From positions 248,001-312,000 of the forward strand of contig NW_025813737.1 of assembly GCF_021917145.1 (NCBI RefSeq): a DNA stretch of 64,000 nucleotides. The letters run 5' to 3'. Below, piece by piece: positions 1 to 64,000 of this stretch. Source of the stretch: Hypomesus transpacificus (taxonomy: Eukaryota > Chordata > Actinopteri > Osmeriformes > Osmeridae). A model generated the notes under the pieces. That model worked only from the letters and a program-made list of their open reading frames with translations, searched no databases and was not told the DNA's origin. Position 1 is the first letter of the stretch, and the number at the start of each line of letters is the position of its first letter. The position numbers were made by a program, and so were the translations under genes.

Positions 1-8
1 TCTTCCAG

Positions 9-1756
9 GCTCAAGGCATGATGGGCATGGCACGGTGGAACTTTCAGAGATTGGTGGATCTGAAGTTACCGGACGTGAAGCTACCTGCAGTCTTTGACCC
101 AGTGCTCATCATGCAGCTGAACGTGGCATCGGAGAGGGTGACCGGCCATGCCAAATACCCTGCACTGCAGTTGAGCCACAGAGACACAGGGGAGAGATTT
201 GGCCTGCAGTATGTGGAGCCAGGCTGTCGCCCTGTGCCTCTGGACTGGTTCAAGAACAGGTCCCAGGGGGCTGATGAAGAGGGAGCTGAGGAAGAGGAGG
301 CTGACCGGGTGGTCGCCGACCAGCCCTTCATCACGCCAGAAGACAATGTAAGTTGCATTGATAGCACTTTGTAATTTACCCTTTCAAACTTACACAGGTT
401 ATACCTGCAGACTAAGCACACATGTTTAAATAATTGAAATGCATGTACTTCCTCTGTTGCAGGATGACGTCTTTGGTGAGGCTTCTGGAGTCTTGCCCCA
501 GACCACAGTCCAGCCAGTCCAATCAACCTCCACTCAAGGTAATTTTGCAAATATCCCTCATTTTACACATCTGCTAGTAAAATGTGAATGAGATGCAACA
601 CTCAAGTTGCACTGATGCTTGATAGAGCAAGATTTTATATTTATTATGTGTTATTTCTACTTGTCTTCAGGTCTGCCAACGACACCTGCACTGCCCATCA
701 CAGCAAACCCGCGTGCTGCTCGCACAATGTCCATCAAGGCAGGCGGGCTTCTGTACGTCTTGGACCATTCCCGGTGGACAGAGGCCATGAAGGAGGTCAT
801 CGACGGCCTCATAGGAATCCACCAAGGGTCGAAGGATTTCCTGCAGAGGGTGGACAGTGACTACGCTGGCTTGGTGCAGGCTGCTTCCCGTGATCCCAAT
901 AGCCTGTTGCATCCAACAACAAAGCAACACATTTCACAGTATGTGAAGCATTGGGCAAAGCGGACCAACGCCAGCACGTCCCTGAACACCAGCCCAGAGA
1001 AACTTCTGGAGACGCAGCAGCTGTGGCAGCACCTGACGGCAGAGAGTGAGACCAAGAGCGTGCCGGTGGTGACCATACCACCCGCTGCGGTCAATCCACC
1101 TGGGAGAGATCCCCAGGAGGCCCCTCTGACCAAGGCTGCTATCGAGGACATGGTGCGGGACATAGTCCAGAAGCAGACGGCACTGCAACAACAGCAGCAG
1201 CAGCAGCTGGGCAAAAAGAAGACGAGGAACTGTCTTGCCTGTGGCCAGCCGAAGTCGCGATACCAGGGAGACGGTTCCTCCATCCACCTCTTCTACCAGT
1301 CTGGGGAGGTCAAGTACTTTTACTGCTCACAAAGAGTCCACAAGCTCTATGCAGCAGAAGGCCTGAATGACCCCAGAATGCCGTTTGAGGACTTTGCGGA
1401 CACCCCTTTCTTTGGGAAAGAGCTTGAGGCAGCCAAGCTCAGGTCAGCAGAGGCACGGAGGTTGGCTGATCTGCGGGGGAAACGGAGGGCGGCAGAACAG
1501 CAGCCCACCGGTCGGCTCTGCAAGTTCTGCCGCAAGCCCATCAAGCAGGGGCCAGAAAGCCCTGTGTACCATTCGTACCAAAAATGTGTACCATTCGTTC
1601 CGGGGTGTGGCGGGCAGGTACATTTACTGTCCTACCAGGGTGCTGTCCCTGTACAAGGCAGACGGAATGAATGCTGAAATGACCTGGGGGGAGTTTCAAC
1701 AATCAGCCTTCTACAAGGCAGAGAAGAAGAGGTGGGCTGAGGAGAAGGGGAAGTAG
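9..1756 (+). pseudogene. 3' exons of an unrecognised multi-exon gene, frame-broken
   Basis: Three exons can be read. Exon 9-347 follows a tcttccag acceptor and ends at a GTAAGT donor in phase 0. Exon 463-538 lies between ..tgttgcag and GTAATT. Exon 671-1756 follows a ..tgtcttcag acceptor. Joined, they stay open: an acidic stretch (EEGAEEEEAD), a helical segment, a polyQ run near 1188-1206, and then two similar zinc-binding-like modules, one starting CLACGQPK (about 1230-1420) and one starting CKFCRKPI (about 1520-1730). Each module is CxxC, then YxYC, then a short acidic/aromatic tail. A 22-bp tandem duplication (1563-1584 repeated at 1585-1606) shifts the frame inside the second module; the normal tail is found in the next frame and ends at 1754-1756. 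The family is not recognised; the layout recalls fish transposase-derived multigene families, which is only a guess. The 5' exons lie outside the window. Confidence 0.6.
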
Positions 1757-1791
1757 GCAAACTGTACATAAAAATTGTTGTAAATAGTTCA

Positions 1792-1797
1792 AATAAA
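1792..1797 (+). promoter_or_regulatory. Polyadenylation signal AATAAA
   Basis: AATAAA lies 36 nt after the stop at 1754-1756, in an AT-rich stretch that fits the 3'UTR of the preceding gene. Further AATAAA copies follow at about 1857 and 1918. Confidence 0.55.
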
Positions 1798-2406
1798 TAA
1801 TATGACTGTTTTGCACTTAATCTAGGTTATTTGTACAAGCCTTGATTACATGTTCCAATAAATGGCCAAAATAAGATTGTGTGTTCATCTCAGTTATTTG
1901 TATCACAATTAATCATCAAATAAATGTTCATGATGTATGAAAATGGAGATGGATCAGACTATTGATTACCATTGACCCCTTAAGACTCATCTGTACAAAT
2001 GTCTTCATTTAGTGGCTCAAACAAATCCAGGCAACTGGTTACACTGAAAATAAATCCCCAATATTAGAGGTTTTTACCAGAATATATTTTTTTTATATTC
2101 CATCAAAACCAGACAATATACAAACAATGAAAATAGTGCCAACGGACAATACACAATCTTGTTAATAAACAAGGCTGAATACAATTATGATGTATTTGTA
2201 ATGTACAATACTGCAATTTTAGATGTAGATTAGAGGCATCTCAGTATGGCCTTTTACATTGGTTTGATATATAGCAGATAACCAGTGCCACTATATTGTA
2301 TCATTGAAAGAAGTACAATAAATCATTTGTAATAAACATCGTCGTGACTGGGATTCGACACGAGTACCCCAATTTTTCCCTTTACAGGTACAGGCGTCTG
2401 CCCGCC
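1798..2406. other. AT-rich intergenic stretch
   Basis: No ORF, tRNA or repeat array is visible. Its right end (about 2340-2370) carries a T-arm-like sequence (gggattcgacacgag), which may be a decayed tRNA 3' end, but no full cloverleaf can be drawn. Confidence 0.4.
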
Positions 2407-2410
2407 GCGT

Positions 2411-2446
2411 GGAAGGCAGCTATGCTTGCCACTATACCACCAATGC
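2411..2446 (-). pseudogene. tRNA-Gly(UCC) 5' half fragment
   Basis: The minus strand reads the first 36 nt of a tRNA-Gly with D arm and anticodon arm up to CTTCC, and then breaks off into unrelated sequence. This fragment keeps the usual U33 before the anticodon, unlike the two longer copies of the array. Confidence 0.75.
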
Positions 2447-2766
2447 CCACGACATCCTCCATGATCGCACAGTATTTCGAGCCACGGTTCGATTTTTCAC
2501 ACCACCTACTGACGTCCAACTAGTAAGAGATTGCCATAAACCTGGTTTATACTTCTGTCGAGTTTGGAACACTTGGCCTAATCCGGATGTGCTCGACCGT
2601 CACAAGAGACGAAATGCCTCTCACACTTTGTATTGTCTGGTGATGGAGCCACTATACCTACGGTGCCCCAAGAAAGGATCAACGACAACATGTCGAGCCA
2701 CAGTTCACCTTTCAAACCCACTTACTGACTTGAAAGCAACGAGACGGCGTTAGCACCCTACAAAAC

Positions 2767-2848
2767 TGGCAGCGGTGGGATTCGAACCCACGCCTCCGGA
2801 GAGACTGGAGCCTAAATCCAGCACCTTGGACCGCTCGGCCACGCTACC
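2767..2848 (-). tRNA. tRNA-Leu(UAG), copy 1
   Basis: 82 nt on the minus strand. GGTAGCG pairs with CGCTGCC in the acceptor stem, the A box is TGGCCGAGCGG, the anticodon loop is TTTAGGC (anticodon UAG), there is a long class II variable arm (TCTCTCCGGAGG region), and the B box is GGTTCGAATCC. It is very close to the vertebrate nuclear tRNA-Leu-TAG that I know. All stems pair, so it is probably functional. There is no obvious T-run terminator directly behind it. Confidence 0.93.
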
Positions 2849-2976
2849 CCGTTGTCAGCTGTTGGCCAGCCGAGCTCAAACCGAAGCTGATCGATCGTCC
2901 AGGAGCTCACGTGACTATATCTAATGCCCGCAAGCAGTGGAATGACACCAGATAAAACACATCTTTCTCGAGGTTC

Positions 2977-3048
2977 TGCATTGGCCGGGAATCGAACCCG
3001 GGTCAACTGCTTGGAGGGAAGCTATGCTTGCCACTATACCACCAATGC
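2977..3048 (-). tRNA. tRNA-Gly(UCC)-like, copy 1, probably impaired
   Basis: 72 nt on the minus strand, GCATTGG..CCAATGC acceptor stem, intact D and T arms and B box GGTTCGATTCC. The anticodon loop reads CCTCCAA: anticodon UCC, but C at position 33, which is almost always U. This copy also has a mismatch in the anticodon stem (GCTTC against GCAGT). It is either a pseudo-tRNA or a poorly decoding variant. Confidence 0.8.
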
Positions 3049-3368
3049 CCACGACATCCTCCATGATCGCACAGCTTTTCGAGCCACGGTTCGATTTTTC
3101 ACACCACCTACTGACGTCCAACTAGTAAGAGATTGCCATAAACCTGGTTTATACTTCTGTCGAGTTTGGAACACTTGGCCTAATCCGGATGTGCTCGACC
3201 GTCACAAGAGACGAAATGCCTCTCACACTTTGTATTGTCTGGTGATGGAGCCACTATACCTACGATGCCCCAAGAAAGGATCAACGACAACATGTCGAGC
3301 CACAGTTCACCTTTCAAACCCACTTACTGACTTGAAAGCAACGAGACGGCGTTAGCACCCTACAAAAC

Positions 3369-3450
3369 TGGCAGCGGTGGGATTCGAACCCACGCCTCCG
3401 GAGAGACTGGAGCCTAAATCCAGCACCTTGGACCGCTCGGCCACGCTACC
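3369..3450 (-). tRNA. tRNA-Leu(UAG), copy 2
   Basis: Same 82-nt gene as at 2767-2848, one array period (602 bp) downstream and identical in the tRNA body. Anticodon UAG, class II variable arm, intact A and B boxes. Confidence 0.93.
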
Positions 3451-3578
3451 CCGTTGTCAGCTGTTGGCCAGCCGAGCTCAAACCGAAGCTGATCGATCGT
3501 CCAGGAGCTCACGTGACTATATCTAATGCCCGCAAGCAGTGGAATGACACCAGATAAAACACATCTTTCTCGAGGTTC

Positions 3579-3650
3579 TGCATTGGCCGGGAATCGAACC
3601 CGGGTCAACTGCTTGGAGGGCAGCTATGCTTGCCACTATACCACCAATGC
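3579..3650 (-). tRNA. tRNA-Gly(UCC)-like, copy 2 with C33
   Basis: 72 nt on the minus strand. Unlike copy 1 its anticodon stem pairs (GCTGC against GCAGT), but the loop is again CCTCCAA with C instead of U at position 33. Acceptor, D and T stems are intact. Confidence 0.82.
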
Positions 3651-3970
3651 CCACGACATCCTCCATGATCGCACAGCTTTTCGAGCCACGGTTCGATTTT
3701 TCACACCACCTACTGACGTCCAACTAGTAAGAGATTGCCATAAACCTGGTTTATACTTCTGTCGAGTTTGGAACACTTGGCCTAATCCGGATGTGCTCGA
3801 CCGTCACAAGAGACGAAATGCCTCTCACACTTTGTATTGTCTGGTGATGGAGCCACTATACCTACGATGCCCCAAGAAAGGATCAACGACAACATGTCGA
3901 GCCACAGTTCACCTTTCAAACCCACTTACTGACTTGAAAGCAACGAGACGGCGTTAGCACCCTACAAAAC

Positions 3971-4052
3971 TGGCAGCGGCGGGATTCGAACCCACGCCTC
4001 CGGAGAGACTGGAGCCTAAATCCAGCACCTTGGACCGCTCGGCCACGCTACC
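3971..4052 (-). tRNA. tRNA-Leu(UAG), copy 3
   Basis: Third copy, 602 bp after the second. One change in the T stem (CCCGC instead of CCCAC on the 3' side) turns a U-A pair into a U-G wobble, so the fold is kept. Anticodon UAG. Confidence 0.92.
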
Positions 4053-4178
4053 CCGTTGTCAACTGTTGGCCAGCCGAGCTCCAACCGAAGCTGATCGATC
4101 GTCCAGGAGCTCACGTGACTAGTCTAATGCCCGCAAGCAGTGGAATGACACCAGATAAAACACATCATTCCAAGGTTC

Positions 4179-4228
4179 TGCATTGGCCGGGAATCGAACC
4201 CGGGTCAACCGCGCGGCAGGCTGCTATG
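4179..4228 (-). pseudogene. tRNA-Gly 3' half fragment (GCC-type anticodon loop)
   Basis: The minus strand gives the 3' half of a tRNA-Gly with an intact T arm and acceptor 3' strand and an anticodon loop CTGCCGC (anticodon GCC). Its 5' half is missing: the sequence turns into unrelated DNA at about 4228. It marks the right end of the 602-bp array. Confidence 0.7.
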
Positions 4229-4945
4229 AATAGTCTTAACTTCCTTAACTTTTCCCATTCATTCTCTATGGCTATCCTTAACCATATCGAATACTACCAT
4301 TTGTGGCCACTATGGGGATTTGGGGGGCGCTGTTTTGCGGTTGTCTTACGAGATAGAGAAGCGTCTCAGATCAGAATATTTTTTGAGAGAACAGTACACG
4401 TAGATCTGCACTGAGGTAAGATATCCATCTGGATAGATCTGAAGATAGCTAGCTAAATCATGAATGAACATGTTATTTTACTCATCTCTGCTTTGTGAAA
4501 ACTCAACATTGAGCACGCTATGACTCTCAGTCTAACAGTATGAATGAATGAAACTGTATGTACAGTAGCCACTAATGCAATGTTACGTTGGTACTACTAT
4601 AACTTCCCAAAGTTATTCAGTAACGTTAGTTACTAACAATATACCGACAATGGTTTGCCAGCATGTTATGTAAAATTAATAGTGAATCGTGAATAAAAGT
4701 CATGTTAGAAGAGAGCTGTTCGCAGCTAATACACATTCCAAGACAAAGGACATTGAGGGGGATGGTTGGGGGATGGGGTAGGATGGGGGAGTTGAGATGA
4801 GGCACATTCACCTCAAGTAAGCACACTCATCGAATAGATACAGATCTACTGTAGGGCAGTGTTGTTTGAAAATACTCTGGCTACCACCCCCTCTTGACAT
4901 GTAATCTGTTGTAATTATTGAATGTGTTATTTCTTTTAAATACAG
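4229..4945. other. Unique intergenic/intronic DNA
   Basis: No array, telomeric tract or credible ORF. It ends in a good splice acceptor (tttaaatacag, 4935-4945) directly before the ATG of the next exon, so the right part is probably an intron of the following gene. Confidence 0.45.
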
Positions 4946-5627
4946 ATGTCTAAGCAAGTTTTTAGTTTTTATCCTGGGAGAGTGGTGGTGGTCTTTCGGA
5001 AGGGGTCACATGGCTACCTTCTCCAAGATGCAACTGAGGAAGCCAAGCGTTGGAAGGACTCCTCTGTCTCTCTGAAGGACAAGTCAGCACCCATAAAGGA
5101 GGAGCAGATGAGGGCAAGGGCGTGCTCTTTGGTCCGTGACCGAGGGGGGGATGTGTCTGATCAAACTGAGGTGTTGGGGGAGTATACTTTACAGTTTGGA
5201 AAGTATAAGGGGAAATTGGTCAGATGGCTCCTTGAAAATGATGTGGGGTACACTCTATACCTCATTTAACAATTTGAAAAGGAGCAAATGGCTGGCATGC
5301 CTTTGGATGGGCCCAGCAAAGACAGCCTGCGGTCCTTTGTAGGGTATGCCAATTCCTTCAAGGAAATCAAGGCAGTGCTGGAGTACGAGGCCAGGAGGAC
5401 CGGGGCTGTCAGCTCAGTGGAGGAGGACCAACAGGTCGGCTTTGGCCGCATGCCAACAAGGACCTGGGGTGACGTCTGGGAGGGTAGGGCAGATGGCTTT
5501 GCAGCGTTCGTTCTGTCCCGGACCACCACTCCGGGAACTAGCATGGACAAACTGAAGCGGTACCTGACCAAGAAGACCCAGGAGGCATCCATGTCCTCTC
5601 CTCTGCTCGCCTCCAGCCAAGCCGTGG
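4946..5627 (+). pseudogene. 5' coding exon of an unrecognised gene, in-frame stop, cut by telomere repeats
   Basis: The exon begins with ATG right behind a tttaaatacag acceptor and ends at a gtgg|GTAGGT donor (about 5628). The frame encodes about 227 residues, including LQFGKYKGKLVRWLLENDVG, then is interrupted by one TAA (5267-5269) and goes on in the same frame with the same protein-like character to the donor. A lone stop in an otherwise open exon suggests decay, or less likely a real C-terminus. No downstream exon exists: telomeric repeats begin 80 bp later. I faintly connect the FGKYKG..WLLENDVG block with the repetitive fish gene family suggested for 9-1756, possibly a neighbouring tandem copy, but cannot prove it. 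Confidence 0.5.
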
Positions 5628-5709
5628 GTAGGTCATCAGTATTAATTAAATATTATAAGTAATTTAATGCTTGTGATTATGGTTAACTTTCATTTGATGC
5701 ATGTAACAG

Positions 5710-5823
5710 ATAGGATAGGATAGGGTTAGGGTTAGGGTCAGGTTTAGGGTTTAGGGTTAGGGAGCAGGGTTAGGGAGCAGGGTTAGGGAGCAGGGTTGGG
5801 GTTAAGGGTTGGGGTTAGGGTTT
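5710..5823 (+). repeat. Interstitial telomeric tract 1 (degenerate)
   Basis: It starts as ATAGG units, becomes TTAGGG, then three 13-bp units TTAGGGAGCAGGG, then TTGGGG/TTAGGG variants. It is the most eroded tract of the window and is the border between ordinary DNA and telomere-associated blocks. The AGCAG stubs equal the first 5 bp of TAR-B units. Confidence 0.9.
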
Positions 5824-7377
5824 GGTGTGGTAGTAATAACGAGGAAACACCCTGTGGGACCCCGACGGGACCACAGTATTGGTGAGACCCCATTTAGGCA
5901 CGCGCACCTGAAACCCAACTCACTCCGTCCCCCTGGAATGAATAAATGAGCAAGAGTCTGTTTTATAGGCTCCTCCTTCTCAGTCACATTGGCCAATAGA
6001 AGTAGTATTAACATCCCACAGGGATACAGTTGTCCGAAGACTTTTCAAAATGTAATTAAAACCGTTCTCAGACTCAGAATCCCCGTAAAGGTTAAGACCA
6101 ACATCAACCAGAAGCCCAGGGCCAGTAGTTTCACAGAGAAATCATGTTACACAAGCACATCCCTACCCTGAACAATAATACAACCCAGACCACCAAAGCC
6201 TGCAAAGTGGTTGAGGTCACATCCGATCTTCCCCAGCACCAACAATGCAGACCGTGATGCCCAATCAATGCCCTGACAGATGACCGCCGGCTAGCCTGAC
6301 ACCAGGATCACATCCGATATACCCGATGCCCACCGCCACTCCAGGCAGTCACCCGAGACCACGTCCCATGACAAGGCCCAAGATCAGGATCACTGTAGAG
6401 GGCTGAGAGCCCAGCAGTGAGTCCAGGTGGTTCAGAGATTATGGTTTTAGCCCATGAGACAAAATAAACTCAAGAGACACCGGCCCAGGCCTCAATGGGC
6501 CGAAGGTCATGATTCAATGAGTACAGAGTCGGTCCAAATCCGGATCCCGTTGGTCTTCATCCAACATCCCGTCTCCAAGTCCTCTTCAACTGCTGTTGTT
6601 TCCTTGTTGTCAAACCTGACCTTTTTAATGAATGGGAGCCCATCAGTCTTCATCCAACATCCTGTGTCCAAGTCTTCTTCAACTGCTGTTGTTTCCTTGT
6701 TGTCAAACCTGACCTTTTTAATAAATGGGAGCCCATCAGTCTTCATCCAACATCCTATGTCCAAGTCTTCTTCAATTGTTGTTTCCTTGTTGTCAAACCT
6801 GACCTTTTTAGCAAATAGGAGCCCATCGGTATAAACATCCCTCTGGATGATACACCACTCTAACACTGCCTATTGCTAAAATAAATACAGCTGTCACAGC
6901 GTCTGTCAGTCAAGAAGAAGTGAGAATTAAAGCCAAATGTGAGTCTAAATTGTGGAATCACATCATCAGTAGTATACCCAGGATCATTAGGTGTTTCAGC
7001 CTTCGAAACACTAGACACCCTCACCATAGGCAGGCCCACCAGGGTTGATCAAATCCCCAGTGTGTGATTCCAGTCCAATTGGTACGTCAACACCTGAATT
7101 TTGTAAAAAAGTCCAGTCCACAGAGAAACCGTCCCACCCAATGCTGTTCTGAGAAGAAATGGGAAAAACTAACAGAATGCCCAGACGCCTCAACTCAAAG
7201 GGACTTTCCAATAAACTAGCGACTTTAACATTAAAAAGCAATTTTACTAATAAAAACCTAGCAGACAATAAAATATTCATGTCAATAATAATACCTACCT
7301 GAGCTGCTTCACAATAAGACAACATGAATGTCAATAATAATAATACTTACCTGTCCTAGGAATAAAAGAGGTTTAGG
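5824..7377 (-). repeat. TAR-A block (type 1)
   Basis: Starts GTGTGGTAGTAATAACGAGG and shares its sequence with 37182-41376 and parts of 19377-21258. Near its proximal end (5851-5878) is a hairpin-forming core CTGTGG..CCACAG. No gene is recognised. It includes the 93-bp minisatellite at 6553-6835. Assigned to the minus strand only because its TTAGGG-proximal end would then be a 3' end, as for the PLEs. Confidence 0.75.
6553..6835. repeat. 93-bp minisatellite (3 copies) in TAR-A
   Basis: Unit GTCTTCATCCAACATCC... with a period of about 93 bp (6553, 6646, 6739). As 93 is divisible by 3, both strands show long open frames: the + strand repeats VFIQHPVSKSSS and the minus strand repeats KKVRFDNKETTAVEEDL. 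The minus reading has a protein-like acidic/basic mix, but 1-3 bp length changes in other copies destroy it, so I treat the frames as by-products. Confidence 0.75.
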
Positions 7378-7443
7378 ATAGAAAGCAGGGTTAGGTTTAG
7401 GAGAGAAAGAGAGACCCACCAGGGTTAGGGTTTAGGGTTAGGG
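7378..7443 (+). repeat. Interstitial telomeric tract 2 (degenerate)
   Basis: Scattered TTAGG/TTAGGG units ending in TTAGGGTTTAGGGTTAGGG between TAR-A and TAR-B. Confidence 0.8.
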
Positions 7444-8880
7444 AAGACCCCCACGCCAAGCAGTTCAGTACTTCGACCCGCATAGGCTAGGGGTAAATGC
7501 ACAAGTATCCTAGACCCATGTAGATCATTCATCAGAGGGGGTAGGGGAGTGGACCCCCTCCAGGACCCCAAAGGGGTCCCAGGCCTGTAGACCTTGTCAC
7601 GCTTGCTACCCGAGGTAAATAAATGCCTAAGCACTAAGAGGACGTGAGCAACCGACGGGTACATGGATAACCCACCCCCGTATCCACTAACGGACGTGTG
7701 CAAACCACCAGGTCTAAGCAGGAGCATGCTCTGGAGTCTTCTGTCCCCACAAGCAAGGTAACCCCCGAGGAGGAGAGGTAGGAGACCTCTGGTGTCAAGG
7801 TTCACGCGTGGGTAGCAGAGGTGACCGGTAGCCGTAGGACATGCCACATCCGAGTGAAGACACTGGGGGCTCCTCACATCCAATCCTAAGCGCGGAGCCA
7901 AAGGTGTCCCAACGGCAACGGTGATTCTGCGAAGTCCAAACAGGGTCCTCTTGAAGAGTAGTGGCACCGTCGTGAGTGAATGGATGCACATGTGTGTGAG
8001 TGCGTGCTATACCTGTGCCCAGAAGCCAATTCAATCTGAAAGTCTAAAAAAGGCCTGCCTGAAAAAGAGATGGACTACTATGGACTATCAAGAACTCAGG
8101 GGTGACGACCACAAAAAGGGGGGTGTTCGTACCCCCTGTGTCCGTGGGTGCCCACCAGAATCGGTCATCTCAATTAATCAGCTAGGGAAAAGAGGATAGA
8201 GGAGAGAGAGAGAGAGAATGCACAGAGTAGCAAAATGTATGGACAGTGTGTGTGTGTGTGTATGTGTGTATGCAAGGTGAGAGGAACCCAGAAGGTATCT
8301 GTAAAAGAAAAAGCGCACAAATTAGGGTGGATGTAGTGCCGTAGTGGACCTGTGAAGGAAAAAGTATACAGATCAAGGTGGATGCAGTGCAGCAGTGGAT
8401 CTGTGAAAGAAAAGAAAGGTATGGATTAAACACAGTAAAGAGGCCAGAGAAAGCCGTAGACACCGAAATCACAGGCAAGGTCAGAAGGGGTTGAGGTTAG
8501 AGCAGAGGGGGGACTTAGGGTTAGATAAGAAAAAGGAGGGGTTGAGGTCAGGGTAAAGACAGAGGGACAGTAGAAGAGAAGACCCAGAGTCTAGACTTAA
8601 GTTTAGGTAAGAGCAGGGAGAGCAGAGTAGGAGGAGTGGACAGATAAGGAGATCAAGGAAGGAGCCAAGTGAGAGAGGAAGACCCAAGACAAGCACACAA
8701 GTGAAAGGAAAACAAACACAACACCGTCCACGTGAGAAACCTAGGAAAAAAGAAAACGTGTGTGATAATCAGTATGGGATGTGGGTGGACAGGAGAGACG
8801 AGCTCCACAGCATGAGCGTGGAGTTGTGATGGATGGACTCACAGATGGCCCCAGGTGAAGGAACGTCGAGGAGAGAATCC
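7444..8880 (-). repeat. TAR-B block, old truncated copy
   Basis: Homologous to the first 1.97 kb of the 3.93-kb units at 46591-63921, with internal deletions: about 500 bp missing near 8070, and a 31-bp hairpin insertion absent at about 7890. Begins AAGACCCCCACGCC next to TTAGGG, contains a (GT)n tract at 8245-8271, and stops at 8880 in the middle of the unit, exactly where telomeric repeats start. Confidence 0.85.
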
Positions 8881-8961
8881 AGGGTTAGGGTTAGGTTGGG
8901 GTTGGGTTAGGGTCAGGGTTAGGGGGGGTTAGGGTTAGGGTTGGGGTTGGGGTTAGGGTTT
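8881..8961 (+). repeat. Interstitial telomeric tract 3
   Basis: TTAGGG with TTGGGG and TCAGGG variants. It is attached to a TAR-B copy broken within the unit, which suggests telomere repeats added to a broken end. Confidence 0.88.
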
Positions 8962-9407
8962 TAAGTCTGAAAATTCTCGTCACCGAACAAGTCGGGATAG
9001 AGTGAGTGCACGGGCATCTACCAGAGCCACACAGGATCTCAACACGCCGGGACAGGGGCTAGGCCCCTCCAGGAACCCAAAGGGAACCCAGGTCGGGTGT
9101 CCAGTGGAACGCAAGCCACCCGACCTCCGGAGTGGCAGAACACTCAGAGGGACAGCATGAAACAGAGGTCGGGCACACATGGATGGACAGTCTCCGTATC
9201 CACTCAGGCACGCCAGTGAAGCAGTGAGCTCAGGTGTGTGGGGAGGTGAGGAGAAAGTTTAGTATTTACCGTAGAGTAGGAGGTACAGGTGGGGGTGGGG
9301 GGAGGCCTTAGGGAGATGGATAGAGCCCGTCGGGCCCAGTCACAGAGGCAGACGGAGGCATGGGTCCTGACGGTGGACAGGCTCATGGTGGATGGAGGGG
9401 AGCGCGC

Positions 9408-9965
9408 GTATAGGGCTCTTGCCTCCGTGGATGGGATGGAGGGGAGCAGGCTTAAAGGTGCCGTACCTCCAAAATGGAGGGGGGCGCACTTAAAGGGCTC
9501 ACGCCTCCCTAGATGGGGGGCAGGGCGTTTAAAGGGTCCGCGCCCCCGCGGGCGGCCGGGAGCACGCTTAAAGGGCCCGTGTCACACGGAAGGAGGGGAG
9601 CGCGCTTAAAGGTGCCGTACCTCCAAAATGGAGGGGGGCGCGCTTAATGGGCTCACGCCTCCCTAGATGGGGGGGAGGGCGTTTAAAGGGTCCGTGCCCC
9701 CGCGGGCGGCCGGGAGCACGCTTAAAGGGCCCGTGTCACACGGAAGGAGGGGAGCGCGCTTAAAGGTGCCGTACCTCCAAAATGGAGGGGGGCGCACCTA
9801 AAGGGCTCACGCCTCCCTAGATGGGGGGGAGGGCGTTTGAAGGGTCCGCGCCTCCGCGGACGGCCGGGAGCACGCTTAAAGGGACCGTGTCACACGGAAA
9901 GAGGGGAGCGCGCTTAAAGGGCCCGTGCCTCCATGGATGGAGGGGGGGCGCTCTTAAAGGGCTCA
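9408..9965. repeat. 154-bp higher-order minisatellite
   Basis: Three full periods of 154 bp (starts 9451, 9605, 9759), each built of four diverged subunits of about 38 bp that carry a (C/G)TTTAAAGG or CTTAAAGG core and a short GC-rich inverted repeat. It lies in the 3' part of the SGNH-only element. Confidence 0.85.
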
Positions 9966-10073
9966 TGCAGGGGAGCGCGTGTTGAGGTCCCGCGCTCACC
10001 CTGAGATGGGATGGCGTCGGCGGGGGTCCCGTGCTAGCAGCCACGGTCGTGGCGAAGCACAGGATCCCAGTGA

Positions 10074-11456
10074 TTAAAAGAAAGGGGTCCAGTGGGCGAG
10101 CACGGCACGGGCCGTGGACGCTGTCCAATGGATATTGTCCAGCAGGGTATGGAAGGAGGCAGCTGGGAGGAGGGGGATGACGGGACTGTTGGCCGCTAGG
10201 AAGCGGTTAAGGAGAGTGATGTTGTCCCTCTCCTGGCGCGGCAAACCCGGGTCTCCGTTTATAAGAGGAACCAAAACGGAGGCCCGAGGGAAGGTGGCGC
10301 GCGCCCGCCGAAGCATCACATCCGCCTCAGGGTGTGAGTAGGCGGGGGGTGAGCCACGGTTGTTCAGCCCGAAGGACAGAATCAAACATCTGACCTGCAA
10401 GTTGGGGACCGCAACACTGTTGATGATCCCAGTGGCGTGCTTAATCTTGGCCCCGGGGTAGCAGTCCACCTGAACGTCCCCGGACAGGACAGCCGGGAGG
10501 CGGTTCAGGTTGGAGTCCCCGAGGATGAGGATTGGGCGGGTGGGGGTGATGGACCAGTCCTTCTTAAGGCCGTGGACATGGCGAGTGAAGAGGGGGAGCG
10601 GGCGTGCCTCCGCCGGGCGCCCCGTAGGCGCCATACTACGGGGAGTGGGAACTAGAGAGGGAGCGGCCATGGTGGTGATGGGTGGGGAAGGGGAGGGTAG
10701 GGGGGTGGAGGTGCGAAGGAGGGGGGTCCCGGCCGCAAGAAGAGCGGGTGCGGCGGGGACAGGAGCAGGCGGGGTGGGGACCGGCGTCCGCATCTCCTCC
10801 GCAAAGATGGCCTCCAGTCCCTCAAGGCCTGAAAGCAGGCCAGGGGTGTGGGAGGGGGAAGAAAGGGAGGCCAGGAGAGGCTGGGAAAAGGGATGATGCT
10901 GTACCTCAAAATCACTGACATGGTCAGCCAGGAGGAGGTCATCGCTGGCCCCCGTCAGGTCCAGGCCAGCGGTGTCATACACTGGAGAGTCGGTGGTGGG
11001 TGGTGGGGGGGCTACGAGGGGCCCCGTGCCAGTAACCGGGGGCCCACAATCCATGCCCGATTCCCGGTCCACGGCAAGGTCAAGAGGATTGACCGGGGGG
11101 GTGGAGGGGGGTGGGGGGGAGGGGGGTAGAGGGGTGGTGGAGGGGGTCATAGGGGGGGCGGGGTGTAGGATGGGAGGTATGGTGGAGGAGGTGGGAGGGG
11201 AGGGGGGTGGGGCTAGGGTGGGAGGGGGGGAGGAGGGGGAGGAGGAGGTCGTGGTCGAAGCGTGCGTCACGTCCATGGGGGTGTCGCCCGCGTCCCTGGC
11301 CAGCGGTGCCTCCGGAATACTAAAGAGGACCGACAAGGACCTGCGGGACGTCGAGGTGGAGGCGTAGGGTGCTGCGGCGGCCTTCCTTGCCGACACGGGG
11401 GCAGCCCAAGTGACGGCAGGGGCCGCCGGGAACACCACGCTAGGCAGGAGGGCCAT
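10074..11456 (-). CDS. SGNH/GDSL-like hydrolase, proline-rich N-terminus
   Basis: 460 residues from ATG. Residues 1-290 are low-complexity, rich in Pro, Ser, Thr and Ala. Residues about 305-460 form an SGNH-hydrolase-like domain: block I LILGDSN with the likely nucleophile Ser, block II CYPGA, block III SFGLNN with the Asn, and block V DNIHWT with the His. The layout matches the C-terminal part of ORF1 in the PLEs of this window (12461-17673, 41410-46526), but the sequence is clearly diverged. The frame remains open upstream of the ATG to the telomeric tract, so the true N-terminus may be missing. Esterase ORFs are known in ORF1 of some LINEs (CR1-like) and in bdelloid telomeric PLEs; substrate and role are unknown. 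No slippery heptamer occurs near its stop, and no ORF2 follows. Confidence 0.72.
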   Translation of the reverse strand: MALLPSVVFPAAPAVTWAAPVSARKAAAAPYASTSTSRRSLSVLFSIPEAPLARDAGDTPMDVTHASTTTSSSPSSPPPTLAPPPSPPTSSTIPPILHPAPPMTPSTTPLPPSPPPPSTPPVNPLDLAVDRESGMDCGPPVTGTGPLVAPPPPTTDSPVYDTAGLDLTGASDDLLLADHVSDFEVQHHPFSQPLLASLSSPSHTPGLLSGLEGLEAIFAEEMRTPVPTPPAPVPAAPALLAAGTPLLRTSTPLPSPSPPITTMAAPSLVPTPRSMAPTGRPAEARPLPLFTRHVHGLKKDWSITPTRPILILGDSNLNRLPAVLSGDVQVDCYPGAKIKHATGIINSVAVPNLQVRCLILSFGLNNRGSPPAYSHPEADVMLRRARATFPRASVLVPLINGDPGLPRQERDNITLLNRFLAANSPVIPLLPAASFHTLLDNIHWTASTARAVLAHWTPFF

Positions 11457-11497
11457 AGCCAGTTGCAGTGTCCTCTGGGGGACCGGGGTACCCCAGA

Positions 11498-11551
11498 GGG
11501 TTAGGGTTGGGGTCGGGGTCAGGGTTTAGGGTTAGGGTTTAGGGTTAGGTT
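11498..11551 (+). repeat. Interstitial telomeric tract 4
   Basis: TTAGGG mixed with TTGGGG, TCGGGG, TCAGGG and TTTAGGG variants. Confidence 0.85.
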
Positions 11552-12436
11552 TGGCAATAGTGACGAGGAAACACCCTGTGGGACCCCGACGGGACCACAG
11601 TTCAGGTGAGACCCCATTATGGCACGCGCACCTGAAAACCCTCTCACTCCAACCCCTGAAATGGAATAAAGAATATATTCTAAAAGTCTAAAAGAACTGA
11701 TTTGCAAGCACTAGTCTGTCGGCTCAAGAGCTAAACAATAGGAGTCTGACAGTATTAGCATCCCACAGGGTTGACATACTGTTGTCCGAAGACTTTCCTC
11801 CTAATATTGAACCAAAATACTGAAGTATGGACCGGAAATTCTTTGGGTGGGGGTGGCGGGGGGAGAGAGCTGGAGGGTGGTGAGAGGGTGGGGGGAAGAG
11901 AGCTGAAGGGTGGTGCGGAAAGGGGTGGGGAAAACAATGAGGGAAGTGTGAGAATCTATATATCTACGATATGACCATACAGAGTCGACACCCACAGGGC
12001 GAGGAACACTGTTGCCCACAGGGCTTTAGTCAGCCTCTACCTACCATCCAAGGGGTAATTCCCAGGATGGGAGGAGAGAGTAAAAAAAGGGGGGGGGGGA
12101 ATGGGGGGTGGCGGGGGCGGGGGTTGGCCGGGGGCGGGGAAAGGGGTGGGGGGTGGCGGGGGCGGGGGTTGGCCGGGGGCAGGGAAAGGGGTGGGGGGTG
12201 GCGGGGAGCGAGAAGGGAGTGCGGGGGGGGTTTAGGGGAGGTGTTGAGAGGGATCATAGTCTTCATCCAATATCCTGTGTTCAAGTCCTCTTCCAACATC
12301 CTGTGTCAAAGTCTTCTTCAAATGTTGTTGTCAAACCTGACCTTTCCATTAGTCTTCATCCAATGTCCAAGTCCTCTTCAACTGTTGTGCTTTCTTGTTG
12401 TCAAACCTGACCTTTTTAGCAAATAGGAGCCCGTCA
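11552..12436 (-). repeat. TAR-A block (type 2), truncated
   Basis: Begins TTGGCAATAGTGACGAGG and shares the CCTGTGGGACCCCGACGGGA core with type 1. Contains a G-rich tract (12088-12235, strong G-quadruplex potential on the + strand) and fragments of the 93-bp repeat. It ends abruptly at GAGCCCGTCAG, where TTAGGG starts; other copies continue there. Confidence 0.8.
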
Positions 12437-12460
12437 GGGTTAGGGTTAGGGTTAGGTTAG
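12437..12460 (+). repeat. Interstitial telomeric tract 5
   Basis: GGGTTAGGGTTAGGGTTAGG, directly abutting the 3' end of PLE copy 1. Confidence 0.88.
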
Positions 12461-12742
12461 ATAAGAGATCTCAACCCCTTGCAGGGTTGGAGTTGCACTG
12501 GCACTAGCTCATTGTGCTGGACTGTGGAGACCTATTGTTCCTGTAAAGATGTGAAGATGAAAGAATAATTTTTATGGAGATTTGAAGGTCTGTAAGGTAA
12601 GTGTTTTTGGTAAGTATAGTGCACATTGTTCGTCCTCAATGAGGGTGCAATAAACTAATGTGACATTCTTTTCTTTCTATTCCCCCAGGTGAATCCTACA
12701 ACATTGAACGCAGCAAAAGAGGTAAGTGCAACTGCATTCTGG

Positions 12743-12884
12743 AGCTGGGATCTCCCACATGGCAGGGCAACAAGCGCCCAACACAAATGTAATAAATCAT
12801 AATTCATAGCAATATTATTACAACAGAAAACATATATATATATATACATATATATGAAGCCCTGCCATGTGGAAGATCCCAACT
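12743..12884 (-). promoter_or_regulatory. Conserved 3'UTR hairpin of PLE copy 1
   Basis: The arms 12743-12768 and 12859-12884 can form 26 consecutive base pairs (two of them G-U) enclosing a 90-nt AT-rich loop. It lies about 90 nt after the ORF2 stop. The homologous hairpin at 41797-41936 pairs through compensatory changes. It may be a recognition structure for the reverse transcriptase; that role is inferred. Confidence 0.8.
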
Positions 12885-12975
12885 ACCTGTAACGTCTACA
12901 GATATCCCCAGGGACAACAAAGTAAGATTTTTTAAAAAACACTCCTTTATGTTTAATCGGAACCTGTTTGGATTT

Positions 12976-15198
12976 TTAATATTTCTCATTTAGCCCTAAT
13001 GGGTCAATTGTTCTTAAAAGATGAATCCAGGTTCTCTCTGCCTTTTGTCTTTGAGTTTTTGTCCACTCTTTCTGGCTCTCCAGACCCTCAATCCCCATAT
13101 TGCTAACCCCATGCAATGCAAAGTGCCGGTATAGGACCGTCTCCTTGTTTCCTCTCCTGACCTGATACCTGTGCTGTTTAAAACGGATCTCCATGGAGTA
13201 TTTGGATTCTCCAATGTACAGTTTCTGGCAACTCGAGCATCTAATTGCGTACACCACATTGTAAGTTTTAAAGTTGATGTTTTTCCTTATTGGTACCCCC
13301 CTCCCAGAATGTCTATTTCCAACATAGACATCCTGGTGGAAATGTTCTTGTTCTGTTAGGGATACCTTAGGTTTCTTATTTAGGCTCGAGTGTACCAGTT
13401 TGTCTTTCAGGTTTTTATTCCTTCTGTATGCAGAGATCAACTTAAAAGAACCCAGGTCCTCCAGGGTCTCCTGGGCCTGTCCAAGGTTGTGCCTTAATTG
13501 GCCACCCAAACGTCCAAGAGGACGAGAGAACGTCGTGACCACAGGTATAATTTTTTTCTCATCATCTTTCACCACATATTTTCCATTTGTTTGAAACACC
13601 CCTCTCACTTCGCTCTTTATCCCCCTCAGGAACCTCCGAGAATATCCCCGAGGCCTTAAGGCTTTAAAGAGGACCGATGTCGCCTCCTCCACATCCTCCA
13701 GGTGAGTACAAATGCGATGGAATCTGATAAGTTGTGATTTTACCAGACCTTTATATGTATGCTTGGGATGATAACTATTTTTGTGGAGCAGAGCATGTCT
13801 ATCTGTTTCCTTAAAGAAAACCTTGGTAGCTAATTTTTTTATTGTTGCACCCAAACTGGATGTAAAAAATACCTGTGTGTCTAGAAATTCCAACGTTTCT
13901 CTCTGGATGTTGTGTGTTATCTTGATGGCCGGATGATGTGTATTTAAGACCTCTAAGAATTCTTTGAAACTCTCCATATCTCCCTCCCAGATACCGAAGA
14001 TGTCATCAAGGTACCTCAAGTACAGTGACGGCAGATGGCGACATTTTACAAATGCTGATTCTTCCCACCCGCACATATACAAATTTGCATAGGCCAGGGC
14101 AAATTTCTTGCCCATCGCTGTACCATGAATCTGGAGGTAATATTTATTGTTGAACTCAAAGTCATTCCGGTCCAGGCTCATCTTTAAAAGTTCTAAAATA
14201 AAGGCATCAGGTCTTCCTACAACAGGAAATTTATTAAAGGCAGCTCTAATTGCCTGCAGGCCCAGAGTCGTGTCTATGTTGGTGTATAGTGAGTTGATGT
14301 CTATGGAAAACAAAAACGCATCGGCTGAGACTGAAATTAACCCAACTTTCTCCACAAAATCATACGTATCCTTTATGTAAGAAGCATGTCTGTGTGAGAG
14401 TGGGTTAATGTGCGAGTCCAGATACTCAGCGATGTTAGACGACTCTGAGCCACAGTCACTTACTATTGGTCGGCCACAGGGAACCCGGCCCGGGACAGTC
14501 CATTTATCAAGGGCCTTGTGTATCTTAGGGAGCAGATAGAAAACCCTTGGCCTGGGAACATCCGGTCCCAACAGGTAAGACATTTGCTTTGATGTTATTA
14601 TGTCAGCCTGAAACATTTCACACAAGACGAAGCGAATCATGATCTGTGTCTCGGGCTGCATTGAATGTAATAAAGGTGTATAATGTTCTCTGTTGGCCAA
14701 TTGTTTTTCTGCTTCCAAAAGATACTGAGTCCTGTCCATAATCACAATTTGTGACCCCTTATCTGCCGGTTTGATTACCAGAGCCGGGTTTTCTGCCAGA
14801 GTCTTGATGGCTTGGAGTTCCCCCGTACTCAGATTGTAAGTCTGCTCCGGCATTGGTCTAAAGGCCCAAAGAGCTTCCAGATCTTTCTGGATAAGGGTTT
14901 CAATTGTGTTAGCCACCCTCTGTGGCACCCAGCTAGACGGGTCCGTGAAGGGTGTATGGACATATTCATTTTCATAATTAAAATGATCTAACAGTTTTAA
15001 TCTCCTATGATAAATATGGAGGTCTCGGCGTAATTCCCTGCGGTCTGGCTGCCTTGGAGTAGGAATGAAGGTAAGTCCCAATTCCAGCACTTTTTTCTCG
15101 ACCTCATTCAGTCTATAAGACCTTGAGAGGTTCATAATGTTGGATGATGGAGCTGTATTATCACACTCGTCTCCATTTAGTTTAAAAATTCCAGCCAT
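12976..15198 (-). CDS. PLE ORF2: reverse transcriptase with C-terminal GIY-YIG endonuclease
   Basis: 740 residues, intact. The N-terminus has the PLE hallmark NLSRSYRL..VLELGLTFIPTP (residues 23-48). RT motifs: VIKPADKGSQIVIMDR (141-156), GRPIVSDCGS (242-251), motif A SIDINSLYTNI (298-308), motif B GTAMGKKFALAYAN (359-372), motif C RYLDD (395-399), then EFLDTQVF. The C-terminus (about 645-735) is a GIY-YIG nuclease: VVYAI..CxxC..KLYIGES..R..H, with the CxxC insertion typical of PLEs. PLE RTs are the closest relatives of telomerase RT. Motif B has Leu at residue 368 where the second copy has the usual Pro, so activity is uncertain. The start ATG lies 22 nt inside the end of ORF1; -1 frameshifting from ORF1 is the likely expression route (see findings). 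Confidence 0.93.
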   Translation of the reverse strand: MAGIFKLNGDECDNTAPSSNIMNLSRSYRLNEVEKKVLELGLTFIPTPRQPDRRELRRDLHIYHRRLKLLDHFNYENEYVHTPFTDPSSWVPQRVANTIETLIQKDLEALWAFRPMPEQTYNLSTGELQAIKTLAENPALVIKPADKGSQIVIMDRTQYLLEAEKQLANREHYTPLLHSMQPETQIMIRFVLCEMFQADIITSKQMSYLLGPDVPRPRVFYLLPKIHKALDKWTVPGRVPCGRPIVSDCGSESSNIAEYLDSHINPLSHRHASYIKDTYDFVEKVGLISVSADAFLFSIDINSLYTNIDTTLGLQAIRAAFNKFPVVGRPDAFILELLKMSLDRNDFEFNNKYYLQIHGTAMGKKFALAYANLYMCGWEESAFVKCRHLPSLYLRYLDDIFGIWEGDMESFKEFLEVLNTHHPAIKITHNIQRETLEFLDTQVFFTSSLGATIKKLATKVFFKETDRHALLHKNSYHPKHTYKGLVKSQLIRFHRICTHLEDVEEATSVLFKALRPRGYSRRFLRGIKSEVRGVFQTNGKYVVKDDEKKIIPVVTTFSRPLGRLGGQLRHNLGQAQETLEDLGSFKLISAYRRNKNLKDKLVHSSLNKKPKVSLTEQEHFHQDVYVGNRHSGRGVPIRKNINFKTYNVVYAIRCSSCQKLYIGESKYSMEIRFKQHRYQVRRGNKETVLYRHFALHGVSNMGIEGLESQKEWTKTQRQKAERTWIHLLRTIDPLGLNEKY
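15147..15186 (-). promoter_or_regulatory. Predicted -1 ribosomal frameshift signal, PLE copy 1
   Basis: On the minus strand T TTA AAC (15186-15180) sits in the ORF1 frame just before its TAA (15179-15177). After a 3-4 nt spacer, ATGGAG (15176-15171) pairs with CTCCAT (15152-15147), with an inner GTGT/ATAC stem. A -1 slip would continue exactly in the ORF2 frame. Confidence 0.7.
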
Positions 15199-17083
15199 AG
15201 TTTAAAAATTCTGTCTGCAGTTTCCGGAGTCCAATGGACCGGGTCCCTTGGCATCACATTAAAATAGCGCGTCTCCAAGACAGGTAAATATTCACAACTT
15301 TTAACAATATCCTCATTAAATCTCCTCAGTAGGCTCTTTTCTAAGTCACCCAGCCTGTCTGAGAAATGGATCTGTGCTACATAGATGATAGCATTTGGAA
15401 ATCCTGTGTCACACACCGCTAGGAGTCGTCGCATCTGTTTCAGTAATGTATCAGGTACATTCTTCTTTAAACAGTTCACCAGGCCTACAGAAAGGATCAC
15501 CTTTTCCACTTCCAGCTGGGGAGCTAGCTTTGCTATTACTCCCCTTAGGTGATCACAAGAGGCCCCTGGGAAACTGTCTACCTGAATGTTGTTATTTTCA
15601 AAGGTAGGTATTTTTGCGAGGTTGGAATCTCCTATAAACAGTATTGGTTTTGTGACTTCCAGGTTCCATGCAAAGATCTTTCTTTGGACATTTGGATGTC
15701 TTACAGGTTCCACACGAGAGGCGGTAGCCAATGGCAGCTGGCAGCGAGGACTAAGGTAAGTGGGGCTGGGGGGGTGTGGGGAGGGGCGGGAACGGGGAAC
15801 GGGACGGTTGAGGTTAGGGTCAGGTGACAGGGTAGAGGTCAAGTCCCCATTCATTCCCAAACAGTTGGGGTTAGGCACCGGGGGCAGAGTGGAGGTAAGA
15901 TCCCCATCTGTCCCTAGTGGAGGAGAGGCCCAGGAAAGGGAGGGGTTGGGGTTAGGTAAGGGGGAATTTGGGAAGAGGCCCCCATTGGCCACCATCATAG
16001 TCTCTCGCTGTCCCATAGTGCCCTCTGGAGGACCACTCAGGTCATTAGGACAAGGAGAAGAATTAAGACTCTCACTAATGTGGACTGCCACATTACTGAG
16101 TTGGGGAGGATTTTGGTTTGTTGCCCCCCTCTCCCCACCCCCCTCACCTGCAGAGCGCTCGCCTGCAGAGTGAGAATCCCCTCCTGGAGGACCCCGTGCA
16201 GCCTCAATTTCTGAGGAGGTGTCCTCCATTTGGAGATTAAAGGGTATGGGAGTCTGGGGTGGCAACTCCATCATAACAACGCTAGTCGGCCTAGATGACA
16301 TTAAGGCCTCCTTAAAGGTAAGTAGCATTGGCTCTGTTGTTATTGTTGTTCTTCCTCCCTCTAATGGTCTAATTTTATACCTTTCAGTCCCCAGAGGACC
16401 ACCAGAGGTCGCCAAATCCCCTTTCCCAGGTAAGTTGTTATTCCCATGGGTAGGGGTATTTTTTGGACGTAACCTACTCAGGTTGGTCCTCTGTTTTTTA
16501 GGGATAGGTGTTCCCTGGATGTAAGGGGTCTGGCCCTCCCTCCCTGGGGAGCAGAGCAACGGCGGGAAGTCCACACTGTCAGAGTTCAGTGGGTTTGGAA
16601 TAGCTGGTATTTCCATTGGAGTTATCAGCATTGTACGCAGAGTATCCACAGATGTACTAGTGAATCTTCTTTTGTATTTCAGCTTACTCCAACCCACCGC
16701 TACCTGAAGGGCCCTTTCATCCAGTACTGGTAAGTCTCCCAAAATTGAACCCATTACCCCATCGTAGTGGACCCGTAATGTTTCCAATACATCCCTCAAC
16801 CACTTTGAGTATCATTTTTCACTCTTTCTGTGGTATTGAGCGATGGCGAGGATGGTTTGATAAAATATGCTAATTTTTGTACCTGTCTTTCCATCCCCTT
16901 AGGACAGACTCCTGTCAAAATAGAATGACTCAGAATCTCAGAGTGATGTAATGCTTGGAGAAGCTTGAAGTATTTCTTGGTGAGTGGGATATTGAGAGGA
17001 TTCGATGTATAATTCCTTCCCTCTGTTATGTTTCCCCCCAGGGCATTTCCCCCTTCAGCGGGTTGCTCCTGGCTCACCTCCAT
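15177..17083 (-). pseudogene. PLE ORF1 with SGNH hydrolase domain, one frameshift
   Basis: Starts at ATG 17083 and reads about 95 residues, including NIPLTKKYFKLLQALHHSEI, until a stop at 16798-16796. The homologous text then continues in the next frame to 15177. The second copy has CCACCTTTGAG where this one has CCACTTTGAG (about 16801), so a 1-bp deletion broke the frame. The middle part (about 16500-15750) is Pro/Ser/Thr-rich and variable. The C-terminal 155 residues are SGNH-like: FIGDSN (nucleophile Ser), SFPGAS, SVGLVN (Asn), DPVHWTP (His). An esterase-type ORF1 is unusual for vertebrate PLEs as far as I know; in CR1-like LINEs and bdelloid Terminons similar domains occur. The function, perhaps lipid or membrane handling or protein scaffolding, is open. 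Confidence 0.8.
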
Positions 17084-17673
17084 ACTCCACTAGTGATTGG
17101 AAAACTGCTAAAAGAATTGCCCAAACTTGAGCTAGACAGTCCACAATTAATTCTAGTGCCTTAGAAGAATATAAGTGCACAGACATTAAGAATTAAAAAT
17201 AAAACTATCTCATGTGGTCATTTCCTGTTAGTCCTTTTATTCTTGCACATATAAAGTTTGCTTTAAGAAAAGCATTTTTTGGAGAACTTTTCCTTAATAA
17301 AGGCAGAAAAGAACTTTCTCCCTTGCACAATCGGGATCCCTTTCTGGGTTGGCCTAGATACAATTCCCCTATATTTGGCCAGTCACTGTAGCACTGCACA
17401 CTGTGTTTTCTTGCAACCAAAACCAAGGGCTCTAGGCCAAACAAAAGAAAGGGTTTGTGTAGGCACACTGCACTGCACTCCACACGCACACAGAACCACA
17501 CCAAAAACTCACACCAGTTTCTGGCCAGTTTTTAGGGGAACTCAGCCCTGCCAACCCAACTAGGTTTCCCCAGTGGAAGATGTGCAAGAATTGCGTTTTC
17601 ATAAAAAAATAAAATAAGGACTAAAAAAGTTCAAGGCCAAACTACTTTGACCCTGAATAAAACCACAAGAAGA

Positions 17674-17706
17674 GGGTTAGGGTTAGGGTTAGGGGGGGGT
17701 TAGGTT
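17674..17706 (+). repeat. Interstitial telomeric tract 6
   Basis: GGGTTAGGGTTAGGGTTAGGG plus a G run, starting at the 5' border of PLE copy 1. Confidence 0.88.
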
Positions 17707-20700
17707 TGGCAATAGTGACGAGGAAACACCCTGTGGGACCCCGACAGGACCACAGTTCAGGTGAGACCCCATTAAGGCACGCGCACCTGAAAACCCTCTC
17801 ACTCCAACCCCTGAAATGGAATAAAGAATATATTCTAAAAGTCTAAAAGAACTGATTTGCAAGCACTAGTCTGTCGGCTCAAGAGCTAAACAATAGGAGT
17901 CTGACAGTATTAGCATCCCACAGGGCTGACATACTGCTGTCCGAAGACTTTCCTCCCAACATTGAACCAAAACACTGAAGTATGGACCGGAAATTCTTTG
18001 GGTGGGGGTGGCGGGGGGAGAGAGCTGGAGGGTGGTGAGAGGGTGGGGGGGGGGGGGGGGCTGAGGGGGGGGGGGGGAAGAGAGCTGAAGGGTGGTGCGG
18101 AAAGGGGTGGGGAAAACAATGAGGGAAGTGTGAGAATCTATATATCTACGATATGACCATACAGAGTCGACACCCACAGGGCGAGGAACACCGCTGCCCA
18201 CAGGGCCTTAGTCAGCCTCTACCTACCATCCAAGGGGTAATTCCCAGGATGGGAGGAGAGAGTAAAAAAAAGGGGGGGGGGAATGGGGGGTGGCGGGGGC
18301 GGGGAAAGGGGTGGGGGGTGGCGGGGGCGGGGGTTGGCCGGGGGCAGGGAAAGGGGTGGGGGGTGGCGGGGAGCGAGAAGGGAGTGTGGGGGGGGGTTTA
18401 GGGGAGGTGTTGAGAGGGATCATAGTCTTCATCCAATATCCTGTGTTCAAGTCCTCTTCCAACATCCTGTGTCAAAGTCTTCTTCAAATGTTGTTGTCAA
18501 ACCTGACCTTTCCATTAGTCTTCATCCAATGTCCAAGTCCTCTTCAACTGTTGTGCTTTCTTGTTGTCAAACCTGACCTTTTTAGCAAATAGGAGCCCAT
18601 CAGCATTAACATCCCTCTGGATGATATACCATCGTCTCAAGACTTCAACCCTCCTAGTCTTCACAGTATTAGCATCCCACAGGGTTGACATACTGTTGTC
18701 CGAAGACTTTCCTCCTAATATTGAACCAAAATACTGAAGTATGGACCGGAAATTCTTTGGGTGGGGGTGGCGGGGGGAGAGAGCTGGAGGGTGGTGAGAG
18801 GGTGGGGGGGGCTGGGGGGGGGGAAGAGAGCTGAAGGGTGGTGCGGAAAGGGGTGGGGAAAACAATGAGGGAAGTGTGAGAATCTATATATCTACAATAT
18901 GACCATACAGAGTCGACACCCACAGGGCGAGGAACACTGTTGCCCACAGGGCTTTAGTCAGCCTCTACCTACCATCCAAGGGGTAATTCCCAGGATGGGA
19001 GGAGAGAGTAAAAAAAGGGGGGGGGGGGGGGGATGGGGGGTTGCGGGGGCGGGGGATGGCGGGGGTTGGCCGGGGGGCGGGGAAAGGGGTGGGGGGTGGC
19101 GGGGGTTGGCCGGGGGCAGGGAAAGGGGTGGGGGGTGGCGGGGAGAGAGAAGGGAGTGTGGGGGGGGTTTAGGGGAGGTGTTGAGAGGGATCATAGTCTT
19201 CATCCAATATCCTGTGTTCAAGTCCTCTTCCAACATCCTGTGTCAAAGTCTTCTTCAAATGTTGTTGTCAAACCTGACCTTTCCATTAGTCTTCATCCAA
19301 TGTCCAAGTCCTCTTCAACTGTTGTGCTTTCTTGTTGTCAAACCTGACCTTTTTAGCAAATAGGAGCCCATCAGCATTAACATCCCTCTGGATGATATAC
19401 CATCGTCTCAAGACTTCAACCCTCCTATTGCTAAAATAAATACAGCTGTCACAGCGTTTGTCAGTCAAGTAGAAGTGAGAATTAACGCCAAATGTGAGAA
19501 TCTAAATTGTGGAATCACATCATCAGTAGTATACCTAGGATCATTGGGTGTTTCGGCCTTCGAAACACTAGACACCCTCACCATAGGCAGGCCCACCAGG
19601 GTTGATCAAATCCCCAGTGTGTGATTCCAGTCCAATTGGTACGTCAACACCTGAATTTTGTAAAAAAAAGTCCAGTCCACAGAGAAACCGTCCCACCCAA
19701 TGCTGTTCTGAAAAGAAATGGGAAAAACTAACAGAATGCCCAGACGCCTTAACTCAAAGCGACTTTCCAATGAACTAGCGACTTTCCAATAAACTAGCGA
19801 CTTTAATATTAAAAAGCAATTTTACTAATAAAAACCTACCAAACAATAAAATATTCATGTCAATAATAATACCTACCTGAGCTGCTTCACCATAAGACAA
19901 CATGAATGTCAATAATAATAATACTTACCTGTCCTAGGAATAAAAGAGGGTTAGGATAGAAAGCAGGGTTAGGTTTAGGAGAGAAAGAGAGACCCACCAG
20001 GGGTCTAGGGTTGGGGTTAGGATAGGGTGTAGGTGGGGTTAGGGTAGGGAGAGAGGGGGGGGGGGGTTGGGTTTAGGCAAGAGTTGGAGAAAGAAAATAG
20101 AGCAGTGACCCATAGTGTAGACACCCACGGAAGGCAGAGAAAGACTAGGAAAAGTAGAAAAGAGTGAGTAACATACACTCCCCATCCCAAGATTATTCTA
20201 AAGTGGAGAAATCCTGTAGAGAGCTTGAGTGAAGAATTCCTGTGTCGTCCTGTCCAGAGTGTTGGCAAAACACATCTTCTGAGTGATTATCAAAACTTAA
20301 TTAAAATCGTTCTCAGACTCCGAATCACCATAGAGGTTAAGACCAACACAATCCAGAAGCCCAGAGCCAGCAGTCTCACAGAGAAATCATGTTACACAAG
20401 CACATCCCTACTCTGAACAATAATACAACCCAGACCACCAAAGCCCGCAAAGTGGTTGAGGTCACATCCGATCTTCCCCAGCACCAACAATGCAGACCGT
20501 GATGCCCAATCAATGCCCTGACAGATGACCGCCGGCTAACCTGACATCAGGATCACATCCGATATACCCGATGCCCACCGCCACTCCAGGCAGTCACCCG
20601 AGACCACGTCCCATGACAAGGCCCAAGATCAGAATCACTGTAGAGGGCTGAGAGCCCAGCAGTGAGTCCAGGTGGTTCAGAGATTATGGTTTTAGCCCAT

Positions 20701-21258
20701 GAGACAAAATAAACTCAAGGGACACCGGCTCGGGCCTCAATGGACAGATGGTCATGATTCCAAGAGTACAGAGTCGGTCTAAATCCGGATCCCGTTAGTC
20801 TTCATCCAACATCCCGTGTATAAGTCTTCTTCAACTGCTGTGTTTTCTTGATGTCAAACCTGACCTTTTTAGCAAATAGGAGCCCATCAGTCTTCATCCA
20901 ACATCCCGTGTCCAAGTCTTCTTCAACCGCTGTGTTTTCTTGTTGTCAAACCTGACCTTTTCAATAAATGGGAGCCCATCAGTCTTCATCCAATATCCTG
21001 TGTCCAATTCTTCTTCAACTGCTGTGTTTTCTTGTTGGCAACCTGACCTTTTCAGCAAATAGGAGTCCATCAGTCTTCATCCAACATCCCGTGTCCAAGT
21101 CTTCTTCAACTGTTGAGTTTTCTTGTTGTCAAACCTGACCTTTTTAATAAATGGGAGCCCATCAGTCTTCATTGGGCGTTTCGGCCTTCGGAACAATATG
21201 AGCGAGCAGTGGAAGAGAAGGGGTATATGGAGCGAGCAGGGCCAAGGCCCCGGCAGAG
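17707..21258 (-). repeat. TAR-A mosaic block
   Basis: Starts as TAR-A type 2 (17707). An internal segment of about 735 bp is tandemly duplicated (about 17906-18660 and 18664-19430), each copy with long G tracts (18043-18076, 18271-18390, 19017-19165). From about 19377 it matches the middle and end of type 1 (compare 6840-7430), then 20008-20270 matches 40850-41230, and 20275-21170 matches type 1 again from 6050 on, including five 93-bp repeats (20795-21172). It ends in the GGCCAAGGCCCCGGCA end sequence seen also at 41310-41337. The order is permuted, as after unequal recombination. There is no convincing gene. Confidence 0.7.
18031..18085 (+). repeat. Long guanine tracts
   Basis: Runs of 17 and 13 G broken by CTGA on the + strand, within a longer G-rich purine stretch. 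Strong G-quadruplex potential; run lengths may be affected by sequencing error. Confidence 0.7.
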
Positions 21259-21561
21259 TTAGGTTTGGCAATAGTGACGAGGAAACACCCTGTGGGACCC
21301 CGACGGGACCACAGTTCAGGTGAGACCCCATTATGGCACGCGCACCTGAAAACCCTCTCACTCCAACCCCTGAAATGGAATAAAGAATATATTCTAAAAG
21401 TCTAAAAGAACTGACTTGCAAGCACTAGTCTGTCGGCTCAAGAGCTAAACAATAGGAGTCTGACAGTATTAGCATCCCACAGGGTTGACATACTGTTGTC
21501 CGAAGACTTTCCTCCTAATATTGAACCAAAATACTGAAGTATGGACCGGAAATTCTTTGGG
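21259..21561 (-). repeat. TAR-A block (type 2), truncated by a recombinase unit
   Basis: A single TTAGG at 21260 is followed by TTTGGCAATAGTGACG..., the type 2 start. It stops at GGAAATTCTTTGGG, where all other copies go on with TGGGGGTGGCGGG, and is replaced by TTAGGGCTAGGGCGCACG, the left end of the tyrosine-recombinase unit. Confidence 0.8.
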
Positions 21562-21674
21562 TTAGGGCTAGGGCGCACGTCCACTTTGAGGGAGAGGAGT
21601 GGCCGATGTGAGATGTGTATGCTCGGGCTTTGAAACCCACGTAAACACGAGACGAAATTCATTCAAATGGTTCT

Positions 21675-21680
21675 TTTATT
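21675..21680 (-). promoter_or_regulatory. Poly(A) signal overlapping the recombinase stop, unit 1
   Basis: The stop TGA (21682-21680) shares its A with AATAAA on the minus strand. The same arrangement occurs at 27911-27916 and 34906-34911. Confidence 0.65.
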
Positions 21681-22999
21681 CAAACATTTGGACCACACAG
21701 CAAAGCAGCGATGTTTTTGCGGGCCTGAACATGCCCAAGAGGTGTCCCAATGCGGACATAAAACCTCTCTTCGGTAACAGCAGAATGGCACATATGGTGA
21801 GCTATCAAATTTCGTTCCGACCCGCTCATGTGGGTCCAATTTAATGTGCTTATGGAATGGCGTAAGTGATGCAGGGTGATGCCTTGGTGGCCCAAGCTAT
21901 GCATCAACTTCCGGACGTTTGTGGATAGCCCATTCATGCAAGATCCGCTGCGGGAAAAGAACAGTCTCTGGTCGGTGTTCCGAGGGTAACCGGGAAGCTT
22001 GGTGGATGCCTCTACAAAGCGAGAGAGCCATCCATGCTCTTCCCCCGTGAGAGCTAAGACGGCAGGGCCATGATATTGCGCCGTCTTGTGCTCCGGCACT
22101 GAAACAAGAAACATATCCTCCAGGCGCTCGGCGGAGGCAAAGTTGTCGCGGGTCATCTCCAAGAAAACCCCGCGCCTGGCGCCGTTGAATATTGTAACCT
22201 GCAGGATGATGGCAGCTGCAGCCCTGTTAGCGTTCCGATGCGTAGCAGCCCTCTCCAAAGCCAGCAGTAGCTCGGGTATGCACCTATCCAAATCGGTGCC
22301 AATGGCACGGATCTCCTCACTCCTTAGCAGGCCCGTCTGCTGGGAATGGGTGATGGTCAGCCGGTGTCTACGAACGTTGACACGGTTGTCTCTTGAAAGC
22401 TTGCTCAATTTCATGAGCATGGGACGGAGGACCTTTTTCGAAACGGCAAGGCCGGTCGGCTTATAATCTTCAACCCACTTCACAAACGCAGTAACGTCAC
22501 AGAGGTACGATTTGAGGGTACTCGCCTTCAGACCTCGGGTGGACAGGTCGCTGTACCAACTTTGAACTGCTTCTGGTTCTTCAAAGTTCTTAATTTGACC
22601 CATAAAGTCTATGATTCGATTAACGGTGCTTTTGACGTTTTCCATCTGTCTTTTCGAAGCTTGCGGGATCACCAGGTAAGCGTGGTAAGCGCTCACAATG
22701 GTCCCAGTGTCTGTGTCTTCGTCGGTTGAGCTGCAGCTGGAACTGGGGCTGGAACTGGACATGTTCTGGTGGGTCTCCGGACCGGTGGGTACAGCGTTGT
22801 GGGTATTTGAGCACCCCGGCTTGAGGTGTTGATCGTCCTCGGCGGCATCCTTGGATGTCAGTCCTCTGTAAGCATTGTCGTAATCGTGGGTGCCAACTTT
22901 CAATTTGTGCACCTTTGTAAGATGTCTGTCTAGTCGGGCGAAAGGTTTCCCAGAGCAGAGAATGCAGGGTTTCACTACCTTCTTCCATGAAACGTCCAT
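21680..22999 (-). CDS. Tyrosine recombinase with N-terminal C2H2-like finger, unit 1
   Basis: 439 residues from the ATG at 22999; the frame is open 13 codons further up but without ATG. Residues 12-31 form C-x2-C-x10-H-x4-H, a zinc-finger-like DNA-binding motif, followed by a Ser-rich linker. Residues about 95-200 are an all-helical SAM-like core-binding domain. The catalytic domain has a complete set: Arg275 (NGARRG), Lys305 (EHKTAQ), His377 and Arg380 (HHLRHS), His405 and the nucleophile Tyr414 (CHSAVTEERFY). It should cut and rejoin DNA through a 3'-phosphotyrosine. It differs from units 2 and 3 at two residues (Trp instead of Arg at position 5, and Glu instead of Lys in WVEDYK). Family: Crypton-like, not further resolved. 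Confidence 0.9.
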   Translation of the reverse strand: MDVSWKKVVKPCILCSGKPFARLDRHLTKVHKLKVGTHDYDNAYRGLTSKDAAEDDQHLKPGCSNTHNAVPTGPETHQNMSSSSPSSSCSSTDEDTDTGTIVSAYHAYLVIPQASKRQMENVKSTVNRIIDFMGQIKNFEEPEAVQSWYSDLSTRGLKASTLKSYLCDVTAFVKWVEDYKPTGLAVSKKVLRPMLMKLSKLSRDNRVNVRRHRLTITHSQQTGLLRSEEIRAIGTDLDRCIPELLLALERAATHRNANRAAAAIILQVTIFNGARRGVFLEMTRDNFASAERLEDMFLVSVPEHKTAQYHGPAVLALTGEEHGWLSRFVEASTKLPGYPRNTDQRLFFSRSGSCMNGLSTNVRKLMHSLGHQGITLHHLRHSISTLNWTHMSGSERNLIAHHMCHSAVTEERFYVRIGTPLGHVQARKNIAALLCGPNV

Positions 23000-23232
23000 G
23001 ATGTGCGGCAAGCATTGAGGTCGGTCGGCATCAATCAAGGCATAATTGCCGATTGGCAGGAAGGTGTTTTTCCATGGGAAGCGTGTACTGGGCGGGGACA
23101 GTGTTGATCCATGGTAGGGGAGTCAATGGAGGGACGCCGAGAGGCAAGGAGTGGTACTTCCCCAAAAACCAAAGCCCACAAACAGTCACCCTCCTGTGGA
23201 CTCAAAAGGGATGACATGTCGGTGAAAACAAC

Positions 23233-23879
23233 CAAAACCTAAGTCCATTTTGAATGGGAGTCAATGGGCGGAGTACCAGAGGCACAAACTTTTAAGCCTC
23301 CAAAACCTAAGTCCATTTTGAATGGAAGTCAATGGGCGGATGCCCAGGTGCACAAAATTCTAAGCCTTCAAAACCTAAGTCCATTTTGAATGGAAGTCAA
23401 TGGGCGGATGCCCAGGTGCACAAAATTCTAAGCCTTCAAAACCTAAGTCCATTTTGAATGGAAGTCAATGGGCGGATGCCCAGGTGCACAAAATTCTAAG
23501 CCTTCAAAACCTAAGTCCATTTTGAATGGAAGTCAATGGGCGGATGCCCAGGTGCACAAAATTCTAAGCCTTCAAAACCTAAGTCCATTTTGAATGGAAG
23601 TCAATGGGCGGATGCCCAGGTGCACAAAATTCTAAGCCTTCAAAACCTAAGTCCATTTTGAATGGAAGTCAATGGGCGGATGCCCAGGTGCACAAAATTC
23701 TAAGCCTTCAAAACCTAAGTCCATTTTGAATGGAAGTCAATGGGCGGATGCCCAGGTGCACAAAATTCTAAGCCTCCAAAACCTAAGTCCATTTTGAATG
23801 GAAGTCAATGGGCGGATGCCCAGGTGCACAAAATTCTAAGCCTTCAAAACCTAAGTCCATTTTGAATGGAAGTCAATTG
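23233..23879. repeat. 68-bp minisatellite, unit 1 (10 copies)
   Basis: Unit CAAAACCTAAGTCCATTTTG... with exact 68-bp period, starts 23233 to 23845. Copies are nearly identical. It lies just upstream of the recombinase gene, so it may contain its promoter. Confidence 0.93.
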
Positions 23880-24289
23880 GATGACCAGGGGCACATATTT
23901 CTTAAAGTTGCATTTAATGGGTTTTAACACAGGGGGTGGGCTTAATAGTGGGTGCACAGGGCCCCCCGGTGAATGGGTGATGGGGGACACCCCCCCCGGA
24001 GGTGTGCAGTCCCCCCTTGGAGAGGGGGTCCCCGGGGAGGCCGGGAGGGTGTGGGGGGGTCCCCTTGGATCCCAAAAGTGGGTGTGCAGGGTGCGGCCGG
24101 AGTGGGGGTCCCTTGGGAGCCCGGGGATGGGTGCCCGGGGACGTCCCGGAGTGGTGGTCCCCTGGGAGGCCGGGGATGACCGTGTGAGGGTGCGCTGGAG
24201 GTGTGGAAAGGTGAAAAAGGGTAAAATTCGCCGTTTCTCGCCCGAGCGTGGGATTTGGCTGGGGACACTTTTATAATTCAAGTTGGAGG
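23880..24289. other. GC-rich spacer of unit 1
   Basis: G-rich on the + strand (GGGGG-TCCCC pairs, many short inverted repeats). Open frames on both strands reflect base composition. No gene is recognised. Unit 3 breaks inside this spacer. Confidence 0.6.
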
Positions 24290-25480
24290 CTGGGGCAGCG
24301 GGTAGTGTGTTTTTTCTCCCCGGAAAAGGTGTACTTTTTTCGGGGGAGACGTTTGAAATATTCGTGGGCCTCCCGTTTTCGTTCTGCCCCATGGATTTGA
24401 ACGGGGACAATTTTCCCATATAAGTTAGAGGCGGGGGCAGCGTGCACTGTGGTCATTTCACCCGGAAAACGTGTTCCCGACTCGGTAGAAGCGTTTGAAA
24501 TCTTGTTTCGTTCCGTGCGTTTCCCGCGCGCGTGCACGCCCGGGGGTCTCTCATGGGCCTTCTTCCCCCGGTCCATACCTATCCAAAAAGTCTTCCCCCG
24601 AGTCTCTGAGTGCCCGCAAAGTGGAGATGCCTCCACACGAGTCTCAAATTCCTTCCACTTTTGCCGACTGAAAGTGTGCTTGACTTTTTGAATGCTTTGG
24701 AGGTGTAAAATTCACAGTTATTCACCCGAACGTGGGATTTGGCTGGGGACACTTTTAAAATTCAAGTTAGACCCGGGGGTAGCGTGGAGAGTGTTTATCT
24801 TCCCCGGAAAAGGTGTACTTTTTTCGGGGGAGACGTTTGAAATATTCGTCGGCCTCCCGTGTCCGTTGTGTCCCATGGATCTCGACGGGGACAATTTTCC
24901 CATTTAAGTTAGAGGCGGGGGCAGCGGGGAATTTGTTTTCTTTCCCCGGAAAAGGTGTACTTTTTTCGGGGGAGACGTTTGAAATATTCGTCGGCCTCCC
25001 GTGTCCGTTGTGTCCCATGGATCTCGACGGGGACAATTTTCCCATTTAAGTTAGAGGCGGGGGCAGCGTGCACTGTGGTTATTTCACCCGGAAAACGTGT
25101 TCCCATTTCGGTAGAAGTGTTTGAAATCTTGTTTCGTTCCGTGCGTCTCCCACGCGCGTGCACGCCCGGGGTTCTCTCCTCGGCCTTCTTCCCCCGGTCC
25201 ATACCTATCCAAAAAGTCTTCCCCCGAGTCTCTGAGTGCCCGCAAAGTGGAGATGCCTCTACACAAGTCTCAATTCCTTCCACTTTTGCAGACTGAAAGT
25301 GTGCTTGACTTATTGAATGCTGGCAAGATAATAAATTCACAGTTATTCAACGGAACATGGGATTTGGCTGGGGACTCTTTTATTATTCCAGTTAGACCCG
25401 GGGGCACGGAGGGGAGTGTTTATTTTCCCCTGAAAAGGTGTACTTATTTCAGGGGAGACGTTTGAATTTTTGTTTCGGTT
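24290..25480. repeat. 142-bp imperfect tandem repeats, unit 1
   Basis: Copies of a module CCCCGGAAAAGGTGTAC.. TTTTTTCGGGG..GACGTTTGAAAT at 24318, 24460, 24802, 24944, 25086 and a diverged one at 25428, i.e. 142 bp or small multiples apart. Each carries the imperfect inverted repeat CCCCGGAAAA/TTTTTTCGGGG. These could be binding sites for the recombinase or bent DNA; unknown. Confidence 0.75.
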
Positions 25481-25736
25481 CCTGTGTCGCGCACGCGCAC
25501 GTGCGCAAAAGTTGAACACCGGGGTTTTGTTGCCCCGGATCTTACCTATCCAACGAGCCTTTATTCACAAAAATCGGTTGAACGGCACCGGAGATAACCG
25601 TGTTTGACCGTTTTCCCAGCCTTTTCAGCAGTCTCCCAGCTTCGAGATTACAAACTTTACATGGTCGCGGGCCCCAGTCCACCAGACGACCATCGGCGCG
25701 GTTTCAGAAACCTGGTTTTCAGAGACCTGAAAGAAC

Positions 25737-27508
25737 CAGAGGGTCTGCCCAGGACCCAGTGCCCGCCCAAGAGGCACCCCGGTCGGATACCCCCCGGACC
25801 CCGAGAGGCCTGGAGGTCAACCATGGACTCAAACATCCAGCAGAGGGTCTGCCCAGGACCCCGTGCCCGCCCAAGAGGCACCCCGGTCGGATACCCCCGC
25901 ACCCTGGCGACCCCTGGAGGTCAAACATGGACTCAAACATCCAGCAGGGGTTCTGCCCAGGACCCCGTGCCCACCCAAGAGGCACCCCGGTCGGATACCC
26001 CCCGGACCCCGAGAGGCCTGGAGGTCAACCATGGACTCAAACATCCAGCAGGGGGTCTGCCCAGGACCCAGTGCCCGCCCAAGAGGCACCCCGGTCGGAT
26101 ACCCCCGCACCCTGGCGACCCCTGGAGGTCAACCATGGACTCAAACATCCAGCAGGGGGTCTGCCCAGGACCCCCAGGACCCCGTGCCCGCCCAAGAGGC
26201 ACCCCGGTCGGATACCCCCGCACCCCGAGACCCCTGGAGGTCAAACATGGACTCAAACATCCAGCAGAGGGTCTGCCCAGGACCCAGTGCCCGCCCAAGA
26301 GGCACCCCGGTCGGATACCCCCGCACCCCGAGACCCCTGGAGTTCAAACATGGACTCAAACATCCAGCAGAGGGTCTGCCCAGGACCCAGTGCCCGCCCA
26401 AGAGGCACCCCGGTCGGATACCCCCGCACCCCGAGACCCCTGGAGGTCAAACATGGACTCAAACATCCAGCAGAGGGTCTGCCCAGGACCCAGTGCCCGC
26501 CCAAGAGGCACCCCGGTCGGATACCCCCGCACCCCGAGACCCCTGGAGGTCAAACATGGACTCAAACATCCAGCAGAGGGTCTGCCCAGGACCCCGTGCC
26601 CGCCCAAGAGGCACCCCGGTCGGATACCCCCGCACCCCGAGACCCCTGGAGGTCAAACATGGACTCAAACATCCAGCAGAGGGTCTGCCCAGGACCCAGT
26701 GCCCGCCCAAGAGGCACCCCGGTCGGATACCCCCGCACCCCGAGACCCCTGGAGTTCAAACATGGACTCAAACATCCAGCAGAGGGTCTGCCCAGGACCC
26801 AGTGCCCGCCCAAGAGGCACCCCGGTCGGATACCCCCGCACCCCGAGACCCCTGGAGGTCAAACATGGACTCAAACATCCAGCAGAGGGTCTGCCCAGGA
26901 CCCAGTGCCCGCCCAAGAGGCACCCCGGTCGGATACCCCCGCACCCCGAGACCCCTGGAGGTCAAACATGGACTCAAACATCCAGCAGAGGGTCTGCCCA
27001 GGACCCAGTGCCCGCCCAAGAGGCACCCCGGTCGGATACCCCCGCACCCCGAGACCCCTGGAGGTCAAACATGGACTCAAACATCCAGCAGAGGGTCTGC
27101 CCAGGACCCAGTGCCCGCCCAAGAGGCACCCCGGTCGGATACCCCCGCACCCCGAGACCCCTGGAGGTCAAACATGGACTCAAACATCCAGCAGAGGGTC
27201 TGCCCAGGACCCAGTGCCCGCCCAAGAGGCACCCCGGTCGGATACCCCCGCACCCCGAGACCCCTGGAGGTCAACCATGGACTCAAACATCCAGCAGAGG
27301 GTCTGCCCAGGACCCAGTGCCCGCCCAAGAGGCACCCCGGTCGGATACCCCCGCACCCCGAGACCCCTGGAGGTCAACCATGGACTCAAACATCCAGCAG
27401 AGGGTCTGCCCAGGACCCAGTGCCCGCCCAAGAGGCACCCCGGTCGGATACCCCCGCACCCTGGCGACCCCTGGAGGTAAAACATGGACTCAAACATCCA
27501 GCAGATGG
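25737..27508. repeat. 103-bp minisatellite, unit 1 (about 17 copies)
   Basis: GC-rich unit beginning CAGAGGGTCTGCCCAGGACC, 103-104 bp, one marker copy with a 9-bp insertion (26168). It has no stop in any of the three + frames, so three overlapping frames of about 570-640 codons run through it. Because 103 is not divisible by 3, each frame cycles through all readings. Confidence 0.93.
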
Positions 27509-27915
27509 CAGCCTACCCTCTAAAACCAAAGGTCAGTTTCCCCCTCTCCCTCACCTGATCCTCAACTGAGCCGTGGATGTGTGAATAACCGCCGTGGCAG
27601 ATGGCAATGGAAATGGGTGACCGGGGTTCGTACCCCAGAGGCGTCTTACTTTCCCCAATCTAATTTCGGGGGAACACTTTATAAAACGGCTGAGTAGCCC
27701 ACTCTCTTAGGCTTTTAACCCCGGTGAATAATATGGGGTGGACGCCGTGGACGCGTGACGTAGGCCCGGGTGTTTGGAGCGTCCAATTAAACCCGGCTTA
27801 GGGCTAGGGCGCACGTCCACTTTGAGGGAGAGGAGTGGCCGATGTGAGATGTGTATGCTCGGGCTTTGAAACCCACGTAAACACGAGACGAAATTCATTC
27901 AAATGGTTCTTTTAT

Positions 27916-29235
27916 TCAAACATTTGGACCACACAGCAAAGCAGCGATGTTTTTGCGGGCCTGAACATGCCCAAGAGGTGTCCCAATGCGGACATAAAAC
28001 CTCTCTTCGGTAACAGCAGAATGGCACATATGGTGAGCTATCAAATTTCGTTCCGACCCGCTCATGTGGGTCCAATTTAATGTGCTTATGGAATGGCGTA
28101 AGTGATGCAGGGTGATGCCTTGGTGGCCCAAGCTATGCATCAACTTCCGGACGTTTGTGGATAGCCCATTCATGCAAGATCCGCTGCGGGAAAAGAACAG
28201 TCTCTGGTCGGTGTTCCGAGGGTAACCGGGAAGCTTGGTGGATGCCTCTACAAAGCGAGAGAGCCATCCATGCTCTTCCCCCGTGAGAGCTAAGACGGCA
28301 GGGCCATGATATTGCGCCGTCTTGTGCTCCGGCACTGAAACAAGAAACATATCCTCCAGGCGCTCGGCGGAGGCAAAGTTGTCGCGGGTCATCTCCAAGA
28401 AAACCCCGCGCCTGGCGCCGTTGAATATTGTAACCTGCAGGATGATGGCAGCTGCAGCCCTGTTAGCGTTCCGATGCGTAGCAGCCCTCTCCAAAGCCAG
28501 CAGTAGCTCGGGTATGCACCTATCCAAATCGGTGCCAATGGCACGGATCTCCTCACTCCTTAGCAGGCCCGTCTGCTGGGAATGGGTGATGGTCAGCCGG
28601 TGTCTACGAACGTTGACACGGTTGTCTCTTGAAAGCTTGCTCAATTTCATGAGCATGGGACGGAGGACCTTTTTCGAAACGGCAAGGCCGGTCGGCTTAT
28701 AATCTTTAACCCACTTCACAAACGCAGTAACGTCACAGAGGTACGATTTGAGGGTACTCGCCTTCAGACCTCGGGTGGACAGGTCGCTGTACCAACTTTG
28801 AACTGCTTCTGGTTCTTCAAAGTTCTTAATTTGACCCATAAAGTCTATGATTCGATTAACGGTGCTTTTGACGTTTTCCATCTGTCTTTTCGAAGCTTGC
28901 GGGATCACCAGGTAAGCGTGGTAAGCGCTCACAATGGTCCCAGTGTCTGTGTCTTCGTCGGTTGAGCTGCAGCTGGAACTGGGGCTGGAACTGGACATGT
29001 TCTGGTGGGTCTCCGGACCGGTGGGTACAGCGTTGTGGGTATTTGAGCACCCCGGCTTGAGGTGTTGATCGTCCTCGGCGGCATCCTTGGATGTCAGTCC
29101 TCTGTAAGCATTGTCGTAATCGTGGGTGCCAACTTTCAATTTGTGCACCTTTGTAAGATGTCTGTCTAGTCGGGCGAAAGGTTTCCCAGAGCAGAGAATG
29201 CAGGGTTTCACTACCTTCTTCCTTGAAACGTCCAT
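27916..29235 (-). CDS. Tyrosine recombinase, unit 2
   Basis: 439 residues from ATG 29235, full catalytic set R275, K305, H377, R380, H405, Y414 and the N-terminal C2H2-like finger. Identical in protein to unit 3 as far as read and differing from unit 1 at two residues. The stop TGA overlaps AATAAA (27911-27916). Confidence 0.9.
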   Translation of the reverse strand: MDVSRKKVVKPCILCSGKPFARLDRHLTKVHKLKVGTHDYDNAYRGLTSKDAAEDDQHLKPGCSNTHNAVPTGPETHQNMSSSSPSSSCSSTDEDTDTGTIVSAYHAYLVIPQASKRQMENVKSTVNRIIDFMGQIKNFEEPEAVQSWYSDLSTRGLKASTLKSYLCDVTAFVKWVKDYKPTGLAVSKKVLRPMLMKLSKLSRDNRVNVRRHRLTITHSQQTGLLRSEEIRAIGTDLDRCIPELLLALERAATHRNANRAAAAIILQVTIFNGARRGVFLEMTRDNFASAERLEDMFLVSVPEHKTAQYHGPAVLALTGEEHGWLSRFVEASTKLPGYPRNTDQRLFFSRSGSCMNGLSTNVRKLMHSLGHQGITLHHLRHSISTLNWTHMSGSERNLIAHHMCHSAVTEERFYVRIGTPLGHVQARKNIAALLCGPNV

Positions 29236-29468
29236 GATGTGCGGCAAGCATTGAGGTCGGTCGGCATCAATCAAGGCATAATTGCCGATTGGCAGGAAGG
29301 TGTTTTTCCATGGGAAGCGTGTACTGGGCGGGGACAGTGTTGATCCATGGTAGGGGAGTCAATGGAGGGACGCCGAGAGGCAAGGAGTGGTACTTCCCCA
29401 AAAACCAAAGCCCACAAACAGTCACCCTCCTGTGGACTCAAAAGGGATGACATGTCGGTGAAAACAAC

Positions 29469-29843
29469 CAAAACCTAAGTCCATTTTGAATGGGAGTCAA
29501 TGGGCGGAGTACCAGAGGCACAAACTTTTAAGCCTCCAAAACCTAAGTCCATTTTGAATGGAAGTCAATGGGCGGATGCCCAGGTGCACAAAATTCTAAG
29601 CCTTCAAAACCTAAGTCCATTTTGAATGGAAGTCAATGGGCGGATGCCCAGGTGCACAAAATTCTAAGCCTTCAAAACCTAAGTCCATTTTGAATGGAAG
29701 TCAATGGGCGGATGCCCAGGTGCACAAAATTCTAAGCCTCCAAAACCTAAGTCCATTTTGAATGGAAGTCAATGGGCGGATGCCCAGGTGCACAAAATTC
29801 TAAGCCTTCAAAACCTAAGTCCATTTTGAATGGAAGTCAATTG
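29469..29843. repeat. 68-bp minisatellite, unit 2 (6 copies)
   Basis: Starts 29469, 29537, 29605, 29673, 29741, 29809. Confidence 0.93.
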
Positions 29844-30253
29844 GATGACCAGGGGCACATATTTCTTAAAGTTGCATTTAATGGGTTTTAACACAGGGGG
29901 TGGGCTTAATAGTGGGTGCACAGGGCCCCCCGGTGAATGGGTGATGGGGGACACCCCCCCCGGAGGTGTGCAGTCCCCCCTTGGAGAGGGGGTCCCCGGG
30001 GAGGCCGGGAGGGTGTGGGGGGGTCCCCTTGGATCCCAAAAGTGGGTGTGCAGGGTGCGGCCGGAGTGGGGGTCCCTTGGGAGCCCGGGGATGGGTGCCC
30101 GGGGACGTCCCGGAGTGGTGGTCCCCTGGGAGGCCGGGGATGACCGTGTGAGGGTGCGCTGGAGGTGTGGAAAGGTGAAAAAGGGTAAAATTCGCCGTTT
30201 CTCGCCCGAGCGTGGGATTTGGCTGGGGACACTTTTATAATTCAAGTTGGAGG

Positions 30254-31444
30254 CTGGGGCAGCGGGTAGTGTGTTTTTTCTCCCCGGAAAAGGTGTACTT
30301 TTTTCGGGGGAGACGTTTGAAATATTCGTGGGCCTCCCGTTTTCGTTTTGCCCCATGGATTTGAACGGGGACAATTTTCCCATATAAGTTAGAGGCGGGG
30401 GCAGCGTGCACTGTGGTCATTTCACCCGGAAAACGTGTTCCCGACTCGGTAGAAGCGTTTGAAATCTTGTTTCGTTCCGTGCGTTTCCCGCGCGCGTGCA
30501 CGCCCGGGGGTCTCTCATGGGCCTTCTTCCCCCGGTCCATACCTATCCAAAAAGTCTTCCCCCGAGTCTCTGAGTGCCCGCAAAGTGGAGATGCCTCCAC
30601 ACGAGTCTCAAATTCCTTCCACTTTTGCCGACTGAAAGTGTGCTTGACTTTTTGAATGCTTTGGAGGTGTAAAATTCACAGTTATTCACCCGAACGTGGG
30701 ATTTGGCTGGGGACACTTTTAAAATTCAAGTTAGACCCGGGGGTAGCGTGGAGAGTGTTTATCTTCCCCGGAAAAGGTGTACTTTTTTCGGGGGAGACGT
30801 TTGAAATATTCGTCGGCCTCCCGTGTCCGTTGTGTCCCATGGATCTCGACGGGGACAATTTTCCCATTTAAGTTAGAGGCGGGGGCAGCGGGGAATTTGT
30901 TTTCTTTCCCCGGAAAAGGTGTACTTTTTTCGGGGGAGACGTTTGAAATATTCGTCGGCCTCCCGTGTCCGTTGTGTCCCATGGATCTCGACGGGGACAA
31001 TTTTCCCATTTAAGTTAGAGGCGGGGGCAGCGTGCACTGTGGTTATTTCACCCGGAAAACGTGTTCCCATTTCGGTAGAAGCGTTTGAAATCTTGTTTCG
31101 TTCCGTGCGTCTCCCACGCGCGTGCACGCCCGGGGGTCTCTCCTCGGCCTTCTTCCCCCGGTCCATACCTATCCAAAAAGTCTTCCCCCGAGTCTCTGAG
31201 TGCCCGCAAAGTGGAGATGCCTCTACACAAGTCTCAATTCCTTCCACTTTTGCAGACTGAAAGTGTGCTTGACTTATTGAATGCTGGCAAGATAATAAAT
31301 TCACAGTTATTCAACGGAACATGGGATTTGGCTGGGGACTCTTTTATTATTCCAGTTAGACCCGGGGGCACGGAGGGGAGTGTTTATTTTCCCCTGAAAA
31401 GGTGTACTTATTTCAGGGGAGACGTTTGAATTTTTGTTTCGGTT
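30254..31444. repeat. 142-bp imperfect tandem repeats, unit 2
   Basis: Counterpart of 24290-25480 with only a few base changes. Confidence 0.75.
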
Positions 31445-31700
31445 CCTGTGTCGCGCACGCGCACGTGCGCAAAAGTTGCACACCGGGGTTTTGTTGCCCC
31501 GGATCTTACCTATCCAACGAGCCTTTATTCACAAAAATCGGTTGAACGGCACCGGAGATAACCGTGTTTGACCGTTTTCCCAGCCTTTTCAGCAGTCTCC
31601 CAGCTTCGAGATTACAAACTTTACATGGTCGCGGGCCCCAGTCCACCAGACGACCATCGGCGCGGTTTCAGAAACCTGGTTTTCAGAGACCTGAAAGAAC

Positions 31701-34503
31701 CAGAGGGTCTGCCCAGGACCCAGTGCCCGCCCAAGAGGCACCCCGGTCGGATACCCCCCGGACCCCGAGAGGCCTGGAGGTCAACCATGGACTCAAACAT
31801 CCAGCAGAGGGTCTGCCCAGGACCCCGTGCCCGCCCAAGAGGCACCCCGGTCGGATACCCCCGCACCCTGGCGACCCCTGGAGGTCAAACATGGACTCAA
31901 ACATCCAGCAGGGGTTCTGCCCAGGACCCCGTGCCCACCCAAGAGGCACCCCGGTCGGATACCCCCCGGACCCCGAGAGGCCTGGAGGTCAAACATGGAC
32001 TCAAACATCCAGCAGAGGGTCTGCCCAGGACCCAGTGCCCGCCCAAGAGGCACCCCGGTCGGATACCCCCGCACCCCGAGACCCCTGGAGGTCAAACATG
32101 GACTCAAACATCCAGCAGAGGGTCTGCCCAGGACCCAGTGCCCGCCCAAGAGGCACCCCGGTCGGATACCCCCGCACCCCGAGACCCCTGGAGGTCAAAC
32201 ATGGACTCAAACATCCAGCAGAGGGTCTGCCCAGGACCCAGTGCCCGCCCAAGAGGCACCCCGGTCGGATACCCCCGCACCCCGAGACCCCTGGAGGTCA
32301 AACATGGACTCAAACATCCAGCAGAGGGTCTGCCCAGGACCCAGTGCCCGCCCAAGAGGCACCCCGGTCGGATACCCCCGCACCCCGAGACCCCTGGAGG
32401 TCAAACATGGACTCAAACATCCAGCAGAGGGTCTGCCCAGGACCCAGTGCCCGCCCAAGAGGCACCCCGGTCGGATACCCCCGCACCCCGAGACCCCTGG
32501 AGGTCAAACATGGACTCAAACATCCAGCAGAGGGTCTGCCCAGGACCCAGTGCCCGCCCAAGAGGCACCCCGGTCGGATACCCCCGCACCCCGAGACCCC
32601 TGGAGGTCAAACATGGACTCAAACATCCAGCAGAGGGTCTGCCCAGGACCCAGTGCCCGCCCAAGAGGCACCCCGGTCGGATACCCCCGCACCCCGAGAC
32701 CCCTGGAGGTCAAACATGGACTCAAACATCCAGCAGAGGGTCTGCCCAGGACCCAGTGCCCGCCCAAGAGGCACCCCGGTCGGATACCCCCGCACCCCGA
32801 GACCCCTGGAGGTCAAACATGGACTCAAACATCCAGCAGGGGTTCTGCCCAGGACCCCGTGCCCACCCAAGAGGCACCCCGGTCGGATACCCCCCGGACC
32901 CCGAGAGGCCTGGAGGTCAACCATGGACTCAAACATCCAGCAGGGGGTCTGCCCAGGACCCAGTGCCCGCCCAAGAGGCACCCCGGTCGGATACCCCCGC
33001 ACCCTGGCGACCCCTGGAGGTCAACCATGGACTCAAACATCCAGCAGGGGGTCTGCCCAGGACCCCCAGGACCCCGTGCCCGCCCAAGAGGCACCCCGGT
33101 CGGATACCCCCGCACCCCGAGACCCCTGGAGGTCAAACATGGACTCAAACATCCAGCAGAGGGTCTGCCCAGGACCCAGTGCCCGCCCAAGAGGCACCCC
33201 GGTCGGATACCCCCGCACCCCGAGACCCCTGGAGGTCAAACATGGACTCAAACATCCAGCAGAGGGTCTGCCCAGGACCCAGTGCCCGCCCAAGAGGCAC
33301 CCCGGTCGGATACCCCCGCACCCCGAGACCCCTGGAGGTCAAACATGGACTCAAACATCCAGCAGAGGGTCTGCCCAGGACCCAGTGCCCGCCCAAGAGG
33401 CACCCCGGTCGGATACCCCCGCACCCCGAGACCCCTGGAGGTCAAACATGGACTCAAACATCCAGCAGAGGGTCTGCCCAGGACCCAGTGCCCGCCCAAG
33501 AGGCACCCCGGTCGGATACCCCCGCACCCCGAGACCCCTGGAGGTCAAACATGGACTCAAACATCCAGCAGAGGGTCTGCCCAGGACCCAGTGCCCGCCC
33601 AAGAGGCACCCCGGTCGGATACCCCCGCACCCCGAGACCCCTGGAGGTCAAACATGGACTCAAACATCCAGCAGAGGGTCTGCCCAGGACCCAGTGCCCG
33701 CCCAAGAGGCACCCCGGTCGGATACCCCCGCACCCCGAGACCCCTGGAGGTCAAACATGGACTCAAACATCCAGCAGAGGGTCTGCCCAGGACCCAGTGC
33801 CCGCCCAAGAGGCACCCCGGTCGGATACCCCCGCACCCCGAGACCCCTGGAGGTCAAACATGGACTCAAACATCCAGCAGAGGGTCTGCCCAGGACCCAG
33901 TGCCCGCCCAAGAGGCACCCCGGTCGGATACCCCCGCACCCCGAGACCCCTGGAGGTCAAACATGGACTCAAACATCCAGCAGAGGGTCTGCCCAGGACC
34001 CAGTGCCCGCCCAAGAGGCACCCCGGTCGGATACCCCCGCACCCCGAGACCCCTGGAGGTCAAACATGGACTCAAACATCCAGCAGAGGGTCTGCCCAGG
34101 ACCCAGTGCCCGCCCAAGAGGCACCCCGGTCGGATACCCCCGCACCCCGAGACCCCTGGAGGTCAACCATGGACTCAAACATCCAGCAGAGGGTCTGCCC
34201 AGGACCCAGTGCCCGCCCAAGAGGCACCCCGGTCGGATACCCCCGCACCCCGAGACCCCTGGAGGTCAAACATGGACTCAAACATCCAGCAGAGGGTCTG
34301 CCCAGGACCCAGTGCCCGCCCAAGAGGCACCCCGGTCGGATACCCCCGCACCCCGAGACCCCTGGAGGTCAACCATGGACTCAAACATCCAGCAGAGGGT
34401 CTGCCCAGGACCCAGTGCCCGCCCAAGAGGCACCCCGGTCGGATACCCCCGCACCCTGGCGACCCCTGGAGGTAAAACATGGACTCAAACATCCAGCAGA
34501 TGG
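31701..34503. repeat. 103-bp minisatellite, unit 2 (about 27 copies)
   Basis: Ten copies more than unit 1. The marker copy with the 9-bp insertion (about 33061) is kept, and the expansion lies to its left and right. Three + frames are open for about 880-1000 codons each. Confidence 0.93.
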
Positions 34504-34910
34504 CAGCCTACCCTCTAAAACCAAAGGTCAGTTTCCCCCTCTCCCTCACCTGATCCTCAACTGAGCCGTGGATGTGTGAATAACCGCCGTGGCAGATGGC
34601 AATGGAAATGGGTGACCGGGGTTCGTACCCCAGAGGCGTCTTACTTTCCCCAATCTAATTTCGGGGGAACACTTTATAAAACGGCTGAGTAGCCCACTCT
34701 CTTAGGCTTTTAACCCCGGTGAATAATATGGGGTGGACGCCGTGGACGCGTGACGTAGGCCCGGGTGTTTGGAGCGTCCAATTAAACCCGGCTTAGGGCT
34801 AGGGCGCACGTCCACTTTGAGGGAGAGGAGTGGCCGATGTGAGATGTGTATGCTCGGGCTTTGAAACCCACGTAAACACGAGACGAAATTCATTCAAATG
34901 GTTCTTTTAT

Positions 34911-36230
34911 TCAAACATTTGGACCACACAGCAAAGCAGCGATGTTTTTGCGGGCCTGAACATGCCCAAGAGGTGTCCCAATGCGGACATAAAACCTCTC
35001 TTCGGTAACAGCAGAATGGCACATATGGTGAGCTATCAAATTTCGTTCCGACCCGCTCATGTGGGTCCAATTTAATGTGCTTATGGAATGGCGTAAGTGA
35101 TGCAGGGTGATGCCTTGGTGGCCCAAGCTATGCATCAACTTCCGGACGTTTGTGGATAGCCCATTCATGCAAGATCCGCTGCGGGAAAAGAACAGTCTCT
35201 GGTCGGTGTTCCGAGGGTAACCGGGAAGCTTGGTGGATGCCTCTACAAAGCGAGAGAGCCATCCATGCTCTTCCCCCGTGAGAGCTAAGACGGCAGGGCC
35301 ATGATATTGCGCCGTCTTGTGCTCCGGCACTGAAACAAGAAACATATCCTCCAGGCGCTCGGCGGAGGCAAAGTTGTCGCGGGTCATCTCCAAGAAAACC
35401 CCGCGCCTGGCGCCGTTGAATATTGTAACCTGCAGGATGATGGCAGCTGCAGCCCTGTTAGCGTTCCGATGCGTAGCAGCCCTCTCCAAAGCCAGCAGTA
35501 GCTCGGGTATGCACCTATCCAAATCGGTGCCAATGGCACGGATCTCCTCACTCCTTAGCAGGCCCGTCTGCTGGGAATGGGTGATGGTCAGCCGGTGTCT
35601 ACGAACGTTGACACGGTTGTCTCTTGAAAGCTTGCTCAATTTCATGAGCATGGGACGGAGGACCTTTTTCGAAACGGCAAGGCCGGTCGGCTTATAATCT
35701 TTAACCCACTTCACAAACGCAGTAACGTCACAGAGGTACGATTTGAGGGTACTCGCCTTCAGACCTCGGGTGGACAGGTCGCTGTACCAACTTTGAACTG
35801 CTTCTGGTTCTTCAAAGTTCTTAATTTGACCCATAAAGTCTATGATTCGATTAACGGTGCTTTTGACGTTTTCCATCTGTCTTTTCGAAGCTTGCGGGAT
35901 CACCAGGTAAGCGTGGTAAGCGCTCACAATGGTCCCAGTGTCTGTGTCTTCGTCGGTTGAGCTGCAGCTGGAACTGGGGCTGGAACTGGACATGTTCTGG
36001 TGGGTCTCCGGACCGGTGGGTACAGCGTTGTGGGTATTTGAGCACCCCGGCTTGAGGTGTTGATCGTCCTCGGCGGCATCCTTGGATGTCAGTCCTCTGT
36101 AAGCATTGTCGTAATCGTGGGTGCCAACTTTCAATTTGTGCACCTTTGTAAGATGTCTGTCTAGTCGGGCGAAAGGTTTCCCAGAGCAGAGAATGCAGGG
36201 TTTCACTACCTTCTTCCTTGAAACGTCCAT
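34911..36230 (-). CDS. Tyrosine recombinase, unit 3
   Basis: 439 residues from ATG 36230, intact with all six catalytic residues, although the rest of the unit is lost. Same sequence as in unit 2. AATAAA overlaps the stop (34906-34911). Confidence 0.9.
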   Translation of the reverse strand: MDVSRKKVVKPCILCSGKPFARLDRHLTKVHKLKVGTHDYDNAYRGLTSKDAAEDDQHLKPGCSNTHNAVPTGPETHQNMSSSSPSSSCSSTDEDTDTGTIVSAYHAYLVIPQASKRQMENVKSTVNRIIDFMGQIKNFEEPEAVQSWYSDLSTRGLKASTLKSYLCDVTAFVKWVKDYKPTGLAVSKKVLRPMLMKLSKLSRDNRVNVRRHRLTITHSQQTGLLRSEEIRAIGTDLDRCIPELLLALERAATHRNANRAAAAIILQVTIFNGARRGVFLEMTRDNFASAERLEDMFLVSVPEHKTAQYHGPAVLALTGEEHGWLSRFVEASTKLPGYPRNTDQRLFFSRSGSCMNGLSTNVRKLMHSLGHQGITLHHLRHSISTLNWTHMSGSERNLIAHHMCHSAVTEERFYVRIGTPLGHVQARKNIAALLCGPNV

Positions 36231-36463
36231 GATGTGCGGCAAGCATTGAGGTCGGTCGGCATCAATCAAGGCATAATTGCCGATTGGCAGGAAGGTGTTT
36301 TTCCATGGGAAGCGTGTACTGGGCGGGGACAGTGTTGATCCATGGTAGGGGAGTCAATGGAGGGACGCCGAGAGGCAAGGAGTGGTACTTCCCCAAAAAC
36401 CAAAGCCCACAAACAGTCACCCTCCTGTGGACTCAAAAGGGATGACATGTCGGTGAAAACAAC

Positions 36464-36974
36464 CAAAACCTAAGTCCATTTTGAATGGGAGTCAATGGGC
36501 GGAGTACCAGAGGCACAAACTTTTAAGCCTCCAAAACCTAAGTCCATTTTGAATGGAAGTCAATGGGCGGATGCCCAGGTGCACAAAATTCTAAGCCTTC
36601 AAAACCTAAGTCCATTTTGAATGGAAGTCAATGGGCGGATGCCCAGGTGCACAAAATTCTAAGCCTTCAAAACCTAAGTCCATTTTGAATGGAAGTCAAT
36701 GGGCGGATGCCCAGGTGCACAAAATTCTAAGCCTTCAAAACCTAAGTCCATTTTGAATGGAAGTCAATGGGCGGATGCCCAGGTGCACAAAATTCTAAGC
36801 CTTCAAAACCTAAGTCCATTTTGAATGGAAGTCAATGGGCGGATGCCCAGGTGCACAAAATTCTAAGCCTCCAAAACCTAAGTCCATTTTGAATGGAAGT
36901 CAATGGGCGGATGCCCAGGTGCACAAAATTCTAAGCCTTCAAAACCTAAGTCCATTTTGAATGGAAGTCAATTG
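36464..36974. repeat. 68-bp minisatellite, unit 3 (8 copies)
   Basis: Starts 36464 to 36940 at 68-bp spacing. Confidence 0.93.
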
Positions 36975-37118
36975 GATGACCAGGGGCACATATTTCTTAA
37001 AGTTGCATTTAATGGGTTTTAACACAGGGGGTGGGCTTAATAGTGGGTGCACAGGGCCCCCCGGTGAATGGGTGATGGGGGACACGCCCCCCGGAGGTGT
37101 GCAGTCCCCCCTTGGAGA

Positions 37119-37181
37119 GGGGTTGGGGTTGGGGTTGGGGTTGGGGTTGGGGTTGGGGTTAGGGTTAGGGTTAGGGTTAGG
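37119..37181 (+). repeat. Interstitial telomeric tract with TTGGGG variants
   Basis: About six TTGGGG units followed by four TTAGGG units, directly attached to the broken third recombinase unit. Confidence 0.9.
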
Positions 37182-38167
37182 TGTGGTAGTAATAACGAGG
37201 AAACACCCTGTGGGACCCCGACGGGACCACAGTACTGGTGAGACCCCATTTAGGCACGCGCACCTGAAACCCAACTCACTCCGTCCCCCTGGAATGAATA
37301 AATGAGCAAGAGTCTGTTTTATAGGCTCCTCCTTCTCTACTGCCAGTCACATTGGCCAATAGAAGTAGTATTAACATCCCACAGGGATACAGTTGTCCGA
37401 AGACTTTCCAAAATGTAATTAAAAAATGTAATTAAAACCGTTCTCAGACTCAGAATCCCCGTAAAGGTTAAGACCAACGTCATCCAGAAGCCCAGGGCCA
37501 GCAGTCTCACAGAGAAATCATGTAACACAAGCACATCCCTACTCTGAACAATAATACAACCCAGACCACCAAAGCCTGCAAAGTGGTTGAGGTCACATCC
37601 GATCTTCCCCAGCACCAACAATGCCGACCGTGATGCCCAATCAATGCCCTGACAGATGACCGCCGGCTAGCCTGACACCAGGATCACATCCGATATACCC
37701 GATGCCCACCGCCACTCCAGGCAGTCACCCGAGACCACGTCCCATGACAAGGCCCAAGATCGGGATCACTGTAGAGCGCTGAGAGCCCAGCAGTGAGTCC
37801 AGGTGGTTCAGAGATTATGGTTTTAGCCCATGAGACAAAACAAACTCAAGAGACACCGGCCCAGGCCTCAATGGACCGAAGGTCATGATTCAATGAGTAC
37901 AGAGTCGGCCCAAATCCGGATCCCGTTGGTCTTCATCCAACATCCCGTCTCCAGGTCCTCTTCAACTGCTGTTGTTTCCTTGTTGTCAAACCTGACCTTT
38001 TTAATAAATGGGAGCCCATCAGTCTTCATCCAACCTCCTGTGTCCAAGTCTTCTTCAACTGCTGTTGTTTCCTTGTTGTCAAACCTGACCTTTTTAATAA
38101 ATGGGAGCCCATCAGTCTTCATCCAACATCCTGTGTCCAAGTCTTCTTCAATTGTTGTTTCCTTGTT
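37182..38167 (-). repeat. TAR-A type 1, truncated copy a
   Basis: Starts GTGTGGTAGTAATAACGAGG. It ends within the 93-bp repeat at TTTCCTTGTTGG where TTAGGG begins. 1013 bp from the next copy including telomeric repeats. Confidence 0.85.
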
Positions 38168-38194
38168 GGGGTTAGGGTTAGGGTTAGGGTTAGG
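38168..38194 (+). repeat. Interstitial telomeric tract
   Basis: Perfect GGGGTTAGGG(TTAGGG)n between two identical TAR-A fragments. Confidence 0.9.
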
Positions 38195-39180
38195 TGTGGT
38201 AGTAATAACGAGGAAACACCCTGTGGGACCCCGACGGGACCACAGTACTGGTGAGACCCCATTTAGGCACGCGCACCTGAAGCCCAACTCACTCCGTCCC
38301 CCTGGAATGAATAAATGAGCAAGAGTCTGTTTTATAGGCTCCTCCTTCTCTACTGCCAGTCACATTGGCCAATAGAAGTAGTATTAACATCCCACAGGGA
38401 TACAGTTGTCCGAAGACTTTCCAAAATGTAATTAAAAAATGTAATTAAAACCGTTCTCAGACTCAGAATCCCCGTAAAGGTTAAGACCAACGTCATCCAG
38501 AAGCCCAGGGCCAGCAGTCTCACAGAGAAATCATGTAACACAAGCACATCCCTACTCTGAACAATAATACAACCCAGACCACCAAAGCCTGCAAAGTGGT
38601 TGAGGTCACATCCGATCTTCCCCAGCACCAACAATGCCGACCGTGATGCCCAATCAATGCCCTGACAGATGACCGCCGGCTAGCCTGACACCAGGATCAC
38701 ATCCGATATACCCGATGCCCACCGCCACTCCAGGCAGTCACCCGAGACCACGTCCCATGACAAGGCCCAAGATCGGGATCACTGTAGAGCGCTGAGAGCC
38801 CAGCAGTGAGTCCAGGTGGTTCAGAGATTATGGTTTTAGCCCATGAGACAAAACAAACTCAAAAGACACCGGCCCAGGCCTCAATGGACCGAAGGTCATG
38901 ATTCAATGAGTACAGAGTCGGCCCAAATCCGGATCCCGTTGGTCTTCATCCAACATCCTGTCTCCAGGTCCTCTTCAACTGCTGTTGTTTCCTTGTTGTC
39001 AAACCTGACCTTTTTAATAAATGGGAGCCCATCAGTCTTCATCCAACCTCCTGTGTCCAAGTCTTCTTCAACTGCTGTTGTTTCCTTGTTGTCAAACCTG
39101 ACCTTTTTAATAAATGGGAGCCCATCAGTCTTCATCCAACATCCTGTGTCCAAGTCTTCTTCAATTGTTGTTTCCTTGTT
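38195..39180 (-). repeat. TAR-A type 1, truncated copy b
   Basis: Near-identical to 37182-38167 and broken at the same base, so one was made from the other by tandem duplication, not by independent truncation. Confidence 0.85.
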
Positions 39181-39213
39181 GGGGTTAGGATTAGGGTTAG
39201 GGTTAGGGTTAGG
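39181..39213 (+). repeat. Interstitial telomeric tract
   Basis: TTAGGATTAGGG followed by TTAGGG units; one hexamer longer than the tract at 38168. Confidence 0.9.
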
Positions 39214-41342
39214 TGTGGTAGTAATAACGAGGAAACACCCTGTGGGACCCCGACGGGACCACAGTACTGGTGAGACCCCATTTAGGCACGCGCACCTGAA
39301 GCCCAACTCACTCCGTCCCCCTGGAATGAATAAATGAGCAAGAGTCTGTTTTATAGGCTCCTCCTTCTCTACTGCCAGTCACATTGGCCAATAGAAGTAG
39401 TATTAACATCCCACAGGGATACAGTTGTCCGAAGACTTTCCAAAATGTAATTAAAAAATGTAATTAAAACCGTTCTCAGACTCAGAATCCCCGTAAAGGT
39501 TAAGACCAACGTCATCCAGAAGCCCAGGGCCAGCAGTCTCACAGAGAAATCATGTAACACAAGCACATCCCTACTCTGAACAATAATACAACCCAGACCA
39601 CCAAAGCCTGCAAAGTGGTTGAGGTCACATCCGATCTTCCCCAGCACCAACAATGCCGACCGTGATGCCCAATCAATGCCCTGACAGATGACCGCCGGCT
39701 AGCCTGACACCAGGATCACATCCGATATACCCGATGCCCACCGCCACTCCAGGCAGTCACCCGAGACCACGTCCCATGACAAGGCCCAAGATCGGGATCA
39801 CTGTAGAGCGCTGAGAGCCCAGCAGTGAGTCCAGGTGGTTCAGAGATTATGGTTTTAGCCCATGAGACAAAACAAACTCAAGAGACACCGGCCCAGGCCT
39901 CAATGGACCGAAGGTCATGATTCAATGAGTACAGAGTCGGCCCAAATCCGGATCCCGTTGGTCTTCATCCAACATCCCGTCTCCAGGTCCTCTTCAACTG
40001 CTGTTGTTTCCTTGTTGTCAAACCTGACCTTTTTAATAAATGGGAGCCCATCAGTCTTCATCCAACCTCCTGTGTCCAAGTCTTCTTCAACTGCTGTTGT
40101 TTCCTTGTTGTCAAACCTGACCTTTTTAATAAATGGGAGCCCATCAGTCTTCATCCAACATCCTGTGTCCAAGTCTTCTTCAATTGTTGTTTCCTTGTTG
40201 TCAAACCTGACCTTTTTAGCAAATAGGAGCCCATCGGCATAAACATCCCTCTGGATGATATACCACTCTAACACTGCCTATTGCTAAAATAAATATAGCT
40301 GTCACAGCGTCTGTCAGTCAAGAAGAAGTGAGAATTAAAGCCAAATGTGAGTCTAAATTGTGGAATCACATCATCATTAGTATACCCAGGATCATTGGGT
40401 GTTTCAGCCTTCGAAACACTAGACACCCTCACCATAGGCAGGCCCACCAGGGTTGATCAAATCCCCAGTGTGTGATTCCAGTCCAATTGGTACGTCAACA
40501 CCTGAATTTTGTAAAAAAGTCCAGTCCACAGAGAAACCGTCCCACCCAATGCTGTTCTGAGAAGAAATGGGAAAAACTAACAGAATGCCCAGACGCCTCA
40601 ACTCAAAGCGACTTTCCAATAAATTAGCGACTTTAACATTAAAAAGCAATTTTACTAATAAAAACCTAGCAAACAATCAAATATTCATGTCAATAATAAT
40701 ACCTACCTGAGCTGCTTCACAATAAGACAATATGAATGTCAATAATAATAATAATAATACTTACCTGTCCTAGGAATAAAAGAGGGTTAGGATAGAAAGC
40801 AGGGTTAGGTTTAGGAGAGAAAGAGAGACCCACCAGGGGTCTAGGGTTGGGGTTAGGATAGGGTGCAGGTGGGGTTAGGGTAGGGAGAGAGGGGGGGTTT
40901 GGAGAGAGGGGGGGTTGGGTTTAGGCAAGAGAAGGAGAAGGAAAATAGAGCAGTGACTCGTACAGTGCAGACACCCACAGGGCGAATGACACTGCTGCCC
41001 ACAGGGCTCGAGTCGAAATCTCCCGCCCTCCCCAAAGGAATCAATCCCAAGGGGCGGAAGGCAGAGACAGACTAGGAAGAGTAGAAAACAGTGAGCAAAA
41101 CACATTCCCCCTCCCAAAATAACCTCTTGAGTGAACAAATCCTGCAGAAAGCTTGATTGATTGAGGAAGTCTTGTGCCGTCCCGTTCAGAGTGATGTGAA
41201 AAATCTAAACTTAGAAGAGCAAAGCCACAGGCCTTCTCACAAAAATTGTCTTCATCTTCTTGAGGCAATATAAGAATTAATATAAGAATTAAGAGTGGAA
41301 AGGGGACGATAGGAGCAAGTCGGGCCAAGGCCCCGGCAAGGT
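39214..41342 (-). repeat. TAR-A type 1, longest copy
   Basis: Not truncated in the 93-bp repeat. It continues through a degenerate telomeric stretch (40785-40920) to the end sequence CGGGCCAAGGCCCCGGCAAGG, giving about 2.1 kb. No protein is recognised. Confidence 0.75.
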
Positions 41343-41376
41343 TAGGTGTGGTAGTAATAACGAGGAAACACCCTGT
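41343..41376 (-). repeat. TAR-A stub (about 34 bp)
   Basis: Only the first bases of TAR-A type 1 (GTGTGGTAGTAATAACGAGG and the following ACACCCTGTGGG), flanked on both sides by telomeric sequence. An extreme truncation. Confidence 0.8.
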
Positions 41377-41409
41377 GGGTTAGGGTTAGGGTTAGGGTTA
41401 GGGTTAGGT
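41377..41409 (+). repeat. Interstitial telomeric tract
   Basis: Five perfect TTAGGG units directly before the 3' end of PLE copy 2. Confidence 0.92.
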
Positions 41410-41796
41410 TTCAGAAAGGTCTCAACCCATTACTGGGTGGGAGTTTGCGCTGGCGCAAGTACAATGTGCTTGATTGCTATGCTTTATTATTCCCTTAGAA
41501 AAAGTAAAGCAGGAAATTTGTAATCTATCAATATATAAGAAGAATTGAAGGTGTTTTTCAGGTAAGTCTTGAGGTAGGTTTTACACAATCTATTCTAAGG
41601 TGAGTACTATTGGTTCTTCTAGGTATTATTATGTATAATTTTTGTAAACAATGTTTTAACTGTTTTTCTTCTCCCTAGGAATCCATCCTTTCACCGAGAA
41701 CTGTGATTGGCCGCTTGTCATCAATTCGCTCCACACGGTAAGTATTTTTGAGTATTTGTTACAGTAAAAATTAATAAGTGCAACTGTAATTTGGAG

Positions 41797-41936
41797 TTGG
41801 GATTCAACCATATTGCAGGGCAACCAAGCCTAACCACACAAATATAATAAATCAAAATTCATAGTATCATATTACAACAAGAAATATATATTTTAACATA
41901 TATATATAAGAAAACTTGACAATATGGGAATCCCAA
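41797..41936 (-). promoter_or_regulatory. Conserved 3'UTR hairpin of PLE copy 2
   Basis: Arms 41797-41815 and 41920-41936 pair over 17 bp with a 2-nt bulge around an AT-rich loop, at the same distance after ORF2 as in copy 1. At least three stem pairs are changed on both sides relative to copy 1. Confidence 0.78.
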
Positions 41937-42033
41937 AAGGTCCGTATGAGCTACCGATACTCTCCAGGCGGAGTCGAACTGTATCCTCCTACCTCTACTT
42001 TACTGTATATCACAAAGGGACATGTAATACATT

Positions 42034-44256
42034 TTAATATTTTTCATTCAGACCCAACGGGTCGATGGTTTTCAATAAATGTATCCATGTTCTTTCTTCT
42101 TTTTGTCTTACAGCTCTGGACCAATCCTTCTGGCTTTCCAGTCCTTCAATTCTCATATTTAAAACCCCATGTGCTATAAAATGTCTATATAGGACCGTAT
42201 CTTCATTCCCTCTCCTGACTTGGTATTTATGTTGTGTAAGGCGAGTTTGCATGGAGTGTTTAGTTTCCCCTATGTATAGTTTTTGGCACCTCGCACACCT
42301 AATGGCATAGACCGTATTAGGAGTCCCAAAAGCTATTTGGTTCCTAATCGGTACCCCTCTACCTGAATACCTATTCCCAATATAGGTATTCCAGTTAAAG
42401 TGATTATTTTCCTCGGGAGATACCGCCGGTTCTCCATTTAGGTTGGAATGCACCAGTCTATCCTTGAGATTCTTGTTTCTCCTATATGCAGAAATTAGTT
42501 TAAAACGCCCCAAGTCTCCCAAGTCTGCCTGGGCCTGTTGGAAATGAAGCCTCAATTGACCACCCAAACGTCCCAAAGGTTGTGAGTATGTTGTCACCAC
42601 AGGTATCATTTCTTTAGCTTCCCTCTCCACCACATACCTTCCATTCACTTCGAATATTGTTCTTACTTCCTGTTTTATTTCCCTCAGGAACCGCCGAGAG
42701 TAACCCCGAGGCCTGAGGGCTTTAAACAGGATGGATGTCGCCTCCTCCACATCACTCAGGTAAGTACAAATACGATGGAATCTTATTAACTGTGATTTTA
42801 CTAGTCCTCTGTAGGTATGTTTAGGATGATAGCTCTGTTTGTGAAGCAAGGCATGTCTATCGGTCTCCTTAAAGAAGACTTTTGTAGCTAAAGTTTTATT
42901 GGCTTCCAAACCGGGTATAAAGAAAACCTGTGTGTCTAAGAACTCCAGTTTTTCCTTTTGGATGTTATGTGTAATTGTAATTGTGGGATGATGAGAGTTC
43001 AAAATATCTAAAAACACTAAAAATTGCTCCATGTCCCCTTCCCAGATGCCGAAGATGTCATCCAGGTACCTAAAGTACAGCGAAGGTAGGTGAGCACACT
43101 TTAAAAAGGCTGATTCCTCCCAGCCACACATATAAAGGTTGGCGTAGGCTGGGGCAAATTTCTTGCCCATCGCCGTGCCATGGATCTGCAAATAGTGCTT
43201 TTTGTTGAACTCAAAATCATTACGAGAGAGGCTTATTTCCAATAGTTCTAAAATGTAATCGTCAGGCCGCCCAGAGACAGGGAATTTACTAAAAGCAGCT
43301 CGAACTGACTGTAAGCCCAGAGTCGTGTCTATGTTGGTATATAGAGAGTTAATGTCTATAGAAAATAGAAAGGCATCTGCAGAAACTGAAATATTCCCAA
43401 CTTTCTCAACAAAATCATACGTGTCTTTAACAAAGGACGCATGTCTTTGTGAAAGTGGGTTTATGTGAAAGTCCAGAAATTCTGCGATGTTTGATGACTC
43501 CGAACCACAGTCACTAACAATAGGTCTACCACAAGGAATTTGACCAGGGACGGTCCACTTATCCAGGGCTTTATGCATCTTCGGCAGCAGATAGAACAGC
43601 CTCGGTCTTGGGACGTCCGGTCCCAACAGGTAGGTCATTTGCTTTAATGTTATTATTTTTTCCTGATACATTTTACATAGAATGTTTTTAATCATGTTTT
43701 GTGTTTCAGGTTGCATAGAGTGGAGCAGCGGCGCATAATGATTCCTGTTGGTAAGTTGTCTATCTGCCTCCAAAAGATATTGAGTCCTATCCATTATTAC
43801 TATTTGTGAGCCCTTGTCTGCCGGTTTGATGACAATAGCTGGATTGTTTGCCAGAGTGTTAATGGCTTGCAGTTCTACTGTATTCAAATTATGATTTATT
43901 TCCGGTTTTGGTCTGTAGCGTTTCAAGCATTCCAGATCTTTTTGGACAAGGGTTTCAACAGGAGCTGCCACCTCCCGTGGTACCCAACTGGATGGATCAG
44001 TGAAAGGTACGTGAGGGAAGTGGCTCTCATATTTGAAATGATCTAATAATTTCAATCTCCTGTGATAGGTGTGGAGGTCCCTGCGTAGTTCCCTGCGGTC
44101 GGGCTGCTTTGGAGTAGGGATGAAGGTAAGTCCCAATTCCAGCACCCTCATCTCAACCTCACTGAGTCTGTAAGACCTCGAGAGGTTCATGATGTTAGAT
44201 ACGGGAGTTGTGTTGTCACACTCCTCTCCCTCTAAAAGTTTAAATGGTCCCTCCAT
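42034..44256 (-). CDS. PLE ORF2: reverse transcriptase with GIY-YIG endonuclease
   Basis: 740 residues from ATG, intact and of the same length as copy 1. Motifs: FIPTPKQPDRRELRRDLH near residue 45-60, IVIKPADKGSQIVIMDR, motif A SIDINSLYTNI, motif B GTAMGKKFAPAYAN with the usual Pro, motif C RYLDD, LEFLDTQVFF, and a C-terminal GIY-YIG domain (TVYAIRCARCQKLYIGET, with the CxxC). All key residues seen in active PLEs are present, so this is the better candidate for an active copy. It overlaps ORF1 by 25 nt in the -1 frame. Confidence 0.94.
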   Translation of the reverse strand: MEGPFKLLEGEECDNTTPVSNIMNLSRSYRLSEVEMRVLELGLTFIPTPKQPDRRELRRDLHTYHRRLKLLDHFKYESHFPHVPFTDPSSWVPREVAAPVETLVQKDLECLKRYRPKPEINHNLNTVELQAINTLANNPAIVIKPADKGSQIVIMDRTQYLLEADRQLTNRNHYAPLLHSMQPETQNMIKNILCKMYQEKIITLKQMTYLLGPDVPRPRLFYLLPKMHKALDKWTVPGQIPCGRPIVSDCGSESSNIAEFLDFHINPLSQRHASFVKDTYDFVEKVGNISVSADAFLFSIDINSLYTNIDTTLGLQSVRAAFSKFPVSGRPDDYILELLEISLSRNDFEFNKKHYLQIHGTAMGKKFAPAYANLYMCGWEESAFLKCAHLPSLYFRYLDDIFGIWEGDMEQFLVFLDILNSHHPTITITHNIQKEKLEFLDTQVFFIPGLEANKTLATKVFFKETDRHALLHKQSYHPKHTYRGLVKSQLIRFHRICTYLSDVEEATSILFKALRPRGYSRRFLREIKQEVRTIFEVNGRYVVEREAKEMIPVVTTYSQPLGRLGGQLRLHFQQAQADLGDLGRFKLISAYRRNKNLKDRLVHSNLNGEPAVSPEENNHFNWNTYIGNRYSGRGVPIRNQIAFGTPNTVYAIRCARCQKLYIGETKHSMQTRLTQHKYQVRRGNEDTVLYRHFIAHGVLNMRIEGLESQKDWSRAVRQKEERTWIHLLKTIDPLGLNEKY
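44203..44244 (-). promoter_or_regulatory. Predicted -1 ribosomal frameshift signal, PLE copy 2
   Basis: T TTA AAC (44244-44238) lies in the ORF1 frame one codon before the TAG (44234-44232). After a spacer of about 7 nt, GGGAG (44230-44226 on the minus strand) pairs with CTCCC (44207-44203) around an 18-nt loop with an inner GTGT/ACAC stem. A -1 slip enters the ORF2 frame. Confidence 0.7.
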
Positions 44257-46290
44257 AAATTAAAGATCCTATCGGCAGTTTCAGGTGTCCAGTGGACTGG
44301 ATCGTGTTGCATCACCCGAAAGTGACGCTCTTCCAAAACAGGTAAGAAGTGGCATCTTTCAAAAATTATTGTGTTTAATTTCCTCAACAGGCTCTGCTGG
44401 TTCTTACTCAGCCGATCAGAAAAGTGGATCTGCGCCACATACACTGTGGCATGTGGGAACACCCTCTTGCAGACCCGTAATAGTCCCTGAAGCTGTTTCA
44501 GTGCAGTGTCTGGTTCCTGTTCAGAAAGACAGTTGACTAGGCCTACCGAGAGTAACACCTTCTCTGTTTCCAGGTGGGGTGTTAGCTTTGCTATTACCCC
44601 TCTCAGATGTTCACAGTTGGCTCCCGGAAAACTGTCTACTTGGATGTTAGCATCTTCAAAGGTAGGTATTTTGGAGAGATTAGAGTCTCCTACAACTATT
44701 ACGGGTTTTAAGACCTCCAAGTTCCAATCATTTATTTTTCTCCGCCTGTTAGGATGTCTAACGGGTTCCCTCCGACGGGTGGACGTGGACGGCGGCTGGC
44801 AGCACGGATTCAGGTAAGTGGGATCTGGGGAATTGGGGGAGGGGGGGGAGGGGAGGGGAAAGGTTGGGGTTAGGAATGGAGGGGGGAGGGTTGAGGTTAG
44901 GACCAGGGGTCTGGACCAGGATAGGCCTCCCATCAGTTCCCATAGAGGCACTGGGTTTAAGGATGGAAGGGGGAGGGAAAGGGATGGGGGTGGGGGTGGG
45001 GTTGGGGTTAGGGGCAGGGGACGGAAAGGGAATAAGGGTGGGGTTGGGGTTAGGGGCAGGGGACAGGAAAGGAATAGAAGCCCCAGAAAACCCCTTAGAT
45101 GAATCGGGTTGGGATGTTGGGGGCAAGATGGGGGTAGAATCCCCAACCGTCCTTGTCGTCCCATCCCGCCGTACCACTGCCAGCCCAGGACAGTTATTCT
45201 GATCCTGTGATACTGGGGAAGAAGTGATGCTATCTGTGGTAAAGGCCACCGCACCATTGACAGTCGGGGGATGCAGATTTGACCCTTCAACCTCCATCTC
45301 TGTGTCCCCCCATGGAGGACCCTGTGCAGCCTCTTCATCTGAGGAGGAATCCTCCATTCGGAGATCAAAAGAGATGGGGTTTAAAGGTGACCCCTCCAAA
45401 ACCGTCCCATTCTCCCTAGGTGTTAATAGGGCCTCCCTATAGGTAAGTGGAGTAGTCTTGGTAGTAGATGTTATGGATCCTATTACCGACTGTCTAACAT
45501 TGTGTACTTCCACCACAGTAGACCGTCTCGAGGACCCTGGAGTCATCCCCCCTTCCCCCCCAGGTAAGTATTTGTTCCCACGGATGGGGATGTCTTGAGG
45601 ACTCAACTGAGCAACGGAGGACTGCCCAAGGGGATCCAACACAGGATGCCCCTGGCTACCTGTTGGAGGTCGTGACCTGCTCAGGTTGGACCTCTGTTTC
45701 CTAGGGGCTAGTGTCCCCTGGATGTAGGGGGTCTGTCCCCTAGCTCCCTCAGCAACAGGTAGAGGTGGGAAGCAACCACTGTCAAGGCTTGGTGGGGTTG
45801 GAGAAGATGATATTTCTCCTGGGGCTATTAGCATTGTCCGCAATGTGTCCACAGATGTATTTGTGAATTTACGTTTATACCGTAGCTTGCTCCAACCCAC
45901 CGCCACCTGCAGGGCCTTCTCGTCCAGTACAGGTAAGTCCCCCAGAATTGCCCCCATCACTTCATCATAATGAACCCGTAAGATCTCTAAGTTCCCCTCC
46001 AACCACCTTTGAGTGTTAAGTTTAACTTTTTCAGTGGTATTCAAGGAGGGTGAAGATGGTTTGATGAAAGATGCCAATTTGTTGACCTGTTTTTTCATCC
46101 CAACAGGACAAGATCCTGTTAGAATTGATTGATCCAGAATTTCAGAGTGGTGTAATGCCTGTAGGAGTTTGAAATATTTTTTGGAGAGTGGAATGTTGAG
46201 ATTATTAATTCTCTCATTACCACCCCTTCTCCCTAAGGCTTCCCCCCTTCCAGTTGGGGTGGGGGGGATCTGCCTATGGCCCCACTCCAT
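44232..46290 (-). pseudogene. PLE ORF1 with SGNH hydrolase domain, one frameshift
   Basis: From ATG 46290 (MEWGHRQ; the frame runs further up without ATG). The N-terminal block INNLNIPLSKKYFKLLQALHH to SKLRYKRKFTN is well conserved with copy 1, then a long Pro/Ser-rich region with runs of NPNP. In the G/C homopolymer tract at 44834-44861 the frame changes: the upstream frame stops at 44758, while the SGNH part (VVGDSN, SFPGAN, SVGLVN, DPVHWTP) is read in another frame to 44232. The slip is in a run of C/G, so either mutation or a sequencing error is possible. Confidence 0.78.
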
Positions 46291-46526
46291 TTCCCACTGA
46301 ATAAACCGGAAACCACCCGATAGGGATCTCCAAATCCAGGCTGGTACCAAATTTTAAAATTATTTTCCAGTGTCTTAAAATGAATAAGTGCACAGACACT
46401 GAAGAAATCAATAGAATCTTATTTCATGTGGTCTATTCCTATAAGTCCCTTTAATTTTTTGCACATATAAAACTTTAGTTGCTTTTAAGAAAGCATTTTT
46501 TGGAGAACCTTTCCACTTAAAAAAGA

Positions 46527-46590
46527 GGGTTAGGGTTAGGGTTAGGGTTAGGGTTAGGGGTTAGGGTTAGGGTTAGGGTTAGGGTTAGGG
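46527..46590 (+). repeat. Interstitial telomeric tract (long, nearly perfect)
   Basis: Ten TTAGGG units with a single extra G, between the 5' end of PLE copy 2 and the TAR-B array. Confidence 0.95.
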
Positions 46591-47910
46591 AGCAGTTTCT
46601 GAAGACCCCCACGCCAAGCAGTTCAGTACTTCGACCCGCATAGGCTAGGGGTAAATGCACAAGTATCCTAGACCCATGTAGATCATCCATCAGAGGGGGT
46701 AGGGGAATGGACCCCCTCCAGGACCCCAAAGGAGTCCCAGGCCTGTAGACCTTGTCACGCTTGCTACCCGAGGTAAATAAATGCCTAAGCACTAAGAGGA
46801 CGTGAGCAACCGACGGGTACATGGATAACCCACCCCCGTATCCACTTACGGACGTGTGCAAACCACCAGGTCTAAGCAGGAGCATGCTCTGAAGTCTTCC
46901 GTCCCCACAAGTAAGGTAACCCCCGAGGAGGAGAGGTAGGAGACCTCTGGTGTCAAGATTCACGCGTGGGTAGCAGAGGTGACCGGTAACCGTAGCACAT
47001 GCTACATCCGAGTGAAGACACTGGGGGCTCCTCACACCCAATCCTAAGCGCGGAGCGCATCGGCGCGAAGCGCCGATTGCGCGGAGCCAAAGGTGTCCCA
47101 GCGGCAACGGTGATTCTGCGAAGTCCAAACAGGGTCCTCTTGAAGAGTAGTGGCACTGTCGTGAGTGAATGGATGCACATGAGTGTGTGAGTGCGTGCTA
47201 TACCTGTGCCCAGAAGCCAAGTCAATCTGAAAGTCTAAAAAAGGCCTGCCTGAAAAAGAGAGAATAACCTATACCAAAACCAGGGCGTGTTTGAAGAGTA
47301 GAAGACATCTGCACCTCATGTGCACCTGGGGAGAGAGCGGGTTAGTGGACAGGACACACGAGTGCCGTGAAAGCAAAATGGGGGTGCTCAGAAGAAGAGC
47401 ACCGCAGGTGTACATGAGTACAGGAAGGACAGGGCCTGTGAGAAGGGAAAAAGAGACAATGCGTGTGGATGTGGAGATGTGTGTGTGCGAGCGAGAGGAG
47501 AGTGTGAGAGTGTGTAGTAGGCAGAGCAAGAGAGGGGGCTCCTCGGAGCCAAAGCAAGGTTGTAGTCAAGAACGCAGAACTCCACTCCCCGGGCGGTGCC
47601 TCCTGCAGGCCCATGCCAGAACATTAAACAGGGATATGTGAGGTCCTAACCGGCCACGACTGCAGTTTCGCTCTCCTAAGAGCTCATCAGGTGACAAAGT
47701 TATGAAATTAAACCCCCAACGCAGGACAAGGGCCGTTCCTAGGACTATGGACTATCAAGAACTCAGGGGTGACGACCACAAAAAGGGGGGTGTTCGTACC
47801 CCCTGTGTCCGTGGGCGCCCACCAGAATCGGTCATCTCAATTAATCAGCTAGGGAAAAGAGGATAGAGGAGAGAGAGAGAGAATGCACAGAGTAGCAAAA
47901 TGTATGGACA

Positions 47911-47946
<36 letters not shown>

Positions 47947-50516
47947 GCAAGGTGAGAGAAACCCAGAAGGCATCTGTAAAAGAAAAAGTGAACAAATTAG
48001 GGTGGATGTAGTGCCGTAATGGACCTGTGAAGGAAAAAGTATACAGATCAAGGTGGATGCAGCGCAGCAGTGGATCTGTGAAAGAAAAGAAAGGTATGGA
48101 TCAAACACAGTAAAGAGGCCAGAGAAAGCCGTAGACACCGAAATCACAGGCAAGGTCAGAAGGGGTTGAGGTTAGAGCAGAGGGGGGACTTAGGGTTAGA
48201 TAAGAAAAAGGAGGGGTTGAGGTCAGGGTAAAGACAGAGGGACAGTAGAAGAGAAGACCCAGAGTCTAGACTTAAGTTTAGGTAAGAGCAGGGAGAGCAG
48301 AGTAGGAGGAGTGGACAGATAAAGAGATCAAGGAAGGAGCCAAGTGAGAGAGGAAGACCCAAGACAAGCACACAAGTGAAAGGAAAACAAACACAACACC
48401 GTCCACGTGAGAAACCTAGGAAAAAAGAAAACGTGTGTGATAATCAGTATGGGATGTGGGTGGACAGGAGAGACGAGCTCCACAGCATGAGCGTGGAGGT
48501 GTGATGGATGGACTCACAGATGGCCCCAGGTGAAGGAACGTCGAGGAGAGAATCCAGGCCACGTAGGGGAGGAAGCGTCGATGGGAGGCCAGCCTTGTCC
48601 AGAGCTTTGAGAGCGCTGGCAGAATCCAAAGAGAGCAGGTCTACTACCCAGAGGTCAAAGGTCAGAGGCTCCCAAAGGTCAGCACCGCACGCACGCCAAG
48701 TCCTCCAGACACAACAGCCACCTACGGTGCAGGGTGTTTAAGGGTCACGTCCGATATTCCCCCAGCCTGGCAAAGGGTCACAAACTGATCTTCCCCCGCG
48801 CACACACACCACCCATACAAACAGAAGTGCCCGGTCAAAACCGCCACCCAGGCCCCAGCGATAGGCTAGATACTAAGGTCACATCCGATATTCCCGAGCA
48901 CCATTACCTTTTTCAGCCATACCCCAGTGACGGCAGACCAAGGCTCCTGCAGCAAGCCAGAGGCCCCACAGGAGGCCCGAGCATCCGGGGTGAAAACGTA
49001 GCCGCAGAACGTGACCTCCCAGAGCCAAAGGCCAGAGACGGTCAGAGAGCAGAAACTGTCCAGTGGATGGTGCCATAGAGAGTCGGTGGAGCAGCTCAGC
49101 TTGTGTAGTTTGACCCAGTGGGGACACGTCCTCCCGGGTCCAAGGAAGGACGGCGGGCAGATGAACCAGAGCTGCGAGCAGGTTCAGCCTGGGGTTGAAG
49201 AAAAGCGCAGTGCAACACAGACGCAGGACCCGCCATGGTAGAGGTGAATACAATTCTGTAGGGATGCGGTCAGACTACCATCAACAGGTCTCCCGATGAC
49301 AGAGTACAACTGGTTCCACACTACGCCGATCGCCGCCCTGAGAGGTCCTCCCCCTGCGTACTGCTATTTAGCCCATTCGTCGATACCATAGCAGACAGAC
49401 ACCCCCGTCTAGAACAGACGTTTGCGGAGTGAATGCGGAGGACGTCAGGGACAGTTTGTCGATTGAGGCCTAGATAGGAAGAGGGGCCAGATGCGTAGTG
49501 AAACGCATCAATGACGGTATGTTTTGCCCACGACAGGAAGTGCTGTCTCCCTCCCAGAAGTCTCGTCATCGGCACAGAGTGGCTCGGTGATGTCCTGCCC
49601 CGGGGTAGGCATGGCACCGGGGGGAGCGTGGCCTCGTTCACACCCATGGATCCAGAGAAGGCCGTCTGGGGGCGGGGTAAGGACACGTCCACGGCCGGTC
49701 CAGTAGACACAGGAAAGCTGGGCCCGACACTCCATGATGTGACGAGGCCGGTTCCGACTGCGAGCGTGAGCCCCGTGCCGTCACTAGAAGACGGGAGAGG
49801 CCGAGAGGAGCGGAGAGGCCAGAGGTCAAAGGTCAAATGGAGTGCCCAGCAGGTTGGCCCCCTGTTTAGGAGGGCCTTCTTCTGCGGGGGCGTGTTATAG
49901 GTGGGGGTAAGGCTATAGCAGGGTGGCCTCCCGACAGTCAGTGGTGCAGAGAACCTCTCTGTTCTTCAGCCAGAGAGCGGCGTGAGGAGAGGAGCCCCCC
50001 ACAGCTCTAAACTGGGCCACAGCTAAAATACGTGTTGTGCGTTAGGGCGTGCGAGGCCCGTCCCCTTGGGACTATAGCCGTGTACCCCGTAGAGACGTTT
50101 CGTTGGCCCGCCCGCTGGGTCTCCAATATAACCGCGAGGATATGGCAGGATGAAATGAAAGGCCGTGAGTTGTCACGTGCAGTTACGCCATTTCAACACC
50201 GTTTCCCTCGCTGAGTCGACCCCATTGTGGGCCAGTCCCCCTCCAAGGTAGTAGGACGACAATCTTCTTTGCCTGCATGCTAATGCGAGACAGTAACAAC
50301 ACTCACAGTCCGTGTCCAGCCCAGGGAGAACCGCAGCGCACTCGAGGGGGAAGCGTCCATCTTCCAGACTGCGCTGTGTTGCACGTGGGGACTGAGCGCC
50401 CGTGGAGAGAGGTGGGGCTCACGCAACAAGGAATCCGACATTCCCCTGAGGGGCAATCCGGTGGCCCCCCAATGAGGCCTCAAGGCATGGCTCTACATAC
50501 GCAGGCAGGGTTAGGG
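46591..50516. repeat. TAR-B tandem array, unit 1 (3926 bp)
   Basis: Starts AGCAGTTTCTGAAGACCCCC and ends TACGCAGGCAGGGTTAGGG. Contains a 12-bp-stem hairpin (47055-47082), a (GT)12 tract (47911-47934), short A/G-rich imperfect repeats (about 47950-48100) and GC-rich DNA. None of the many short frames looks like a known protein. No RNA gene is recognised. Confidence 0.92.
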
Positions 50517-51836
50517 AGCAGTTTCTGAAGACCCCCACGCCAAGCAGTTCAGTACTTCGACCCGCATAGGCTAGGGGTAAATGCACAAGTATCCTAGACC
50601 CATGTAGATCATCCATCAGAGGGGGTAGGGGAATGGACCCCCTCCAGGACCCCAAAGGAGTCCCAGGCCTGTAGACCTTGTCACGCTTGCTACCCGAGGT
50701 AAATAAATGCCTAAGCACTAAGAGGACGTGAGCAACCGACGGGTACATGGATAACCCACCCCCGTATCCACTTACGGACGTGTGCAAACCACCAGGTCTA
50801 AGCAGGAGCATGCTCTGAAGTCTTCCGTCCCCACAAGTAAGGTAACCCCCGAGGAGGAGAGGTAGGAGACCTCTGGTGTCAAGATTCACGCGTGGGTAGC
50901 AGAGGTGACCGGTAACCGTAGCACATGCTACATCCGAGTGAAGACACTGGGGGCTCCTCACACCCAATCCTAAGCGCGGAGCGCATCGGCGCGAAGCGCC
51001 GATTGCGCGGAGCCAAAGGTGTCCCAGCGGCAACGGTGATTCTGCGAAGTCCAAACAGGGTCCTCTTGAAGAGTAGTGGCACTGTCGTGAGTGAATGGAT
51101 GCACATGAGTGTGTGAGTGCGTGCTATACCTGTGCCCAGAAGCCAAGTCAATCTGAAAGTCTAAAAAAGGCCTGCCTGAAAAAGAGAGAATAACCTATAC
51201 CAAAACCAGGGCGTGTTTGAAGAGTAGAAGACATCTGCACCTCATGTGCACCTGGGGAGAGAGCGGGTTAGTGGACAGGACACACGAGTGCCGTGAAAGC
51301 AAAATGGGGGTGCTCAGAAGAAGAGCACCGCAGGTGTACATGAGTACAGGAAGGACAGGGCCTGTGAGAAGGGAAAAAGAGACAATGCGTGTGGATGTGG
51401 AGATGTGTGTGTGCGAGCGAGAGGAGAGTGTGAGAGTGTGTAGTAGGCAGAGCAAGAGAGGGGGCTCCTCGGAGCCAAAGCAAGGTTGTAGTCAAGAACG
51501 CAGAACTCCACTCCCCGGGCGGTGCCTCCTGCAGGCCCATGCCAGAACATTAAACAGGGATATGTGAGGTCCTAACCGGCCACGACTGCAGTTTCGCTCT
51601 CCTAAGAGCTCATCAGGTGACAAAGTTATGAAATTAAACCCCCAACGCAGGACAAGGGCCGTTCCTAGGACTATGGACTATCAAGAACTCAGGGGTGACG
51701 ACCACAAAAAGGGGGGTGTTCGTACCCCCTGTGTCCGTGGGCGCCCACCAGAATCGGTCATCTCAATTAATCAGCTAGGGAAAAGAGGATAGAGGAGAGA
51801 GAGAGAGAATGCACAGAGTAGCAAAATGTATGGACA

Positions 51837-51872
<36 letters not shown>

Positions 51873-54442
51873 GCAAGGTGAGAGAAACCCAGAAGGCATC
51901 TGTAAAAGAAAAAGTGAACAAATTAGGGTGGATGTAGTGCCGTAATGGACCTGTGAAGGAAAAAGTATACAGATCAAGGTGGATGCAGCGCAGCAGTGGA
52001 TCTGTGAAAGAAAAGAAAGGTATGGATCAAACACAGTAAAGAGGCCAGAGAAAGCCGTAGACACCGAAATCACAGGCAAGGTCAGAAGGGGTTGAGGTTA
52101 GAGCAGAGGGGGGACTTAGGGTTAGATAAGAAAAAGGAGGGGTTGAGGTCAGGGTAAAGACAGAGGGACAGTAGAAGAGAAGACCCAGAGTCTAGACTTA
52201 AGTTTAGGTAAGAGCAGGGAGAGCAGAGTAGGAGGAGTGGACAGATAAAGAGATCAAGGAAGGAGCCAAGTGAGAGAGGAAGACCCAAGACAAGCACACA
52301 AGTGAAAGGAAAACAAACACAACACCGTCCACGTGAGAAACCTAGGAAAAAAGAAAACGTGTGTGATAATCAGTATGGGATGTGGGTGGACAGGAGAGAC
52401 GAGCTCCACAGCATGAGCGTGGAGGTGTGATGGATGGACTCACAGATGGCCCCAGGTGAAGGAACGTCGAGGAGAGAATCCAGGCCACGTAGGGGAGGAA
52501 GCGTCGATGGGAGGCCAGCCTTGTCCAGAGCTTTGAGAGCGCTGGCAGAATCCAAAGAGAGCAGGTCTACTACCCAGAGGTCAAAGGTCAGAGGCTCCCA
52601 AAGGTCAGCACCGCACGCACGCCAAGTCCTCCAGACACAACAGCCACCTACGGTGCAGGGTGTTTAAGGGTCACGTCCGATATTCCCCCAGCCTGGCAAA
52701 GGGTCACAAACTGATCTTCCCCCGCGCACACACACCACCCATACAAACAGAAGTGCCCGGTCAAAACCGCCACCCAGGCCCCAGCGATAGGCTAGATACT
52801 AAGGTCACATCCGATATTCCCGAGCACCATTACCTTTTTCAGCCATACCCCAGTGACGGCAGACCAAGGCTCCTGCAGCAAGCCAGAGGCCCCACAGGAG
52901 GCCCGAGCATCCGGGGTGAAAACGTAGCCGCAGAACGTGACCTCCCAGAGCCAAAGGCCAGAGACGGTCAGAGAGCAGAAACTGTCCAGTGGATGGTGCC
53001 ATAGAGAGTCGGTGGAGCAGCTCAGCTTGTGTAGTTTGACCCAGTGGGGACACGTCCTCCCGGGTCCAAGGAAGGACGGCGGGCAGATGAACCAGAGCTG
53101 CGAGCAGGTTCAGCCTGGGGTTGAAGAAAAGCGCAGTGCAACACAGACGCAGGACCCGCCATGGTAGAGGTGAATACAATTCTGTAGGGATGCGGTCAGA
53201 CTACCATCAACAGGTCTCCCGATGACAGAGTACAACTGGTTCCACACTACGCCGATCGCCGCCCTGAGAGGTCCTCCCCCTGCGTACTGCTATTTAGCCC
53301 ATTCGTCGATACCATAGCAGACAGACACCCCCGTCTAGAACAGACGTTTGCGGAGTGAATGCGGAGGACGTCAGGGACAGTTTGTCGATTGAGGCCTAGA
53401 TAGGAAGAGGGGCCAGATGCGTAGTGAAACGCATCAATGACGGTATGTTTTGCCCACGACAGGAAGTGCTGTCTCCCTCCCAGAAGTCTCGTCATCGGCA
53501 CAGAGTGGCTCGGTGATGTCCTGCCCCGGGGTAGGCATGGCACCGGGGGGAGCGTGGCCTCGTTCACACCCATGGATCCAGAGAAGGCCGTCTGGGGGCG
53601 GGGTAAGGACACGTCCACGGCCGGTCCAGTAGACACAGGAAAGCTGGGCCCGACACTCCATGATGTGACGAGGCCGGTTCCGACTGCGAGCGTGAGCCCC
53701 GTGCCGTCACTAGAAGACGGGAGAGGCCGAGAGGAGCGGAGAGGCCAGAGGTCAAAGGTCAAATGGAGTGCCCAGCAGGTTGGCCCCCTGTTTAGGAGGG
53801 CCTTCTTCTGCGGGGGCGTGTTATAGGTGGGGGTAAGGCTATAGCAGGGTGGCCTCCCGACAGTCAGTGGTGCAGAGAACCTCTCTGTTCTTCAGCCAGA
53901 GAGCGGCGTGAGGAGAGGAGCCCCCCACAGCTCTAAACTGGGCCACAGCTAAAATACGTGTTGTGCGTTAGGGCGTGCGAGGCCCGTCCCCTTGGGACTA
54001 TAGCCGTGTACCCCGTAGAGACGTTTCGTTGGCCCGCCCGCTGGGTCTCCAATATAACCGCGAGGATATGGCAGGATGAAATGAAAGGCCGTGAGTTGTC
54101 ACGTGCAGTTACGCCATTTCAACACCGTTTCCCTCGCTGAGTCGACCCCATTGTGGGCCAGTCCCCCTCCAAGGTAGTAGGACGACAATCTTCTTTGCCT
54201 GCATGCTAATGCGAGACAGTAACAACACTCACAGTCCGTGTCCAGCCCAGGGAGAACCGCAGCGCACTCGAGGGGGAAGCGTCCATCTTCCAGACTGCGC
54301 TGTGTTGCACGTGGGGACTGAGCGCCCGTGGAGAGAGGTGGGGCTCACGCAACAAGGAATCCGACATTCCCCTGAGGGGCAATCCGGTGGCCCCCCAATG
54401 AGGCCTCAAGGCATGGCTCTACATACGCAGGCAGGGTTAGGG
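50517..54442. repeat. TAR-B tandem array, unit 2 (3926 bp)
   Basis: Practically identical to unit 1, with the same junction hexamer TTAGGG. Confidence 0.93.
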
Positions 54443-55762
54443 AGCAGTTTCTGAAGACCCCCACGCCAAGCAGTTCAGTACTTCGACCCGCATAGGCTAG
54501 GGGTAAATGCACAAGTATCCTAGACCCATGTAGATCATCCATCAGAGGGGGTAGGGGAATGGACCCCCTCCAGGACCCCAAAGGAGTCCCAGGCCTGTAG
54601 ACCTTGTCACGCTTGCTACCCGAGGTAAATAAATGCCTAAGCACTAAGAGGACGTGAGCAACCGACGGGTACATGGATAACCCACCCCCGTATCCACTTA
54701 CGGACGTGTGCAAACCACCAGGTCTAAGCAGGAGCATGCTCTGAAGTCTTCCGTCCCCACAAGTAAGGTAACCCCCGAGGAGGAGAGGTAGGAGACCTCT
54801 GGTGTCAAGATTCACGCGTGGGTAGCAGAGGTGACCGGTAACCGTAGCACATGCTACATCCGAGTGAAGACACTGGGGGCTCCTCACACCCAATCCTAAG
54901 CGCGGAGCGCATCGGCGCGAAGCGCCGATTGCGCGGAGCCAAAGGTGTCCCAGCGGCAACGGTGATTCTGCGAAGTCCAAACAGGGTCCTCTTGAAGAGT
55001 AGTGGCACTGTCGTGAGTGAATGGATGCACATGAGTGTGTGAGTGCGTGCTATACCTGTGCCCAGAAGCCAAGTCAATCTGAAAGTCTAAAAAAGGCCTG
55101 CCTGAAAAAGAGAGAATAACCTATACCAAAACCAGGGCGTGTTTGAAGAGTAGAAGACATCTGCACCTCATGTGCACCTGGGGAGAGAGCGGGTTAGTGG
55201 ACAGGACACACGAGTGCCGTGAAAGCAAAATGGGGGTGCTCAGAAGAAGAGCACCGCAGGTGTACATGAGTACAGGAAGGACAGGGCCTGTGAGAAGGGA
55301 AAAAGAGACAATGCGTGTGGATGTGGAGATGTGTGTGTGCGAGCGAGAGGAGAGTGTGAGAGTGTGTAGTAGGCAGAGCAAGAGAGGGGGCTCCTCGGAG
55401 CCAAAGCAAGGTTGTAGTCAAGAACGCAGAACTCCACTCCCCGGGCGGTGCCTCCTGCAGGCCCATGCCAGAACATTAAACAGGGATATGTGAGGTCCTA
55501 ACCGGCCACGACTGCAGTTTCGCTCTCCTAAGAGCTCATCAGGTGACAAAGTTATGAAATTAAACCCCCAACGCAGGACAAGGGCCGTTCCTAGGACTAT
55601 GGACTATCAAGAACTCAGGGGTGACGACCACAAAAAGGGGGGTGTTCGTACCCCCTGTGTCCGTGGGCGCCCACCAGAATCGGTCATCTCAATTAATCAG
55701 CTAGGGAAAAGAGGATAGAGGAGAGAGAGAGAGAATGCACAGAGTAGCAAAATGTATGGACA

Positions 55763-55800
<38 letters not shown>

Positions 55801-58370
55801 GCAAGGTGAGAGAAACCCAGAAGGCATCTGTAAAAGAAAAAGTGAACAAATTAGGGTGGATGTAGTGCCGTAATGGACCTGTGAAGGAAAAAGTATACAG
55901 ATCAAGGTGGATGCAGCGCAGCAGTGGATCTGTGAAAGAAAAGAAAGGTATGGATCAAACACAGTAAAGAGGCCAGAGAAAGCCGTAGACACCGAAATCA
56001 CAGGCAAGGTCAGAAGGGGTTGAGGTTAGAGCAGAGGGGGGACTTAGGGTTAGATAAGAAAAAGGAGGGGTTGAGGTCAGGGTAAAGACAGAGGGACAGT
56101 AGAAGAGAAGACCCAGAGTCTAGACTTAAGTTTAGGTAAGAGCAGGGAGAGCAGAGTAGGAGGAGTGGACAGATAAAGAGATCAAGGAAGGAGCCAAGTG
56201 AGAGAGGAAGACCCAAGACAAGCACACAAGTGAAAGGAAAACAAACACAACACCGTCCACGTGAGAAACCTAGGAAAAAAGAAAACGTGTGTGATAATCA
56301 GTATGGGATGTGGGTGGACAGGAGAGACGAGCTCCACAGCATGAGCGTGGAGGTGTGATGGATGGACTCACAGATGGCCCCAGGTGAAGGAACGTCGAGG
56401 AGAGAATCCAGGCCACGTAGGGGAGGAAGCGTCGATGGGAGGCCAGCCTTGTCCAGAGCTTTGAGAGCGCTGGCAGAATCCAAAGAGAGCAGGTCTACTA
56501 CCCAGAGGTCAAAGGTCAGAGGCTCCCAAAGGTCAGCACCGCACGCACGCCAAGTCCTCCAGACACAACAGCCACCTACGGTGCAGGGTGTTTAAGGGTC
56601 ACGTCCGATATTCCCCCAGCCTGGCAAAGGGTCACAAACTGATCTTCCCCCGCGCACACACACCACCCATACAAACAGAAGTGCCCGGTCAAAACCGCCA
56701 CCCAGGCCCCAGCGATAGGCTAGATACTAAGGTCACATCCGATATTCCCGAGCACCATTACCTTTTTCAGCCATACCCCAGTGACGGCAGACCAAGGCTC
56801 CTGCAGCAAGCCAGAGGCCCCACAGGAGGCCCGAGCATCCGGGGTGAAAACGTAGCCGCAGAACGTGACCTCCCAGAGCCAAAGGCCAGAGACGGTCAGA
56901 GAGCAGAAACTGTCCAGTGGATGGTGCCATAGAGAGTCGGTGGAGCAGCTCAGCTTGTGTAGTTTGACCCAGTGGGGACACGTCCTCCCGGGTCCAAGGA
57001 AGGACGGCGGGCAGATGAACCAGAGCTGCGAGCAGGTTCAGCCTGGGGTTGAAGAAAAGCGCAGTGCAACACAGACGCAGGACCCGCCATGGTAGAGGTG
57101 AATACAATTCTGTAGGGATGCGGTCAGACTACCATCAACAGGTCTCCCGATGACAGAGTACAACTGGTTCCACACTACGCCGATCGCCGCCCTGAGAGGT
57201 CCTCCCCCTGCGTACTGCTATTTAGCCCATTCGTCGATACCATAGCAGACAGACACCCCCGTCTAGAACAGACGTTTGCGGAGTGAATGCGGAGGACGTC
57301 AGGGACAGTTTGTCGATTGAGGCCTAGATAGGAAGAGGGGCCAGATGCGTAGTGAAACGCATCAATGACGGTATGTTTTGCCCACGACAGGAAGTGCTGT
57401 CTCCCTCCCAGAAGTCTCGTCATCGGCACAGAGTGGCTCGGTGATGTCCTGCCCCGGGGTAGGCATGGCACCGGGGGGAGCGTGGCCTCGTTCACACCCA
57501 TGGATCCAGAGAAGGCCGTCTGGGGGCGGGGTAAGGACACGTCCACGGCCGGTCCAGTAGACACAGGAAAGCTGGGCCCGACACTCCATGATGTGACGAG
57601 GCCGGTTCCGACTGCGAGCGTGAGCCCCGTGCCGTCACTAGAAGACGGGAGAGGCCGAGAGGAGCGGAGAGGCCAGAGGTCAAAGGTCAAATGGAGTGCC
57701 CAGCAGGTTGGCCCCCTGTTTAGGAGGGCCTTCTTCTGCGGGGGCGTGTTATAGGTGGGGGTAAGGCTATAGCAGGGTGGCCTCCCGACAGTCAGTGGTG
57801 CAGAGAACCTCTCTGTTCTTCAGCCAGAGAGCGGCGTGAGGAGAGGAGCCCCCCACAGCTCTAAACTGGGCCACAGCTAAAATACGTGTTGTGCGTTAGG
57901 GCGTGCGAGGCCCGTCCCCTTGGGACTATAGCCGTGTACCCCGTAGAGACGTTTCGTTGGCCCGCCCGCTGGGTCTCCAATATAACCGCGAGGATATGGC
58001 AGGATGAAATGAAAGGCCGTGAGTTGTCACGTGCAGTTACGCCATTTCAACACCGTTTCCCTCGCTGAGTCGACCCCATTGTGGGCCAGTCCCCCTCCAA
58101 GGTAGTAGGACGACAATCTTCTTTGCCTGCATGCTAATGCGAGACAGTAACAACACTCACAGTCCGTGTCCAGCCCAGGGAGAACCGCAGCGCACTCGAG
58201 GGGGAAGCGTCCATCTTCCAGACTGCGCTGTGTTGCACGTGGGGACTGAGCGCCCGTGGAGAGAGGTGGGGCTCACGCAACAAGGAATCCGACATTCCCC
58301 TGAGGGGCAATCCGGTGGCCCCCCAATGAGGCCTCAAGGCATGGCTCTACATACGCAGGCAGGGTTAGGG
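54443..58370. repeat. TAR-B tandem array, unit 3 (3928 bp)
   Basis: Differs from units 1 and 2 mainly by one more GT in the dinucleotide tract (about 55763). Confidence 0.93.
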
Positions 58371-59690
58371 AGCAGTTTCTGAAGACCCCCACGCCAAGCA
58401 GTTCAGTACTTCGACCCGCATAGGCTAGGGGTAAATGCACAAGTATCCTAGACCCATGTAGATCATCCATCAGAGGGGGTAGGGGAATGGACCCCCTCCA
58501 GGACCCCAAAGGAGTCCCAGGCCTGTAGACCTTGTCACGCTTGCTACCCGAGGTAAATAAATGCCTAAGCACTAAGAGGACGTGAGCAACCGACGGGTAC
58601 ATGGATAACCCACCCCCGTATCCACTTACGGACGTGTGCAAACCACCAGGTCTAAGCAGGAGCATGCTCTGAAGTCTTCCGTCCCCACAAGTAAGGTAAC
58701 CCCCGAGGAGGAGAGGTAGGAGACCTCTGGTGTCAAGATTCACGCGTGGGTAGCAGAGGTGACCGGTAACCGTAGCACATGCTACATCCGAGTGAAGACA
58801 CTGGGGGCTCCTCACACCCAATCCTAAGCGCGGAGCGCATCGGCGCGAAGCGCCGATTGCGCGGAGCCAAAGGTGTCCCAGCGGCAACGGTGATTCTGCG
58901 AAGTCCAAACAGGGTCCTCTTGAAGAGTAGTGGCACTGTCGTGAGTGAATGGATGCACATGAGTGTGTGAGTGCGTGCTATACCTGTGCCCAGAAGCCAA
59001 GTCAATCTGAAAGTCTAAAAAAGGCCTGCCTGAAAAAGAGAGAATAACCTATACCAAAACCAGGGCGTGTTTGAAGAGTAGAAGACATCTGCACCTCATG
59101 TGCACCTGGGGAGAGAGCGGGTTAGTGGACAGGACACACGAGTGCCGTGAAAGCAAAATGGGGGTGCTCAGAAGAAGAGCACCGCAGGTGTACATGAGTA
59201 CAGGAAGGACAGGGCCTGTGAGAAGGGAAAAAGAGACAATGCGTGTGGATGTGGAGATGTGTGTGTGCGAGCGAGAGGAGAGTGTGAGAGTGTGTAGTAG
59301 GCAGAGCAAGAGAGGGGGCTCCTCGGAGCCAAAGCAAGGTTGTAGTCAAGAACGCAGAACTCCACTCCCCGGGCGGTGCCTCCTGCAGGCCCATGCCAGA
59401 ACATTAAACAGGGATATGTGAGGTCCTAACCGGCCACGACTGCAGTTTCGCTCTCCTAAGAGCTCATCAGGTGACAAAGTTATGAAATTAAACCCCCAAC
59501 GCAGGACAAGGGCCGTTCCTAGGACTATGGACTATCAAGAACTCAGGGGTGACGACCACAAAAAGGGGGGTGTTCGTACCCCCTGTGTCCGTGGGCGCCC
59601 ACCAGAATCGGTCATCTCAATTAATCAGCTAGGGAAAAGAGGATAGAGGAGAGAGAGAGAGAATGCACAGAGTAGCAAAATGTATGGACA

Positions 59691-59728
<38 letters not shown>

Positions 59729-62298
59729 GCAAGGTGAGAGAAACCCAGAAGGCATCTGTAAAAGAAAAAGTGAACAAATTAGGGTGGATGTAGTGCCGTA
59801 ATGGACCTGTGAAGGAAAAAGTATACAGATCAAGGTGGATGCAGCGCAGCAGTGGATCTGTGAAAGAAAAGAAAGGTATGGATCAAACACAGTAAAGAGG
59901 CCAGAGAAAGCCGTAGACACCGAAATCACAGGCAAGGTCAGAAGGGGTTGAGGTTAGAGCAGAGGGGGGACTTAGGGTTAGATAAGAAAAAGGAGGGGTT
60001 GAGGTCAGGGTAAAGACAGAGGGACAGTAGAAGAGAAGACCCAGAGTCTAGACTTAAGTTTAGGTAAGAGCAGGGAGAGCAGAGTAGGAGGAGTGGACAG
60101 ATAAAGAGATCAAGGAAGGAGCCAAGTGAGAGAGGAAGACCCAAGACAAGCACACAAGTGAAAGGAAAACAAACACAACACCGTCCACGTGAGAAACCTA
60201 GGAAAAAAGAAAACGTGTGTGATAATCAGTATGGGATGTGGGTGGACAGGAGAGACGAGCTCCACAGCATGAGCGTGGAGGTGTGATGGATGGACTCACA
60301 GATGGCCCCAGGTGAAGGAACGTCGAGGAGAGAATCCAGGCCACGTAGGGGAGGAAGCGTCGATGGGAGGCCAGCCTTGTCCAGAGCTTTGAGAGCGCTG
60401 GCAGAATCCAAAGAGAGCAGGTCTACTACCCAGAGGTCAAAGGTCAGAGGCTCCCAAAGGTCAGCACCGCACGCACGCCAAGTCCTCCAGACACAACAGC
60501 CACCTACGGTGCAGGGTGTTTAAGGGTCACGTCCGATATTCCCCCAGCCTGGCAAAGGGTCACAAACTGATCTTCCCCCGCGCACACACACCACCCATAC
60601 AAACAGAAGTGCCCGGTCAAAACCGCCACCCAGGCCCCAGCGATAGGCTAGATACTAAGGTCACATCCGATATTCCCGAGCACCATTACCTTTTTCAGCC
60701 ATACCCCAGTGACGGCAGACCAAGGCTCCTGCAGCAAGCCAGAGGCCCCACAGGAGGCCCGAGCATCCGGGGTGAAAACGTAGCCGCAGAACGTGACCTC
60801 CCAGAGCCAAAGGCCAGAGACGGTCAGAGAGCAGAAACTGTCCAGTGGATGGTGCCATAGAGAGTCGGTGGAGCAGCTCAGCTTGTGTAGTTTGACCCAG
60901 TGGGGACACGTCCTCCCGGGTCCAAGGAAGGACGGCGGGCAGATGAACCAGAGCTGCGAGCAGGTTCAGCCTGGGGTTGAAGAAAAGCGCAGTGCAACAC
61001 AGACGCAGGACCCGCCATGGTAGAGGTGAATACAATTCTGTAGGGATGCGGTCAGACTACCATCAACAGGTCTCCCGATGACAGAGTACAACTGGTTCCA
61101 CACTACGCCGATCGCCGCCCTGAGAGGTCCTCCCCCTGCGTACTGCTATTTAGCCCATTCGTCGATACCATAGCAGACAGACACCCCCGTCTAGAACAGA
61201 CGTTTGCGGAGTGAATGCGGAGGACGTCAGGGACAGTTTGTCGATTGAGGCCTAGATAGGAAGAGGGGCCAGATGCGTAGTGAAACGCATCAATGACGGT
61301 ATGTTTTGCCCACGACAGGAAGTGCTGTCTCCCTCCCAGAAGTCTCGTCATCGGCACAGAGTGGCTCGGTGATGTCCTGCCCCGGGGTAGGCATGGCACC
61401 GGGGGGAGCGTGGCCTCGTTCACACCCATGGATCCAGAGAAGGCCGTCTGGGGGCGGGGTAAGGACACGTCCACGGCCGGTCCAGTAGACACAGGAAAGC
61501 TGGGCCCGACACTCCATGATGTGACGAGGCCGGTTCCGACTGCGAGCGTGAGCCCCGTGCCGTCACTAGAAGACGGGAGAGGCCGAGAGGAGCGGAGAGG
61601 CCAGAGGTCAAAGGTCAAATGGAGTGCCCAGCAGGTTGGCCCCCTGTTTAGGAGGGCCTTCTTCTGCGGGGGCGTGTTATGGGTGGGGGTAAGGCTATAG
61701 CAGGGTGGCCTCCCGACAGTCAGTGGTGCAGAGAACCTCTCTGTTCTTCAGCCAGAGAGCGGCGTGAGGAGAGGAGCCCCCCACAGCTCTAAACTGGGCC
61801 ACAGCTAAAATACGTGTTGTGCGTTAGGGCGTGCGAGGCCCGTCCCCTTGGGACTATAGCCGTGTACCCCGTAGAGACGTTTCGTTGGCCCGCCCGCTGG
61901 GTCTCCAATATAACCGCGAGGATATGGCAGGATGAAATGAAAGGCCGTGAGTTGTCACGTGCAGTTACGCCATTTCAACACCGTTTCCCTCGCTGAGTCG
62001 ACCCCATTGTGGGCCAGTCCCCCTCCAAGGTAGTAGGACGACAATCTTCTTTGCCTGCATGCTAATGCGAGACAGTAACAACACTCACAGTCCGTGTCCA
62101 GCCCAGGGAGAACCGCAGCGCACTCGAGGGGGAAGCGTCCATCTTCCAGACTGCGCTGTGTTGCACGTGGGGACTGAGCGCCCGTGGAGAGAGGTGGGGC
62201 TCACGCAACAAGGAATCCGACATTCCCCTGAGGGGCAATCCGGTGGCCCCCCAATGAGGCCTCAAGGCATGGCTCTACATACGCAGGCAGGGTTAGGG
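58371..62298. repeat. TAR-B tandem array, unit 4 (3928 bp)
   Basis: As unit 3, with one visible base change at 61681 (g instead of a). Confidence 0.93.
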
Positions 62299-63618
62299 AG
62301 CAGTTTCTGAAGACCCCCACGCCAAGCAGTTCAGTACTTCGACCCGCATAGGCTAGGGGTAAATGCACAAGTATCCTAGACCCATGTAGATCATCCATCA
62401 GAGGGGGTAGGGGAATGGACCCCCTCCAGGACCCCAAAGGAGTCCCAGGCCTGTAGACCTTGTCACGCTTGCTACCCGAGGTAAATAAATGCCTAAGCAC
62501 TAAGAGGACGTGAGCAACCGACGGGTACATGGATAACCCACCCCCGTATCCACTTACGGACGTGTGCAAACCACCAGGTCTAAGCAGGAGCATGCTCTGA
62601 AGTCTTCCGTCCCCACAAGTAAGGTAACCCCCGAGGAGGAGAGGTAGGAGACCTCTGGTGTCAAGATTCACGCGTGGGTAGCAGAGGTGACCGGTAACCG
62701 TAGCACATGCTACATCCGAGTGAAGACACTGGGGGCTCCTCACACCCAATCCTAAGCGCGGAGCGCATCGGCGCGAAGCGCCGATTGCGCGGAGCCAAAG
62801 GTGTCCCAGCGGCAACGGTGATTCTGCGAAGTCCAAACAGGGTCCTCTTGAAGAGTAGTGGCACTGTCGTGAGTGAATGGATGCACATGAGTGTGTGAGT
62901 GCGTGCTATACCTGTGCCCAGAAGCCAAGTCAATCTGAAAGTCTAAAAAAGGCCTGCCTGAAAAAGAGAGAATAACCTATACCAAAACCAGGGCGTGTTT
63001 GAAGAGTAGAAGACATCTGCACCTCATGTGCACCTGGGGAGAGAGCGGGTTAGTGGACAGGACACACGAGTGCCGTGAAAGCAAAATGGGGGTGCTCAGA
63101 AGAAGAGCACCGCAGGTGTACATGAGTACAGGAAGGACAGGGCCTGTGAGAAGGGAAAAAGAGACAATGCGTGTGGATGTGGAGATGTGTGTGTGCGAGC
63201 GAGAGGAGAGTGTGAGAGTGTGTAGTAGGCAGAGCAAGAGAGGGGGCTCCTCGGAGCCAAAGCAAGGTTGTAGTCAAGAACGCAGAACTCCACTCCCCGG
63301 GCGGTGCCTCCTGCAGGCCCATGCCAGAACATTAAACAGGGATATGTGAGGTCCTAACCGGCCACGACTGCAGTTTCGCTCTCCTAAGAGCTCATCAGGT
63401 GACAAAGTTATGAAATTAAACCCCCAACGCAGGACAAGGGCCGTTCCTAGGACTATGGACTATCAAGAACTCAGGGGTGACGACCACAAAAAGGGGGGTG
63501 TTCGTACCCCCTGTGTCCGTGGGCGCCCACCAGAATCGGTCATCTCAATTAATCAGCTAGGGAAAAGAGGATAGAGGAGAGAGAGAGAGAATGCACAGAG
63601 TAGCAAAATGTATGGACA

Positions 63619-63654
<36 letters not shown>

Positions 63655-63921
63655 GCAAGGTGAGAGAAACCCAGAAGGCATCTGTAAAAGAAAAAGTGAA
63701 CAAATTAGGGTGGATGTAGTGCCGTAATGGACCTGTGAAGGAAAAAGTATACAGATCAAGGTGGATGCAGCGCAGCAGTGGATCTGTGAAAGAAAAGAAA
63801 GGTATGGATCAAACACAGTAAAGAGGCCAGAGAAAGCCGTAGACACCGAAATCACAGGCAAGGTCAGAAGGGGTTGAGGTTAGAGCAGAGGGGGGACTTA
63901 GGGTTAGATAAGAAAAAGGAG
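62299..63921. repeat. TAR-B tandem array, unit 5, truncated
   Basis: First 1.62 kb of the unit, broken at AAAAAGGAGGGG where whole units continue TTGAGGTCAGGG; TTAGGG repeats follow at the break. Confidence 0.92.
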
Positions 63922-63960
63922 GGGTTAGGGTTAGGGTTAGGGTTAGGGTTAGGGTTAGGG
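63922..63960 (+). repeat. Interstitial telomeric tract (perfect)
   Basis: Six perfect TTAGGG units on the broken TAR-B unit. The window goes on with non-telomeric DNA, so this is not the chromosome end. Confidence 0.95.
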
Positions 63961-64000
63961 AAGGGGAATAACTAGGTAAAAAAATAATAATTTCACCCAG
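63961..64000. other. Start of the next block
   Basis: 40 bases, AT-rich, not matching any other block of the window as far as I can see. Confidence 0.4.

What the first reader, a model, noticed from the sequence alone, without database searches (positions are those of the whole stretch)
12437..17706. PLE copy 1 sits in telomeric repeats in the orientation expected for priming on a chromosome end
Seen: the + strand reads TTAGGG repeats, then the antisense of the element from its 3' to its 5' end, then TTAGGG again. If the RT extends the 3' G-rich telomere end using element RNA as template, exactly this polarity results, and telomerase then re-caps the 5' end. Known: endonuclease-lacking PLEs (Athena, Coprina) attach to telomeres in rotifers and fungi, and PLE RT is the sister group of telomerase RT. 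New here would be a vertebrate PLE with a GIY-YIG domain that behaves this way.
Basis: partly seen in the sequence, partly recalled or inferred. Interest (0 to 1): 0.9.

Follow-up and report, generated by a model that had tools for sequence, protein, structure and literature searches.

The report
Telomere-building retrotransposons in a fish
A family of jumping genes in what looks like a fish genome appears to attach itself to chromosome ends by carrying a short telomere-matching tag, even though these elements still carry a cutting enzyme that telomere-bound relatives elsewhere have lost.

Summary
Copy 1 (12458-17671, minus strand) and copy 2 (41410-46524) are Penelope-like elements (PLEs) with an SGNH-type ORF1 and an open RT + GIY-YIG ORF2. 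TTAGGG lies at all four ends, in the stated polarity. All exact 3' ends of three families read ACCTAACCC (once CCCTAACCC), then telomeric repeat or a tandem copy: F1 5 of 5, F2 10 of 10, F3 10 of 10. Of 46 ORF2 copies from one search, 36 of the 44 with a readable 3' side show the tag; 5 of the 8 exceptions are fragments with stops. Of 12 visible F1/F2 5' ends, 7 are truncated and joined to telomeric repeat and 5 are full-length in tandem. One contig starts with 2.5 kb of telomere, then a chain of truncated elements. The best reading is end-attachment (HeT-A- or Athena-like), primed by the G-overhang on an element-encoded 3' tag, with telomerase capping the 5' end. It is a new variant: a telomere-specialised PLE that keeps a conserved GIY-YIG nuclease, in a telomerase-positive, fish-like genome. 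The nuclease's role and the priming step are unproven.

The parts
12436..12461 (+). TTAGGG tract at the 3' junction of PLE copy 1; joined to subtelomeric unit S' cut at CCCGTCAG
12449..12457 (-). 3' tag ACCTAACCC (sense) of family F1, also present at the tandem F1 junction where no tract follows
12458..17671 (-). PLE family F1, copy 1; 5'-truncated (starts at about base 405 of 5635)
12976..15198 (-). ORF2, 740 aa: reverse transcriptase + C-terminal GIY-YIG endonuclease
15177..16799 (-). ORF1 with C-terminal SGNH/GDSL-like esterase domain (open frame here is 540 aa; about 636 aa in the C118 copy)
17672..17706 (+). TTAGGG tract joined to the truncated 5' end of copy 1
41380..41408 (+). TTAGGG tract at the 3' junction of PLE copy 2; joined to unit S cut at CCCTGTGGG
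41410..46524 (-). PLE family F2, copy 2; 5'-truncated (about base 793 of 5916)
42034..44256 (-). ORF2 of copy 2 (RT + GIY-YIG)
44232..46350 (-). ORF1 of copy 2 in two overlapping frames, SGNH-like part at 44232-44792
46525..46592 (+). TTAGGG tract joined to the truncated 5' end of copy 2
8959..11496 (-). ORF2-less relative of PLE family F6: SGNH-like ORF (10074-11456) and F6 3' UTR; telomeric tracts on both sides (8881-8963, 11497-11554)
46591..63937 (-). T units (tandem, about 3.9 kb, 99.9% alike): 3' end homologous to PLE family F5, hammerhead-like core; probable non-autonomous relative
63961..64000 (-). 3' end of a PLE of family F3, running out of the window
11554..12435 (-). subtelomeric unit S' (3' end at 11554 beside a TTAGGG tract; cut at 12435)

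Best explanation
These are telomere-specialised Penelope-like retrotransposons. The element ends in ...ACCTAACCC (shown in genomic copies; that the RNA ends there is inferred), which is complementary to the TTAGGG overhang. The 3' G-overhang of a short or broken chromosome end anneals to this tag, and the element's RT extends it, laying down the antisense strand from the 3' end towards the 5' end (inferred from polarity and register). Synthesis often stops early (5' truncation shown). Telomerase then adds TTAGGG to the new end (TERT gene and repeats shown, action inferred), or another element attaches head-to-tail (arrangement shown). Repeated rounds build the subtelomere. Non-autonomous units (S, T, U and the F6 derivative) with the same kind of 3' end are carried along (inferred). 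The GIY-YIG domain is conserved; its step is not known.
For: Exact 3' ends in the whole assembly: F1 5 of 5, F2 10 of 10, F3 10 of 10 carry [A/C]CCTAACCC, followed by telomeric repeat (20) or a tandem copy (5) (places; flanks). Over six families, 46 of 46 readable 3' ends found by anchor have the motif (one more was cut off): 38 tract, 7 tandem, 1 direct. In one search, before four of these were fetched, 37 distinct junctions all had it and 30 of 32 tract junctions continued in phase; the anchors come from copies that had it. The motif stands where no tract follows: F1, F2, F4 and F5 tandem junctions to a common GCCAGAGC start, and one F5 joined straight to a 5'-truncated F3. Of 12 visible F1/F2 5' ends, 7 are truncated, at six different points, and joined to telomeric repeat, and 5 are full-length in tandem. 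In the three cases compared, the inner flank is a cut subtelomeric unit. Contig C27 starts with 2.48 kb of repeat, then 5'-truncated T, tract, 5'-truncated F1, tract, cut S'. Inner tracts are short (median 45.5 nt including the tag, maximum 289). 0 of the 37 TTAGGG clusters listed on C1-C14 has a PLE ORF2 match within 20 kb. TERT RNA-binding domain is present. ORF2 dN/dS is 0.078.
Against: The GIY-YIG domain is conserved, with catalytic-type positions invariant in 5 of 5 aligned families; pure end-priming should not need it. 8 of 44 readable ORF2 copies lack a recognised telomeric 3' end, two of them (C97) with open frames. Six of the 28 tract cases have only the tag plus one or two repeats (15-21 nt). 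C31 and C7 copies lie inside contigs, and C31 holds copies on both strands. Some junctions are duplicated blocks (C69:290 kb and 334 kb share one flank; F4 at C7 and C31; F4 on C27 and C26), so they are not independent. The TTAGGG-cluster comparison uses a capped list. No reads, RNA ends or biochemistry were available.
Confidence: 0.74

Rival explanations
1. The elements insert by GIY-YIG-nicked target-primed reverse transcription into double-stranded telomeric or subtelomeric TTAGGG, not at the free end (compare TRAS/SART and MoTeR elements, recalled; FoTeRs seen in a listing only). The 3' tag gives target specificity.
For: GIY-YIG is present and conserved. The constant register at the 3' junction would also follow from a site-specific nick. 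Telomeric repeats on both sides fit.
Against: In the cases compared, the flanks are not the two halves of one site. Inner tracts have a median of 45.5 nt where random insertion into kilobase arrays should leave long ones on both sides. 0 of 37 listed TTAGGG clusters on C1-C14 is occupied (capped list). Attachment to tandem or truncated PLE ends without a tract.
Confidence: 0.2
2. The PLEs inserted at random long ago. Telomeric junctions come from host break healing and break-induced replication among subtelomeric blocks, and the PLEs are passengers.
For: S and T blocks share TTAGG-containing seams, and duplicated blocks carry PLEs with them.
Against: Three families have all 25 exact 3' ends at the motif. 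The motif persists at tandem junctions in four families. F1 copies about 99% alike have different flanks and 5' cuts.
Confidence: 0.05
3. Assembly artefact of collapsed or chimeric subtelomeric repeats.
For: Small contigs, one ending inside a PLE (C118), no reads available.
Against: The same junction logic recurs on many contigs and in six families with different break points.
Confidence: 0.01

Closest known systems
Athena PLEs and Terminons of bdelloid rotifers (telomere-associated, endonuclease-deficient)
   Same: 5'-truncated copies capped by telomeric repeats, head-to-tail arrays, reverse-complement telomeric stretch at the 3' end, GDSL esterase ORF in some, hammerhead motif (passages of PMC6431247 and PMC3846280)
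   Different: Those lack the endonuclease in the RT element (some carry GIY-YIG-like ORFs apart). Here the RT ORF itself carries a conserved GIY-YIG, F1 and F2 are 5.6 and 5.9 kb, and the host looks like a fish with TTAGGG telomeres and TERT. In Terminons the telomeric stretch directly follows the hammerhead; that was not seen here.
Canonical GIY-YIG PLEs (Poseidon/Penelope, e.g. Poseidon of Anolis)
   Same: RT + C-terminal GIY-YIG in one ORF, tandem arrangement, hammerhead (passages of PMC11167929)
   Different: PLEs of this type are described as inserting rather randomly, preferring AT-rich DNA (passages of PMC12477314 and PMC12031113). These sit at telomeric repeats, carry a telomere-complementary 3' tag and have a separate SGNH-like ORF1.
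PLEs beside integrated herpesvirus AciHV-3 in lake sturgeon
   Same: GIY-YIG PLE bounded by telomere-like repeats next to TE clusters (section 3.4 and passages of PMC12031113)
   Different: Described there as degraded, of a type that integrates at random sites; no polarity, 3' tag or end-attachment in the passages seen. Relationship of sequence not tested.
Drosophila HeT-A/TART/TAHRE
   Same: One-way head-to-tail attachment to chromosome ends, 5' truncation (recalled; PMC5537684 seen in a listing with the start of its abstract only)
   Different: Non-LTR class, in a host that is a telomerase exception. Here a PLE, and TERT is present.

Membership tests
Penelope-like elements | C-terminal GIY-YIG endonuclease fused to RT | tested here: met
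   PF01541 27.6 and 28 bits, cutoff 22.6
Penelope-like elements | telomerase-like RT clade | tested here: inconclusive
   RVT_1 only 19.9 bits in copy 2, cutoff 29.6; no PDB sequence hit; YLDD and motif order read by eye (recalled); structure prediction switched off; no tree made
Penelope-like elements | head-to-tail copies (pLTR organisation) | tested here: met
   C118, C27, C352, C376 tandem junctions
Penelope-like elements | hammerhead ribozyme | tested here: inconclusive
   Hammerhead_1 35.5 bits, cutoff 34, in L027 about 3.7 kb upstream of an F5 ORF2, element 5' end not located; T unit below cutoff; no hammerhead hit in the window copies or in the F1 and F2 loci L009 and L013, only a core-like pattern in F1/F2 5' regions
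Athena/Coprina/Terminon (EN-deficient telomeric PLEs) | no endonuclease in the RT ORF | tested here: not met
   GIY-YIG present and conserved
Athena/Coprina/Terminon (EN-deficient telomeric PLEs) | reverse-complement telomeric stretch at the 3' end | tested here: met
   ACCTAACCC or CCCTAACCC at 46 of 46 readable anchored 3' ends; 25 of 25 in the F1-F3 enumeration
Athena/Coprina/Terminon (EN-deficient telomeric PLEs) | variable 5' truncation capped by telomeric repeat | tested here: met
   7 of 12 visible F1/F2 5' ends; the other 5 are full-length in tandem
Athena/Coprina/Terminon (EN-deficient telomeric PLEs) | phylogenetic placement with Athena/Coprina RT | not tested
   no reference sequences were available in the tools
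HeT-A/TART type | non-LTR element in a host without telomerase | tested here: not met
   GIY-YIG PLE; TERT RNA-binding domain in the genome

The most novel reading that the evidence does not exclude
In a telomerase-positive fish-like genome, a whole guild of endonuclease-bearing PLEs (six families and several non-autonomous partners) has become telomere-specific by encoding a telomerase-template-like ACCUAACCC at the RNA 3' end. It extends chromosome ends alongside telomerase and builds the subtelomeres. The GIY-YIG nuclease is kept for a step at the telomere, so loss of the nuclease is not the way into telomere life.
Probability: 0.6. Interest if true: 0.9.

Novelty: new variant of a known kind. 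Interest (0 to 1): 0.78.

Why it matters
PLE reverse transcriptase is held to share an ancestor with telomerase. [quoted passage not shown] A vertebrate-like case with a conserved nuclease, a short telomere-matching 3' tag and a telomerase gene would be an intermediate state and a tractable system. It lets one test whether the RNA 3' end acts like a telomerase template, how retroelements and telomerase share chromosome ends, and how fish subtelomeres arise. It may also explain the telomere-bounded PLEs noted beside an integrated sturgeon herpesvirus.

Tried and rejected
Rejected: a simple insertion of the PLE into one subtelomeric unit (the right flank is not the continuation of the left flank for either copy). 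Rejected: a chance TTAGGG neighbour. Looked for relatives in viral contigs and phages: none. Hammerhead in window copies 1 and 2: no hit; weak matches there to histone stem-loop, microRNA, lncRNA and other families were set aside. RT by PDB sequence search: no hit. Structure prediction: switched off. Whole-assembly enumeration of the F5 3' end: machine busy, not obtained; F4 and F6 were not enumerated. Matches with 2 mismatches to the F1, F2 and F3 anchors (3, 4 and 1) were taken as chance against the reversed-pattern controls (0+1, 12+12, 0+1) and not fetched.

Rows dropped before counts: of the 46 ORF2 elements that I grouped by eye from the 63 matches, one (C1) was not fetched and one (C376:41 kb) was cut 3 bases into its junction (L053), leaving 44. 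The 8 without a recognised telomeric 3' end: C97:31 kb and 53 kb (open frames, near-identical to each other, no 3' end found within about 4.0 and 2.0 kb), C82:151 kb (F4 sequence ends short of the motif), and C7:7.2195 Mb, C82:218 kb, C10, C14 and C9 (fragments with stops). In one search only 60 of 102 candidates were scored, so copy numbers are lower bounds. The anchors were taken from copies that had the motif, so that tally is not independent of its definition; the F1-F3 enumeration is the cleaner test. The ten 5' junctions displayed were picked because they had been seen beside tracts; the F1/F2 count of 12 covers all F1/F2 5' ends that lie inside fetched DNA. 5' ends of most F3-F6 copies were not examined.
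Full report
OBSERVATION. Copy 1 occupies 12458-17671 on the minus strand, with TTAGGG at 12436-12461 and 17672-17699. Copy 2 occupies 41410-46524 with TTAGGG at 41380-41408 and 46525-46592. Both ORF2s are 740 aa without internal stops, 78% identical to each other, with GIY-YIG above Pfam's cutoff. All telomeric tracts found in the window are G-rich on the + strand; none is reversed.

WHAT THE FLANKS SAY. Copy 1 follows subtelomeric unit S', cut at CCCGTCAG and joined to GGTTAGGG; the uncut unit runs on as CCCATCAGCATTAACATCC. Copy 2 follows unit S, cut at CCCTGTGGG and joined to TTAGGG; the uncut unit runs on as CCCTGTGGGACCCCGACGGG. In neither case does the right flank continue the left one: it is a new S' unit, or a T unit. 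An insertion into one site does not give this. A broken or eroded end that received telomeric repeats, then a PLE, then telomeric repeats and later blocks does.

HOST GENOME. The window is C69:248001-312000 of an unnamed 437 Mb, 376-contig assembly. A telomerase RNA-binding domain is present on C4. Its best PDB matches are 4lmo (284.5 bits) and 4o26 (254.4); the next group (7qxa, 7trd, 7bg9) scores about 133. From memory 4lmo and 4o26 are pufferfish and medaka TERT and the next group is human, so the host is most likely a teleost; this rests on recall for the species names.

ALL COPIES. The ORF2 search gave 63 matches, with 60 of 102 candidates scored. I grouped them by eye into 46 elements; 44 had a readable 3' side. 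28 have the tag followed by telomeric repeat, 7 the tag followed by a head-to-tail copy, 1 the tag directly on a 5'-truncated PLE, and 8 show no recognised telomeric 3' end. Of the 28, six have only 15-21 nt including the tag. The exceptions are listed in Tried and rejected. Orientation: among the 28 loci, minus-strand copies have only G-rich tracts and plus-strand copies only C-rich ones (21 of the 28 have any tract), and among the 20 loci no G-rich tract lies on the sense strand. Loci overlap, so these are not 48 independent cases.

ENUMERATION WITHOUT ORF2. To avoid choosing by ORF, exact matches to the 3' ends of three families were listed for the whole assembly: F1 at 5 places, F2 at 10, F3 at 10. 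Every one was read: F1 4 tracts and 1 tandem; F2 6 tracts and 4 tandems; F3 10 tracts. That is 25 of 25 at the motif. Tandem copies and the two C69 copies of F2 are not independent insertions.

THE 3' TAG. In six families whose 3' ends otherwise differ, the last bases are ACCTAACCC (F6 and one F3 copy: CCCTAACCC). 46 of 46 readable anchored ends have it. In one search, 37 of 37 distinct junctions had it and 30 of 32 tract junctions continued in the same phase. At tandem junctions no tract follows, yet the tag is there: F1 and F2 ...ACCTAACCC-A-GCCAGAGCC, F4 ...ACCTAACCC-T-GCCAGAGCC, F5 ...ACCTAACCC-GCCAGAGC. So the tag most likely belongs to the element, and so does a common 5' start GCCAGAGC. 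A single telomeric repeat added at each tandem seam is the other reading. An RNA ending in ACCUAACCC can pair with a GGGTTAG(G) overhang; that pairing is inferred, not shown.

THE 5' ENDS. Full-length F1 is 5635 bases and F2 5916. Twelve F1/F2 5' ends lie inside fetched DNA: 7 are truncated (about bases 405, 1017 and 4829 of F1; 793 twice, 1169 and 1593 of F2) and directly preceded by telomeric repeat, and 5 are full-length and joined to the tag of the next copy. The two cuts at 793 are one duplicated event. F1 copies about 99% identical in ORF2 differ in 5' cut, in inner tract length (24, 87, 136, 230 nt) and in host flank.

A REAL CHROMOSOME END. Contig C27 begins with about 2.48 kb of CCCTAA. 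After it come a T unit cut at its 5' end, a tract, an F1 PLE cut at its 5' end, a 230-nt tract, and an S' unit cut at AATGTTG. This is the chain expected from successive attachments. Inner tracts have a median of 45.5 nt including the tag (maximum 289), far shorter than this terminal array, which suggests attachment to ends that had nearly lost their telomere. Later shrinkage of internal tracts could also contribute.

IS IT THE SEQUENCE OR THE END? The first 100 listed rows of exact (TTAGGG)4 fall into 37 clusters on contigs C1-C14. None has a PLE ORF2 match within 20 kb. A nuclease that aimed at TTAGGG anywhere should have used some of them.

PROTEINS. ORF2 dN/dS between F1 and F2 is 0.078 (0.053 in the RT part). 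In the GIY-YIG part synonymous sites are saturated while pN is 0.15. The GIY-YIG positions Y650, Y661, G663, R672, E721 and N737 are invariant in all five aligned sequences (five families), down to 42% identity (catalytic roles recalled). So the nuclease is probably used. ORF1 ends in an SGNH-like domain: Pfam GDSL matches are below cutoff, but a profile of three window sequences matches PDB 4c1b, an ORF1-encoded protein, at E 1.1e-5 (recalled as the zebrafish L2 ORF1 esterase). A hammerhead passes Rfam's cutoff 3.7 kb upstream of one F5 ORF2; whether it lies inside the element is open. T units carry a similar core below cutoff.

NON-AUTONOMOUS PARTNERS. T units end like F5 (81% over 69 bases). 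The element at 8959-11496 has an SGNH-like ORF and a 3' UTR 97% identical to F6 but no ORF2. S and S' units mostly end in ACCTAAC(C)(C); the S unit at 5827 reads ACCAAACCC. That they ride on PLE enzymes is inference.

MECHANISM AND RIVALS. End-attachment explains the cut flanks, the register, the one-way orientation, the telomere-capped truncations, the tandems and the terminal chain. The conserved GIY-YIG is its weak point. A nick-primed variant inside terminal telomeres remains possible (0.2).

COMPARISON. It works like Athena/Terminon PLEs: telomeric 5' caps, head-to-tail arrays, reverse-complement telomeric 3' stretch, GDSL ORF (passages of PMC6431247; PMC3846280; PMC5408684). It is not a member of that endonuclease-deficient group as defined, because the nuclease is present. 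It shares the ORF2 plan of GIY-YIG PLEs such as Poseidon (outline, abstract and passages of PMC11167929). The nearest printed sighting found is in lake sturgeon: GIY-YIG PLEs bounded by telomere-like repeats, called degraded and of a randomly inserting type (section 3.4 and passages of PMC12031113). No paper proposing end-attachment for a nuclease-bearing or vertebrate PLE was recognised in the listings of seven searches of the held library; most listed papers were not opened, most subscription papers are not held, and the two founding papers on telomeric PLEs were not readable.

Noticed in passing
21559-37122: A unit of about 6-7 kb, with a 452-aa ORF that has weak tyrosine-recombinase-like N-terminal Pfam matches (below cutoff) and 103-bp and 68-bp tandem repeats; the ORF occurs three times (21680, 27916, 34911), over 98% alike in the long matches, all in the same direction as the PLEs.
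   Followed up: no
46591-63937: Tandem T units carry a hammerhead-like core five times (Rfam HH9 E 0.0022 in the one unit scanned, below cutoff) and may act as retrozyme-like partners of the PLEs.
   Followed up: partly
46454-46500: A histone-3'-stem-loop-like match (E 0.0055, below cutoff) on the sense strand of copy 2 close to its 5' cut; copy 1 has a similar stem by eye.
   Followed up: no
44758-45368 and 15780-15960: The ORF1 linker is rich in Pro and Asn and encoded by degenerate CCCTAA-like DNA (CCTAACCCCAACCCC), as if telomeric repeat had been taken into the coding region.
   Followed up: no
L012:2600-2684 and L020: A further 3' end (GATGGGATTTCTCAGACATCTAACCC), called U here, also runs into telomeric repeat: another subtelomeric element.
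   Followed up: no
L009 (sense position 9528): A tandem junction of a further, uncounted family (...CACAAACCTAACCCA-GCCAGAGCC) on C118.
   Followed up: no
L020-L022 (C7:7.22 Mb and C31:0.74 Mb): Two internal places share the same S and F4 junctions, which suggests a moved or fused subtelomere, or an assembly question.
   Followed up: no
37146-40200: About 1-kb S-type units, 99.5% alike, repeated with TTAGGG seams; two are cut at the same point.
   Followed up: no
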